NCBI GenBank assembly: GCA_037447655.1
Contig: JBBHKE010001855.1
Coordinates: 1 to 64,000, forward strand
From: Zygnema cylindricum
Lineage: Eukaryota; Streptophyta; Zygnematophyceae; Zygnematales; Zygnemataceae
Reading direction: 5' to 3'
DNA length: 64,000 nt
Shown here: one piece after another, positions 1 to 64,000 of the stretch
Layout: each line of letters opens with the position of its first letter
Numbering within the stretch: position 1 is the stretch's first letter
Position numbers and translations under genes: made by a program
Notes under the pieces: generated by a model
What the model was told of the DNA's origin: nothing
The model's database searches: none
What the model saw: only the letters and a program-made list of their open reading frames with translations

Positions 1-60
1 GAGGGAGGGAGAGAGAGTGAGAGAGAGAGAGAGAGTGAGAGAGAGAGAGAGAACCAAAAG
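1..60. repeat. GA-rich microsatellite at the window edge
   Basis: Nearly pure GA/GAGT simple sequence, seen directly. The left end is cut by the window edge. Similar GA tracts recur at 17935-18660 and 21742-21900. Confidence 0.8.
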
Positions 61-669
61 CTATGACCAATTTAGCAAAACAAAGTGAACGAAAGGAATG
101 AGAGCATAGACTTATCCACACTAATTGTGGTGGGCAAAATACTTTCGATTTTGTTCTAACACTCGAATAAATTTGAAATTTTTGAAAATTTTGAAAATTT
201 TGTATTTCTTTTCATTGCCGAATCTCATTATTAAAGATTAGATTCTTTTTTTTTTCCAGGTGAAACTAAAACTGAGGCAAAAAAAAAGAAAAATCACAAC
301 GCAAAAACTTATAAAAAAGGAGAGTCTCAAAACTGGTAGAAAAATGGGCATAAAAAAAGAAATTGTTAAACTAACAAAAGCAATTCTGAAATCAACAATT
401 TGAAGAATTAAAAAGAGGGAGAACACGTCTTAAAATTTGTACGGAAACGAGAATAATTCCAAGGAAGAATATATATTCTCATCAAAAAGAAGGAAAAGTA
501 GGAAAAAACCCACAATTGTTAATCATCACGAAACTCTTAAAAATGCATATAGGAAATTGAATAATAAATGTTCCTTGAAAAGAAACCATCCTAAAACAGA
601 AACCTTAATAACAAAAATGCTGAATAGAAATGAAAAAATAACAGAAAGGATTCAAAATCCTTTATAAAG

Positions 670-870
670 TCATAAATTTCTTCATAAAAACATTAATCTC
701 CTTTAAAATTCATAAACATCTTTCAGAAATTCATATATACCCGTCATAAATTCATAAATCTTCTTCATAAATTCATAAACATCCTTCATAAATTCATAAA
801 TATCTTTCAAAAATTCATAAACATCCTTCATTAATTCATAAATAATCTTCAAAAATTCAAAAATCCCTCT
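670..870. repeat. AT-rich imperfect tandem repeat
   Basis: An imperfect unit of roughly 22-27 bp built on CATAAATTCATAAACATC is repeated several times. No open frame of interest lies here. It sits just past the splice donor of the small minus-strand exon at 878-1008, so it is probably intronic. The stretch 61-669 is A/T-rich and shows no supportable gene. Confidence 0.6.
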
Positions 871-877
871 GTCTTAC

Positions 878-1421
878 CTGCATCATACCAATAATAGTCG
901 GCAAAAATGCTCCGAGAATCGCTCCGAGGAGATAGTAAAGGGGGACACATTCGGCCAACGACGACGAAGTTAGAAAGAGTACAATGCCGAGAACAAGGTT
1001 CAAATAATCTGCAGAAACCCTAAAACTTCAAAAATTAGGTCAAAAGGGAAAACAGGTAACAGAAAAACCTAATGTTCGGAAACAGAAAAACCTATTTAGT
1101 TTCAGTTTCAGTTTTTTGTCCATAAAAAACAAAATGTGCTTAGAACAAGGTTCAAGTAATTTTCAGAAACCCTAAACGAAAAAGGTTAGTTCTAAACAGA
1201 AAATGTGTGACAGAAAAACCTAATTTTTGTTTTTTGTCCGTAGGGAAAGCGACAAAACAGTTAGTTCATAAAGAAAACGACAGGCTTCTTTTCCGGCAAA
1301 AAAAATAATTTGAAGTCCTAAAATCAATCAGATTATTTCATAAAAATAGATAAAAATTGGATTTATTTGTTATTTCTTCTCTTACTTATGTCGCGCTTCT
1401 CAGAGAAACTGAACCCTTGTT
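878..1421 (-). CDS. Partial membrane-protein gene (two exons), probably NEMP/DUF2215-like
   Basis: Two exons are visible on the minus strand: 1421-1386 (36 bp) and 1008-878 (131 bp). The first follows CTTCTTCAG and ends before GTAAG. The second follows TTTCTGCAG and ends before GTAAGAC. The split codon (1 nt plus 2 nt) makes a continuous frame. The second exon encodes two hydrophobic segments around LVLGIVLFL and VPLYYLLGAILGAF. That pattern resembles the transmembrane core of NEMP (TMEM194/DUF2215) nuclear-envelope proteins, where a YY-x-x-G-x-x-x-G stretch follows a hydrophobic helix. Family assignment is from memory and tentative. No other exon could be placed, so the gene is partial or decayed. 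Confidence 0.45.
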
Positions 1422-2985
1422 CTGAAGAAGAAGCCAGACACGTGTGAGAAAAAACGGTCAGAAAAAAAAAAAACGTTGCAGAAATATTAATGGCAGATTC
1501 GGCTTTTATTGCCATGAGAACACTTAAAAAATTGGAAAGAATGATAAAAGAAAGTTAAAATACTGACATCAAAATTCATTCTTCTAAAGAAGAACAATTT
1601 TCTCAAACGGTAAAAAAACTTTCGAACAAGAACTATATACTGGAGCTTTTCCAAAGCAGTCCTGCATTGTATAGAGACACGTGGCGGACTCTGAATGGAA
1701 ATTTTCAGCCACCGTATTTTACTTTTTTTCGCCACTTGAGTCAATCTTTCTCCATGCACACGTGTCCTACTTTTAATCGGTGAGTGGGGGTGCGAGTTTG
1801 AAGGTACAAAACATATCTTTCCATCGCAACCGTTGGATCAATAAAACGCGAAGAGATGTGCACGAAAAAAAGCTATTTAAAGGTCGAAAAAGACTTGAAC
1901 GCTATTAACGATACACGATATGTGCTAATGTACACTCTAAAGCCGATCACAAGATTATGTGAAACAAAAAGGTTGTATAAAATCAAATTCATGTTGAAGA
2001 TAAGAATTACGATTGGCAGACGAATCACACGTGGCACCCTAAAATGCAGTATTGAACTTTGATTGTAGGACACAAGAATTTGCTTTTCCTTTTCGATTTT
2101 AGATATAGTAATGCACTAATGCCAATGTAAATAACTAAATATGTTGGGATGAACGATCAAACTCATCAAAGGCATGATACTTATTTTTGACTCGTCACAC
2201 GCATCCCATTAAAAGTTTGAAATGACCGTATCCGCCGTACCACATCTGCCGTATCGTTTTCCAAATCCACACTTTTCGGGGTGCATCTAGACCGTTCAAT
2301 CATATTAGAATTAGGACACAGATAGAATGTACGGCATTGTACTACAGTACTTACCTGTACCATGTATAAACCCGCCTCCGATTCGTCACGCGGAGAACTT
2401 CCTAAATTAGTAAATCAAAAGGGTTGGGCTCTATCGGGCCAATTTGCGGGTCAAAAAAACAAAAAACGCTCCATTCGTAAATGACCCGATTAATCCGTGT
2501 GTGAATACACGTTTTTAACATAAATGTTGCAGTTTAGACTGCAGTACAAACATCCAAACATGTGAGGAGAGGTACGTGTGTACAACAAGGTAACGTCGGG
2601 GACAAGTACGGGCAGGAACATTTGTATGAAATAGTACACCTTTACGCGTACTTTTCAAATAAAAAAAAAAAAAACCAAAAAACAAATATAAAGTCCAAAA
2701 ATGTCCCAAAATGTTTTCCTGAGATTTCGTGACTTTTATGGCACATCCATGGGTACAATACCTCATAGAATGTGTTGTTAGATTCATTGTTGAATCGTGC
2801 GAAAAAGACGCTTCAGCGAACCGCACTGTATATCGTGTTTCGCGTACGGAGCGCTCGAATTCGATTCGCGTCTATGTATTGGTACAGAGATAGTGTAAGC
2901 ATATATACTATTAATCTTGCAAGATCTCAAATAGAGTTAAAATGGCACAGTATTAGACTTAGCTATCCGCTACTATCAACATGTG
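1422..2985. other. Spacer without a supportable gene
   Basis: AT-rich sequence with short open frames that look accidental. Around 1735-1775 a segment resembles one terminal inverted repeat of the MITE at 4133-4312 (CGCCACTTGAG...CTCC...ACACGTGT). I could not delimit an element. Confidence 0.4.
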
Positions 2986-3687
2986 TAAGGGCGTGTCCCC
3001 ATGTGTTCAAGTAAGGGTTTTTTTCGTCGTTTACACAAAAAATAGGACTTCCAACTTGAACATATTACGCCGTACGAAAAATGGGCAAAAACTCGATTAC
3101 ATTTTGCGTCATCTTGGAGCTTGAAAGGTACGGCAATTTGGCAGTATTATCATTGCGACCCACTTCTAGCTCATCTTCACACTTGCACTGAAATAAAATC
3201 GCGACCTGCTTTTAATCAAAATACTACCCTATTGACGAATAGAAAGCCTGGGTTGCACGTGTCAAAAGTTTTCATTTGTTTTTTTGCAGTTGGTATAATA
3301 CACGAAAAAAAAATTGTTTGTCCGTTTGCTTATGTTGTCCACTTGTGGGCGTCTACAAATGTCATTTTGTAGACGTAGGCGATTGCTTATGTCATTCACG
3401 TGTGGGCGTCAACAAATGACAGTTGGCGTCAACAATTGTCCCAGTATGTCATGAGCTCTTTGCGACGTACAAATGCCTGCAGTTTGTTCCTATATCGTTG
3501 GCGTCTACAAATGTCAGCAGTTTGGGTTTTGCAGGTATTGGCGACGTGTACAACTGCCACAAATTAAAAATAATGAACGCGCAAGCAATGATTCACATAG
3601 GCACACTTTGAAAAGTACACCGTAAAATCAGCGCTAAATTCCAAAATAACGTTTCAAAATATCGGTTACATGGGGGACACGCCCTAA
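2986..3687. mobile_element. Fold-back / MITE-like element of about 700 bp
   Basis: The left end TAAGGGCGTGTCCCCATGTG is the reverse complement of the right end at 3668-3687 with one extra base, giving terminal inverted repeats of about 20 bp. The inside has no coding sequence. It contains repeated GGCGTC(A/T)ACAAATG motifs. A target-site duplication is not clear. Confidence 0.6.
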
Positions 3688-3894
3688 GTATGCAACACTA
3701 CGTTTATGTAATATGGATAGTTTTTAGCATGTGCACATGCTATCAGTTCACACAGATGCACACAAAAACGAACGTCATGTAACTTGTACGGTGCTAATTT
3801 CAATTTTTTGGTACGGCTGCGGATTTTCTCGTTTTTTTCTAAGTTATGAAGGAAAACGACACGAAATAACTGTAACTTTACCACATGCGAAAAT

Positions 3895-4135
3895 ACCCTA
3901 AGTCACGGAACGAAAATCACGTCGTACGTCGCGTTTCAGAAAAATTGTCGTTATCGCTAAAACAACATATTAAATAAAAATTTTATTTTATAAAATACAA
4001 TATATCGCGATATATATATCGCTATGGTTATGCTGGTCGCGGTACGATATATCGAGAAATTTCCTCGATCGATACTCAATATATTGAATATCGAAATTAT
4101 CGCGATATGAAATTACCCGATACCCAACACTAGCG
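3895..4135 (-). repeat. Dispersed repeat, inverted relative to 8776-8985
   Basis: Read on the minus strand it starts AGTGTTGGGTATCGGGTAAT, runs through a region rich in ATATCG, and ends near a CCGTGACTTAGGG motif. The same order occurs on the plus strand at 8776-8985. The two copies therefore flank the first exons of ALG8 in opposite orientation. Family unknown. Confidence 0.7.
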
Positions 4136-4312
4136 TCAAGGTTTTTTGCGCCACTTAAAACATCTTTTCTCCGTACACACTTATCGGATTGAGGATCTGA
4201 TGGTTGCGATTGAAAGGTAACGTTCTCAGCTTCCGATTGGCGGTCTCAAATTGAATAGCCAACAAGTGTGTACGGAGAAGTGTGTTTTAAGTGGCGAAAA
4301 AAACCTTGACGC
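4133..4312. mobile_element. 180-bp MITE with long terminal inverted repeats and TA flanks
   Basis: The left end GCGTCAAGGTTTTTTGCGCC pairs with the right end, which ends in CCTTGACGC. The inverted repeat extends for about 45 bp with few mismatches and includes TCTCCGTACACACTT. TA dinucleotides lie on both sides, as expected for a Tc1/mariner-type (Stowaway-like) MITE. It lies 129 bp upstream of the ALG8 start codon, so it probably occupies the promoter or 5' leader. Confidence 0.75.
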
Positions 4313-4440
4313 TAAAAACGATTCGCCGTGGTAGCGAAGAATAATCATTTCTACGTCTCCTTCTCAAACCCTAAGTTCAAAATTCAAACTAGAACTTGAA
4401 CCTCAGAAACTGTTCCGTGTCCAACAGTAGAATCTTCCGT

Positions 4441-7400
4441 ATGGCTCAGAAGCCATGGCTCCAGGTATTCTGGATGGCCATAGCGGCAACTGCCATGAAG
4501 CTTCTCCTTGTGCCAGCATACAGGAGTACTGATTTCGAAGTTCATCGTCACTGGCTGGCAATCACTTGGAGCTTACCTATTTCAAAGGTACTTTTTAAAA
4601 GTTTTTTTCATTTACTTTTCTGCAAGTTTGGAAAGACATTTATGAAAAAATGCAGAAATTCACCGGGAAAAAAATGGTTTTAATTGTCAAGTTTTTGCAA
4701 ATATATTGTTTTATTTATTGACGCACTTTGTTATTATCGCACGAAATAGTATGCGATTGATTGATGCGTTGTTTCACATTCTTACTCTTTAGTTCGAACT
4801 AATTTCTTAACCTAAACTTAACCTAAACCTAGTTTAAGATTGATCAAACGATTTTTTCACTATCGAAAGATGAGACCAGCAAGGAAATTGGAATTAGAAT
4901 TTCGTCTAAACCTATGCTTTGTTGGTGACCTGAATGCTATTTTGAATCTACCTCTTTTAATGTTCATTGTAATAAATTGCAGACCGTACCAACCTAAATT
5001 ACTCTAAAAAGCCCTAAACCGGAGACCTTTCCAACCTTATGTGCCAATTTCTTTAGCTCTACACCTAATTTAGTGTGGACCACGGTCATATCTAAGTAAT
5101 TAATAAAACTATTTGATATGAAAGAAACATGCAGCAAGAGTTTACATAGGCAAAGAAGCAAACAATATGAATTGTCACGGGCAATAAACACACTTACTCA
5201 ATTTATTAGGGTTAGTCAATCCAGACTAACAAGGGTGAATGCTGTACCCAGTGCCATTAGTGTTAATAACACTAATTTTATCACGTCTTTTTTTGACCGA
5301 TAATCACAAATTAGTGTTACTACACCATATAAAGGAGTGGACTACGATCTGCCACGTCTCCCTACACTACATTATAATTATACATTCTAATTCCGCATCT
5401 ACACTAATAATTCATCTACACTTATAATCCTTTTACACTAATTATTCCTTTACACCTTTAATCCTTTCCACTAATTATTCCTTTCCACTAATAATTCCTT
5501 TACATTGATAGTGATGGGCAATGTACTTGTTTTCTTCAGTGGTATTTTGATGAAACTTCGGAATGGACGTTGGACTATCCTCCATTCTTTGCATGGTTTG
5601 AAAAATTTCTCGCGATTCCGGCTTCAATAGTTGAGCCGAAAATGGTGGAATTGAAGGAGGGAATCAACTTCTCGAGCCCTTCAACAGTAATTTTCATGGT
5701 TAGACATTGTCCGACATATGGGTCCGGTGTATACATCAGGAGAGGCAGGTTTGTTTCTTGTCAAATGATTGTGGATTGGTATAAGGTGGTCTGGTGTGAC
5801 GTGACACAATGTTTCCTTTGTAATGTACGCCTGTTTTGAATATGGAAATCTGTACTATTTTTTTGTAAACGTAAATTTTTGTGGCTATTTTTTGCCGAAA
5901 TGGTTCGTGTAAAGATATTAATTATCTCTTCATTCAGATTGGTCCTCTGTATTGAGATCTTCTGTTTGGCTCTATAGAAAATCCAGTCTGAAATTTGTCA
6001 TTTTGATTCCCCATTATGTTCTTTTTATTATAATATAGGCCATTTTTACTGTTGAAGTCTCTTCTCTTCTGATCTTGTCAACAATATCATCCCCAATTTT
6101 GTCGGACTATCTATGCTCTCCCTTATGTGAGATTATTAGGGAGGCCCTCTATCGACACACAGAAAAAAGAAAGGAAAATAAAATCCTTCTTCTTCCCTAT
6201 AGAATCATGACCTCTCTTCTTATTATGTGACGCCAGTTCTTGCATGTTTGTCGACTTTTATATTGTTACACCGGTTCTCTCTCAAATCCATTAATTATCG
6301 TCTTTCCATTTACATTTTGTAGTCGAAAGTTTTCTATCCCTTTTTATTTGTCTCTTTGATTGTCTTTTAGAAGACATGCATAAATGTAATACATGTTAAA
6401 TTGATTCCATAGAAAAAAAATTGGTACATTCTTCCCAGTATGCTGTATTCTGCATTTTTACATGACATCACTCATCTTTCCTTAATATGGGAATGTTCTT
6501 CTACTTCATATTTTGCCTTATGACTAGTAATACTGTAAAGCATATTCTTACTTACATTTTTTTGGTCATTTTTTAGTCATGTTTTGGTCATCTTTTGGTC
6601 ATCTTTTGGTCATGTCTGTTTTGTGATCAAAAGTTGAATAATGTCAGTGAGATTATGTCTAGTAACACTATACATATATAGACATATATTATGTTGTTCC
6701 TTCTTTTCTTGTGTGTCCTAGTAACACTTTTGGCAGTATTAGGCGAGTGTTATGCAATTGTGAAACCAAACGATGGTACAACCCAATTGAACAGATTGAC
6801 TTAAAAGTATTTTCGCATTACTTTTATTTTTTGCAGAGGTTGACAGTTATGTTGTCAGATGTCACACTATATTACTCCACTTGGCGGTTTTGCAGGTATA
6901 CACCATTTTCCTTGAACTGTTATTCACTTTTTCTCCATTGCTTTTATAGCACTCATTCTGTAAAAATTAATGGAAAACAAAAAAATAAAAAGCTTAAAAA
7001 AAAAATTAAGCTTTGTGGTAAGCTTGTGTACAGTGTTGGGGAAGTTTATAATTTGATTTAAGAAAGACAAATGGGTGTAATTGGTTGTAAATGGGGTGCT
7101 ATCTTTTTTGTGGTGTTAACTTCTCGTTTTTGAGCTGGAATAAAAAATTTCCTGGAATTAATGTAGAAATACAATCTTGTTGAAATTAGTTTTGAAATAA
7201 AATCTTGCTGAAATTACATTTAAAATAAAATCTTGCCGAAATTAATGTTGAAGATTGGTGTATTTTTTCTTTCTCCTTTGTACAGGAACGTGAGTAAAGA
7301 AAAACGACAAATAGTTCTGGCAGCTGTAATCTTCAATCCTGGTCTTTTTATTGTGGATCATATTCATTTTCAATATAACGGTTTTCTTCTCGGCATATTG

Positions 7401-10400
7401 TTATTATCTCTGACTTTACTCAAAGTGGGTACCAATTTTACTTTTCTCATTCTACTTTTTCTAGTTTAGAGTCTCAGTTGACCTTTTTGATTTGGTTTTT
7501 TTAAGGCAAAATACTTCTTTGTTTCAACCTTCTTTTTGTGAAAATAGTCCCTTGTCTCCCACTTCCCATCCTTCCTAACCTTCCTCCCTTTCCTTTCCGA
7601 TTTTTGGTTTGCAAACAATCGGAGACGATAAGAAAAGAGAACACAAATTACAGAATGTTTTTTCACACCAGTAGGGAAAATGACTCATCTTTTAGTTCTT
7701 GAAAATATCCATAGAGGTTTCATTCTTAGTATGCGCACGATAAAAAACCCTGAAAAAGAATGCATATGCGCATTGTTCAAAATTTCAGATTTTTTAAAAT
7801 TCGTTGACGGACTTTGACTTAATTATAAAATAAAAATACGAAAAATTTCATCAAAAGTACTACTACAACTTAGGGTATGTGCCCATGTATTAAAGTACCA
7901 GGTTTTTTATTAGCACTAAGGAGAGTACTCCATATTTTTTTCATTGCCCATCACGCGCATGTTCGTAAAAAAATTGCAGTTAATCAAATTTAACTCAGAA
8001 AAAAGTTTACATTAACATTGGTACTGTTTAACTAGCGTTAATTATTCTAATGTCGAATATTTATAGATAGTGTAATGTAAAAATGTGTCAGTCCGTACTA
8101 AAACTGCTCATTATTTCGTACAGACGTACAAAATAAGTGTCAGAGAATGGTGTCGAAAGGGAAAATTGAGTGCGTCGCACGGAAAAGCGTACTAAGATTT
8201 GATTCCAATTCAAAAATACGAGGGAAAATGTGTCAGTCCGTACTAGAACTGCTCATTATTCTGTACAGACGTACAAAATTAATGTCAGATAATGGCGTCG
8301 ACAGGGAAAATTGAGTGCGTCGCACGGAAAAGAGTGCTCAAATTTGATTACAAGTCATAAAAGACGAGAGAAAATTGCGAGAATGTGTTCTCACATATTC
8401 AGGCGTCGAATATGTGAACACAGACTTTCGCGGCTACCCTAAAAGCATGGGAAACTGTATCGATTTCTTAACTCTAACAGCGATTCACGGTGTACTTTCA
8501 ACCATTTTTTATAAACTCCGTACATTCAATCCGTACACGAAAAGTATACGAAATTTACGAAAAGTTCAAAAAACCCTAAAAATGATGCATAATCGTAAAA
8601 ATTTCAAAAAATTAACGAATGAAACCTCTATGATTCTAATAGCGATAGACGGTGTACAGTACTGTACCTTTCCGATGGCGAGAATCGTATCTTTCAATTG
8701 CAGCCGTCAGATTAAAATCCTACAAATGTGCATTTTAAAAAAGAAGTTTCAAGTGACAAAAAATATCAGCAGTTAGTGTTGGGTATCGGGTAATTTCATA
8801 TCGCGATAATTTTGATATTCGATATATCAAATATCGATCGAGCAAGCTTCTCGATATATCGTATCGCGTTATATAGTATTTTTTGAATTTAATATTTAAT
8901 ATAATATGTTATTTTAGCGATGAAGACAAATTGTTTGATACGCGACGTACGACGTGATTTTTGTTCCGTGACTTAGGGCACTTTCCCATATAACTGAAAC
9001 TTTAGTCTTTTAAATATGTTTTTAGCGAAGATTCTCCGTACTACTTTCAGAGCATTGATATGTAAAAAAAATACAATAGTTACTTTAGATCGTGACGGAT
9101 GTAGACGTGGGTGTAATTTGTGACGGTTTGTAGACGACTACAAAACTCGCGACAATTGATGACGTTTTCAAAATAGCGACGTTTGTAGACATCTACACCG
9201 CCAATCGTTATTAGCGTTGTGTACGCTAATTCCGTCCCGCTTTTTTTTGTTTTTATTCTCAAATAGAATTATCCACACTATTTAAAAATAAACCTAATTC
9301 CTAATTAGAATAACCGATTTCTTCTAAAATTTCCAAATTTCCAATTAGCGTAAACCACGCTAATTATTCGTATACGCTAAAAAAACTTACACGCTAATAA
9401 CGATTGGCGGTGTACTGTACCGAAAACCATGGCGGATATTTTTGGAAGTTTCTGCGGCCTTAAGGAAACTGTTTGAAAAAATTGTAATGCAGGATATTGA
9501 CAGGGGAAACGACTGGAAATTGGCTTGAAAAATATATATTTGTGCTGCCATCTTCGATCGAATTTAAAATCAAGATTAAGAGCTGTTGAAAAGTAAAAGA
9601 TAGAACTTGCTGGTGGAAGCTACCATTGTGCTTTGTCAATCTATCAATCAAAGGCGCTTTTCAGCACTTTTATAATATTGGAGACAAAATTTTGGGAGTA
9701 GTTTTACGAAAATTTGGGTTTTCAATTCCGGACTCGATCCCAGGAGCTTTGACAGGAGGACTCGTGGGAGATTCGAGTCCTTATTCTGTTCTCCCAAAGG
9801 TAAGGTCCTTTCTTTCTTCCTTCCTTCTTTTTCCTTCCTCCTTCCTTTTTCTTCCTCCTTTCTTCTTCTGCCTTCTTCTTGTTCCTTCCTTCTTCTTCCT
9901 TCCTTCTTCCTTCCTTCCTTCTTCCTTCTTCTTCGTTCCTTCTTCTGTCTTCCTTCTTCTGTCTTCCTTCTTCTGCCTTCCTTCCTTCTTCTTCCTTCCT
10001 TCTTCTTCTTCCTTCCTTCTTCTTCTTCCTTCTTTTTCCTTCCTTCCTTCTTCTTCCTTCCTTCTTCTTCTTCCTTCTTCTTCCTTCGTTCCCCCTTCTT
10101 TCTCCTTCTTTGGAGAGTTTGAATTCTAGTTTATTTGTTTAAGAAATTATTCTATTCTTCCAAAGATGAGATCCCTGTTTCTTCTTGTTTAAACCCTTTT
10201 TTTGATTGAGTTTGAGTACTAGTTTATTTTAAACTTTCTAGTTTGTATTAATTTAGTTGTTTAAGCCCTTATTCTATTTTCTTAAAGGTGATCCTTCTTT
10301 CTTTGTTTTTGACGGTTTATTTGAAGAGTTTGAATACTAGTTTACTTTAACATTTTCTAGTTTTATACTACCTTATGTATTTAAGCCTTTATTCTATTCT

Positions 10401-12089
10401 CTGAAAGGCAATGTTTCTTTCTTCTCTTTAAAAGATTTATGTGGAGAGTGAAATTTATATTGTGAATGAAGCAAAACTCCAAAATTTCTTTTTTTTAGCC
10501 ACTGTTTTGCAACTACTGAAATTTCATTCTGAGGTTATGTATCTAACCTCATATGTATTTGGTGAGAGACTTGATTCGATAAACCACTAATCGATGTATT
10601 TTGTCTTTTGTTTGTTTTGCAGATAACTCCGGCGGTTTCTTTAGTATTGGTTCTTCTTTCGATGCTTCCCTGTCTCGTGAGAGTGTGGCGATTTCCTATT
10701 CGTGAAGAGATTTTTCGACTTTCGGGACACATTTATATGTGTGGATTTATGTTAGGATGGCATGTCCATGAGAAAGCCTCACTGCATTTTGTTGTTCCTC
10801 TCGCCCTTTTGGCCGTTGACAGCTGGCAAGATGCCCAAGATTTCCTTTTCCTTTCGACAGGTGAGCTTTGTTACTCGTTGAATTTGTAACTCACAGTTCA
10901 AATTTGCCAAAAACAGTTGAAAACGCTATATGTGTTATTGTCATGCTTAATGCATATGTATAATATGTGTATAGTATATAGCGTTTCCGATTCAGCTTCG
11001 TACATTTGAACTAGGATTTGTTATGCTAATTTTCCACAAATGGGCACAAATCATTTACATCTTCCATGGCTAATTTGGAATTATTAATACTTATTCACGG
11101 CGTATGGTGAATAAACGTTGTAAATGTAGGGAAGTATGTATGAGTTTACATACATTTTTTTTGTATGATTGTTATAAACAAATAAGGTGTGTTGTTTGGG
11201 TATATGATATGTAGTTCCTCTATTGGTGGAAATAATGAATTTATTTTCCGTAATATATCAATGGCTCTATAGTGAAAGTACGGTGTTTATAATTCTATTT
11301 GTAGTTAAGATGAGAGGAACTTTATCTGTTTTTTTTGCTCAGGGAAGCGACTTATATATTGAATTTTAAAGAGGCAATCCTTCCCTTTTTGTTTTGTTCT
11401 GTTTTTGTTTTCCTTTTGTTTTGTTTTATTTGTTTGTTTCGTTTTGTATTTCGTTTCTTTTGTTTTGATTGGGACAGTGGTTTTGTTTGTCCTTTGTCTT
11501 TTTTGTCTTATTTGCAGTTGCGACGTACTCTTTGTTCCCCCTTCTTTTTGAACCAAACGAGTATCCAATCAAAGTATTAATGTTGCTCCTTTACTATGTA
11601 GGACTTTCGACACTTTTACAACAGTTTTTCCTTAGTGAATCTGGGGAAAATGACTATAAAAAAGCAAGTTTAGAACAAGAGGAAGAAAGAGAGGGAGGAG
11701 AGGGAGGAGAGGAAAGAGAGGAAAGAGAGGAAATAAAAGAGGGGAGAGTGGAAAACGAGCCTATTAGTATGTTAAATAGCGACGAAGAGAGAAAAGTAAG
11801 AGGGAGGGAAGGAGTTTCACGGATAGATACTGAGATTTCTTTGACTCAACAAATGACAAAAACAAATAGAATAGGGAGAAATATACGGAAGAGTATTTTC
11901 TTATTTAGTATGGTGCCTTTAGAAATATATGTCCAATTTTTACATTCCCTAATTTTTCGAGATAGGTTTCCGTTTCTTCCGTTGTTACTTATATCTCTTT
12001 ACTGTTCGATAGGTATGGTTTATATGTGGCTTGGTCAATTTATGTACATTTTTGATGTGCCCGGTGAAAGGAAGATAAAAAGAATGTAA
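4441..12089 (+). CDS. ALG8: ALG8, ER alpha-1,3-glucosyltransferase of N-glycan precursor assembly (spliced)
   Basis: ALG8 adds the second glucose from dolichyl-phosphate-glucose to the lipid-linked oligosaccharide in the ER membrane. Recognised exons are 4441-4587, 5540-5698, 6837-6895, 7286-7424, 9665-9799, 10623-10860 and 11518-12089. All have AG acceptors and GT donors, and phases agree across every junction I could test. Signatures include [63 protein letters not shown] and [19 protein letters not shown] 4441 is preferred over an upstream in-frame TTG because the family start lies there. The exons give about 482 residues. Roughly 85 conserved residues expected between exon 4 and the exon at 9665 are missing from 7425-9664. 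The last exon holds a long acidic/basic insertion (about 11660-11880). A possible AATAAA lies at 12220. Identity is secure; integrity is not. Confidence 0.93.
8776..8985 (+). repeat. Dispersed repeat, inverted copy of 3895-4135
   Basis: It opens with AGTGTTGGGTATCGGGTAAT and shares the ATATCG-rich middle and the TTCCGTGACTTAGGG end with the minus-strand copy at 3895-4135. It lies inside the large ALG8 intron. Confidence 0.7.
9196..9412. mobile_element. MITE (TA target site) in an ALG8 intron
   Basis: Terminal inverted repeats starting CACCGCCAATCGTTATTAG match perfectly over at least 21 bp at the two ends, with TA on each side. The inside is non-coding and AT-rich. Related ends occur at 12847-13046, 17642-17857 and about 23858. 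Confidence 0.8.
9800..10110 (+). repeat. (CTTCCTT)n pyrimidine microsatellite in an ALG8 intron
   Basis: About 300 bp of CTTCCTTCTT-type simple sequence directly after the donor GTAAGG. The long Leu/Pro/Ser/Phe open frames across it are translation artefacts of the repeat. Confidence 0.85.
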
Positions 12090-12844
12090 TTTTTATGTTT
12101 TTGGTTTATGTTGTTGGTTTATGTTTTTGATTTTGATGGAGGAAGCTTAAATGAATATGACGTGATGTTATTAAAGTGAAAAAGAGAATGTTACGTGTGA
12201 TTCATATTATAACAAAGATAATAAAAGAAGTCGATGTTTAGTTTACCATGTACGTTTTAATGGACCAAACTAAAAAATGTATGTGAGAATAAATGAATTT
12301 CACATTTTTGATCAACGAGAAAATCATCATGATGGTATATTTCTCCGATGCTTGTGGCTATTAACATCGCTATTCCCATTTATTTTCTTTGGTTGTTGGG
12401 TCCTTGAAAGTCGTAAGGTTTTTAACAAGCTAATATAATAACACGCTATCGATTTAATTTTTTAGCCTTCTCGTCGTCAAGTTGCGTTAAATGTCCGTGA
12501 AGTTGTCAAAATGGTGTGTACAATATTTATGAATCTATACAAAACAAGACATAAAATTAGAACTGAAGTCTACTACCACTAGATGACAAATTTTCTTCCT
12601 CTTAAATATGCTAACATTAACAATCTGCGTTGGATCTTGTCGATCTTGATTTCTAGTCTGGTACGATTAACAAAAATCGACAAGAAATACTCAAATTCGT
12701 GTGGAAAGTCGCTCAGCTTTGGGAGTGACCGTGTGTACAACTATTGACAAAATTGTCGATTGTACGACTTTACGACGTCAGAATCAACTTTTAATTACCG
12801 TACTCAGAAAAAAGACAAAACCAGCGGCGCGGCCGAATCTGCTC
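12090..12844. other. ALG8 downstream region, no gene seen
   Basis: AT-rich 3' flank of ALG8 with an AATAAA at 12220. No open frame with family resemblance or splice structure was found. Confidence 0.5.
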
Positions 12845-12846
12845 TA

Positions 12847-13046
12847 CACCGTGAATCGTTATTAGCCTTATGTACGCTATATCGGCACCCCAAAGTTTTG
12901 ACATTGATACCTTAAATGTAATAAATTACAATATTTAAGAACATGGACCATAATCTGCCACGTCTCCTGGCACTAAATTAGAATGAATGACGCTAATTTT
13001 TTTCTTTACACTAATAATTTCTATACGCTAATAACGATTCAAGGTG
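12847..13046. mobile_element. MITE of the CACCG..AATCG family
   Basis: The left end CACCGTGAATCGTTATTAG is mirrored by the right end CTAATAACGATTCAAGGTG (one mismatch in the shared part). TA lies on both sides. About 200 bp, non-coding. Confidence 0.75.
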
Positions 13047-13490
13047 TACTGTACTTCTCGGAACTTCGCGATTGCCGGCGACTGTCGGCGGTTTCGGATA
13101 ATAATTCCTCCATCTGTTCTTGATTATGAGTTTTCGGCTCCGGAGGGGAGACGTCCGTGTCTATTGTACGATTGTACGATTTGTGGTTGTACGATTGTAC
13201 GGATTATTGACAAGAACAAGGAAATCTGATGGTTTAGCCATGTAACCTATAATAGCCTATGATAGCCTTGGGACTACTAGTATGACTTTTTGTTCATCAA
13301 CTTCTTCTTTTTGTTTTTTTACTCTCGTTGCCCTTGAAAAAAGATAAAATGCATGCAGCATATTTACCATGTTCAGAAATGTAAACCAAAGGTTAGGTAG
13401 AATTTTAGCTCGTTTGCTTCAATGCTTAACATATAGCATATAGTAGGTTAGGTGTGACATCTGTCACATCTACCCTTTTTATCTCGTTTT

Positions 13491-14607
13491 TCTTCCATGT
13501 ACTCAAATGGTTTATTGCCACGCCTTTTTTCATCAAGGCTTTTTTTTTCATAAAATATTCGATAGGCTTTATTAAAAAGTATGATGGTAAACCGTTTGAG
13601 TCGTTGTTGTTCAATCGTGCGATTTTTTCCTTTTTTCCGATTGCTACGTATAATTCGTGACTGTTGAAAAAATCGCAAAAAATCGCGATGTACTTTTTGT
13701 CCGGTAAACTGAACAAACAATTTACGGAAACTGTACGGTATTTTACGGTAATGTACAGTTTTGTACGAAAAAAGTAAGGACTTTGACGAAAAGATGCGTT
13801 GCACTTCATAGTACTTTCTGTCCGGTAAACTGAACAGACCGTGTACGCCGAGTCAATCCGTGTACGCCGAGTTAGAAATTTTAAAAATTTGGCTAAGTAC
13901 CAGGATCCATGTACGCCGAGTTATAAATTTCGAAAATTTGGCTAAGTACCAGGATTCGTGTACGCCGAGTCATCCGTGTACGCCGAGTTAGAAATTTCGA
14001 AAATTTGGCTAAGTACCAGGATCCGTGTACGCTAGGTCAATCCGTGTACGCCGAGTTAGAAATTTCGAAAATTTGGCTAAGTACCAAGATCCGTGTAAGC
14101 CGAGTCAATCCGTGTACGCCGAGTTAGAAATTTCGAAAATTTGGCTAAGTACCAGGATCCGTGTACGTCGAGTCAATCCGTGTACGCCGAGTTAGAAATT
14201 TTTAAAATTTGGCTAAGTACCAAGATCCGTGTACCCAGAGTCAATCAGTGTACGCCGAGTTAGAAATTTCGAAAATTTGGCTAAGTACTATGATCCGTGT
14301 ACGCCGAGTCAATCCGTGTACGCTGAGTTAGAAATTCCGAAAATTTGGCTAAGTACCACGTACGGAATTGTACCGAAAATGTACGAACTTTGACGAAAAG
14401 AGACGGGAACTGTACGGAAAATATAGAAACTGCGGTATATGTAAAATTCATTTTTGTTTACATGTGCGGAATAGTACGGACGAAAATTCATTAACAATTT
14501 TTACGATTTTTTCAAAACGTTCAATGCGTTCATTACGTATAATTCGTCGCGATTGAATCGTTCGCACTAAACGGTGTGAACAACTATGGTTTGAGTCCAT
14601 GGAAACA
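13491..14607. mobile_element. Fold-back element carrying an internal minisatellite
   Basis: The left end TTCCATGTACTCAAATGGTT is an imperfect inverted copy of the right end, which reads ACCATAGTTGTTC-side inwards when reverse-complemented after TTTCCATGGACTCAAACC. Further inward, GTTGTTCAATCGTGCGA near 13605 is mirrored near 14548-14570. A third copy of the same end lies at 16145-16170. No protein is encoded. The middle is the 68-bp tandem array. Confidence 0.6.
13838..14358. repeat. 68-bp minisatellite, about eight copies
   Basis: The unit contains two CCGTGTACGCCGAGT boxes followed by TAGAAATTTCGAAAATTTGG and CTAAGTACCAGGAT. The CTAAGTAC end appears eight times. The inner TTTCGAAA is palindromic. 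Copies differ by a few bases and small indels. Confidence 0.85.
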
Positions 14608-15194
14608 ACAAAAAAGGAGAGAAAAAAGGGGTTTTGTCATGAAATAGATGAGGACAAACAGAAAAGATTTCAATTTCATATTTAAAGCATGCAATATAGA
14701 AGACAATATTAAGAGTTATGATAAATTGACAACCACAAAAGCTACACTACGAAAAGCAATTAAAACAAAAATCACTACCATACGAAAAAGCCAACATTGA
14801 ACACAATCAAATCAACTCAATTGTAACGAGATATGAATAACACCAAATTTAGAGAACCAAGTGTAAAAAGGGATAGAAAGACGGGCTTTTGCCCACCTTC
14901 CTTCTACTATTACTAGTTATAGGCAACAATAATAAATAACACCTAAACAAATAACCATAAGTAACAAATAACCGTACACTTCTATAGACTAAACAAGAAT
15001 TGTCCTTAAAAGTCCTCCCTCTCAAAACCTCCAAAACCCTAGTCCTCCTCGATCCGCAACATTAACAAAAGGGAAAAAAAAACGAATGGAAAACAACAGT
15101 CCTCAGTAAACAAAGTTTCAACATGGAAACCGTTCGGCTTTCACATAGAAAACCTGAGACTTGAGGGAACAAAGAAGGGCAAGATTCCTTCTCA
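14608..15194. other. Spacer, nothing recognised
   Basis: AT-rich sequence with scattered short frames. No family resemblance, splice structure or clear repeat was found. Confidence 0.4.
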
Positions 15195-15545
15195 AAGGGA
15201 AAGTCGCGCGTCTCAGTAGCGTGACGTCGTCGCCAAAACTATTCTACATAGAACGCGTCCGCACGTGCAAAAATTGCCGGCGATTCGCCTCGGTTCTCAG
15301 TAACGTCACGCAGTCACCAAAATTATGCTACTTAGCGGGCATCCGCACGTGCCAAACATTCCGCCGATTTGTCGCGTCGTCTCAGTAACGTCACGCGGTC
15401 ACCAAACATTCGCACGAGCGAATGTTGCCGGCGATTCGCCAAGTATACAGAGCTGAGCTTGTAGCCAAAATTAGGGCAAAGAGTCTTGCAGCTAAGAATT
15501 AGGGCAAAGAGTCTTGCAGCTAAGAATTAGGGCAAATCGCCCGAG
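15195..15545. repeat. Two short tandem arrays
   Basis: First, about three copies of a roughly 75-bp unit containing CTCAGTAACGTCACGC, then GTCACCAAA, then a CCGCACGTGC box and a CCGGCGATTCGCC box (15200-15445). Second, three copies of TTAGGGCAAAGAGTCTTGCA followed by GCTAAGAA (about 15470-15540). Confidence 0.65.
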
Positions 15546-16722
15546 CTAGTTGAAGAAGAAGCTATAAGATTGACGCAATACACACGATGAGTAAGCTACA
15601 GACTAGGTACAAGCTCCTTTCTATCTTTACCATTGAAACTTTTTGTAGCTGACAACAGTTAAAATTTTCACAACACTTTTTAAAAAACAGAAGAATTTCC
15701 GTCCATCGATATTGCTTGGTCGCCATGGCGCATCTTTTTGGCAGCCAGGGAAGTTTTTCTTGAAAGCTCTGGATTCCTCTTTCGTTAGATGTAAACTTTC
15801 TCGGGCAGGCGAAAAATTATCTTCGGGCAGCCATGGAAGTTTTTTCTGGCAAACACGAAGCAAGCAGTCAGGTTGTTTCGACAGCCATAGACTCATTCTA
15901 CAAAGGCCATTTCTCGCCAATGCAAGTGATTGGTCCCTCGCCTTCAAATACCGCTATCGTGCTCCAGAGCTCGACCATGACATTGTCCATTATCTCCTTA
16001 GCTTCGACGGGATTCTGTACACATAATCGACAGAATATGCTTCGAGGTCAGATTTTGTATCTGTACTATTTCATCCATACGTAATTTCTTCCATATGATT
16101 GGTTTCAATTTTAAAATTTAAGACTTCATCAAAAAAGTACGATGTTAAACCATCTGAGTACATGGGAACAAAAAAAAAAAAAGAGAAGGCAAAAAGAAAC
16201 TGAAAACCGAACGCGGGTGGATGCAAACAAAAAGGAAAAACAGGTCGGAAGAAAGAAAGAAATTAACACATGGAATCAAGGGCATGCCAACCAAAAGACA
16301 TTGAAAGGGACAACAAGCAACATAGCGTGTATTCACATTAACTCGACAAACGCTTTGTACGTATTATTTTCCATGAGAGAATTTCTCTAGGTTCGAGAAA
16401 CTAGAGAACTTCGAAGATAAAAAATGGCTCGCCAAACTAATAGGGAAATAATAGGTATGCTGTAACTGGCATTCCTGGCGGGCAGTAATCATGGTATTTG
16501 TACAAAAAACTGTGCGATTTTTATAAAAACGGTCCAGCTTTCCGGGCAATTGCGGTGATTACTGACCATTATTCATAGAAATTGTACAAAAAGATGTGCA
16601 TGATTTTGTCAAAAAACGTTCATTCACTGCATGATGACTGAGATTATTGGCCAGTATCGCAAGTAATGGCGTACGTGTAAATACTCACAAGGAAAAAAAA
16701 ACAAAAAGTTTTTATTTTCTAC
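15546..16722. other. Spacer with an unassigned GC-richer patch
   Basis: Between 15690 and 16030 the base composition is less AT-rich and frames are open on both strands. No family, start or convincing splice site could be chosen. A stray terminal repeat of the 13491-14607 fold-back lies at about 16145-16170. Confidence 0.3.
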
Positions 16723-16823
16723 CTGGCATCTTGACGTCACTGCGTCTCGGCTCGGCAAAGTCCATCCCCAAACTCGAGTTGCGACAGAAATGGCCCAATC
16801 CATTTCCGCACCTTCCAATTTCT
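16723..16823 (-). CDS. Candidate internal exon of an unknown gene
   Basis: On the minus strand a branch-point-like CTAAT and a T-rich tract precede TTTCTGAAACAG. Next come 101 bp and a donor GTAGAA. The best frame (offset 2) reads 33 codons including MDWAISVATRVWGWTLPSRD, which looks protein-like. It lies 275 bp past the stop codon of the large minus-strand gene. It could be an alternative 3' exon of that gene or part of another one. Confidence 0.3.
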
Positions 16824-17097
16824 CTGTTTCAGAAACAAAAAAAGACAAATTAGCTGATGTCAACAGAAGAAATGTGCAGAAGTGCCACAATGAATGCTCA
16901 CAATATGGTACATGTAAGCATTTGTATTCACAAGGAAACAAAACCGAAAGACAAAGGCAACCATAGTTTAAAAGTGCGAAAACGTGTGGTAGCACTCTAT
17001 CTGGTAACCACCTACTCATACACGTAGTATTAGCCAAAAAATCCATATAATACGGGGTTACCAGATGTAGTGTTACCACAAGTTTTGCACTTTTGCA

Positions 17098-20000
17098 CTA
17101 TGAGACAAACCATATAAAGGCTTTGTCACGATGCTCTATGGCAATCGTTAAAAAGAAATAAGCCTCATTGTCTTTTACGAATTCCATCAACTCCTTCAAT
17201 TCCTTCAATTCCTTCAATTCCTTCAATTTCTTCAATCCTTCAAATGCCTCAAACTCACCTTCTCCATGTGCATATTTCAAAACTCTCGCAATAAAACGAG
17301 CGGTGTCTTTCCTGAGAGGCCATTTCCAATATATTTTTGTCGACATTCGTGCCGCAATAGCTAACAGGAGTGCTTTGTGGCTGCCAGGTGGCGGCTGTAG
17401 AGCCTGCAACAGAGCACGGACGGGCCCCTCTCCCTCTCTTTCTCCCTCACCCTCTCCCTCTCTCTTGTCCGACCCCTCTCCTGCTTCTCCTACTGCCATA
17501 GGCTCCGCCACACTCTCTCCCTCTCCCTCTCCTTCAGCAGGTAGGTGGCATAGGGCATTCTCCAGACCCCAATCAAAAATCTCGAGAGCCTCAGAATCTA
17601 CCGAGGTGCCTTCCACATTAATGGCCTGCAATAGGGAGAGTTACCGTGAATCGTTGTTAGGGTAAAGAAACTATTAGCAAGGCGATTATATTTAGTTTTG
17701 TTAATTTGGTTTAAGTTCCAAATGACGAGGTTGCTTACTCTTTGAAGATAGGCGTTAAGAAAAATACTAATTAGTGTTGACACTGTTTTATGGTAAAAGG
17801 GTAAAAGAAAAATTGGACTTGAAAGTGTTTTTAACGCTAATTACAATCCACGGTGTAGAGGAACGGGGATTTCATTCAGAAAACTGAGAGAGAAGAGACG
17901 GAAAGCAAGGTTGGTGAATGAGCAAAGAGGGATAGAGAGAGAGAGGAGCAACTCAACAAAGTGAGAGCCCGGTAATAGTGGTAATTAGAGAGTGAGAGTG
18001 AGAGTGAGAGAGAGAGAGAGAGTGAGAGAGAGTGAGAGAGAGGTGAGAGTGAAGGTGAGGGTGAGAGTACGGGAGTGAGAGGGCAAGAGCAAGAGAGGGA
18101 GGATTAGTGGGAAGAGCCAGAAAATGAGTCAGAGAGTGAGAGTGCGAGAACAAGAAAGAGAGGGAGAGCGACAACTCAACAAACAAGAGGGAGCCCGAGA
18201 GATAGCAGTAACTAGAGAGAGAGAGGGTGAAGTACGAATGAGAGAGAGCGAGTGTGGGAGTGTGGGAGTGATGTGACTGTGAGAGTGAGAGGGCGAGAAA
18301 ACGAGGGTGAGGATGGGCTTGAGAGAGAGTGAGGGAGTGGGAGAGTGAGAGTGAGAGTGCGAGAACGAAAAAGAGATTGATTCAGATTGAGAATAAAATT
18401 AAACTTAAACATGTAATCAAAATTGAGATTCAGATTGAAAGAGGGACACACAGGCACAGACATAAAACGACAAACCGATAAACCGGCAAAGATCAAAAAA
18501 GGGAAATAAAGCTTCTAAAGGCAATAGACGAACACAGTTTGAGACAGAGGGAGAGAGGAGGAGAGGGAGGGAGGGAGGGAGGGAGGGAAGGAGGCAAGGA
18601 AGAGAGAGAGAGAGAGAGGGAGAGAGAGGGAGGAGGGAGAGAGAGCAGACAGACAGAGAGAAAAAAACCAAAGACAGTTTGTTTTTCTGTTCTCACCTGA
18701 TAAGTTCCTAACACAGCCTTTGCCCACATGATTGGTATGGATTTCTCTCTAGGATCGGCGGCCTCCAAAACGTCTCCCAGAGCCTGCCACGCCCTCCACC
18801 CTATTCCTCCCGCCTCGCTAGCGTTTTCCACCCACGTCTGTAGCGCTCTGACGCGCTCTGACGCCGCCACGTGGCGCACCAGATGTCGCGCGGTAAGCCG
18901 AGCACAGAACGCGACATTGGATTGATGAGCCGACAAATCGTCGCCATTCATCGGACCCAACTGGCCGCTGATTCGGAGGAAAGTTTGGGCTATTTCAGGT
19001 CCCCATGGATGAGAGGGATTGTAAATTAAAGGTTTGAGGAGAGCCGAGGCGAAACGACGAGCGTAGACGTAACGTTCTATGCAAGAGGGAGAGCGATAGA
19101 GGGCTGTATTAGCTGCACCGAAAAGTCGAGCCACTCTTGTCGGTACGGTTTCGTACCCTCTTTCGTGGAAAATATGAGGGACAATATTTTGGAGGGTGAC
19201 GGTGTCGACGTGGGGACTAGCACAAGCTCTAATTTTGGCTCGGAAAGCAGCTTCAGAAAACCCAAGTTCGTCGAATTTGGACGCAATTCGGAGGACATCG
19301 GAAGGACGAATGAGAGAGAGCTCGTTAAGGAAAGTCGTGAGGGCAATAGCTGTTACTCCCAGACCGATTTTTTTTCGAAACAGTTGGTCGAGTTCTTTGC
19401 ATATCACATTTCTTTTGACGCCGGGAATGCTTGTCAACATATCAGCGAGAGAGAGCTGAGCTAATTCTGAAAGGGAAAGAAGTGAAATTTCCTTCCTCGT
19501 CCTCTTCTCCTCCTCATCCTCCTCCTCCTCCTCGTCTTCGTCGTCCTCTCTATCTCCTGTACTTCCATCGCTGTCCGAAATAAGTTGAGGAAGGTCACTT
19601 TCTACACAACAATTATCCAAAACATCCATCAAACAAGCCAAAACAATTTTTCGGGCTGCCCGAAGTTCAACTTCCCCGTCTTCTTGTTCTCTCGGCTGTT
19701 TTATTTCCATCAATCCCGAGAATTTTCCGAGTCTATGAAGCAATCTCAACATACAAAGACAAGCCGAAGTCGGTTCAAATTCGCTAATTCCGATCGCCAA
19801 TCCCAAAATTCTCAAAATTTCCGTTCTCGAAGGTGTAATCGAAAGCAATCGGTCGTCCAAAAGAGTTTCGTTTAACAAACATTCTTGAAAAGTCGAACCG
19901 CCCCAAGAAACTATTTTCCCGTCGTTTTTCTTCCACGACATTGTCGGAGAAGCCGGTCTACTCAAACTCTTAACAATAGTTCCCAAAGTCCCGCCCCAAA

Positions 20001-21741
20001 AATCTTCGCCGTTTTGAAAAAAAATATCTAAACCCGATTTTCGTCCCCAAGCAGATTTCCAAGCTTGCCCTAAAACTTTATCCCAATTTCCCAAAAAATC
20101 GGCACTCGGACTTAAATGGTCCCCCCCATCATTACCTTGACTTTTGACTTCCATTTCGGTCAACCATTCTTCGTCCGTATCATCATCACTATCTTCCGAA
20201 TAAAAGGGAACTTCAAGGGAACTTCCCACACTAAGATTTGTTTTCCTTTTTTCTTTTACGAGATCGATATCGACATTAAAATTGACTTGTTGAAGACGAG
20301 GACTTTCCTCCGAAGAATTGAAAGACCAAACCACGGGAAGTACTCCTGATTTTTCAGCGCTCGTCTCCTTCTGTTCCTTTTCTCTCTCCCTCTTTTCAGT
20401 ACACTCTCCCTCTCCCTCGCCCTCTTTCTCCCTTTCCCTCTTCTTATCCACTGAATCTAGTCGCATGCCTGAGAGACGAGAGGGACGCAAAATCGGCTCT
20501 TTCCGAATCCTCGGCCATATCTTATTTTCTTCCCTCGTCTCTCCTTCTGTCCCTTCCCTTCCCTCTGCCTCCTCCGCTCCTCTCTTTCCCACTCCTACCA
20601 TTTTTCCCTCTCCCACTCCCTCTCCCTTTGACTCTAAGTCCTCCAACGACCCTGTGAGAGAAGAACACTCACTCTCCCTCTCCCTCTCCCTCTCCTCCCC
20701 CTTTGTCTCTCTCGCTACCTCCAAAGCCGAATTCAACCACATCTTAAAGCTTCCTCCTTTGAGAAGCTCGAGTTCTCCTCCTCTCCCTCCCACCTTCTCC
20801 ATCTTGTCCCTACTCTCTTCCTCTCCCTCTCCCTTCCCTAAAACCTCCAAGCTCACTATTCCTTCTCCAAAGAGAAAAGACGATTCTAAAGCCGCCCTAT
20901 CCACAATCTCTCTCCTTCCCTCCCCATCCCTCCACCCCCCGAAACTCACTTCGTGATTCGAATTCAAGCTGAAAACTTTCTTACCTTCCTCCCCGACTTC
21001 CTCAGACAACCCCACTCCCTCTACCTCCCTTTCCCCCTCCCCGTCCTTTTCTCCCCTGCCTTTACACTCCGTCTCCCCTCCCTCTCCTCCCCATTCCCCT
21101 TCTTCTCCCCCTCTTTCCCCTCTCCCTCCTCCCCCGCCTTTATGCCCCTTACCCTCTCCCCTCTCTCCTCCCCATTGCCCTCTCTCTCCTTCCCTCCCCA
21201 CCCCTCCCACCACCAAACTGGGCCCCTCTACCGCTCTCTCCCTCTCCCCCCACCTCCTCCAATACTCCAACCAGCAAGCTAAGCCTGCCACGTATACCTC
21301 CTTCACACTGACAGCTGGCACTCCCTTCCCTTCCGTACACTCCATTCTCGCCACTAGCCACTCATATTCTCTCACCCCTCCCTCTCCCTCCCCCCCTCCC
21401 CCCGGTCTAACCAACGCTCCCTCTCCCCCCCAGCCTATCTCCCTCGGCGTCCGTACAGCTATTTCCGTACGGTCTCGCGAGGGCGTGGAGGCCGTGGACC
21501 GCGGCGACTTCATGATTGTACGGAATTGTACGGAATTGTACGGCTCCCCGAGAGCGACCGCCAGTTTGGCGTAGTACCGGGTTGCCAGGCTGGCGAGAGG
21601 ATCTTCCGCACGTGCGAATTGGGCGACCAATGCGCGAGCTCGGGAGGGGAGACCGACATCTTCGCTGAAGGTGAGGGGGCGAGGGAGAGGGGACTTGGGG
21701 GGGGGAGGGAAGGAGGAGGAGACGGAGTAGGCTTGGCCCAT
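17098..21741 (-). CDS. Unrecognised ~1190-residue protein with N-myristoylation signal (two exons)
   Basis: Exon 1 is 21741-18697 (1015 codons) and ends with CAG before GTGAGA. Exon 2 is 17625-17098, after CCCTATTGCAG, in the same phase, ending with TAG. The start MGQAYS fits an N-myristoylation motif (Gly2, Ser6), suggesting membrane attachment; this is inference. Residues about 105-480 are low complexity, rich in Glu, Gly, Arg and Ser. A run of about 13 acidic residues lies near residue 730. The regions about 560-1015 and the start of exon 2 look globular and mostly alpha-helical. Exon 2 also contains an EGEGEGE tract and an LKE triplet repeat before the C terminus. I do not recognise a family. 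The length, strong donor and matching phase argue for a real gene. Confidence 0.75.
17642..17857. mobile_element. MITE inserted next to a splice acceptor
   Basis: The left end CCGTGAATCGTTGTTAG mirrors the right end CTAATTACAATCCACGG, with TA at the borders. This is the same family as 9196-9412. On the minus strand it ends about 17 bp upstream of exon 2 of the large gene, so it probably replaced the original branch-point region. Confidence 0.65.
17935..18660. repeat. Long GA/GAGT-rich tract in the intron
   Basis: Several hundred bases of GAGAGTGAGAG-type simple sequence (TC-rich on the gene's sense strand), ending about 35 bp from the donor of exon 1. The Leu/Ser/His open frames across it are repeat artefacts. 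Confidence 0.8.
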
Positions 21742-21900
21742 AGAGGGAGAGGGGAGGGAGAGGGGAGGGAGAGATGGAGATGGGAGAGGGGAGGGAGAGG
21801 GGAGGGATAGGGGAGGGAGAGGGGAGAGGGGAGAGAGGGGGAGAGGGGAGAGGGGAGAGGGGAGAGGGGAGAGGGGAGAGGAATGTAAGGTGAAGGGAAG
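21742..21900. repeat. G/A-rich tract covering the presumed 5' leader of the large gene
   Basis: Repeats of GGGGAGAGGGGAGA lie directly upstream of the start codon at 21741, giving a C/T-rich leader on the sense strand. Such a tract may act as a TC-element promoter; this is inference. Confidence 0.6.
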
Positions 21901-22039
21901 GGGGAAAGGGGAAGGGAAAGGTGGATTGTGGGGCGGAGGGAGGGGCGGGGAAGCCTATTTGGCGGACGTGCGAGCGCGTATTCGTTGGGATCTGCGAAAA
22001 GCATGGAAAGTCGGCGGCGACAAATTTTAGGGCATTTTA

Positions 22040-22260
22040 TTATATTGTCGCATGCGTAAATAGTCGCCTGTGATTGGTTGGCGGAAAAGATTTTGGTTCG
22101 GGAGAGGGAATAGCGACGAATGCATACGACGGGAAATTGTCGCACGGAAAAAGGTTCAAAGGTGGATGCGACGGCGACTGCGACTGCGACATTGTTTTGC
22201 GACGAGGAACGCGAAAAGGCCAAAAGTGGTCTTCTGTTTTGGCGCATAGCGGGAAATTTT
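22040..22260 (-). promoter_or_regulatory. Promoter-like region of the large minus-strand gene
   Basis: An inverted CCAAT box (GATTGGTTG, about 22072) and an E2F-type site GCGGGAAA (22249-22256), with the near-match GACGGGAAAT about 22128, lie 300-510 bp upstream of the start codon. Base composition rises here and CG is frequent. No TATA box was assigned. Motif matches alone are weak evidence. Confidence 0.3.
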
Positions 22261-22699
22261 GGTTCGTCGGCGATGATTTTTTGTCGTTTGTTGAGGTTAA
22301 CACGTGTGAGAGACGGTGGGTGACGTGTTTTAAAGTGATCGTGAGACGGAAAAGAGGGGAAGGGGAGATGCGACAAGAGTGTGGGGTGTACGAAGGGAGA
22401 TTATTCGTAAAAGTACAGCTGACCGACGTGCGACAAGAGATCGTACGGATTCCGGGTCAGAAGGGCGGCACACGTCGTTTGAGTGACTGGAAAAATGCGA
22501 ACAAGATTGTACAAAAATATGTACGGACGCCTGGACTTTCATGATTGCAAGGAAGAGCTGAGGACAGCGGGGAAAGTGAGATGGTCGGTGCAAATGTTTC
22601 GTGGTATGGACCGTTTTTACGAAAAAGACAAAATTCATCGGTGACTGTACGGCAAATCTGGCCCGGTTTCGGAACATGGCTGCATTTGCGAAATCTGAC

Positions 22700-24640
22700 G
22701 TCTCCGATAGGCTCGTAAACTGACTCTAGTGGGCCCCACGAATACTTTTTACCCGTACGGACGACAGACTGCTACGTGTAACGGTTGTTTTGCCATTTTT
22801 GGCGTTTGCGACAAACGGTTTCTACTTTTACGCTTGTCCTGTTTTGCTGGTATAATGCTATGTACGGTATATTACTGTACGGTAAACTCAAGTTTTGTGG
22901 CCGTTGAGGGAAAACCGTCAGGGTTGCGGGATTTTCCCCGTGATAGATTTGATTCGTATGTTTCATACAGCTAGCCGTACTGCAGGTGGGCTATAAATCT
23001 ATAATTGTGAACTGCGTTATGTACTTTAGGGTTCTGATCAAACAGATGAGAACCAACGGTTGGAATCTTCGCACGGATGATGGAGGGAGAACTAGAAGTT
23101 CGAAGTCGGTCATCTACTTACAAACCGGACGCGTGGAGCTCATTTTTGCGTTTTTTAAATATGATCGTAATTTATAAATAGAATACGAACTTTATTTTAT
23201 TTTCGAACTGAGTACACATACGATAAAATAGACGTGGACGTGGACGGTACAGTAGAGTACCGTACTGTACTGTACAGTATTGTACAATAAATTACAGCAC
23301 CGTACTGTACCGTACTGTACCGCAAAAGACACGGATCATATACTGTACTTTAAAATAAAGTGCGGTATTCGGTACAATGAACCATGGACATCAGAGCCCG
23401 AAAAACATCTCTTACGTAGACTATAAATATTTTTTGAAAAGCGCATAAGACGTGGCATATTTTTCAGCCATCCATTAAATAGCATCGAACGTCTACCGTT
23501 TAAAAAATCCTTGTCCAAATATTTTCAGACGGCGAGTCAAAATTGCCGTCCAAAAGGTTGACTTTGACTACAACTTCGGTCCAAGTCCAATCGCCGGCAG
23601 TTTCACCGAAAGTACCTGGTACGGATGTCGAGACCGTACCGCACATAGTGGGTTTGAATTGAATTGGAGCCGGCAAAGACCCAAAGTTTCAACAAAATTC
23701 GAACGAAAAATAACATTTCATACCGACAGAACGTGTACAAAACTGTACGGTATAACAAAGTGGCCAACAGTGGACCTCGCGCTATTACCCGGAAACATAA
23801 GGAATCATGACGACTCCGTAATAGACCGGGAACGACGGTTACATGTAGTCATGATACACCGCAAATCGCTATTAGCGTGTAAGTTTTCTTAGCGTATAAA
23901 AATAATTACCGTGGTGTACGCTATTTAAGAATTTTAAATATGGAAAAAATCATACATTCTAATTGTTTGATTATGGTAATTTGGATCTTTGAAAAATGTC
24001 GATCGCCGACATGCTTACTTATATAAGTCCCGTAAAATCGGCAAATCGTACAAATGCACATTCCGGTGAGCGCTGCTGTCGGACGAATATGTCGTGGGAT
24101 TTTACGACCTGGTTTGTTCCTTTTTAGAGCACATTCTCATCGTCCGCAGTTATAAAACTAATTTATTATTATTTTAACTTAAAGGTACATTTATGTCTGT
24201 GTACACTAACCGTACATCACTCTATTTAAGAACAACGTACTGAATATAACCTAAATAGAATAAATAAAAAAATGAATGACTTCATGTTTGAGAAAAAACA
24301 AAAAAGCGGGGCCGGGAGTGATGGCAGCTAATAGCGATTGGCTTGTAATTACTTGTGTTAAGTATTTGTCGTCAATCATCATCGCTTAGGAATAAAATAG
24401 TAATTCTATAGTAGTGTCACCGTAATGACGTCATTTTTAGGTGTTTGAATCGATCAATATCGCGGATAACATGACGAAATTGAATCGACGGGCGAAATCT
24501 TTATACAAATTAATAGTGTTGTGTATCAATAAAAAGTTTATCGGCAATACGATAATTTACGATGTCGAGCGGTCGATGATGCCGATATATTAGGTGACGT
24601 GCGTGAAGCGTCGTCGATATGAATTACGGTAAAATCCCAC
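22700..24640. other. Repeat-rich spacer, no gene recognised
   Basis: It holds a GTAC-rich stretch (GTACGGTACAG / GTACCGTACTGTACC, about 23245-23345) and one end of the CACCG..AATCG MITE family near 23858. A further segment at 24510-24560 resembles the AGTGTTG-started dispersed repeat. No coding exon was found. Confidence 0.4.
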
Positions 24641-24644
24641 TTAA

Positions 24645-24790
24645 ACTAAATAAAATTGGACCCACGAGCATGACATCTAAGCTAGTAGTGCGGTAGTTAG
24701 TACACAGCTAAAAGAAAGGTCAGGGTTAAATCGGCAGCTCATCAATCCCTTTATTGGGACAGTCATTCTATCCCGATTTAGAATCTTAAC
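24645..24790 (+). mobile_element. tRNA-derived SINE copy 1 (decayed)
   Basis: It shares with copy 3 the lead-in AATTGGACCCAC.AGCAT, a tRNA-like head and the tail CCTTTATTGGGA..ATTCTATCCC..ATCTTAAC. The head is degenerate (GCTAGTAGTGCGGTAGTTAG) and the B box has decayed. Confidence 0.6.
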
Positions 24791-24919
24791 ATAGTATCCA
24801 AGCCAACGGGTTTGATAGCACCGGGGGTGGGTGGATTGGCACATGAAGCCGGTCGATACGGGTAGAAATAGGAAATATCCATACCGAGCGCCGCATAAAT
24901 GGATACGACCAGCGGTCTC

Positions 24920-25045
24920 CACATCGAGTTGGTGGCACAGTAGTGTGTCGCGGATGAAGTGAAAGGCCTAAGTTGAACCGGTGGCTCAATTTTTTCAGTG
25001 TGGGACGCCGAATCCAATTTCTAAAATCTAACATGGTATCAAAGC
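24920..25045 (+). mobile_element. tRNA-derived SINE copy 2 (decayed)
   Basis: The head GAGTTGGTGGCACAGTAGTG and B-box-like AAGTTGAACCGG resemble copy 3. The tail TCTAAAATCTAACATGGTAT ends like the tail of copy 1 (ATCTTAACATAGTAT). Confidence 0.55.
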
Positions 25046-25149
25046 CACGGGGACTATGTTTACATGGACAATTATGGCCAGCTACCTTTCGAGGGGGTGT
25101 TGGCCGTGAAGCGTGCGTCGATATCATTGTGGTGTAAACCACACTAAAA

Positions 25150-25312
25150 GCTATATAAAATTGGACCCACCAGCATAACATGTGAGCTGGTGGCACAGTG
25201 GTAGTGCGTTCGCAGCTTAAGTGAAAGGTCCCAGGTTCAAATCCTGGCCGGCTCATCGATCCTTTTATTGGGATCGTTCATTCTATCCCCCGATTATATG
25301 AATCTTAACAGG
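25150..25312 (+). mobile_element. tRNA-derived SINE copy 3 with a perfect cloverleaf head
   Basis: Positions 25184-25255 fold as a full 72-nt cloverleaf. The acceptor stem is GAGCTGG/CCGGCTC, the D stem GCAC/GTGC, the anticodon stem TTCGC/GTGAA and the T stem CCAGG/CCTGG with loop TTCAAAT. The B box GGTTCAAATCC is intact. The anticodon loop is AGCTTAA: it lacks the universal U33 and would read CTT at 34-36. I therefore call it a SINE head rather than a working tRNA. The SINE body continues to about 25312 with the tail shared by copy 1. Confidence 0.7.
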
Positions 25313-26344
25313 TACGAGACCAACAAATTCCATATCGGCGATAACTAAAAAAATATAATATGCGTAAAATATTACTTTATAATATACTGTATTACACTAT
25401 TGACTTTATATAGCGTGGTATGCCACGTGTAAGAATTTGTTCCGTAAGTTGTTTAACTGAAATTTATTACGGATAGCGCGGCGCATAAACGTTGACAAAT
25501 TTAAAATAATAGTTTATAGTTCTAAAATTATAGTACGGAAACGAAAAAAATAAATTACATTGTAAACTTGTAAAATCAAACTTTTTCGAAAACCAGTCGA
25601 AGACACAAACAAAACAGACGAACAAATCTATTAGACTGTCGCCATTAACTTCCATTTATAAAAAAATAATAATCAAAAGGACATTTTGGAAGGGGTACCC
25701 AAGTAAAACCCCTTTAGATTAGAGATAATGAAGGAAGTATTGCGATTTTTTACCAAAATCAGGGGGAAGGGGGTCCATAGCGCGTCCGAAGAATAACACG
25801 TACAGTTGAGTGTACTGGCCGTACATTTATCTTAACAGTCCGTACATATATCGCCGATAGATATCGATATCGGTGTTATTGCTGATAATAAACCCTAAAT
25901 ATCAAGTATTTATCGGCGATAACACCGATAACGATATATCGTACAAATATATCTATTATCAACTATTAAAAAAAAAACCCATATCACACAACATTTGAAA
26001 TTATAGACCTTATGTCGTCTGTTTGAAAACGTTTAAATTGGGCGACTATCTGTCTGTCTGCACCCCTAAACGGCGTGTCACTCGGGCGAATTCAGCAAAC
26101 GGGTAATGTCGTTCCTCGGCCCAAGTTAGCGACTGGGTAGCTTTGTCCCTCGGCCCACGTCACTAAACAAGTAACTTCAAAATGGTTAGCCATGCGTTTC
26201 AAAAAGTACGCTTTCGTGCCGTTCATTTTATGCTCGATTCTGCGTCAATCGTTGTGTTGTTTTGGGTCGCGTCTACAAATGTCAGTACGGACATCTAGAA
26301 TAGTAAAATAGTATTCAAACGTTTCGATAAACATAACACGGTCC
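25313..26344. other. Repeat-rich spacer, no gene seen
   Basis: AT-rich. Around 25845-25945 short inverted segments around TATCGGCGATAACACCGATA and GATATCGGTGTTATTGC suggest another fold-back. No coding signal was found. Confidence 0.4.
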
Positions 26345-26677
26345 ATGCGCATGTAACGGGGCACGATCAACAAGCACGACAAACGGGCACGATAAACGGA
26401 CACGATAAACGGGCAGGATATACGAGCACGATCGGGCACGATCAACGGGCACGATCAACGGGAACGATCAACGAGCACAATCAACAATCACGATCAACAG
26501 GCACGATCAACGAGCACGATGAATGGGTACGATCAACAGGCACGATCAACGGGCACGATGAACAGGCATGAAAAACAGTCACGATAAACGGGCACGATAA
26601 ACGGGTTTGATAAAGGGTCATGATAAACAGGCACGATAAACGGGCACGATATACGAGCACGATCAACGGGCACGATC
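26345..26677. repeat. 13-bp minisatellite, about 25 copies
   Basis: The unit GGGCACGATCAAC (variants GATAAAC, GAGCACGATC) repeats for about 330 bp and stops exactly where a C-type LTR starts. Open frames on the minus strand across it are repeat artefacts. Confidence 0.85.
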
Positions 26678-27705
26678 TATTGAAAAGTGATATTTTGTAT
26701 TCTACTTTATTTGAGTCTTGCAGTTCTCATACTTGTCGTAGTCACTGAGAATTGACATGCAGCCATGGCTGCCTTAGACATATGAGAATATAGACAGAAG
26801 ACAAAGCTCCTGCAAAAGATATGTTGCCACAGTCATGATTTGATCCCGTAACCTCCGGACGAAACCTGTACGGAACAGGCGACCGCCTTATCCGTTAGGT
26901 CTTAATGAATCGATACTTACATTATGTTTGATAATTATTTAAAGATGGCATGGCGACATATTCCTTTTAGCGACTTACGGAACGAAACAAAACATGGAAC
27001 GTGTGGTACCGCACGAAATAAATTAAACAACATTTGATTTCGACAGACGAAATTAAATGTCGGAATCGACGGCTCGCAAAGGAAGAACGAATTACAAACG
27101 GTCAACATTTATTCGGCGCGCCGTCAGATCGAACGGCTGAAATTGATCGTCAGAAAAACAACGGAAAGCACGCATGAGTGCCGGTATGCCGGAACGATTA
27201 TCTAGGAGCAGTTCGGTGAAATGGGAGGAAATGACACGTGGCATCATCCTATAAGATGCCGGAAGAGAAAAAAGACAGAATAACGTTGACCTATTAGCCA
27301 CGTGGCAGACTGGAAGTGGTGCCGAATATATCCGTACATAAAGTACGGCAGGTGTTGTTCTTTGTATGTGCAATAACTAGAGTAATTTATTTTGATTGGT
27401 TTATAGTAGCTATTAGGAGGTTTTCAGGACTTAGACAAAAAATTTGAAAGTCCTCTCTCCTAAAGGCCATCTCTATAAACAAGTTGACTTTCAAAAGCCA
27501 TAATTTAATGCTCAAATGAGCAAATTCAATGATTCTTTTTGCAGCGGACTCAGGGGAGTCCACGCTGCAAAGAGGTGTAGTTGGCTAGAGTTTTTGTGTG
27601 CCAAGGTGGCACATATACATTGCCAAAGTCAAAAGTCCTAATATTATCCTAGGGGCTTCATATAAACTAGACATTGTGTGTACCAATGGAGGTCACAGAA
27701 TTACA
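26678..27705 (+). repeat. C-family Copia LTR at a rearranged junction
   Basis: It is alignable from end to end with the LTRs of element C (45862-46960). It starts TATTGAAAAGTGATATTTTG (TG mutated to TA) and ends GGTCACAGAATTACA. It contains the conserved hairpin GGACTCAGGGGAGTCC near 27547 and the would-be Gag ATG at 27686. The left flank is minisatellite and the right flank is Gag of element A. No target-site duplication is present. Confidence 0.8.
26833..26905 (-). promoter_or_regulatory. Antisense tRNA-like module in C-family LTR
   Basis: On the minus strand it reads GACCTAACGGATAAGGCGGT, like the 5' half of a tRNA-Arg with its A box, and later GGGATCAAATC, a B-box match. It lies about 155-230 bp from the LTR start, antisense to the element. 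Confidence 0.6.
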
Positions 27706-30700
27706 TTTTTGTGCACTTATTGATGCACAATCTTCTATTGGGGGGTCATTTCATGAGTTTCAATAGGCAGCTCTGCTTATTAGAGGTCTGCGTAGTAGCA
27801 TGAAAGGTGTGTCTGTTCAGCTAAAGAGTCATGATAAAACTAGTTGGTCAGTTAAGTTAGCGTAAAATCGTATATTGGAGGAAGAGACTAATAGTAAACT
27901 CCTTGAAGGAGAATTAAAGGTTGAAGCTTTTGCCAAAGACTTTGACAAAAAAATCATGTTAATAGAACAAAAGTCACTTCAACCAGAATCAGAATGAGTT
28001 TAATGAGAGGCCGAATAGGCTATCTTCTACTACTTGTTTTTATTGTTCTGAGAAGGGTCAATGATACAGGTACTGTTTTAAGCTGAAAAAGGCTAATTTG
28101 ACAGGTTTATACAGGCCAAGTTGTCAGCAAAGTCAATATCACAAAGGCTTTTCTACAAATCCTACCCATGGAATTGCTATTTTTTCAGCTTTTGCAACTG
28201 ATGTAAATGAGTGTATGAGCTTCAATGAGCAAGAGGAGGCGGAGCTATTTGCTATGGCAGCAGCCATGGAGGGTCCAAAATATGCAGGATGGATCATGGA
28301 CACAGGAGCATCGGCCTACATGTGGTGGAACAAGGCGGCTTTTCCAAATCTGCAGCAAATATCTCCAAAGAGTATCTACTATGCTTGTGGAATGAGTTCA
28401 AACCTCAGCTTAGGGTGATGCATCTTTGATGGTAGATGTGGGAGGAAAGTTGGTAGAGAGAAACCTTCACAATGTTTTGTATGTTCCAAACTTTAATAAA
28501 AATATCTTTTCTACATCCTTAGTGGAGTGCAAAGGCTTTGAAGTCATTCTGGAAGGAGGTAGACAGAATGTTTGCAAGAAAGGAAAAGTAGTAGTAACAC
28601 GAAATAGAGATGCTAGTAAAATGTTCCTGATGGGCATGGCTGAATACAAAGAGAATAATGTTCTCTACTCCCGTGTCTAATGTGATAATGAGTTGTGGCA
28701 TAAAAGATTAGGACATATGAATAATGATAGTATTAAGAAAATGGTGATTTCAGGAAAAGTTGATGGAGTTTCTCTCACTTCTCATCCTATAAAATCATGT
28801 GATGGTTGTTCACGCGGAAAAATCCACAGATTGCCATTTCCACAGGAAACAAACCACAGATGGGACAAAGTTCTACAATAGATACATTCTGATGTTCTAG
28901 GTCCTTCACAAGTAGCTTCAGCTGGAGGCGTCCACTATTTCGTTACATTCACAGATGACTACTCAAGGTACACCAAAGTTTACTTCATGCAATATAAAAG
29001 TGAGGTGTTTACTCACTTCAAACACAACAAAGCGTGGGTGGAAAAGCTTCGTGGAGTTCCAATCTTGGCGTTGAGATCGGACAATGGGGGAGAATACACA
29101 TCAAAGGAATTTGAAGAGTTTCTCTTTCAAGAAGGTATCAGTCACAATCTTACAGTTTCATATACACCACAAAAGAATGGTGTTTCTGAATAATTAAATA
29201 GGACAAAGACAGAGAGTGCTCGGTCCATGCTTGCAGATAAAGGGCTAGATTTGAAATTATGGGTTGAAGCACTTAACTGTGTTCTTTTTATTACGAACAA
29301 TTTTTTTTCTAGATTTGTTAGCACTACACCTTATGAGCTATGACAGGAGAGAAACCTAATATCAGTCACTTTAAGATCTTTTGCAGCAAGTATTTTATTC
29401 TAGATACTTCACAGGATAAATGGAAAATGGATGTTAATGGCTTACCGGGAATTTTCATGGGGTATGATGATAATGCAAAAGGTTATAGAGTTTTTGTATT
29501 TGAGAAAGAAAAGGAGATTATCTCTAGGAATATCCAGATTAAAGATGAATTGAATCTGGTTGAAACTTTTAAAGTGCCAGACCAACCGGTAAATGAACAA
29601 CAAGAATATGACATTTTTCACCATACACAGCGAGTTTAGTTTATACCGCCAAATAAGACTGCTCTTCCTTGATTTCCCTTAGTGACTTCATAGCGTGCTT
29701 CACCTTAAGTTCCAACACACGCTGAACAAATTGTTACACCGTCACAACGAGCAAAGGTCGCGGATCAGACAAGGTTGTCAAATCCAAAGATGTCGACGAT
29801 TTCAGCCTTAGAATTTGTGGGGGGAGGGAGATCTACCAGCCGTTTGCAAGCAAGCTCTCACTTTGCTATTTCTACAGTTGTAAAGGAGCCTCTAACAAAT
29901 CAGGAGGTCTTTTCCTCACGTGAGAGAAATCGCTGGATCGAGGCGGAAAACGAGTAAATGAAGTCTATAATGGAGGTTGGATCTTCTTTCAGGCAGAAAA
30001 GCCATCGAAGCAAATGGGTATTCAAGGTGAAGTGAAACCCGGACAACACTATTGAAAGGTAAAAGGCTAGACTACTGGCAAAGCGGTATAATCGAAAAGA
30101 AGGTATTGATTTTGAAGAAGCCTTCTCTCCACTTGTTAGATTTCCTACTGTCAGAATTTTGCTAAGTTTAGCAGCTATAGAGAATATGGAAATACAGCAA
30201 ATGGATGTTAAAACTGCTTTATTGCATGGAGAGTTAAAAGAGACCATTTACATGAAACAACCTGATATGTATGTAGAAGAATGAAAGGAGGAATTGGTGT
30301 GTAAACAGATGAAATCTTTGTATGGGCTGAAACAAGCCCCTAGACAATGGAATTTGAAGTAAGATGAGTTTTTGACTGGGCTAGGTTTTAAGAGAATTAG
30401 CTCAAATCATTCTGTATATGTTCTACAAAGGGAGGATGGGATAATTTACATTGCTATATAAATGGATGACCTATTATTAATAAGTAAGTCAATGGATGCA
30501 ATAAACAGCATTAAAGCGGCTTTAAGTTCTATGTTTGAGATGAAAGACCTCGGAGAGGCCAATTATATCTTAGGTTTACAGGTAGAAAAAGACAGAAAGA
30601 AAAAGCTGATCATATTGACTCATAAAAAGGCAATAGGTGATATCTTTAAAATATTTGAAATGAAAGATGTAAAAGGATGTGTAACTCCCATGGAATTCAG

Positions 30701-31018
30701 GCAGAAATTGGAAGGAATTGATTCAGATTCAAGCATAATGGTTTGTGAGAGTGTAGAGACAGGGGAGGAACAGTTTATGGCTTCAAAGCCATATAGACAG
30801 GAAGATGGAAGTCTTATATATTTTATGAACTGTACGAGACCCAATATTGGAGCAGCTCTGGGGGTCTTGAGTAGAAGTCTGCAGAATCCTAAAAAGGCAG
30901 ATTGGGAAGCAGCAAAAAGGGTACTGAGATATCTTGCAGGAACTCAAAATCTTAAGCTTGTACTCGAAGGAGGGGAGGTGAAAATACAGACGTGGAGCGA
31001 TGCTAACTATGGAGACAT
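27706..31018 (+). pseudogene. Element A: decayed Copia Gag-Pol, 5' part lost, broken by element B
   Basis: Gag C-terminal half with a decayed CCHC knuckle (CFYC..., about 28036). Protease with GWIMDTGAS (about 28290). Integrase zinc domain LWHKRLGH...CDGC (28694-28810) and catalytic LRSDNGGEY, but the expected C-terminal Glu region reads NGVSE followed by a stop. Reverse transcriptase MDVKTALLHG, KQAPRQWN and MDDLLLISKS (the YVDD position reads MDD after a stop). RNase H starts WSDANYGD and stops at 31018, where element B is inserted. There are many stops and frameshifts. The frame resumes at 37483. Confidence 0.85.
31014..31018. repeat. Target-site duplication GACAT, left of element B
   Basis: GACAT here and at 37483-37487 exactly flanks element B, whose ends are TG and CA. 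The RNase H frame of element A continues across it once B is removed. Confidence 0.85.
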
Positions 31019-32066
31019 TGCAATTTTGTGTCCTCCATAGGACCACAAAAAATACAAAAAGCCTCTAGATAGTATTTAACTAACCCACTTCAAGCCACAA
31101 CCACTACTGTCTAGGAAGGAAAAATGATACTTTGACTGCACGCCTATGCAACCTGGACTCCCCTGAGTTCGTAGCAAAAAGAATCACTAAAAACGGCCAA
31201 CCAGGCGATAAGTTAAGAGGCAGTAAAAATGCCATTTTGAACAAACTCTCAAAGAGAGAGGTGACTACCAACCAAAATTTTCTAAGTCCTGATTCCCGCT
31301 AATAACTTCTATCTACTAAAGTACGGACCAATCAGATTACTGTACCGTACTAAAAAGTACTGCTGCCGGTGTACCTTTTGTACGGCCTATGTACGACAAG
31401 GCTATTAAGCGGACGCGTGTCTACTTTTCACTCGTCCGTACATTCCTCGGAATTCCTATGACCGAATGTCATCTCTCCACGTGGCTCCAGGTCATGCCAC
31501 GTCACAAAACGCCAAAGCGACCACTTCGAGATTTCGGCGATGATGTGCGCCGTTGGATTTGCAGCGAGACTCAATCTTAGCCGTTATAAATACTTGCGCG
31601 ATATTTATTTTGCTGTCAAAACAAAATGCGTGGTATTCGTTTTGAAAAAGTGTCGTACTTCGTACTTTCATAAAACTATATCTATGCAAGCCGTATACAG
31701 TTTTAGTTAAATGAATTTGTTCCTCCTTATAGATATATATATATATCTATCACATACTATAGCATTTAGCATTGGTCCTAGTCTTATAGGATAAAGCTGG
31801 CAGCTATCGGCCAACTTGACGATCCGAAGGTACCGGGATCAAATCCCGGGTCCGTCAGGTATAGGTATATTTTTAGTAGCCTACTAAAAATAGTTGCATG
31901 TTGAACTAAGGCAGCCATGGATCAACCACCCTCTCTATCTTTCAGTGACTACAACAAGTATGGGGGCTAGAGAGAGGAGGTAGAGGCTGGTTGTCCGTCC
32001 TTTTTCTTTCATTTATACAAACCTATTAAACTAAGAAAATTCTCTAGAAATCTATTATTTTCAACA
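31019..32066 (-). repeat. Element B 3' LTR
   Basis: Starts TGCAATTTTGTGTCC and ends TTTTCAACA on the plus strand. A polypurine tract (minus strand AAAATAACGGGAG) abuts it at 32067-32080. It is closely similar to 36399-37482 apart from indels. Confidence 0.88.
31776..31858 (+). promoter_or_regulatory. Antisense tRNA-like module in B 3' LTR
   Basis: CTTATAGGATAAAGCTGG resembles a D arm with an A box. CCGGGATCAAATCCCGG forms a perfect 5-bp T stem with a 7-nt loop and a B box. It is antisense to element B. Confidence 0.6.
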
Positions 32067-32079
32067 CTCCCGTTATTTT

Positions 32080-35000
32080 CTACTCTAATTTCAATTTTTC
32101 TTTCAACCCGCATTTTTCTCGACAATATTTTAATTTAGGAGAGGGCACAGATTTGGTCATCATGTCAACCACCATTTCTTCATCACGTCTATACACAAGA
32201 TTTAAAATTTTATTTTCATTTTTTTCTCTTACGAAGCTTAATCTTATGTCCATATGTTTTGCTTTAAACCGGTGTATTGGATTGGCTGCAATTGCAATTG
32301 CAGCTTGATTATCACAAAATATTTCATGCGCTCCCTCATTCATATATCCCAGTTTTTGCAACAATGACTTCACCCACATTAGTTATTTTACAGCAGAACA
32401 AGACGCCATATACTCAGCCTCCATAGTAGACTGAGCAACCACCTTTTGTTGCTTACTGCTCCAATAGCAAGCACCTTCCCCCACATACGAAACATATCCA
32501 AAAGTGCATCTTCTCATAGGTGCATCCCCATAACTGGCATCACTCCAAGTGGTGATATCAGTGTGCTCCCCTCTTAAATGCAACCATAATTCTCTGGTTC
32601 AAACCAGATATCTCATGACTCTCTTGGCTGCCTCCCAGTCTCTCTTTCTAGGATCATTAAGACTCCTACTGAGTACTTGAACTGTTGCCGCTATGTCCGG
32701 CCTGGTACAATTCATAAAGTAGATCAAACTTCGTACAACTTGTCTATAAGGGATACATTTCATAAACTCTCTCACCTATGTACTCATCTGATAGTCTAAG
32801 ATCATCACTCCTCCTTTTACACTCCCATCTCTTACTTTTATCAAGTCCATGGGAGTGGTACAACTGTTAGCATTTTTGATCTAGAATTTCTCAAGCATAT
32901 TACCTATTGCTTCTTTCTGAGTATGTCTGATAATCTTCTTCCCCCTATCTCTCTCCATTTGGATCCCCAAAATATATTTTGCCTCCCCTAAATCCTTCAT
33001 ATCAAATCTGCCCCTAAGATCTTTCTTCAGCCTATTGATCCTCTCCAAAGACTTACTCAACACAAGCAGATCATCCACATAAATTGCAATAAAAATGACA
33101 CCATTCTCATCTTCAAACATATAGATAGAATTATCAGAGATGATCCTGATATATCCCAGATTGGTGAGAAACTCATCTAGTTTCTTATTCCACTGTCGGG
33201 GAGCCTGCTTCAGTCCATATAAAGATTTTATGAGCCAGCAATCTTTGCTCTCTTCTCCTTCTTCCACCAACCCTTTGGTTTGCCTCATGAAAATTTCTTC
33301 CTTTAACTCACCATTAAGAAAAGTTGTCTTAATGTCCATCTGGTGGATTTCCATGTCTTCCGCTGCTGCCAGACGTAGGAGAATCCTTATTGAGGGGAAC
33401 CGAACAACTGGAGCAAAGTTCTCCTCATAGTCAATCCCCTCCTATTGAGTGAACCCCTTTGCTACCAATCGAGCCTTATATCTCTCAATTGTATTATTTG
33501 GGTTCTGTTTTTGTTTAAATACCCATTTACACCCAATAGGTTTTCTATCTGGAGGACAATCCGCTAATTTCCAAGTATTTGCTTCCATGATAGAATCCTT
33601 CTCATCATTTATGACTCTAATCCATCTTTCTTTCTTTGGACTATTCACTGCCTCCGCGAAAGACTGAGGCTCATTTGGGTGAGATAGCTTAGTTGCCTTA
33701 TGAGCCGTTTGTTTTTCCTGTATCCTTTTGCTTCTCTTTCTTCCTCCCTCAAACTCTGAAGCTGGAATGGATGGAAGTCTTGGATTTCTTCTCACTATCT
33801 CATCGCCTCCTTGTCCATGGAAGCCAGTTCTTGTCCCGCTTCTTCTATCTCCTCGAAGTCCATTGGAGTATGTGAGGTTTTCGGTGAGTCTCCTGTATCT
33901 TCGATCTCCCCTGAATCTGCAATCACGGTTTCACTCATGTCCGTTTCGGGAACGACCGAGTTCTCCTCACTTTCGGACTCAAATCTGATTCTTATCTTCT
34001 TTGTATATTTGAAGGGGTCAAATGACTTCCCTTCATCCATGACAACTAAGTGTTTGACCAGAATTATATCTTTCTTTGCAAAATCATAGACTCTATATCC
34101 CTTAACATCCTCATCATATCCCACAAAGTATCCAGGTTTTTCCTTAGCATCTAGTTTCCAGTTTTTCCTATCCGTGTCAAGACTGTAAACTTGGCTACCG
34201 AATACTTTAAGGTGTGAGATATCTAGTCTCCTTCCAACCTATCTCTCATAAGGTGTCACTCCCTTTATAGCTAAGGTAAGGACTCTATTCTTAATGTAGT
34301 TGGCACAATTCATTGCTTTTGCCCAAAATCTCTTTCCTATTTTCTTGTCTGCCAACATACTGCATGCACTATCTCCTAGTGTTTGATTCAACCTCACAGC
34401 TACCCCATTTTGTTCCGGGTTATATGGTACAGTTTTCTGGTGCTGCACTCCCTCATCTCTCAGATATTCCTCAAACTGGTTAGAGGTATATTCCCCCCCA
34501 TTATCACTCCTTATCCTCTTAATGGAGGTTTCATGCAACTTCTCACTCCAGGCTTTGTATTCTTTGAAGTACGTTGATGCTTCAGAATTTGTTTTCAGAA
34601 AGTAGACTCTAGAGTATCTAGACCAGTCATCGGTTATTGTCATCATAAACCTCTTTCCTCAAACCGAAGGTACTTTTGTTGTTCCCCAAATATCTGTGTG
34701 GACCAAGTCTGCACTTTCTCACCTCTATATGTGGCGGCTTTGGGAAAGGGAAGTCTGTGAGCCTTACCTTGAAGTCAACCACTAGAATCATCCATCATTT
34801 CATTATCCCTAAACTAAATGCCTTCTACTACCCCTAGATTTTTCATTTCCCTCAACTTATCAAAATGCACATGTCCCAACCGCTTATGCCAAATCATCAA
34901 CTTAGGAACACCAACTTAGTAAGCATTCTTCCTTTCATTACTCAGGTTAAGCCTAAATATTCCTTGGCTACCCTTATCTGCCGTGAAATAAACTTCATCC

Positions 35001-36398
35001 CCATACTTAGCTGTAAAGACTCCCTTTCTAGTGAAGGTATCAAACTCTTTGTCATCTAGCACAGACGTAGAGACAAGATTTTTACTCAGCTGAGGAATGT
35101 AGAGTACATCTGAGAATGTAAGTATAGAATTCTTACCCTCCACTAAGACTTTCTGATCTACTGACCCCACTAGATCTTTAGTAACCACTCTCCCATCCCC
35201 AAACTCTATCTCTACAGTAGGGATCTTTCTTAGCTTAGTGAAAAGTTCCGTATCATAGCACATATGTATGGATGCACTTGAGTCAATGATCCACCTTTTT
35301 TGTGGCGCTTCCCCAATTGCTCTAAGGGCACACTTTTGTCTCCGATGGATCTCCTTCTCCTCCAGACTCTCGTCAAGAAGAAGCTCCCCATCCTCCTCCG
35401 AGGACTCGTCCTCGATTTCTCCTGTCACTTTTGTGACCACAAGTGTTTTTTACTTCCCTCCGGAAGAACTCCCTCCACGGTTCTCTTGGAGCCTCGGCTC
35501 CGACAGCTTAACACAATTTGTGATGAAGTGTCCTGACTTTTTGCAAAAATGACAAAGACCCTTTGGGGGCCTCGGCCCCCAGAATAACCTCTTTCCCCTT
35601 TGTAAGGTTTCTTTGGGTCCTTTCCCCATCGGTCCCCTCCTGCTACTAGAGCTTGAATGCTCTTCCCTCCTCTCCTACTCTCCATTGTGTTTTCTTGCAC
35701 AAGTATCATCCTGACCACTGTGTTCCATTTCCATGAACTATCAGGCATTTCCTGTACAATACACTGTTCTCGAACTCATCTGGTAACTTCATGATAAGAG
35801 TGTTAACTTTCATTTTCATTGTACCAGTCCACCCGGCACTTTCTATCTCTATATACAAACAAGAAATATCATTACAGTAATCTAACATCTTTACTCCTTT
35901 GTAAGTGTAACTCACTAGCTTTTGCTAGCCAACTGGAGCTCCTAAATAGTTCCGGCTCTATAAATCTCCACCAAACTCACCCACAACTCCTCGGCCTTGT
36001 AAATGTGAAGATAAGAAGTGGCCAAAGCTTGTGTTAGGTGCTTGAGAATAAAGTTTTTGGCAACCATGTTTACATCCTCCCACATTTAAATATCGTTCAC
36101 CGCGGACTTTACGGTCGCCGCTCCCAGTATTGTGGCAATAGGAGTGAGGGGTGTCTCCTTCCCTATACCTTTTTCGGACACAGTGTTGTCTCCATCATCT
36201 GCCTCCTCCGCTGAGGCAGTCGTTGCTGCAGGAAACCTTACTCAAAATCTTGGTGGAGTTCCCGAAGGCGGACGTTTCACTTGTCCACTAACGATACACC
36301 AGTATCGTTTTTCGCACAAAGCTCCCATCATCATGGCTTCCCACTAGATTAACCAATATCCATTGAAAGTGGGCACCCTAGAGGGAGGGCTCATAACC
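32080..36398 (-). pseudogene. Element B Gag-Pol (decayed)
   Basis: Read from right to left. Gag begins next to the LTR (the ATG of relatives reads ACG here). A protease-like WIIDSSASIHMC at about 35290 has Gly of the DSG triad changed to Ser. Integrase has IRSDNGGEY at about 34515. RT has KWVFKQKQNPNNTIERYKAR, MDIKTTFLNGE, KQAPRQWN and an intact IYVDDLLVLSKS near 33080. RNase H has WSDASYGD, STMEAEYMA and CDNQAAIAIA, ending at 32080. At least eight breaks separate the open segments. Confidence 0.88.
36387..36398 (-). other. Element B primer-binding site (half tRNA-iMet type)
   Basis: On the minus strand GGTTATGAGCCC directly follows the LTR end. It matches, with one change, the complement of the initiator tRNA-Met anticodon arm (GGGCCCATAACC). 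Confidence 0.6.
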
Positions 36399-37482
36399 TG
36401 CAATTTTGTGTCCTCCGTTGGACCACAGAATACAGGAAGCCTCTAGATAGTATTTAACTAACCCACTTTAAGCCACAACCACTGTTGTCCAAGAAGGTAA
36501 AATGACAGTTTGACTGCACCCCTATAGAGCCTGGACTCCCTTGAGTTCGTAGCAAAAAGAATCACTGAAACGGCCAGACTCCCTTGAGTTCGTAGCAAAA
36601 AGAATCACTGAACGGCCAAATAGGCGATAAGTTAAAGGCCAGTAAAAATGCCAATTTGTACAAACTCTCAAAGAGAGAGGTGACTACCTACCTAAATTTT
36701 CTATGTCCTGATTCCCTCTAATAAATTCTATCTACTGAAGTACGGACCAATCAGATTACTGTACCGTACCAAACAGTACTATTGTCGGTGTACCTTTTGT
36801 ACAGCCTATGTACAACAAGGCTATTAAGCGAACACGTGTCTACTTTTCACTCGTCCGTATATTCCTCCGAATTCCTATGACCGAATGTCATCTCTCCACG
36901 TGGCTCCAGGTCATGCCACGTCACAAAACGCCAAAGCGACCACTCCGGGATTTCGGTGATGATGTGCGTCGTTGGATTTGCAGTGAGACGCAATCTTAGC
37001 CGTTATAAATACTTGCGCGATATTTGTTTCGTTGTCAAAACAAAATGCGTGGTATTCGTTTTGAAAAAGTGTCGTACTTCTTACTTTCATAAAATTGTAT
37101 CTATGCAAGCCGTATACAGTTTTAGTTAAATGAATTTGTTCCTCCTTATAGATATATATATCTATCACATAATATAGCATTTAGCATTGGTCCTAGTCTT
37201 ATAGGATAAAGCTGACCGCTGTCGGCCAACTTGACGATCCGAAGGTACCGGGATCAAATCCCTGGTCCGTCAGGTATAGGTACATTTTTAGTAGCCTACT
37301 AAAAATAACTGCATGTTGAACTAAGGCAGCCATGGATCAACCACCCTCTCTATCCTTCAATGACTACAACAAGTATGGGGGCTAGAGAGAGGAGGTGGAG
37401 GCAGGCTGTCCGTCCTTTTTCTTTTCTTTTATACTAACCTATTAAACCTAGAAAATACTCTAGAAATCTATTAATTTCAACA
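36399..37482 (-). repeat. Element B 5' LTR
   Basis: Same ends as 31019-32066 (TGCAATTTTG...TTTCAACA). It is longer by about 36 bp because the segment GACTCCCTTGAGTTCGTAGC plus AAAAAGAATCACTG is tandemly duplicated (36536-36615). Confidence 0.88.
37196..37274 (+). promoter_or_regulatory. Antisense tRNA-like module in B 5' LTR
   Basis: Same module as at 31776: ATAGGATAAAGCTG (A-box side) and GGGATCAAATCCC (B box), antisense to B. Confidence 0.6.
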
Positions 37483-37855
37483 GACATGCCAAGCCGGAAA
37501 TCTACAACCGGCTTTATTCTGAAGATTGGAGATGGAACTTGTTGCTGGAGTAAGAAATTACAAATGGTTACACCTCAATCCACAATGGAGTTAGATCATA
37601 TGGCAGCAGCTTCCGCCTTCAAGGAGCTCCTATGGGTCAAGTCCATTTTACAAGAACTTCGGTATATGCAAACTAGTCCTCAGGCTATCAAGTGTAACAA
37701 CCAGGCAGCCATTGCAATTGCCTCTAACCTAAGCCATCACTTTAAGAGCAAACACATAGATGTTAGACTTCATTTTGTCAGAGAAAAAGTACTTCCAAAG
37801 GTCATAAAATTGTGTTATTTACCGGATGACAAGATGGTGGCTGACAACGTGTAGG
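37483..37855 (+). pseudogene. Element A RNase H, continuation after element B
   Basis: After the second GACAT the frame reads MPSRKSTTGFILKIG, then STMELDHMAA (STMEAEYMA in intact relatives), CNNQAAIAIAS, and ends at KMVADN. The usual MTKPLPAPK end and the polypurine tract are missing, so a deletion joins Pol to the next LTR-like region. Confidence 0.85.
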
Positions 37856-39083
37856 CATATGATCGCTTGCTGGAGTTGGATATGTTTTGCTTTTTCACGT
37901 GTATCAATGCTACACGACCAGTGTGAAGTAACTCTCCTCCCGAGGAGGAGAATTCCTTCACCCTAGATGATTTACGCGATCGAACATCCAATGGTCAATA
38001 CTTACGCCTCTAATATTGAATAATATTTATAGCTATCCGGTAAACATGTTTTGTCTTAGGCCTCGTCTCCATCAAGCGTCGACAGTAATGGTACGGATAT
38101 GTTTACTATCATTAATATTTCGTTAGCAAAAGTACAATAGAGTGTATTATACCTCTACAAAGACGATGTCAATAAAAGAATCTTGTGCAGGTTTAACAGA
38201 GTGGTTCCGACACGCGTCACGCAGTAGACAAGTGGAATCGCTGGATCAAACAGGATACTTCAGAAAATATATGGTGCAGTAATTTTGGAATCGTGCAAAT
38301 ATTTCGGAAGTGTATGGTACGGTACATTTCTATGATCATTGATTGGAACCGTGCGGATATTTCGGAAATAAATGGTACGGTACGTTTTTATGATCATTGA
38401 TTGGAATCGTGTCGACGGACGCGATTAACGTGGGACCATAAGTGACAAAGCATACCGTACGCACTCAAGTGCTTTGTACTGCACTACCACAGTCAGTTGG
38501 CTAGACTTTAGCAACCAACGCTGACTAAGCACCAGAAACATTAATTCTACGGTACACTATCTGTATAAATTTGGAGAACAGTGTTTTGTAGTTTAAGGTA
38601 ATATAAAACAGTGTTTCACTAATTAGCTTTTGGAAAGCAATAATTAAGTTTTTTGGAAGTACTCATGGTACAGTAACGTACAGGTTGGATACTTTGTTTG
38701 AAGTCAAGATAGTAATGTAGTACAATCACCCGAATTAGTGTAACCAATAGATATTCATTGTGAGAATATAGTTTAGGACTTAGCAAGTTTTGTATCATCC
38801 AATTTTGGGATTATGATATTCTAATGTCAGTTTTTTGGAAACTTCTAGACATCATATCTTATGGTTTACTGGGTCATTTGGCTAAAATTTTGGGAATTGT
38901 CAGTTAATTATGTTGTGTATCACTATGGATTTTTTGAGGCATACTGGCCTTTTAAGTCATATTTTTTATTAGTTAAAAGGTGGCTGTTGAATAGGTGTTT
39001 TGATAGTTTTTGTTGTTTTTCCATGTCTACTTCCACTACAACTGCTGGTTCTCCTCCTGCAACGGTGGTTGTAGAACAACAAG
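37856..39083 (+). repeat. Element A/G 5' LTR region (left border unclear)
   Basis: The right border is set by GAACAACA followed by a primer-site-like AGTTATGGGCC at 39084. A TATAAAT lies near 38562. Two near-identical 60-70 bp segments ending in TTTATGATCATTGATTGGAA (about 38280-38410) form a short tandem repeat. The gag ATG at 39023 lies inside the LTR. The left border could not be fixed because the preceding element A end is deleted. Confidence 0.55.
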
Positions 39084-39424
39084 TTATGGGCCTTTCGTGA
39101 AGAATTCCTATCTTCAATGGCCAAGGGTATGCGTATTGGGGAGCGATGGTTGAATTTTCGTTTGAAACTGCTGACTTATTGGGGGTCGTGGATGGCTCCA
39201 TTGACGAAACAAATCGGAGTTGGGCGAAAAAAAAATTCAATGGCAAGGAACCATCTCATTCTTTGTATTTCAGGAAATCTGGTCATGTCTCGACTGAAAA
39301 TGAAGAAGGCGAGCGAGATTTGGACATCACTCAAATCTTCTTTTGAAAAAGCGAATGTCCAAAAAGCAACTCTTCGTGGCTAGAAAAATTTGGGGATAGG
39401 AACTATAGTCGAGTATTCTGATAA
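39023..39424 (+). pseudogene. Element A/G Gag N-terminal fragment
   Basis: It opens MSTSTTTAGSPPATVVVEQQ, then VMGLS, a stop, and RIPIFNGQGYAYWGAMVEF. A frameshift leads to SEIWTSLKSSFEKA and a final VEYSD. This matches the first about 160 residues of the intact Gag of element F. It breaks at the start of element C. The missing continuation is what begins at 27706. Confidence 0.75.
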
Positions 39425-39561
39425 TGTTGAAAAGTGATATTTTAAATCCTACCTTTTTTCATGATCTTGCAACAAGTCACTGAGAATTGACAGGCAACCA
39501 TGGGTGCCTAAGACAGATGAGAAGTTAGGGAGAAGACAAGGCACCTGCAAAAGTTATCGCG

Positions 39562-39633
39562 ATAGGATTTGATCCGGTGATCTCCGGAGGAGGGTCGTAC
39601 GGAATAGTCGTTCGCCTTATCCGTTAGGTCATG
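39562..39633 (-). promoter_or_regulatory. Antisense tRNA-like module in C 5' LTR
   Basis: On the minus strand GACCTAACGGATAAGGCGAA begins the module and CCGGATCAAATCC follows as a B-box match. Confidence 0.6.
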
Positions 39634-39729
39634 GTGAATCAATACGTATATTGTATTGAATAAGTATTTAAAGATGAGTCATCGATATATTCCTTTTAAT
39701 GACTTACGGAACAAAACGAAACATGGAAC

Positions 39730-40585
39730 TGTTGTTTTACAACCACCGGTACAGGTGGAGGAGCAGTAGTAGTAGTAGAAGTAGACATGATACACTCTCA
39801 TAAGCTATCAAGAATCCTACCAAACAGATGTTTTCAAGTGCTCACCAAATATTATACAAGAAACCAAACTTCACAAAGCTCTATCAAATTATAGAGTTGT
39901 GTAAGCACTGACAACTCCCAAAGTTACAACACAATTGACCCGACAATACCGAAGATATAACACTCAGAAGTTTCCCAAAAACTGTCTGCAGTTTTACTAC
40001 TTGGAAGTCTGGATTCATAAAATACTCTAAGTCCTAAGTCTTATGCTCTCGGTGTTGTAACGCCGATATAAGTGCACCAGAGAGGTACGTCCAAAATCAA
40101 CCCACCTACTAAGATCTACGTGTTCCTACTCCTGCCAACCCAATCTATCATCGTAAAGTCAATATTACTTAGAATCTATATTAAGTGACTGTACAAATAC
40201 TCGTCGGCTAAATCACTTGTGATTCTTTTATGAATCTTGCCCGTTGACTTGATTCATATCAATCGGAGCTTCGTTGTCCCGTAACGAATCACATTCATAT
40301 CACTCGCGGCTGCGGTGTCCCGTACCGAATCATATCCAAGATAACAGCAGTTGCGTTGTCTGTACGCATCATATCCAAAGTAACCGCAATTGCATTGTCC
40401 TATCTGTGTCGCAGCTGCGCTGCTCTGTCTGCATAGCATCTGCGCTATTCCGTCTGCGTCACATTTGCGATGTCGTGTACTGCACTCAAGTGATGACGCA
40501 TGTCTTTGTGAAACTTACGCTACAAATTACTACCTTTCGGCCGTCACACTAATTTACTGAGACTTAAAGTTTTCCAAAATCAATT
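39730..40585 (-). mobile_element. Solo LTR (A/G family) nested in element C LTR
   Basis: Starts TGTTGTTTTACAACCACCGG on the plus strand, which is the reverse complement of the A/G LTR end including the Gag start region. It ends near AAAATCAATT. GGAAC is duplicated at 39725-39729 and 40586-40590. Removing the insert and one repeat restores the C LTR alignment. No internal region remains. Confidence 0.8.
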
Positions 40586-41410
40586 GGAACCTGTGGTACC
40601 ACACGAAATGCAGTACCGCATGAAATAAATGAAACAACATTTGATTTCGACGGCAGAAATTAAATGTCGCAATCAACGGCTCGCAAAGGAAGAAGGAATT
40701 GGAAACGGTCAACACAAAATTTTGACCCTCAGAATTCAACAGTCAACACGGAACATTGACAGGTGAATTTCAACACTCAACATTTATTCGGTGCGCCGTC
40801 AGATCAAAACGGCTGAAATTGATAGTCGGGAAAAGAACCAATGGCACGCGTGAGTGCCGGTTTGCCGGCAAGATTATTTGTCAGTAGTTCGGCGAAATGG
40901 AGGAAATGACTTGTGGCATCATCCTATAGGATGCTGGAAGAGAAAAGGGACAGAATGAACAACCAATTAGCCACGTGGTAGACCGAAGTGGTGCCGAATA
41001 TATCTCAACATAAAGTACAGCGGGTGTTGTACTTTCTATGTATAATAATTAGAGTCATTTATTTTGATTTGTTTAGAGTAGCTATTAGGAGGTTTTCAGG
41101 TATTAGACAAAAAATTTGAAAGTCCTCTCACCCAGAGGCCATCTGTATAAATATGTTGTCTTTGAACAGCCATAACTTAATGTTCAGTTGAGCAAATTCA
41201 GTGATTCTTTTTGCACCGAACTCAGGGGATTCGGTGATTCTTTTTGCAGCGAACTCAGGGGAGTCCAAGCTACACAAGGGTGTAGTCGGTCAGAATTTTT
41301 GCGTGCTAGGGTGGCACTTATACATTGCCAAAGTCAAAAGTGATAATATTATCCTACAGGCTTCATATAAGCTGGACATTCTGTGTACCAATGGAGGTCA
41401 CAGAGTTACA

Positions 41411-41426
41411 GGTTATGGGCCTACCC
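41411..41426 (+). other. Element C primer-binding site (half tRNA-iMet type), inside the Gag frame
   Basis: GGTTATGGGCCTACCC immediately follows the LTR. The first 11 bases are the complement of the initiator tRNA-Met anticodon loop and 5' anticodon stem. In the Gag frame these bases encode part of QVMGLPS. Confidence 0.65.
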
Positions 41427-42586
41427 TCCAAGGTGCCCATTTTCAATAGAACAAGGTTTATTTATTAGGAAACCATGATGAGGGGTGCATTGTTTGAAAA
41501 ACGGCTATGGAGCATTGTGAGTGGACGTGTGCGTCGACCATCCACTAGATTGGGAGTGCCGCCAGGGTTTGGAGGATCTCGATACACAAGAGAATCTGTG
41601 GGGGCAGAGGGGGTAGAGGATGTGGGGAGAGCATCGCGTCAGACATAGGGAAGGAGAAGGGGAAAGAGAAAATCACAGCGATGGCTAGTGGATCGACTCT
41701 TTTAGCAAATGTGCAGAAAACTGAGGCAAATGATACTGAAATCTGGAATTTCAACAATACCGTGGCAAATAATTTTATTCTCGGGCGTCTAACTCAGGAA
41801 ATTCCTAAGCCTCATCTTCATGTGGATAGGGCATACGAGTTGTGGGAAGCTCTTGTCAACATTTACAAACATTTACAAGAGTGATACGTTTCAGCAGCAG
41901 AAGCTGGCAGATCAGAAGCTACAGGTGTATGTATACAAAAGGGGAAAAATGTTAGGTTTATGTAATGACTTGGTTGGGTTATTCATGGAGTTAGAGAGTG
42001 TAGGGAAAAAGGAGAGTGAAAAAGAGAAGGTGAATACTTTGTTAATGAAACTCCCGTATGATTATGAGAACATTGTTAACAGGGTTTAGGATTTGCCAGA
42101 TCATCTTTCGATCTTGAACTCCGTTGTGGGGATGATTTAGGTTCGGGAAAGCACAATTGAGATTCGTATAGGAGGAAAGAGTGTTCAAGCATTGGCTGCT
42201 GGTACTAGCTGGGGGGATAAGGATTCGAAGAAACCTTATGGGAACTTTGGTGGAGGAGGAAAAGGAAACCATGACGGATCTGGACTAAGGACTCCGAAAG
42301 GGCTTTCTCATTTTTGTAAGAAGCCGAGACACTACATGGCGGAGTACACTAAGTTGACGGAGTTGAGATTAAAGGAGGAACCGATTGGAAAACCGGTCGC
42401 AAGGAAAAAAAAGGCATTTGTGGCAGCACAAGTCATGGAAGAGGATGTCGATGATGATGATGGAGAACTTCTCCTCAACGAGGAGTTGAAGGTGAAAGAT
42501 GAGCCGGAGATTCCAAGGAGGCAAAAGCGTGCTTTCGGTGGAGTGAAAGAAGCTCTTGAAAAAGGATGGATCATTGATTCAGGAGC

Positions 42587-42589
<3 letters not shown>

Positions 42590-42668
<79 letters not shown>

Positions 42669-42670
42669 AG
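42590..42670 (+). repeat. (TA)n/(TG)n microsatellite inside the protease region of element C
   Basis: About 33 TA dinucleotides followed by TG repeats replace the codons after the DSGAS triad. The frame stays open, giving an alternating Ile-Tyr tract before the CREKPLFTKMRKIP continuation. Confidence 0.9.
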
Positions 42671-45600
42671 AGAAAAACCATTGTTTACCAAAATGAGAAA
42701 GATCCCTACTGTAGAGATAGACTATGGGGATGGGAGAATAGTGACCAATAATTCAGTGGGATTAGTGGATCTAAGAGTCTTAGTTGATGGTAAGACATCT
42801 ATAGTCACTTTCTATGATGTTCTTTTACTTCCAGAGTTGAACAAGAATCTTATCTCTACGTCGGTCTTAGATGATAAGGGTTTTAAGACTAGTACTAGGA
42901 AAGGAGTCTTTGTTGCTAGCTATGAGAATGAAGTGTACTTCACAGCTGAAAAGGGTAGCCAATGAATGTTTAGGCTGATTTTGAGTAATGGAAAGACATA
43001 AGTTTACTATGCTGGTGTAAGTGATTTGATGATATGGCATAAAACATTGGGACATGTGCATCTAGATAGATTAAAGAAAATGAAGAAGATGGGTGTAGTT
43101 CAAGGAATACATTTTGGTGATAGTGAGACTTTGGATGATTGTAGTGGGTGTGCTCAAAGAAAGGCCCACAGATTGCCTTTTCCGAAAGCCGCAACATATA
43201 AGGGTGAAAAGGTCTTGGATTTAGTTCATACTGACATATGGGGACCGGCCAAAGTGCCATAAGTTGGAGGGAAAAATTATATGCTTACTATTACTGATGA
43301 TGATTGGTCTAGATACTCTAGAGTCTATTTCTTGAAAAACAAATCTGAGGCTTCGACTTATTTTAAGGAGTATAAAGCATGGAGTGAAAAGCTTCATGAG
43401 ACACCTATAAAGAGAGTAAAGAGTGAAAATGGGGGAGAATTCACTACTAATGAATTTGAGGATTACTTCAAAGAGGAAGGGGTTCAACACCAAAAGACTG
43501 TCCCAAAGAACCCAAAACAAAATGGTGTAGTCGAGAGACTTAATCGGACATTAAGTGATAGTGCTCGTAGTATGTTGATAGATAAAAAGATAAAGAAAAG
43601 TTTTTGGGCAAAGGCTATGAATTGTGCTAACTATCTCAAAAATAGAGTGCTTACCTCGGCCATAAAAGGCCAAACACTTAATGAAAGATGGACCAGGAGA
43701 AAACCTAATATTTCACACTTAAAGGTGTTTGGAAGTCAAGTGTTTAGTATAAACATAGAAAAATCTAATTCGAAGTTAGATGCTAGATGAAAGTCGGGAT
43801 ACTTTCTTGGGTATGATGAAAATGTAAAGGGGTATAGAGTTTATGATCTCGGAAGAGAAGACATAATTCTAGCAAAACACTTGGTAGCCATGGAAGAAGG
43901 AAAATCCATAGATCCCTTTAAGTACACTAAACCGGTCAAAATTAGAATTCAATCAGAAAATGAGTTAGATTCAAATTCTTCTAACCGAACTCCCGTTCAG
44001 CATGACCTTGCAGAGGAAGAGAAAAATCTGACAGAGAGTGATCCTCTCTTAGAGACACTACTTCCTATTCAAACCGAAGATAGACAGGAAATAGATGATG
44101 AACGTCCGGAGATGGACTCCACGGATAGGGGAGAAGATGAAGTCGTTCCGAGAAATCTGAGATTGCCCTCCATCCCAGCATCAAAATTTGAAAGAGGAAA
44201 GAGAAGTAACAAGAGACTTCAAGAGAGGCAAGTGAACAAAAAGGTAACTAAGATGTCACATTTTAGCGAAACCCCAAACTTACTCAGAGGACACTCATTA
44301 AGTAGTAGATGGGTGACACTCATTAATGTTGAGATGGCTTCCATTATGGAAGCAAACACATGGGAGATGGTGGATTGTCCTCCGGATATAAAGCCGATAG
44401 GATGTAAGTGGGTATTTAAGTTGAAACTCAACCCGGATAACATCATTGAGCGATATAAAGCCAGATTAGTGGCAAAGGGGTTCACACAGAAGGAGGGAAT
44501 TGATTATGATGAGACCTTCGCTCCGGTTGTTAGATTTCCCTCCGTCCAGATTCTACTTAGTCTAGCAGCAGCGGAAGACATCAAAGTGCACCAGATGGAC
44601 CTCAAAACCGTTTTTTTACACAGGGAAATAGAATAAGAGATCTTCATGCGACAACCGGAAGGATTTGTTTAGAAGGGAGAAGAAAGTAAGGTGTGCAGAT
44701 TGATAAAATCTCTTTATAGACTAAAGCAAGCTCCACGTCAATGGAACAAAAAGTTGGACGAGTTTTTGAAGAGTTTGCGATATATCCAAATCAGTTCGGA
44801 TCATTCCATCTATCTATTTGAGGATGAGGAAGGTATAATTTTCATTGCTATCTATGTGGATTATTTGCTTGTTTTGAGTAAATCAATGGTGAAAATTAAT
44901 AGGCTGAAAAAGGATCTAAAGAGTAGATTTGAAATGAAACACTTGGGAGAGGCAAAGTACATTTTGGGAATTCAGATGGAAAGAGATAGAGAGAAGAAAA
45001 CAATTAGACTAACTCAAAATGAAGCAATAGGGAATATGCTTGAAAAACTTCAGATGGATAAAGCAAAAAGTTGTACGACTCCCATGGACTTAAAGAAGGG
45101 TAATGAGGGGTGCTCAGAAGAGGGAGTCTTGATCTTGGATAATGAGTTAGGACAAGAGGAAAGCAAGTTCATGCAAACTATTCCGTACAGACAGGTTGTC
45201 GGTAGTTTGATCTATTTTATGAACTGTACTCGTCCTGATATTGCAGCAGCTGTGGGAGTATTAAGTAGGAGTCTGAATGATCCTAGGAAGAAAGATTGGG
45301 AAGCGGCCAAAAGGGTCATGCGGTACTTGATAGGAACAAGAGATTTGTGGTTGCATTTGGGAGGGGATAATACTGACATCACCACTTGGAGTGATGCCAG
45401 TTATGGGGATGCTCCGATGAGAAGGTGTACTTCTGGGTATGTGTTGTATGTTGGGAATGGGGCTTGCTGTTGGAGCAGCAAGCAACAAAAGGTGATTGCT
45501 CAGTCCACCATGGAGGCTGAGTATATGGCCTCTTGTTCGGCTGTGAAAGAATTGATGTGGGTGAAATCTTTGCTTCAAGAACTGGGATATATGAAGAGTG

Positions 45601-45847
45601 GAGTGCAAAAGATATTTTGTGACAATCAAGCTGCGATTGCAATTGCAGCAAATCCTAAGCATCACTTTAAAGCAAAGCATATGGATATTCGGATGAGCTT
45701 TGTTAGAGAGAAAGTTGAGAATAAAATAATTAGTTTGAAATATAGACCGGATAGAGAGATGGTAGCAGATATGATGACTAAGCCAGTTCCTTCTCCCAAA
45801 TTAGCTTTTTGTAGGGAGAAGTGTGGACTGAAAGAAAAGATAGACTA

Positions 45848-45861
45848 GAAAATAAGGGGAG
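45848..45861 (+). other. Element C polypurine tract
   Basis: GAAAATAAGGGGAG lies between the Pol stop codon and the TG of the 3' LTR, the usual plus-strand priming site. Confidence 0.75.
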
Positions 45862-46960
45862 TGTTGAAAAATGATATTTTGTATTCTACCTTTTTGTTTA
45901 GTCTTGCAGTTCTCATACTTGTCGTAGTCACTGAGAATTGACAGGCAGCCATGGCTACCTTAGACAGATGAGAAGATATACAGAAGACAAAGCTCCTGCA
46001 AAAGTTTTATTGACACAGCCAAGATTTGATCCTGAAACCTCTTGACATAGGCCGTACGGAATAGGCGTCCGCTTTATCCGTTACGTCTTTGATGATTCGT
46101 TGCATAGAGTACGTTTAATAATTATATAAAATATACATGGCGACATTTTTCCTTTTAGCGACTTACAAAATGAAACGAAACATAGAACGTGTGGTACTGT
46201 ACGAAATGCAGTACCGCACGAAATAAATGAAACAGACATTTGATTTCGACGGACGAAATTGAATGTCGCGATCAACGGCTCGCGAAGCAAGAAGAAAATT
46301 TAAACGGTCAACAAGGAATGTTGACCGTCGAAATTCAACGGTCAACACGGAAATTCGACCAGTGATTCGGCGCGCCGTCAGATCGAACGGCTGAAATTGA
46401 TCACGGTGAAAAGAACGGACGGCACGTGTGAGTGCCGGTATTGCTGGAACGACTATCTGGGAGAAGTTCGGCGAAATGGAAGGAAATGGCACGTGGCATC
46501 ATCCTATAGGATGCCGGAAGAGAAAAGGGACAGAATGCTATTGACCTATTTTTGCCACGTGGCAGACCAGGAATGGTGCCGAATATATCCTTACATAAAG
46601 TACGGCGGCTGCTGTACTTTATATGTACACTAATTAGGATACTTCACGTTGATTCGTTTAGAGTAGCTATTAGGAGTTTTCTAGGACTTAGGCAAAATTT
46701 GAAAAAGTCCTCCCTTTCAGAGGCCATCTGTAAAAATATGTTGTCTTTAACAGCCATAACTTAATGCTCGGGTGAGCAAATTCAGTGATTCTTTTTGCTG
46801 CGGACTCAGGGGAGTCCAGGCTACACATCGGTGTAGTCGGTAAGAGTTTTTGCGTGTCAGGGTGGCACTTATTCATTGCCAAAGTCAAAACTGCAAATAT
46901 TATCCTAGAGGCTTCATATAAGCTGGACATTTTGTGGACCAATGGAGGTCACAAATTTCA
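45862..46960 (+). repeat. Element C 3' LTR
   Basis: Starts TGTTGAAAAATGATATTTTG and ends GGTCACAAATTTCA. It contains the near-palindrome GGCAGCCATGGCTACC near 45945 and the hairpin GGACTCAGGGGAGTCC near 46804. Confidence 0.88.
46018..46090 (-). promoter_or_regulatory. Antisense tRNA-like module in C 3' LTR
   Basis: On the minus strand GACGTAACGGATAAAGCGGA (A-box side) and CAGGATCAAATCTTGG (T-arm and B-box side). Confidence 0.55.
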
Positions 46961-47815
46961 ATGGCTGCCTAAAGCTCACTAGAGAAGCTAGGGGGTGAAT
47001 TAGGTAGATTTACCCAAATATACTTGACGGACCAAGGAATTGATTTTGGTACCTACCGTCCGTAAAGTCAACCGTAGTCGGTAGCTTTGTCTGTTTAGTC
47101 TAGGACTAGTGCTAAGGTATATTGGGTTTGATATGTATTTAAACATGTACACGTAGGTTTTTCCATTTAACTAGATTACGATTTATAGGGCATATAAACA
47201 GTTGTACTATTAGTAACGGACGAAAAAAATAGTACGGACATATGTTTCGACGGTCCGTATTAAATATTGATATCAATCAGACGGCCGTGATTAGCGTCGG
47301 CTTCGCGGAAAGGAAAATTTGGCGATTTGCGGACTCCGCCACTCCAGATGACACGTGGCAATATCATACGGGTTTACGAAATCTAAGGAACTGGAGACAA
47401 CAAATCCGGATATGACAAATCTTGCATTATGGCAACGTCGTACACTATCCGTACAGAAAGAACTCAGGCATCTGTACTTTATTGTACGGTACAGTCTTCC
47501 GATTGGTGTGTACCTCATTACTAGGGGGTTTTGAGAGGGGTTTAGGACTTAGAATATTTTGGGTAGGTATTCGCCTCTTCCAGAGAGCATCTTGCATAAA
47601 AGGCAAACTTTGGCCAGCCATAACTATTAACTCAATTGACCAATTTCAGTGATTCTTTTTGCTACGGACTCATGGTAGGCCACGCTACACAAGAATGTAG
47701 TCGGTTAGAGTGTTTTCCTCCGAAGGTGGCTGCATTTCTAAAGGAAATTCAAAGTGGGGAATGTTATTTAAAACTCATATTCTAACTTTGCATTCTACGG
47801 TGGAACTGAGCACAC
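46961..47815 (+). repeat. LTR H: 5'-truncated LTR related to B/C families
   Basis: It begins ATGGCTGCCTAAAGC, the second half of the palindrome found in the C and B LTRs, directly at the C boundary. The tRNA-like module and the GTGATTCTTTTTGCTACGGA motif near 47650 follow in the same order as in C. The end near GAACTGAGCACA is estimated. No internal region of this family was identified behind it. Confidence 0.6.
47024..47100 (-). promoter_or_regulatory. Antisense tRNA-like module in LTR H (decayed)
   Basis: On the minus strand GACTAAACAGACAAAGCTAC and, after GGTACC, AAAATCAATTCC in the B-box place, followed by TTGGTCCGTCAAG as in the B LTRs (GGGTCCGTCAGG). Confidence 0.4.
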
Positions 47816-49389
47816 AAAAATTTTTATTTAACAAGGGTGAAGCTGTAATGGAGTTCTGTTTGTCGAGGGGTCAATCATTTAGGTTTATATAAACTTGGAG
47901 TCGGCACTACAGTGGGCCATTTTACGGATTTTTCAACTTTAAGTGATATGGCATTAAAGCCTTGAGACCCTTGCAAACTAAAATTTGTATAAAAAGTATA
48001 TGGTGCAAGCGGACATAAAGAAATAACAGTGTGTTTTTTTTCATCGTCAGAACCTTTCGAATAATTCAGAAACTTGCGAATCTATTTTTTTATTTGTGGA
48101 GCGGTGCTACTTGTCAAGCTCGCGTGCATTCTAGGCACATTTATACTCGTAGGATTTTCGGGGCCTAATTCCACCATGTACAAACCCCAGCGTACAGGGA
48201 AGGGGAGGACAACCAACCGAATCAGATCATCGTATTTTAACCTAAGAGCACAACGCACTTTGGTAAACCTCAAACGGAGGTCTAACGGCGGAGCTAGTCC
48301 GTTGCAACGGTGGAGGCTCCATGACATGGCATTTGTCCTATGCAGCTATAGCGGAGGGGTACATTTTAGAAAGTCACGTAACCTTTGGGATTTTCATGTA
48401 GATTCTGATGTTAGCCGTCAGTAGGATGTTAGTTCAGGCCCAACAGACGGGCAGAGCATTTATGACGTTGGGTCAAAATAGGCAGTTTCACTTCAATTCA
48501 GGACTTTGTTGCCCATTAGTGTACCATAAAAGCACCTTTGCATGCAAATCCACCCGGAACCAGTCGCCTAACTTTTTGCCTTGAGTTTAGTACAGCATGT
48601 TTTGTATTATGTCACTACGATAACAATTGTTGGCCGCTGATTGGCTTTTGGGATTGCTTTGACTTTGGCACAGGACAAACCTTGGTTGTATAAGGCACTT
48701 GGGGTTGAAGGAGACAAAGCTTCTTGAGTACTATCTCCTAAAAAAAACCCCAGAGAATCCAATCAATCTTTCTCTTGGAAAACTGTTGCATTATATCGTG
48801 GACTCTATTGCCATTTTTGTTTTGGATTGTCTTTTGTGGAAATCATAGCTCGGGTGGGTGGTTGGCATTATCCTCTCTTTTGGCGGTTTAGACTTTCGCT
48901 ATTTGAAACTGAGAAGAGTTTGGTCGGATCCATAGGGCGAAACCGAGGGGTGAGGGAGAATCATATCTGTCTTCGGGGCAATTGGGAGAGGTTTCATCTT
49001 TTGAGATTTGTCATCGTTGCACTCCGGGGTATGTGAGCTTGCTTCACCATTTTCATTGATTTCTATCTTTATTTTTATACTCTAGGGCAAGGTGATAGTG
49101 TTTAATATGAAAGAGCAGATTTTTATTGTTTATATATTTTTCCGCGGGAGGTATTTCCGCACTGTTGTGGTCGTCCATAGATCTTGTCTGGAGTTCTTGT
49201 CGGCCGGATTTGACGACCCGCAATCCCTTTTCTATTTTTTGGAGAGTGCTCAAGGGTGTAGCATTTAGTTGGCTTCAAGTGGATTAGCACAGTACTGAAA
49301 AAGCCACATGCCCCCTTTGGTTAAAGAGGATAGGTGCTTAGGGTGGGGTACTTTCATAAAGGGATTTAGCTCCTCTATTGCGGTCAGTT
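47816..49389 (+). other. Presumed leader/LTR of the Gag-bearing element at 49390
   Basis: No gene is supported. A TATA-like GTTGTATAAGGC lies near 48686, and a T-rich leader runs toward the Gag start. Because no second copy of this LTR is in the window, its borders and primer site could not be set. The 116-codon frame at 48074-48424 has no recognisable family. Confidence 0.35.
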
Positions 49390-52153
49390 ATGGGAGGAGA
49401 AGAGGTTCAGGTTAGGGATCTTTCAGGTGTCAGTCCGGAAGAGCAGGAAAGGCAAGAAGCAGTGGCACAAGAGGAAGAGTCACAGGTGCCCGAGGAAGTA
49501 GTCACGTTGGCCTCAACATTAAACATAGAGCAGTTTTTTAAGGGAATGATGCGTGAGGATGTTACAGCTGAGACTCCTCCGAAACAGCCAGTGAGGCAAC
49601 CCTCTCCTCCACCTCCGCCTTTCTTTTCTCCCAAGAACTTTCCTACGTTGTCCGAGGCTGTTAGGGTTTGGGCCGCGGAGAAGATTGAGAGACCGACGTT
49701 ATCTCCTAAATCACGTAGGAAGGGTTTGGCCCATAAGGAAGCGGTCCGTGGTCACCCTCTCGAGGTAGGGCGATATACAAGATCTAAGGTTGCGATGGCT
49801 GAGATGTACATGGATCCTAAAATTTTGGCATATCCTAACTAACCAGGTCGCAAGGAAATCTTAGCCTTCACAATCTCCATGAGTTTAAGGTTTAGAAGAA
49901 GTGGGTGCAGCGAGATGCCAGAATAGACGGAGCCAATATCATACGCCCAGTGGGAGGTGTAGTGGAAATACTGAGCACTTGGTCCGAGAGCGACTCTTCA
50001 ACCTGAGTCCGAAGCAACAGGGGATGCCATCAACTTCACACCAACAGCCCATTCAATCTTAGGACACTTCAACCAATAAACCGTTTAGGGGCAGGGCGAC
50101 TTCTCAGGCCTGGGTGGGGAAGGAACAAGGAAGCGGAGGTTACTTGACCCCAAAAGAGTGCACCGGCTCGACCATCGAGACAGCAAAGGCAGGTTTGCTC
50201 TCCGACCTAAAGAGGAGTCGTTCTCCCCTTCCGCCTCAGTCTCTCCGAGCTCTTTGCCTCCATCAACACCGGTTGTTCAACCATCCGAAAGGTTGTGGCG
50301 TTCGAGACCCACAGACCCCGAGGTACCGCGTTTGGGGATTGTGGATCTCTTTGGTGTGGTGAGCAGCACACAGAAACTGGTTGATATCATGCGCTCGCAG
50401 AATAAGGCTACGGCGGAGGCCGGACCCGTCACTATAGACAAAGAGGCTCTTGAGAGGAAAGGAAGAAGGCACTGGAGCACGAATTGCTCCTCATTCGAGA
50501 GGCTAGACAGAGATCAGAGGGACCCTTAGTCGAAAAAGTAGCTCCTCCTCGTAGGACAAGTTCCTATGCTGGGGGACAACCTCAAGGTCAGGCAACTCCT
50601 CCTGTTACGCAAGCTCCAAGGACTTCATTGGGACCTAGACCAGAACCTCCTCTTCAGCGGGAAGGGGAGGAAACAAAAGGGCATAACGGAGAGGGGTTGG
50701 GTGTAGATCTACTAGGTAACTTGGCAACCGCTTCCACTGTGAGTCTTACCTTTGTCTTAGTGGTGGGATTTTCCACTTTGGAGGTCGTGGTGCAACTACA
50801 ACCGGACCGGAGACTACAAATTTCCCTTAGACTGTCCACTCCTCCACCATCACCACCTCACGCCTCCTCTCTTTCACCATCCCTTTCTCCCGATACAGCA
50901 TTCCGTGGGTCACCAGACTCGCCTGTTTTACCCTACAAATACGTCCCCGCCTACTCACCTCCTCTCAGGCGCTCCCCATCTTCTGGCTCACGAACTCCTC
51001 CTCCCGAGACCTCTAGAAGGCGGCCTAGGAGACAGACACCTTTCCCTCAAAGCCCCCAGTCATCTCCATCTTCGCCACCATCGATTTCCCAAGGACCTTT
51101 CAACAGACCTCGTCTCCAAATCCCATTGTTGGAGACAACTCTCACGGAGGAACAAGCATCTCCTCGATATAGAGGAGTAGACACTCAGACCTTTTCTTCA
51201 ATAGCAAGACCTTTCTCAATAGGGAAGGGAACCAATGCTGTTGATACCGCCCTTCCTATTGGAGGAGGGACTGGTTCGGATCTCGAGATTTCAAATTCCG
51301 GGGAAATCTCACTGGCTCAGTTTGTCAGCCCCACCAAACAGGCATCACCATGGTTCACCAGTCTTATTGAGGAAGAAAGGAGAATCGGGGACATCCGGAT
51401 CTTCACAAAAGACAACTCGGCAATTGGTTTTAATGATTATGAGCTGTTGTGGAAATCTTTCACGCATTTCGAAATTGACAAATGCAGGGGAGGGGCCATC
51501 CAAGGAGATTTCGAGGCAACTCTTTTTCCTATGATGGTCAACTATCTAGTCGGAGGGGCTTATGCTGACTATAAGGAGAGTCAACCCTTCTTGATGGCTA
51601 CTAGCATCAAAATGTCAGATCCGGTTTTGGACGACGAAACCCTTCAAGCAGCAGTCGCACAGCAGCCGCAGCAGTTACTGTCACCTCCACTTTCACTATG
51701 GACATGAAACTACAAGCCCAAGGTAGGGCCTATGTCAACCATCTACAGGCCGTACAAGCTGCCGAGGAAGGCACCCGGATGGTTGCCAACCCAACTCCTT
51801 GCACCACTCTTCTCGACGCAGGGAGACTCCTTTATATAGAAAGGAACGAAACTGCTATCAAGAAGTTCACGAAATTCCAATGTTTGAAAAATGAAACTCC
51901 GCAGACGTTGTTCAACCGCCTCTGAAGCATCTGTCATAAAAAACCAAGTTATCTACAATTGATACCCCAACAATGGCCACAAATACTATGTCGCTGTTAG
52001 GAATTCATTCGAGCCAACAGGACAGGCAGCTCTAGACAATTGGAGTGCCAGTCAAGCTATCCACGGCAAAAACCCCACGGCGCAAGAAATTTCATTGGCT
52101 GCCATGAAGTTTTATGATCATTTTGTACAGAACGAGGCGAGGGAAAAGGTTTT
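49390..52153 (+). pseudogene. Gag of a non-Copia (probably Ty3/gypsy-like) LTR element
   Basis: It starts MGGEEVQVRDLSGVSPEEQE and runs through Pro/Ser/Arg-rich linkers (PPSPPHASSLSPSL, RRPRRQTPFPQSP) to a globular C-terminal part. That part includes WFTSLIEEERRIGDIR, FEATLFPMMVNYLVGGAYAD and KFTKFQCLKNETPQTLFNRL, which fit a capsid-like helical domain. Further on, DNWSASQAIHGKNPT leads up to the insertion of element F. Frames change near 50465, 51690 and after 51925, with stops near 49840, 50080 and 51925. It is very likely the Gag of the same element whose protease and methyltransferase lie at 59474-61890 (inference from position and orientation). Confidence 0.65.
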
Positions 52154-52893
52154 TGTTGTTTTTAGAAAGCTTTAGTCCTCTTTATGCCTCAGCTGTGAGA
52201 GAGAGAGCTGTTCAGGACTTAAGCTATTTTTGGTTGAGTTCGGTTCAGTACTTACCGAAATTAGTGTGACAGTGAAGTTGGGAGTTCACGGTTCATTCAC
52301 ACTTGGGACACGTGTCGTCACTTGGGAGAATGCGTGAATATGTCCTCCGTGGACGTACGGAAATTCGGCAGGACCACTGGACTTCGTGAAGTCAATTCTA
52401 CGGTGCCAAATCCTCTAATCGGACCGCTGACAGCCGCCGCCAACAAATAGTGACGAGGCGTGACTAGATCATTATCACTTTACGTTGTCTGAACTTCGGT
52501 GTAAATATTTGTGATAGAATGTTAGATGTACGGCTGGAATGCCTCCGTACAGCTTAGTGTAGTTTCGGTGTATAAAAGTAGGACTTAGTGAATTTGATTT
52601 TTAGGAACAAATGATATGAAAACTGTACACTCAGTTTTATGTAATTTCATTTCTACATATCTCACAGATTTGTGAGCGGAATTGATTGAAATTTTGTGTG
52701 TGTGTTCCTTTGTATGTAATCTACATTGTGGCAAATTTTCAGGACGTTTGGAGCGTTTTTCTGAAAGTTATAGTCTGTCAAAGTTGCTGTTCAGCCATCG
52801 GTATTTGTGGAAGCTTCCTCTCTTGATTTGTTCTACGATGACTACTGCTGCATCTTCTTCATCTTCAGTACCAACACTTGTCTCAGAACAACA
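52154..52893 (+). repeat. Element F 5' LTR
   Basis: Starts TGTTGTTTTTAGAAAGC and ends CAGAACAACA before the primer site; 740 bp. A TATAAAAG box lies near 52571. The Gag ATG (52838) lies 56 bp before the LTR end. Confidence 0.8.
52569..52578 (+). promoter_or_regulatory. TATA box in element F LTR
   Basis: GTATAAAAGT precedes the presumed transcription start by the usual spacing. It is the only strong TATA box in this LTR. Confidence 0.55.
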
Positions 52894-55800
52894 GGTCACG
52901 GGCCCGCCTTCACGAATTCCGGTCTTTGATGGACGTGAATATCTATATTGGGCAGATTTGGTTAAGTCTTACTTCAAGCAAGTGAAACTTATTGATGTGT
53001 TAAATGGATCATTGGCAGAATCTGATGCCAGTTTTGATCAGAAAAATGACCAGGCTTTGCATTTAGTAAAGCTTATGATATCAAAAGAATTGCATATGAC
53101 ATATATTAATGTTGCAAAGGCATCAGATTTGTGGGATGCATTGAAATCTTCTTATGTTAAAGCTAGTGACCAGCATGAGATTATAACTGCTGGTCAAATC
53201 TATGAGTATAAGTACACAGGTGGTAGCATGGTGGAATACACTAATCGGTTTCGAATGTTACTGTCAGAAAATGCATGTTCTGGGGGGACTTTCTCCCCTT
53301 ATCATCAGGCCATGATTCTCCTAAAGGGGCTTCCTAATGAATATAAAGGAGCCTCAGATGAAATGAAAAAATTGTCTAAACCTCTTTGGAATTTGCAAAC
53401 AGCTATAGAGTTTATCTTGGCAGAAGAGGCTACTCAGACAGTTTTAGGATTTGGAAAACCAGCTGTAGCATTTACGGCTCAGTTTCAGAGGGAAAATAGA
53501 TATCAAGGGAATCAGTTTAATCCTCAGTTTGAGAAATGTGTTTATTGCTATACTGATGGTCACTCCTTCAGAGCTTGTCCTTTGTATATAAAAGCTCTTG
53601 AAACAGGTACCTTTCGGAAAGGATGGAGACACCGCGGACCTCCCATTTCCCAAAAACCTCCGAATAAAATTGTTGCATTTTCAGCGGAGGATACGGAATT
53701 GGAGAAGAAAAAGACCGAGGAAACGACACCTGATGTGATCAGTTTTCCAAAAACTGATGACAAAGAGTTCTTTGCTCTCGCCAAACTCGACATGATGGAA
53801 GGAGAAAAGGACCTCGGATGGATAATGGATTCCGGCAGCTCTTCACACATGTGTTGGAACAAGTCTTGGTTTAAGGAAATGTCTTCTATTCCTTTACGTC
53901 AGATCTTTTATGCTTGTGGCTATGCTGTTGAATCAAATGCCAAAGGAAACATAGATCTCGATTGTGTGATAGATGGAAAGGTTGTTAAGAGAACTTTGTA
54001 TGATGTCTTGTATGTTCCAAAGTTCAAGAAAAATCTGTTTTCTACGTCAGTAGCTGAAAGCAAAGGCTTTGAGGTTCTCCAGAAAAATGGCAAGAAAATA
54101 GTGAGCAAGAATGGAAGAGTAGCTCTAGTAGGAACTAGAGGCCCAAACTTTTTGTACCGCATGGACCTGGCTAATAAAATTGATTTTGCGTACTCCAGTG
54201 TCCTATGTGATAATGTTTTGTGGCATAAAAGGCTTGGTCATGTGCACCATGAGAGACTTACTAAGATGATAAACCATAATATGATAGAGGGAGTCAAGCT
54301 TGGTCAAAAAGAGTCCCATGTTTGTGATGGTTGTGCTCTCGGAAAGCTTCACAAGCTTCCTCTACCACAAGTTTTTGATCATCGAGCCACAGATCTCCTT
54401 GGTATTATTCACTCTGATGTCTTCGGCCCTTCCAAAGTTCCCTCTCTTGGTAGCAGCCGCTTCTTTGTCACCTTTACAGACGATTACTCCCGATATAGTC
54501 GCCTATACTTCATGAAGGAGAAGGGAGAAGTCTTCACTCACTTTAAGCACTACAAAATCTGGGCGGAGAAACTTCACGGCAAATCTATTCTTGCTTTGCG
54601 AACGGATAATGGTGGAGAGTATGTATCTCATGCATTTGCTGATTTTTTGAAAGAGAATGGCATCTCTCGTGAATTTACTGCTCCGTACACACCGGAACAA
54701 AATGGTGTTGCCGAGAGACTTAATCGGACTTTGACTGAATGTGCTCGATCTATGATGGCCGATAAAGGTGTGGATCCAAAGTTTTGGGGGGAAGCTTTTC
54801 ATTGTGCTTCTTATATCAGAAATAGAGTGGAAACCCGGGCTGTTAGGGGTAAGACACCTTATGAAGTTTGGACAGGCAAAAAGCCAAATGTTAGTCATTT
54901 TAGAGTTTTTGGTAGCAAATGTTTTATCTTGGATAATCTTCCTAATTGGAAGCTTAGTCCAAAATCTGTACCTGGCGTCTTTTTAGGCTATGATGATGAA
55001 TCTGCAGGTTATAGAGTGTATAATCCTCAGAGAGGATGTCTTCAAACAGCCAGGAATATTCAGATTAAAGAAGAAAGTCAATCTGTTGATGTTTTTAGCA
55101 TGGATGCAGCTGAAAGGAAAGAGAAAATACAAGAGTATATCATTCTTGAGCAGGTACCTTTTACTCCATCCTCTTCTACTTCTTCTACCTCTCTCCCAAA
55201 TGCCTCTAGGCCGTCTAATACTCCTTCTGTCGATGCTCCTCCGAATACACGCCTTGTGCGGCAATCTAAGGAACCAACCGTTCCCGCGTCAGATTTTCCG
55301 GGGGGAAGAAGGCAAAGTAGCCGCCTTCGAGGCGACCGAGTTGAGAGTGCTTTTTCTACAAGCACAGGGGAGCCGCTTACTATTCATGAAGCTTTTTCCG
55401 TTCCTGAAAAGGATCATTGGATCTCGGCTGCAAATGAAGAGATAAAGTCAATTATGGAAGCCCAAACTTGGGAACTTGTGGAGCTCCCACCGAACAGGAA
55501 AGCTATCGGTTGTAAGTGGGTCTTCAAATTAAAATTGAATCCTGATAATACAATTGAGAGATATAAAGCTAGACTGGTTGCTAAGGGATTTAGCCAAAAG
55601 GAGGGAATTGACTATGAAGAGACCTTCTCTCCTGTGGTTCGCTTTCCTACTGTTAGAGTTTTGCTATCTCTTGCCGCAATAGAAGATATGGAATTGCATC
55701 AGATGGATGTTAAGACAGCTTTCTTGCATGGTGATTTGGAGGAAGTAATTTATATGAAGCAGCCAGAGATGTATGCAGAAAAAGGGAAAGAAAATCTGGT

Positions 55801-56947
55801 CTGTAAACTGTTGAAGTCCCTTTATGGTCTGAAACAGGCTCCGAGGCAATGGAACCTGAAATTAGATGAGTTTTTAACCAATCTAGGCTTTACCAGGATC
55901 AGTTCAGATCACTCAGTCTATGTAATGCAAGGTGATGATGGAGTGATTTATGTGGCAGTTTATGTAGATGATTTGCTACTAATTAGCAAATCCATCAATG
56001 AGATTAATAAAATAAAATCAGCTTTGAATTCCCGGTTTGAAATGAAAGACTTGGGTGAGGCTAAGTATATTCTAGGAATTCAAGTAGAAAGAGACAGGAA
56101 ACAGAAAATTATTTATTTAACTCAAAAGGAAGCAATCAAGAACATGTTAGAAAAGTTTGGCATGTCGGACGCAAAGGGGAGTGCCACTCCTATGGAATTC
56201 AGGCAGAAATTGGAAGGCACGGAAACGGATGGTGGTGTTTTGGTTGATGGTTTCTTAGATTCAGGGGAGGCAGATTCTATGTCCTCCATTCCTTACAGGC
56301 AGATTGTCGGAAGCCTCATTTATTTCATGAATTGTACTCGTCCCGACATCGCAGCAGCGGTTGGAGCCTTAAGCCGAAGCCTTCAGAATCCAAGGAAATC
56401 AGACTATGAGGCAGCAAAGAGAGTTCTTCGTTATCTTGCAGGAACTCAAAATCTTAGACTCTCTCTCGGTGGAGAGGAAGTCAAAATTCATACATGGAGC
56501 GATGCGAGCTACGGAGATATGCCGAGCCGACGCTCCACCACCGGATACATTTTGAAGATCGGAAGTGGAACTTGCTGCTGGAGCAGCAAACTTCAGAAGG
56601 TAACGGCTCAGTCTACCATGGAGGCTGAGTACATGGCTGCTAGCTCGGCAGTTAAAGAGTTACTTTGGGTAAAGTCTCTTCTCCAAGAGCTTCTCTTTAT
56701 GCAATCTGGACCACAGATAGTGTGGTGTGATAATCAGGCAGCAATCGCTATTGCATCTAATCCCAGTCATCACTTTAAGAGTAAGCACATTGATATCAAG
56801 CTACACTTTGTAAGAGAAAAGGTGATGGGAAAAGTCTTGAAGTTGAGTTATTTACCGAATGAGCAAATGGTGGCTGATATGATGACGAAACCCTTACCTG
56901 CTCCCAAATTGAAGTTTTGTAGAGAGGCATGTGGACTGAGTGACTAG
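52838..56947 (+). CDS. Element F Gag-Pol polyprotein (Ty1/Copia), intact, 1369 residues
   Basis: A single frame encodes all Copia domains. Gag has an LYWADLVKSYF start region and a CCHC knuckle CVYCYTDGHSFRAC (residues about 234-247). Protease has MDSGSSSHMC (about 330). Integrase has an HHCC domain (LWHKRLGHVHH...CDGC) and a DD35E core with HSD, TDNGGEY and NGVAERLNRT, with exactly 35 residues between the second Asp and Glu. RT has KWVFKLKLNPDNTIERYKAR, MDVKTAFLHG, KQAPRQWN and YVDD at about 1042. RNase H has TWSDASYGD, STMEAEYMA, CDNQAAIA and ADMMTKPLPAPK. ATG 52838 is chosen over upstream in-frame TTG because relatives start there. All catalytic residues I can check are present. There is no frameshift or stop between Gag and Pol, so their ratio must be set in another way. 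Confidence 0.95.
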   Translation: MTTAASSSSSVPTLVSEQQVTGPPSRIPVFDGREYLYWADLVKSYFKQVKLIDVLNGSLAESDASFDQKNDQALHLVKLMISKELHMTYINVAKASDLWDALKSSYVKASDQHEIITAGQIYEYKYTGGSMVEYTNRFRMLLSENACSGGTFSPYHQAMILLKGLPNEYKGASDEMKKLSKPLWNLQTAIEFILAEEATQTVLGFGKPAVAFTAQFQRENRYQGNQFNPQFEKCVYCYTDGHSFRACPLYIKALETGTFRKGWRHRGPPISQKPPNKIVAFSAEDTELEKKKTEETTPDVISFPKTDDKEFFALAKLDMMEGEKDLGWIMDSGSSSHMCWNKSWFKEMSSIPLRQIFYACGYAVESNAKGNIDLDCVIDGKVVKRTLYDVLYVPKFKKNLFSTSVAESKGFEVLQKNGKKIVSKNGRVALVGTRGPNFLYRMDLANKIDFAYSSVLCDNVLWHKRLGHVHHERLTKMINHNMIEGVKLGQKESHVCDGCALGKLHKLPLPQVFDHRATDLLGIIHSDVFGPSKVPSLGSSRFFVTFTDDYSRYSRLYFMKEKGEVFTHFKHYKIWAEKLHGKSILALRTDNGGEYVSHAFADFLKENGISREFTAPYTPEQNGVAERLNRTLTECARSMMADKGVDPKFWGEAFHCASYIRNRVETRAVRGKTPYEVWTGKKPNVSHFRVFGSKCFILDNLPNWKLSPKSVPGVFLGYDDESAGYRVYNPQRGCLQTARNIQIKEESQSVDVFSMDAAERKEKIQEYIILEQVPFTPSSSTSSTSLPNASRPSNTPSVDAPPNTRLVRQSKEPTVPASDFPGGRRQSSRLRGDRVESAFSTSTGEPLTIHEAFSVPEKDHWISAANEEIKSIMEAQTWELVELPPNRKAIGCKWVFKLKLNPDNTIERYKARLVAKGFSQKEGIDYEETFSPVVRFPTVRVLLSLAAIEDMELHQMDVKTAFLHGDLEEVIYMKQPEMYAEKGKENLVCKLLKSLYGLKQAPRQWNLKLDEFLTNLGFTRISSDHSVYVMQGDDGVIYVAVYVDDLLLISKSINEINKIKSALNSRFEMKDLGEAKYILGIQVERDRKQKIIYLTQKEAIKNMLEKFGMSDAKGSATPMEFRQKLEGTETDGGVLVDGFLDSGEADSMSSIPYRQIVGSLIYFMNCTRPDIAAAVGALSRSLQNPRKSDYEAAKRVLRYLAGTQNLRLSLGGEEVKIHTWSDASYGDMPSRRSTTGYILKIGSGTCCWSSKLQKVTAQSTMEAEYMAASSAVKELLWVKSLLQELLFMQSGPQIVWCDNQAAIAIASNPSHHFKSKHIDIKLHFVREKVMGKVLKLSYLPNEQMVADMMTKPLPAPKLKFCREACGLSD
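52894..52908 (+). other. Element F primer-binding site, inside the Gag frame
   Basis: GGTCACGGGCCCGCC follows the LTR end. It matches the half tRNA-iMet site GGTTATGGGCCC with two changes and encodes VTGPP within Gag. Confidence 0.5.
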
Positions 56948-56955
56948 CAGAGTCT

Positions 56956-56970
56956 AAAGCTTTAGGGGAG
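56956..56970 (+). other. Element F polypurine tract
   Basis: The GGGGAG run just before the TG of the 3' LTR (within AAAGCTTTAGGGGAG) lies 9 bp after the Pol stop codon. Confidence 0.7.
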
Positions 56971-57231
56971 TGTTGTTTTTAGAAAGCTTTAGTCCTCTTT
57001 ATGCCTCAGCTGTGAGAGAGAGAGCTGTTCAGGACTTAAGCTATTTTTGGTTGAGTTCGGTTCAGTACTTACCGAAATTAGTGTGACAGTGAAGTTGGGA
57101 GTTCACGGTTCATTCACACTTGGGACACGTGTCGTCACTTGGGAGAATGCGTGAATATGTCCTCCGTGGACGTACGGAAATTCGGCAGGACCACTGGACT
57201 TCGTGAAGTCAATTCTACGGTGCCAAATCCT
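56971..57231 (+). repeat. Element F 3' LTR fragment (first 261 of 740 bp)
   Basis: Identical to 52154-52414 as far as it goes. It stops at TGCCAAATCCT, after which element D sequence begins with no repeat or spacer. Confidence 0.9.
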
Positions 57232-58446
57232 TCTTATCTTAGTGAACAGGTGCCTATCCTTACACATGTGCATGGAGGCACCTGAATCTATGATCCAGCC
57301 TGCTTCACCTTTCAATCCACCGTAAGCACATTTCTGCCTTCGTGGAATTTCGACCTCGTTTTTCGCCTCCAATTCCTCATCCAAAAGGAGCACATCGTCC
57401 TCATCCTCGGATTCCACCTCATATACCTGTGTCACAAGGGCCTTTTTCTTTCCTCTCGAGGTACCACCGGTCTGCCCGTCCTTTAGCCGAAGCTCGGTTA
57501 GCTTAGTGCACTCTGCCATATAGTTCCCCGGTTTCTTACAAAAATGACATAAACCTTTGTGAGCCCTTTGTCCGAACTCGTCGGCCTGATTTTTCTGCTC
57601 CCTTCCCCCATAGTTTCCGACCAGTTTCCGAGAATCCTTGTTCCTCCTATCGGTCAAAGTTGCCAAGGCTCGGCCACTCTTTCCTCCCTTTTTGATCTCA
57701 ATCGTATTCTTCCGAACGAGAATCATCCCTACCACTGAGTTCCATATCCACCTTGAGTCCGGCAAGTCCTACACGCGATTGACTATGTTCTCGAACTCAT
57801 CGGGGAACTTCATCAGTAAATAGTTAACCTTTTCTTTTTCACTAAAATCTTTTCCCGCACTCTCCAGCTCCATGAAGAGTGTAGCAAGCTCATTGCAAAA
57901 ATCCAACATTTTCCCCCCTTTGTATACAAATTCCTTTACTTTCTGATCAGCCAACTGTTGTTGCTGAATCGTACCACTTCGGTACATCTCTATAAGAGCC
58001 ATCCACAGATCGGATGCCCTTTCTACATGCAAATGAGGACATGCAAGTCCTTGAGTAAGATGGTGAAGGATGAAGTGCTTTGCTGCCATATTGTTGAAAT
58101 CCCAGGTTTGAGTATCATTCTCCTTGTTCCTCGGAATAGGTGACATGAATGTTGAACTGGTTGCTATTGGTGTGGTCGTCTCCTTCTCCGCTCCATTGTC
58201 CACCACCTCTCCTTCCTTTATCTCCTCCGTTGAAGATGGACCTGCTTTCTTTGTGAATCTGCTTCCTTCAAACCCTGGAGGAATTTTGAGACTTGATGGA
58301 CGCCCCAATCTTCCACTCACTATCCCCCATAACATTTTTTCGCTTAGAGCTCCTATCATCATACTTTCCCAGTATATGAAGCCAGTTCCATTAAATATTG
58401 GTACCTTAGAGGGTGGGCCCATAACCCAAAACTCTGAGACCTCCAT
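57232..58446 (-). pseudogene. Element D: Copia Gag and start of protease, minus strand, truncated
   Basis: Start codon at 58446-58444 (MEVSEFWVMGPPSKVPIFNG), inside the LTR. The Gag is otherwise well preserved, with a frame break near 57768. The knuckle is CHFCKKPGNYMAEC with Asn in place of His. Protease reads GWIIDSGASMHMCKD and ends abruptly at LFTKIRRI, where the element F LTR fragment begins. Integrase, RT and RNase H are absent. Closely related to elements B and C. Confidence 0.85.
58411..58426 (-). other. Element D primer-binding site (half tRNA-iMet type)
   Basis: Minus strand GGTTATGGGCCCACCC. The first 13 bases are complementary to the initiator tRNA-Met sequence TGGGCCCATAACC around the anticodon. 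It lies inside the Gag frame. Confidence 0.65.
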
Positions 58447-59473
58447 AAGTCCTCATAGGGGACAGCTTCCAAGAAGCCTCTAGGATAACCCTGACCCCTT
58501 TGTGTTTCATCAAGAACAACTGCCACCCTGACAGACAAAAACTCTGACTAACGTCAACCCTGTGAAGGCAAGACTCCCTTGAATCGATAGCAAAAATAAT
58601 CTCTGAATTTGCTCCCCTGAGCAATAAGTTATGGAGGGTCAAAGTTGGCCATTTGTACAGAAGCTCTTTGGGAGAGAGGGTCCTATCTCCTAATTTTTCT
58701 AAGTCCTTTCGCTTTCACAGACTCTATCTACTGATGTACGGAGCCAATTAGATTACTCCTTGTCGGTATACTTTCTGTACGGACATTGTACGACATGGCG
58801 TAAAAGTCGACACGTGGTATCTCCGGATTGACTCCCTTAATCCTCGGAGATGTCGCGATCCAATGTCATTCCGCCACGTGTCATCCGATGTGGCGATGAT
58901 CAAAAACCGCCAAAATTATCTTCCGCTATCTCGGCGTTGAATTTCGACCGTCCGACTAAATTTACAATTAATCCTAGTCGTAATAAATACATGTCCGGTG
59001 TTCGTTTCGTAAAGAAATAAATGCGCGGTATTTGTTTCTTATACGTACCCTAATCCGTACTTTTACATTACTATATCTATGTCTCCCGTAAAACTATTTC
59101 AGTTAAATGAACTATCCTACGTATTAGTGTTTAATTAATTATCAATCCCTATAATACGTAACACTATCTCTAGACTTAACGGTTAGAGCTACCACCTACC
59201 GGCTGATTACCGGCCGGCAAGTTCCAGGATCAAATCTTGGATGCGGCACATATATTTTAGTAAATATATTCTAAATTATTAATAAACTAATATTTATATC
59301 CCGTAAACCTCTGGATAGCCTAGGTAGCCATGGCTCTAGCTTCCTCTCCAATTTCTCAGTGACTACGACAAGTTTGAGAGTTGGAGAGAGAAGTTAGAGG
59401 TAGACTGCCTCAACTTCTTTCTATATTTCTATTCAGACCTAGAAAATACTTTAAAAGACCATTAATTTCTACA
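58427..59473 (-). repeat. Element D 5' LTR
   Basis: On the minus strand it starts TGTAGAAATTAATGGTC and ends CTCAGAGTTTTG (the usual CA end is lost). The left 55 bp are specific to this copy; from 58482 onward it is duplicated at 61990-62997. Its right neighbour is the protease-bearing element. Confidence 0.8.
59172..59248 (+). promoter_or_regulatory. Antisense tRNA-like module in element D LTR
   Basis: CTTAACGGTTAGAGCTACC is an A-box/D-arm match. CCAGGATCAAATCTTGG forms a T stem and B box. Antisense to element D. Confidence 0.6.
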
Positions 59474-60638
59474 ACGATGACCTCACGGGTTGCGATATGG
59501 AGCCTCCAAAGGCTCATCATGCTCGAACATTTCTGTCTGGAGCCTGGAACATCGGAGTAGGGGACAGTCGCAGGAAACTCCGCTCTACCACATCCTCACA
59601 GAGAAAGGACAAACAGCTGATGGAACCAAAAGACCACAGCCGCAAGCCACAGGCCCTTTATCCTTCAAACCGCGAGCTATCTTTCAAAATAGTGACATTA
59701 GGCTGGGCCCAAAACTGACCCATCCGCCTCCTCCGGCTCTAAAGAAACTTCTTTATGGTTTAGAGGATTACAAGAAACCACAGCCGGAAAAGGATGCTTT
59801 GACCGCTGAAATAGATAAAGAATCGTTCAACCGATACTTGGCTGAAAAACCACTAACAGATCCACCAATTACACCTTCAACTAGGAATTCTGACGCAGAG
59901 AGTGAGGAAGAAGGGGGTAAGAAAAAGGAGAAATCGGAAGACGAGAACTCACCCATTTCATCGCCAAAAGCTCACCCTCCTTCCTCTCAACCGGCAGTTA
60001 TGCTAGTACGACATCTGATTCCCTACGCCCTGACTCATGTCACAACGCTAGCTTCCTTCTACAATTTGCCCGGAGAAATCCTCATCCAGGCACTGGGGGA
60101 AGAGATTCACACCAGGAGGGAAAGGGTCGCGTTGGCAGAACTACCCAAGACAGTCTTCATGTTGGCGAAAACGAAAACGTCTATGGCGGATACAGATTAT
60201 AAGGCCCCGTCGGTGGCTCTTATTCTTAACACAACAGGTAATTTTAAACTTAATGGATACGGCAGGTATCAAGATGTAGTGGTGGTTACCGGAGCCCTCC
60301 CTAATCTTATAACAATATCAGCGTTATAGCAAATGCCCAAGGAATTCAGGCAAAAAATCAGTCTAAGTGACATATGCCTGAGTACGGTCAGCAGTGGGAG
60401 CCAACCAGTATATGGCATCATTAAAGTAATGGAAATCGAATTTGCGGATGACACAAGCCAACACGTACAAATTCAGCTCCCTTTCCTCGTGGTGGAAGGA
60501 AAGAAATTTGAAATTATGTTGGGTATGGCTACGTGGACAAGGTTGAACATGGAGTTGAATATATGGAAGGAACAATTTACATTTCCACACCCGGAGGATC
60601 CGAAGAGCACCAAAGTGGTGGTTCCTTTGGATTTATGA
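59474..60638 (+). pseudogene. Retropepsin-like region of the methyltransferase-bearing LTR element, copy 1
   Basis: After a degraded start (TSRVAIWSLQRLIMLEHFC) comes a Pro/Ser/acidic linker. A conserved block MLVRHLIPYALTHVTTLASF follows, and then a protease-like fold: VVVTGALPNLIT in the place of the D-T/S-G-A active site, a flap-like GIIKVMEIEF, QLPFLVVEGKKFEIMLGMAT near the C-terminal ILG motif, and a final VVVPLDL. The catalytic Asp is replaced by Val (GTT). An in-frame TAG (60327-60329) splits the region, and an earlier frameshift lies near 59560. The second copy at 62998-64000 has the same Val and TAG. Confidence 0.65.
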
Positions 60639-61890
60639 AACTGGGGGAAAACAACTTTTCCGGTGTCTAGATGCTATCTTGTGTACTCTGCATCAACGCC
60701 TTCGGAGCTGTTCGAAGACTCCACCGTTATCGCTGATTCCATCTAGCAATTCCCAATATCCAAGCGGTGGGAAATAAAGTGTCAAAACAGATTGGTACAA
60801 GCCACACTTCGATGGGAAGTGGACAAGAGCTTTGCCGCCATATCACCCAAGAAAACAAAGTTCATCCAGTCAGAACTTCCAACAGTTCTTAACAAAGGGT
60901 AGGACTTCAACTGAAAAGTGATGTCACTAGAGATCCCGCCCTCAAGACTAAGAATTCTATCGTTATTCTTGTGCATTAGTTCCAACTTGGAAGCCGTCCT
61001 AATAGTTGGATACCAAGTAGAAACATACTCAGCAGTCGAGATTGACTCAGACGCCCGTGTAGTCAATGAGTATCGAATGCAACAGCTGCACCAACTTTAC
61101 CCACAGCAACTCTCGGTGTTTGCCATGTCTAACTCTCACCGCACGCTTCCCCAGAATGTGTACAACATCATGGATTCACATTTGGAGAAGCTTGGAATGG
61201 TAGATCTAGTGGTCGCTAGATGGCCTTGCCAGGGGTATTCGTTAGCGGGACAAGGCAAAGGACACCAGAATGTCAGTAGCATAACATTTTTTCAGATGAC
61301 TCGAGTGATACCAGGGTTACAAGAACGCTAGGACACACCTGTGGGGTGCGTTTTGGAAAATGTTCACCCCACATATGATAAAAGGAAACAAGTGGTCAAA
61401 TTAGAACGAAGTGACCAAGGATCTGGGAACTCCAATAGTGTTTGATACAGCTCAGATCGGATTAAGAGCCCACAGAGTTCGGGTTTATTGGACCAACTTC
61501 GTTCCTCTTCCCATCCTCCACCAGCTGTTGAAAACAAAGGTTCCGGATCCAAACATCACATTTTAACGGATTCTCAGACCAGGGCGAATGGCTATCCTGT
61601 GACCACAGCCGACCGAGCACCCTTTTTCTGTTGCAATAAATCCGGAAATACAGGGAAGGCCCTACAAACCTGGTATCTTTCCATAACAGCCATGCTTATC
61701 GGAAAGGTGTACCAGGGATGATCTTTCACAGTACGCCCGCTACGTGAAAACACTAAGTATTAAGGAACGCGAACGAACAATGGGATTTTGACCGGCAACC
61801 ACAACAGCACCAAGGGTCTCAGCCTCAAATAGGTGCAGTTTAATTTGGAAACGTATGGATTTGAATGCAATTTCATGGGTATTGCAACAA
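60639..61890 (+). pseudogene. C5 cytosine DNA methyltransferase domain of an LTR retroelement (decayed)
   Basis: C5-methyltransferases transfer a methyl group from S-adenosylmethionine to cytosine through a Cys in motif IV. Visible motifs in family order are: motif I ILSLFLCISSNLEAV (about 60950); motif II AVEIDSDARVV (about 61037); motif IV VDLVVARWPCQGYSLAG with the catalytic PCQ (about 61205); motif VI CVLENVHP (61345); motif VIII FDTAQIGLRAHRVRVYWTN (about 61440, shifted frame); a C-terminal HILTDSQTRAN...APFFC block; and motifs IX/X SIKERERTMGF and RMDLNAISWVLQQF (about 61765-61885). An open linker (KFIQSELPTVLNKG) connects it to the protease. At least four stops and two frameshifts are present. 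The motif order is canonical, not the rearranged order of plant DRM enzymes. Confidence 0.8.
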
Positions 61891-61989
61891 TTTGAGGCAT
61901 TCTCCAGCCTCTTGTCTCCAAAATCATAGACAAAATACCTTGAAGCTCCACAGTTGTTGGCCATGCAAGCGACTCTAAAGCTTGAGGGG
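61891..61989 (+). other. Tail of the methyltransferase fragment and duplication breakpoint
   Basis: The sequence after motif X (QATLKLEG) runs without a stop into the truncated D-type LTR at 61990. No reverse transcriptase or integrase is seen in this unit. Confidence 0.5.
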
Positions 61990-62997
61990 AGGATAACCCT
62001 ACCCTTTGTGTTTCAGCAAAAACAACTGCCACCCTGACAGATAAAAACTCTGACCAACTTCACCTTGTGAAGGTAAGACTCCCTTGAGTCGATAGCAAAA
62101 AAAATCTCTGAATTTGCTCCCCTGAGTAGTAAATTAGGGAGGGTCAAAGTTGACATTTTGTATAGAAGCTCTCTGGGAGAGAGGGTCGTATCTCCTAATT
62201 TTTCTAAGTTCTATCTCTCTCACAGACTCTATCTATTGATGTACGGAGCCAATCAGATTACTCCTCCGTACACAAAAGTACAACTGTCAGTGTACTTTCT
62301 GTACGGAAATTGTACGACATGGCCTAAATGTCGACACGTGGTATCTCCGAATTGGCTCCCTTAATCCTCGGAGATGCCGCGATCCAATGTCATTCCGCCA
62401 CGTGTCATCTGATATGGCGATGATCAAAAACCGCAGAAATTCTCTTCCGCGATCTCGACGTTGAATTTCGGCCGTCCGACTAAATTTACATTTAATCGTA
62501 GCCGTAATAAATTCATGCCCGGTATTCGTTTCGTAAAGAAATAAATGCGCGGTATTCGTTTCTTATACGTACCGTAATCCGTGCTTTTACATTACTGGAT
62601 CTATGTCTCACGTAAAACTATTTACGTTAAATGAACTATGCTACGTATTAGTAATTAATTAATTATCAATCCCTATAATACGTAACACTATCTCTAGACT
62701 TAACGGTTAGAGCTACCACCTACCGGCTGATTACCAGCCGACAAGTTCCAGGATCAAATCTTGGAGGCGGCACATATATTTTAGTAAATATATTCTAAAT
62801 TATAAATAAACTAATATTTATATCCCGTAAACCTCTGGATAGCCTAGGTAGCCATGGCTCTAGCTCCCTCTCCAATTTCTCAGTGATTGCGACAAGTTTG
62901 AGAGTTGGAGAGAGAAGTTAGAGGTAGACTGCCTCGGCTTCTTTCTATATTTCTATTCAGACCTAGAAAAGACTTTAAAAGACCATTAATTTCTACA
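61990..62997 (-). repeat. D-type LTR, second copy (U5 end missing)
   Basis: Aligns with 58482-59473 with scattered substitutions and small indels, and ends with the same TTAATTTCTACA. The first 55 bp of the element D LTR, including the Gag start and primer site, are absent. Confidence 0.85.
62696..62772 (+). promoter_or_regulatory. Antisense tRNA-like module in second D-type LTR
   Basis: TTAACGGTTAGAGCTACC and CCAGGATCAAATCTTGG as in 59172-59248, with a few changes between the boxes. Confidence 0.6.
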
Positions 62998-64000
62998 ATG
63001 ATGACCTCACGGGTTGCGATATGGAGCCTCCAAAGGCTCATCATGCTCGAACATTTCTGTCTGGAGCCTGAGAACGTCAGGGAGGTAGGGGGGACAGTCG
63101 CAGGCAACTCCGCTCTACCACATCCTCACAGAGAAAGGACAAACAGCTGATGGAACCAAAGGACCACAGCCGCAAGCCACAAGCCCTTTATCCTTCAAAC
63201 CGCGAGCTATCTTTCAAAATAGTGACATTAGGCTGGGCCCAAATCTGACCCATCCGCCTCCTCCGGCTCTAAGAAACTTCCTTATGCTTTAGAGGATTAC
63301 AAGAAACCACAGCCGGAAAAGGATGCTTCGACCGCTGAAATAGATAAAGAATGGTTCGACCGATACTTGGCTAAAAAACCACTAACAGATCCACTAATTA
63401 CACCTTCAACAAGGAATTTTGACGCAGAGAGTGAGGAAAAAGGGGGTAAGAAAAAGGAGAAATCGGAAGACGAGGACTCACCCATTTCATCTCCCAAAGC
63501 TCACCCTCCTTCCTCTCAACCAGTAGTTATGCTAGTACGGCATCTGATTCCCTACGCCCTGACTCACGTCACAACGCTAACTTCCTTCTACAATTTGCCC
63601 GGAGAAATCCTCATCCAGGCACTGGGGGAAGAGATTCACACCAGGAGGGAAAGGGTCGCGTTGGCAGAACTACCCAAGACAGTCTTCATGTTGGCGAAAA
63701 CAAAAACGACTATGGCGGATACAGATTATAAGACCCTGTCGGTGGCTCTTATTCTTAACAAGACAGGTAATTTTAAACTTAATAAATACGGCAGGTATCA
63801 AGATGTAGTGGTGGTTACCGGAGCTCTCCCTAACCTTATAACAATATCAGCATTATAGCAAATGCCCAAGGAATTCAGGCAAAAAATCAGTCTAAGTGAC
63901 ATATGCCTGAGTACGGTCAGCAGTGGGAGCCAACCAGTATATGGCATCATTAAAGTAATGGAAATCGAATTTGCGGATGACACAAGCCAACACGTACAAA
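62998..64000 (+). pseudogene. Retropepsin-like region, copy 2, running off the window
   Basis: Close copy of 59474-60471, with the same MLVRHLIPYALTHVTTL block, VVVTGALPNLIT and TAG (63856-63858). Small indels near 63075 and 63275 differ from copy 1. Any protease C terminus and methyltransferase of this unit would lie beyond 64000. Confidence 0.8.

Follow-up and report, generated by a model that had tools for sequence, protein, structure and literature searches.

Why retroelements that are silenced by methylation carry an enzyme that methylates is treated as an open question in the available sections of PMC5890265, and the locus analyzed here raises it for one particular element. A first-pass annotation of the window, i.e., the whole 64,000-nucleotide stretch of DNA under analysis, which is the first 64000 bases of contig C1392, had placed the motifs of a C5-methyltransferase, in the right order, directly behind a retropepsin-like domain, and had taken both to belong to one decayed retroelement. 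We ask whether the enzyme is part of the element, what kind of element this is, how often such elements have acquired the domain, and what it may do for them.

The methyltransferase is real and not a chance resemblance. ORF 60915-61331 matched Pfam DNA_methylase (PF00145) at 21.7 bits, just below the family cut-off of 22 (E-value in Table 1), and reading the three frames by eye recovered the motifs with their order kept, motif I from ~60954, then motif II, motif IV (PCQ) at 61224-61232, motif VI (ENV) at 61356-61364, motif VIII at ~61450-61497, and motifs IX and X at ~61757-61880. The open Pol frame of a relative in the same genome (L034) aligned with 60747-61989 across several frames, and the stops in the two aligned pieces of the window copy (2 and 5), together with frameshifts, bear out the decay that had been claimed. 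The best PDB matches were to DNMT3A (1.9e-14, vs about 5e-5 for M.HhaI), and motif VIII reads AHRxRxxWxN as it does in DNMT3A; the window copy is thus a broken DNMT3-type cytosine methyltransferase (DNMT) directly after a retropepsin-like domain. The originally annotated interval, 60639-61890, starts slightly early, homology to the DNMT-bearing Pol beginning at ~60747, and the neighboring protease is part of the same element. The longer stretch 59481-61988 matched at least 40 scored places in the same genome, including itself and a tandem copy (97%), the other 38 at 79-84% identity.

The methyltransferase belongs to one Ty3/gypsy-type element at 48112-70664 of the contig, with the 4-bp target duplication TACT on both flanks of the whole, interrupted by two copia insertions and one tandem duplication (Table 1). 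Its terminal repeats come in two parts, A and B: A1 (48112-49291) and A2 (69274-70462, beyond the window) are 86% identical (K2P 0.149), and B1 (69072-69271) and B2 (70464-70664) 89% identical. From 65729 onward come the parts for RT, RNase H, and integrase, and B1-A2-B2 occupies 69072-70664 (L031, L046). The two nested copia elements separate the Gag remnant from Pol, and the "Pro-rich Gag" of the first-pass annotation (59481-60000) proved to belong to the N terminus of the protease ORF; the real Gag remnant lies at 50622-52157. Its 716-aa counterpart in L034 had no match in Pfam and is called Gag by position and by two zinc-knuckle-like motifs seen by eye. The L034 protease ORF matched Asp_protease_2 at 2.1e-4 (22.3 bits, below the cut-off of 24.3), and the window protease reads V-T-G-A where L034 and a further relative in the genome (L035) read D-T-G-A. 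The Ty3/gypsy Pol order RVT_1, RNase H, DDE integrase was found in the L034 frame and, by homology, in the window copy, and we are nearly certain that the window element adds a new member to an already known kind (KnitGypsy-Dnmt3), one with a broken Ty3/gypsy-type Pol.

Table 1 Features of the DNMT element and its interruptions within the window
Feature	Position	Strand	Details
Terminal repeat A1 of DNMT element	48112..49291	+	Starts TGTCAAGC; 5' TACT ends at 48111
Gag remnant of DNMT element	50622..52157	+	547 aligned columns at 49% aa identity with the 716-aa L034 open frame that precedes the protease
Later copia insertion, not part of DNMT element	52154..57231	+	Open 1423-aa ORF 52676-56947; LTRs identical over 261 bp
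Second copia insertion (remnant)	57103..59468	-	Gag-like ORFs 58452-57103; LTR about 58430-59468
Pol start: proline-rich stretch and retropepsin-like protease (59940-60743)	59481..60743	+	79% aa identity to the L034 protease ORF
Decayed DNMT3-type cytosine methyltransferase region	60747..61989	+	PF00145 E = 1.5e-4; tblastn with L034 Pol residues 1-417
Tandem copy of copia LTR piece (58482-59480)	61990..63004	-	91% identity
Tandem copy of protease-DNMT piece	63005..64000	+	Continues to 65511 in L031; 97.5% to 59481-61988

That the methyltransferase is a host gene fragment beside the element, as the lack of an RT between DNMT and the next repeat in the window copy alone might suggest, is already refuted and next to impossible, since RT-RNase H-integrase homology resumes from 65729 beyond the tandem copies, DNMT and RT share one frame in open copies, and the relatives with long open frames are intron-free and sit in repeat-flanked elements, where a host DNMT gene would have introns and no repeat context. 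Two smaller candidates were rejected as well. A short non-autonomous element of the form LTR-protease-DNMT-LTR (58482-61989) fails on its repeat, which is a reverse-oriented copia LTR, and on the RT that follows from 65729; and AAGCTTGAGGGGAGGA before 61990, a candidate polypurine tract, matches L034 coding sequence (LKLEGG).

The insertions and the duplication give the locus a relative chronology. The intact copia element (52154-57231) is a very recent insertion. The TG end of the second copia LTR adjoins DNMT-element sequence, with DNMT-element homology back at 59476, and the LTR-like repeat at 58482 and 61990 is related to the reverse-oriented copia LTRs of the window and was caught up in the tandem duplication. 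The tandem units, each a copia LTR plus the protease-DNMT piece, span 58482-61989 and 61990-65511 and are followed by a 218-bp LTR bit (65513-65730, L031) that resembles the second LTR piece at 98.6% and the first at 91.3%. The distance between units is 0.022 for the protease-DNMT pieces and 0.074 for the LTR pieces (58482-59480 vs 61990-63004), and because these differ the duplication was not one simple event; conversion, or recombinational replacement of the first LTR, may be the cause. By these distances the DNMT element is old (A1/A2 0.149), with the duplication following later (0.022 for the DNMT piece) and the intact copia element last (0). Within the copia LTR, a stretch at 59180-59245 and 62690-62755 is by eye similar to tRNA-derived DNA, with a B-box-like GATCAAATC; ARAGORN called no tRNA at either place.

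Relatives in the same genome establish what the window copy has lost. PF00145 matched at least 123 scored places, 6 of the 123 in frames of at least 1000 aa with the match free of stops, so the family is widespread and partly intact, and its partnership with DNMT looks like a lasting family feature rather than a one-off accident. In L034 a single frame holds DNMT, RT, RNase H, integrase, and a weakly matching PHD, and L035 has the same set by homology; ahead of the Pol frame are a protease frame and the frame called Gag. A third relative (L033) runs from a Gag-like part through RNase H in one frame, with integrase and PHD in an overlapping frame, and the copy on C1344 (L015; L032, L052) is one frame of 2395 aa. 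In open copies the DNMT3-type methyltransferase lies inside the Pol frame. The host of these elements is green and probably a streptophyte: its genome has 88 light-harvesting matches, and for one of them the best PDB matches among single-domain chains (8htu_U and 7xqp_a, 463 bits, from a moss) outscore 6kac_Y (403 bits, from Chlamydomonas). No match came from searching for matK or for the RuBisCO large subunit, the matK search giving none in its controls either.

The retroelement context proposed for the locus holds, and the word "LTR" does not, because the repeats are split in the order A-coding-B-A-B. This form, with A only at the 5' end and B-A-B at the 3' end instead of the complete LTR at both ends of a standard Ty3/gypsy element, was found in four of the six copies with both ends read (C1392, C1344, C449, and C829). 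No two of these four share similar A repeats, so they represent four families; all have the outer ends TGTC...GACA, and two bases separate B1 from A2, GC in three elements and AC in that of the window. The A repeats are 100% identical over 931 bp in the C1344 copy, 99.6% identical in the C829 copy, and 80% identical in the C449 copy, which retains 3 of 4 bp of its target duplication, and exact 4-bp duplications bound three copies (TACT on C1392, TTGG on C1344, and AAGG on C829). As a separate observation, L052 2737-4154 (C1344:94737-96154) has B-GC-A-B split repeats, a DDE integrase, and target duplications of 4 bp. Could the split repeats instead be decay products of an ordinary two-LTR gypsy element that had lost the end of its 5' LTR? 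Two copies (C1374 and C544) do end at B, lacking the second A-B and a target duplication, and a third (C1407) has B-A-B at its 3' end with no A1 within the 2.3 kb of upstream sequence covered (L051). We consider this very improbable, however, as the same split form occurs in the young copies with (nearly) identical A repeats, where the two-base gap is kept and exact duplications surround the whole, and four families with unlike A repeats agree on it. Where B meets A across two bases, the sequence resembles a circle junction, and a split-repeat element of this kind calls for a separate replication model. The tyrosine recombinase that marks DIRS elements was not found, the element having rve and H2C2 domains and 4-bp duplications; DIRS elements are not known to make a target duplication.

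Methyltransferase-carrying retroelements have been reported in dinoflagellates and charophyte algae, and the family is of a described kind. KnitGypsy-Dnmt3 of Klebsormidium nitens shares with it the gypsy domains, an intron-free DNMT3-type domain in Pol, DIRS-ordered repeats, and purifying selection on DNMT, and its legend speaks of a mixture of DIRS-like repeats and Gypsy domains (PMC5890265, available sections). The K. nitens protein P0035 falls among elements of the window's kind in both RT and DNMT trees, which points to common descent. The two differ in copy number (at least 123 PF00145 matches here, fewer in K. nitens than in Symbiodinium according to the same sections), in the Glu-Cys-Gln families of the clade, in the nested, duplicated, and broken state of the window copy, and in the PHD finger, a word absent from the main text of PMC5890265. 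SymbioDIRS-Dnmt3 of dinoflagellates likewise has a DNMT3-type domain beside RT in Pol and the order A-coding-B-A-B, but with a tyrosine recombinase where we find a DDE integrase (rve) and a 4-bp target duplication, and two Pol orders are described for the Symbiodinium DIRS elements; SymbioLINE-Dnmt is also a retroelement-borne DNMT, but a LINE with an orphan DNMT class rather than a gypsy element with a DNMT3-like one (PMC5890265, same sections). Chromoviruses are Ty3/gypsy elements with a chromatin-reading chromodomain behind the integrase of Pol; here a PHD finger takes its place, no chromodomain being found at E ≤ 0.01 in the L033 and L034 frames, and DNMT and split repeats are added. Some DNMT3s are known to be embedded in retrotransposons of streptophytes and dinoflagellates (PMC12344493, available part). 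The accessible portions of PMC5890265 and PMC12344493 mention neither Marchantia, Closterium, or Haematococcus DNMT elements nor a PHD finger, an ECQ variant, or two DNMT positions in gypsy Pol, and an exact-phrase search for DNMT retrotransposons in the open-licence literature returned PMC5890265 alone.

How many times, then, was the domain captured? A DNMT search returned 41 proteins at E ≤ 0.001, including Marchantia Mp_4g09160, Closterium NIES-53/54, and Klebsormidium KFL_009030040, and revealed two Pol architectures, with DNMT either before RT or between RNase H and integrase. This search selected on DNMT similarity and its frequencies are biased, unlike those of an RT search, which yielded 1871 proteins at E ≤ 1e-60; the best 120 of the 1871 were added to the earlier set for a 126-row RT tree (quick method, midpoint root). 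One branch (SH-aLRT 100) sets apart 102 rows that hold all 56 DNMT rows (30 before RT, 26 before integrase), together with 44 rows whose ORF was too short to score and 2 long ORFs without DNMT, and the remaining 24 rows comprise 18 without DNMT and 6 unscored. Proteins of Klebsormidium, Closterium, Marchantia, and Haematococcus all occur on the 102-row side. The K. nitens rows lie near the RNase H-integrase class on long branches, P0035 standing inside the 102-row side, as inside the DNMT trees, at an exact place that is weakly supported, and Haematococcus P0125 and P0126 belong to the integrase-side class with a DNMT remnant that has no readable motif IV. Given the 2 long DNMT-less ORFs within the clade, its elements may be able to do without the domain. 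We found no report of all DNMT rows falling on one side of a gypsy RT tree in the open-licence literature searched.

In the DNMT trees of 41 and 68 rows, where the classes of ORFs too short for every domain were assigned by hand (19 names), a single branch parts the two architectures (98/98 and 100/99), as it does in a 23-row RT tree (100/98), and rooting the DNMT tree on human DNMT3A, a very long branch with moderate support, nests the integrase-side class in the other. Excluded were P0042 and P0001 (trees), P0041, P0051, and P0129 (68-row DNMT tree; domain start missing or scrambled), DNMT fragments shorter than 230 aa (68-row DNMT tree), and proteins without a joined RT-RNase H stretch (RT trees). 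The spacing between motifs II and III is 36-38 residues in 64 of 75 rows, from both classes (33 in four rows, 0-16 in seven incomplete or odd rows), vs 20 in human DNMT3A, and the 17-residue insert absent from DNMT3A favors one capture. Several independent captures of host DNMT3s by gypsy elements, rather than one ancient capture, would fit the existence of two DNMT positions in Pol, the two DNMT-less long ORFs within the clade, the three changes that the before-RT rows need in the 126-row RT tree, and the integrase tree, which does not split the classes and also needs three changes (14 of 27 forks open). Such captures nevertheless seem rather unlikely to us given that a branch of the 126-row RT tree with SH-aLRT 100 gathers all 56 DNMT rows into one group of 102 (44 of the 102 not scorable), that the RNase H-integrase class is one group (98) in that tree, that both DNMT trees and the 23-row RT tree need one change of position, and that the two classes share the long motif II-III spacing. 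With moderate confidence, the trees and alignments suggest one capture and one move of DNMT within Pol.

Two further features mark the clade. The motif IV alignment has 76 rows, one of them human and 5 without letters at motif IV; among the 70 readable rows, near-copies counted, the cysteine is present in 69, and the motif reads ECQ in 39, PCQ in 25, PCE in 3, and SCE, PCV, and PYQ in one each. To our knowledge, Pro-Cys is otherwise nearly constant across C5-methyltransferases. The variants PCV, PCE, and SCE were seen in the DNMT retroelements P0094, P0131, P0137, P0154, and P0034. The second feature, a PHD pattern (our own regular expression) after the integrase, occurs in 56 of the 79 clade rows that reach far enough and, outside the clade, in 2 of the 24 outgroup rows; a further 15 clade rows end early and 8 have an ORF that lacks the integrase. 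The pattern is missing from the other 23 of the 79, including L034 and L035, and the PHD match of the window's family falls short of the cut-off (E = 0.0044). The nearest solved structures are of the CHD4, ATXR5, KMT2C/D, and KDM5 types for one of these PHD fingers and PHF12, KDM5/lid, BAZ2B, WSTF, and PHF21A for the other. Several of these types bind unmodified H3K4; which histone state the retroelement fingers read is a guess. We lean slightly toward regarding all these elements as one ancient green-lineage clade (streptophyte algae, a liverwort, a chlorophyte, and further contigs), with one DNMT3 capture, one move, a PHD finger of the unmodified-H3-reading kind, and a Glu-Cys-Gln site in more than half of the readable rows. 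If true, this would be a retrotransposon with its own chromatin reader and writer. Seen across the clade, the pattern recasts "recurrent acquisition" as a single capture kept over a long time, a proposition that can be tested, and it is the aspect that most deserves following.

The domain has been maintained. Over 13 informative pairs among 6 stop-free copies of the window's family (four distinct sequences; window copy itself excluded, two further pairs identical), DNMT dN/dS was 0.110-0.262, some pairs exceeding 0.2, and DNMT is under purifying selection in this family. RT values for those pairs among 9 copies that could be computed were 0.02-0.22 (dS saturated in some), and family B gave 0.214 within one pair, dS being saturated across subfamilies. 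The ratio of observed to expected CpG was 0.66 in the window DNMT piece, 0.63 in L034, 0.62 in L035, and 0.91 in the young L032, vs 0.60 in the adjoining DNMT-less copia and 1.1 over window positions 1-18000; as a test of self-methylation CpG depletion does not discriminate, the DNMT-less copia being equally depleted.

The best explanation overall, and one we hold to be reasonably probable from sequence comparison, is a Pol of the KnitGypsy-Dnmt3 kind whose DNMT would methylate CG sites of the element's own cDNA; the cDNA methylation step taken by itself is a tentative proposal that falls somewhat short of probable. The methyltransferase, made as part of Pol in open relatives, would enter the particle alongside the element's RNA and freshly made cDNA, a placement deduced from the fusion; CG sites of that cDNA would be methylated during or after reverse transcription, and the new copy would be marked already on entering the genome. 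The mark may conceal it from systems that sense unmethylated foreign DNA and limit harm to the host, and the choice of chromatin entered is probably guided in part by the PHD finger that follows the integrase. We favor methylation of the element's own cDNA because of the placing in Pol, the selection on the domain, and the yeast activity of DIRS-borne DNMT3s, those of dinoflagellate DIRS elements methylating CG in yeast (PMC5890265, available sections). Counting against self-methylation are the CpG depletion of DNMT-less copia and the K. nitens gypsy DNMT, for which no methylation was seen in yeast, a result its authors call inconclusive (PMC5890265, same sections), and what selection preserves could instead be RNA methylation or some non-catalytic function.

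The enzyme might alternatively act on a target other than the element's cDNA, i.e., host DNA at the integration site, rival elements that it represses, or the element itself, slowed to the host's benefit, and slower transposition is an option discussed by de Mendoza et al. (PMC5890265, available sections). The PHD pattern found after the integrase in most of the clade rows that reach far enough (56 of 79), and the chromatin-protein types, such as CHD4 and KDM5, that are the best solved matches of two PHD fingers, would suit this; a Pol-fused enzyme, however, would be expected with the cDNA rather than with host chromatin, and we judge a target of this sort unlikely. For the preferred role in cDNA methylation as for its alternatives, material for comparison is present in this genome in the form of several families, natural active-site variants, and open copies whose repeats are nearly identical, and DNMT-less copia elements adjoining the DNMT elements serve as controls.

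Elsewhere in the window, older related copia copies lie at 26680-27705, 31019-37482, and 39425-46960, with LTRs of about 1.05 kb (31019-32066 vs 36399-37482, 88.6%) and, by eye, the Gag start codon apparently inside the LTR. An uninterrupted host-like ORF of 1153 aa at 18493-21954 on the minus strand is without a Pfam domain, and its residues 560-1110 have one relative, a EukProt transcript (37%), among the best 8000 candidates scored. Finally, a tandem array at 13839-14358 repeats at about 68-bp spacing with units 78-89% alike, and 9648-10130 is a low-complexity run that is open in several frames.
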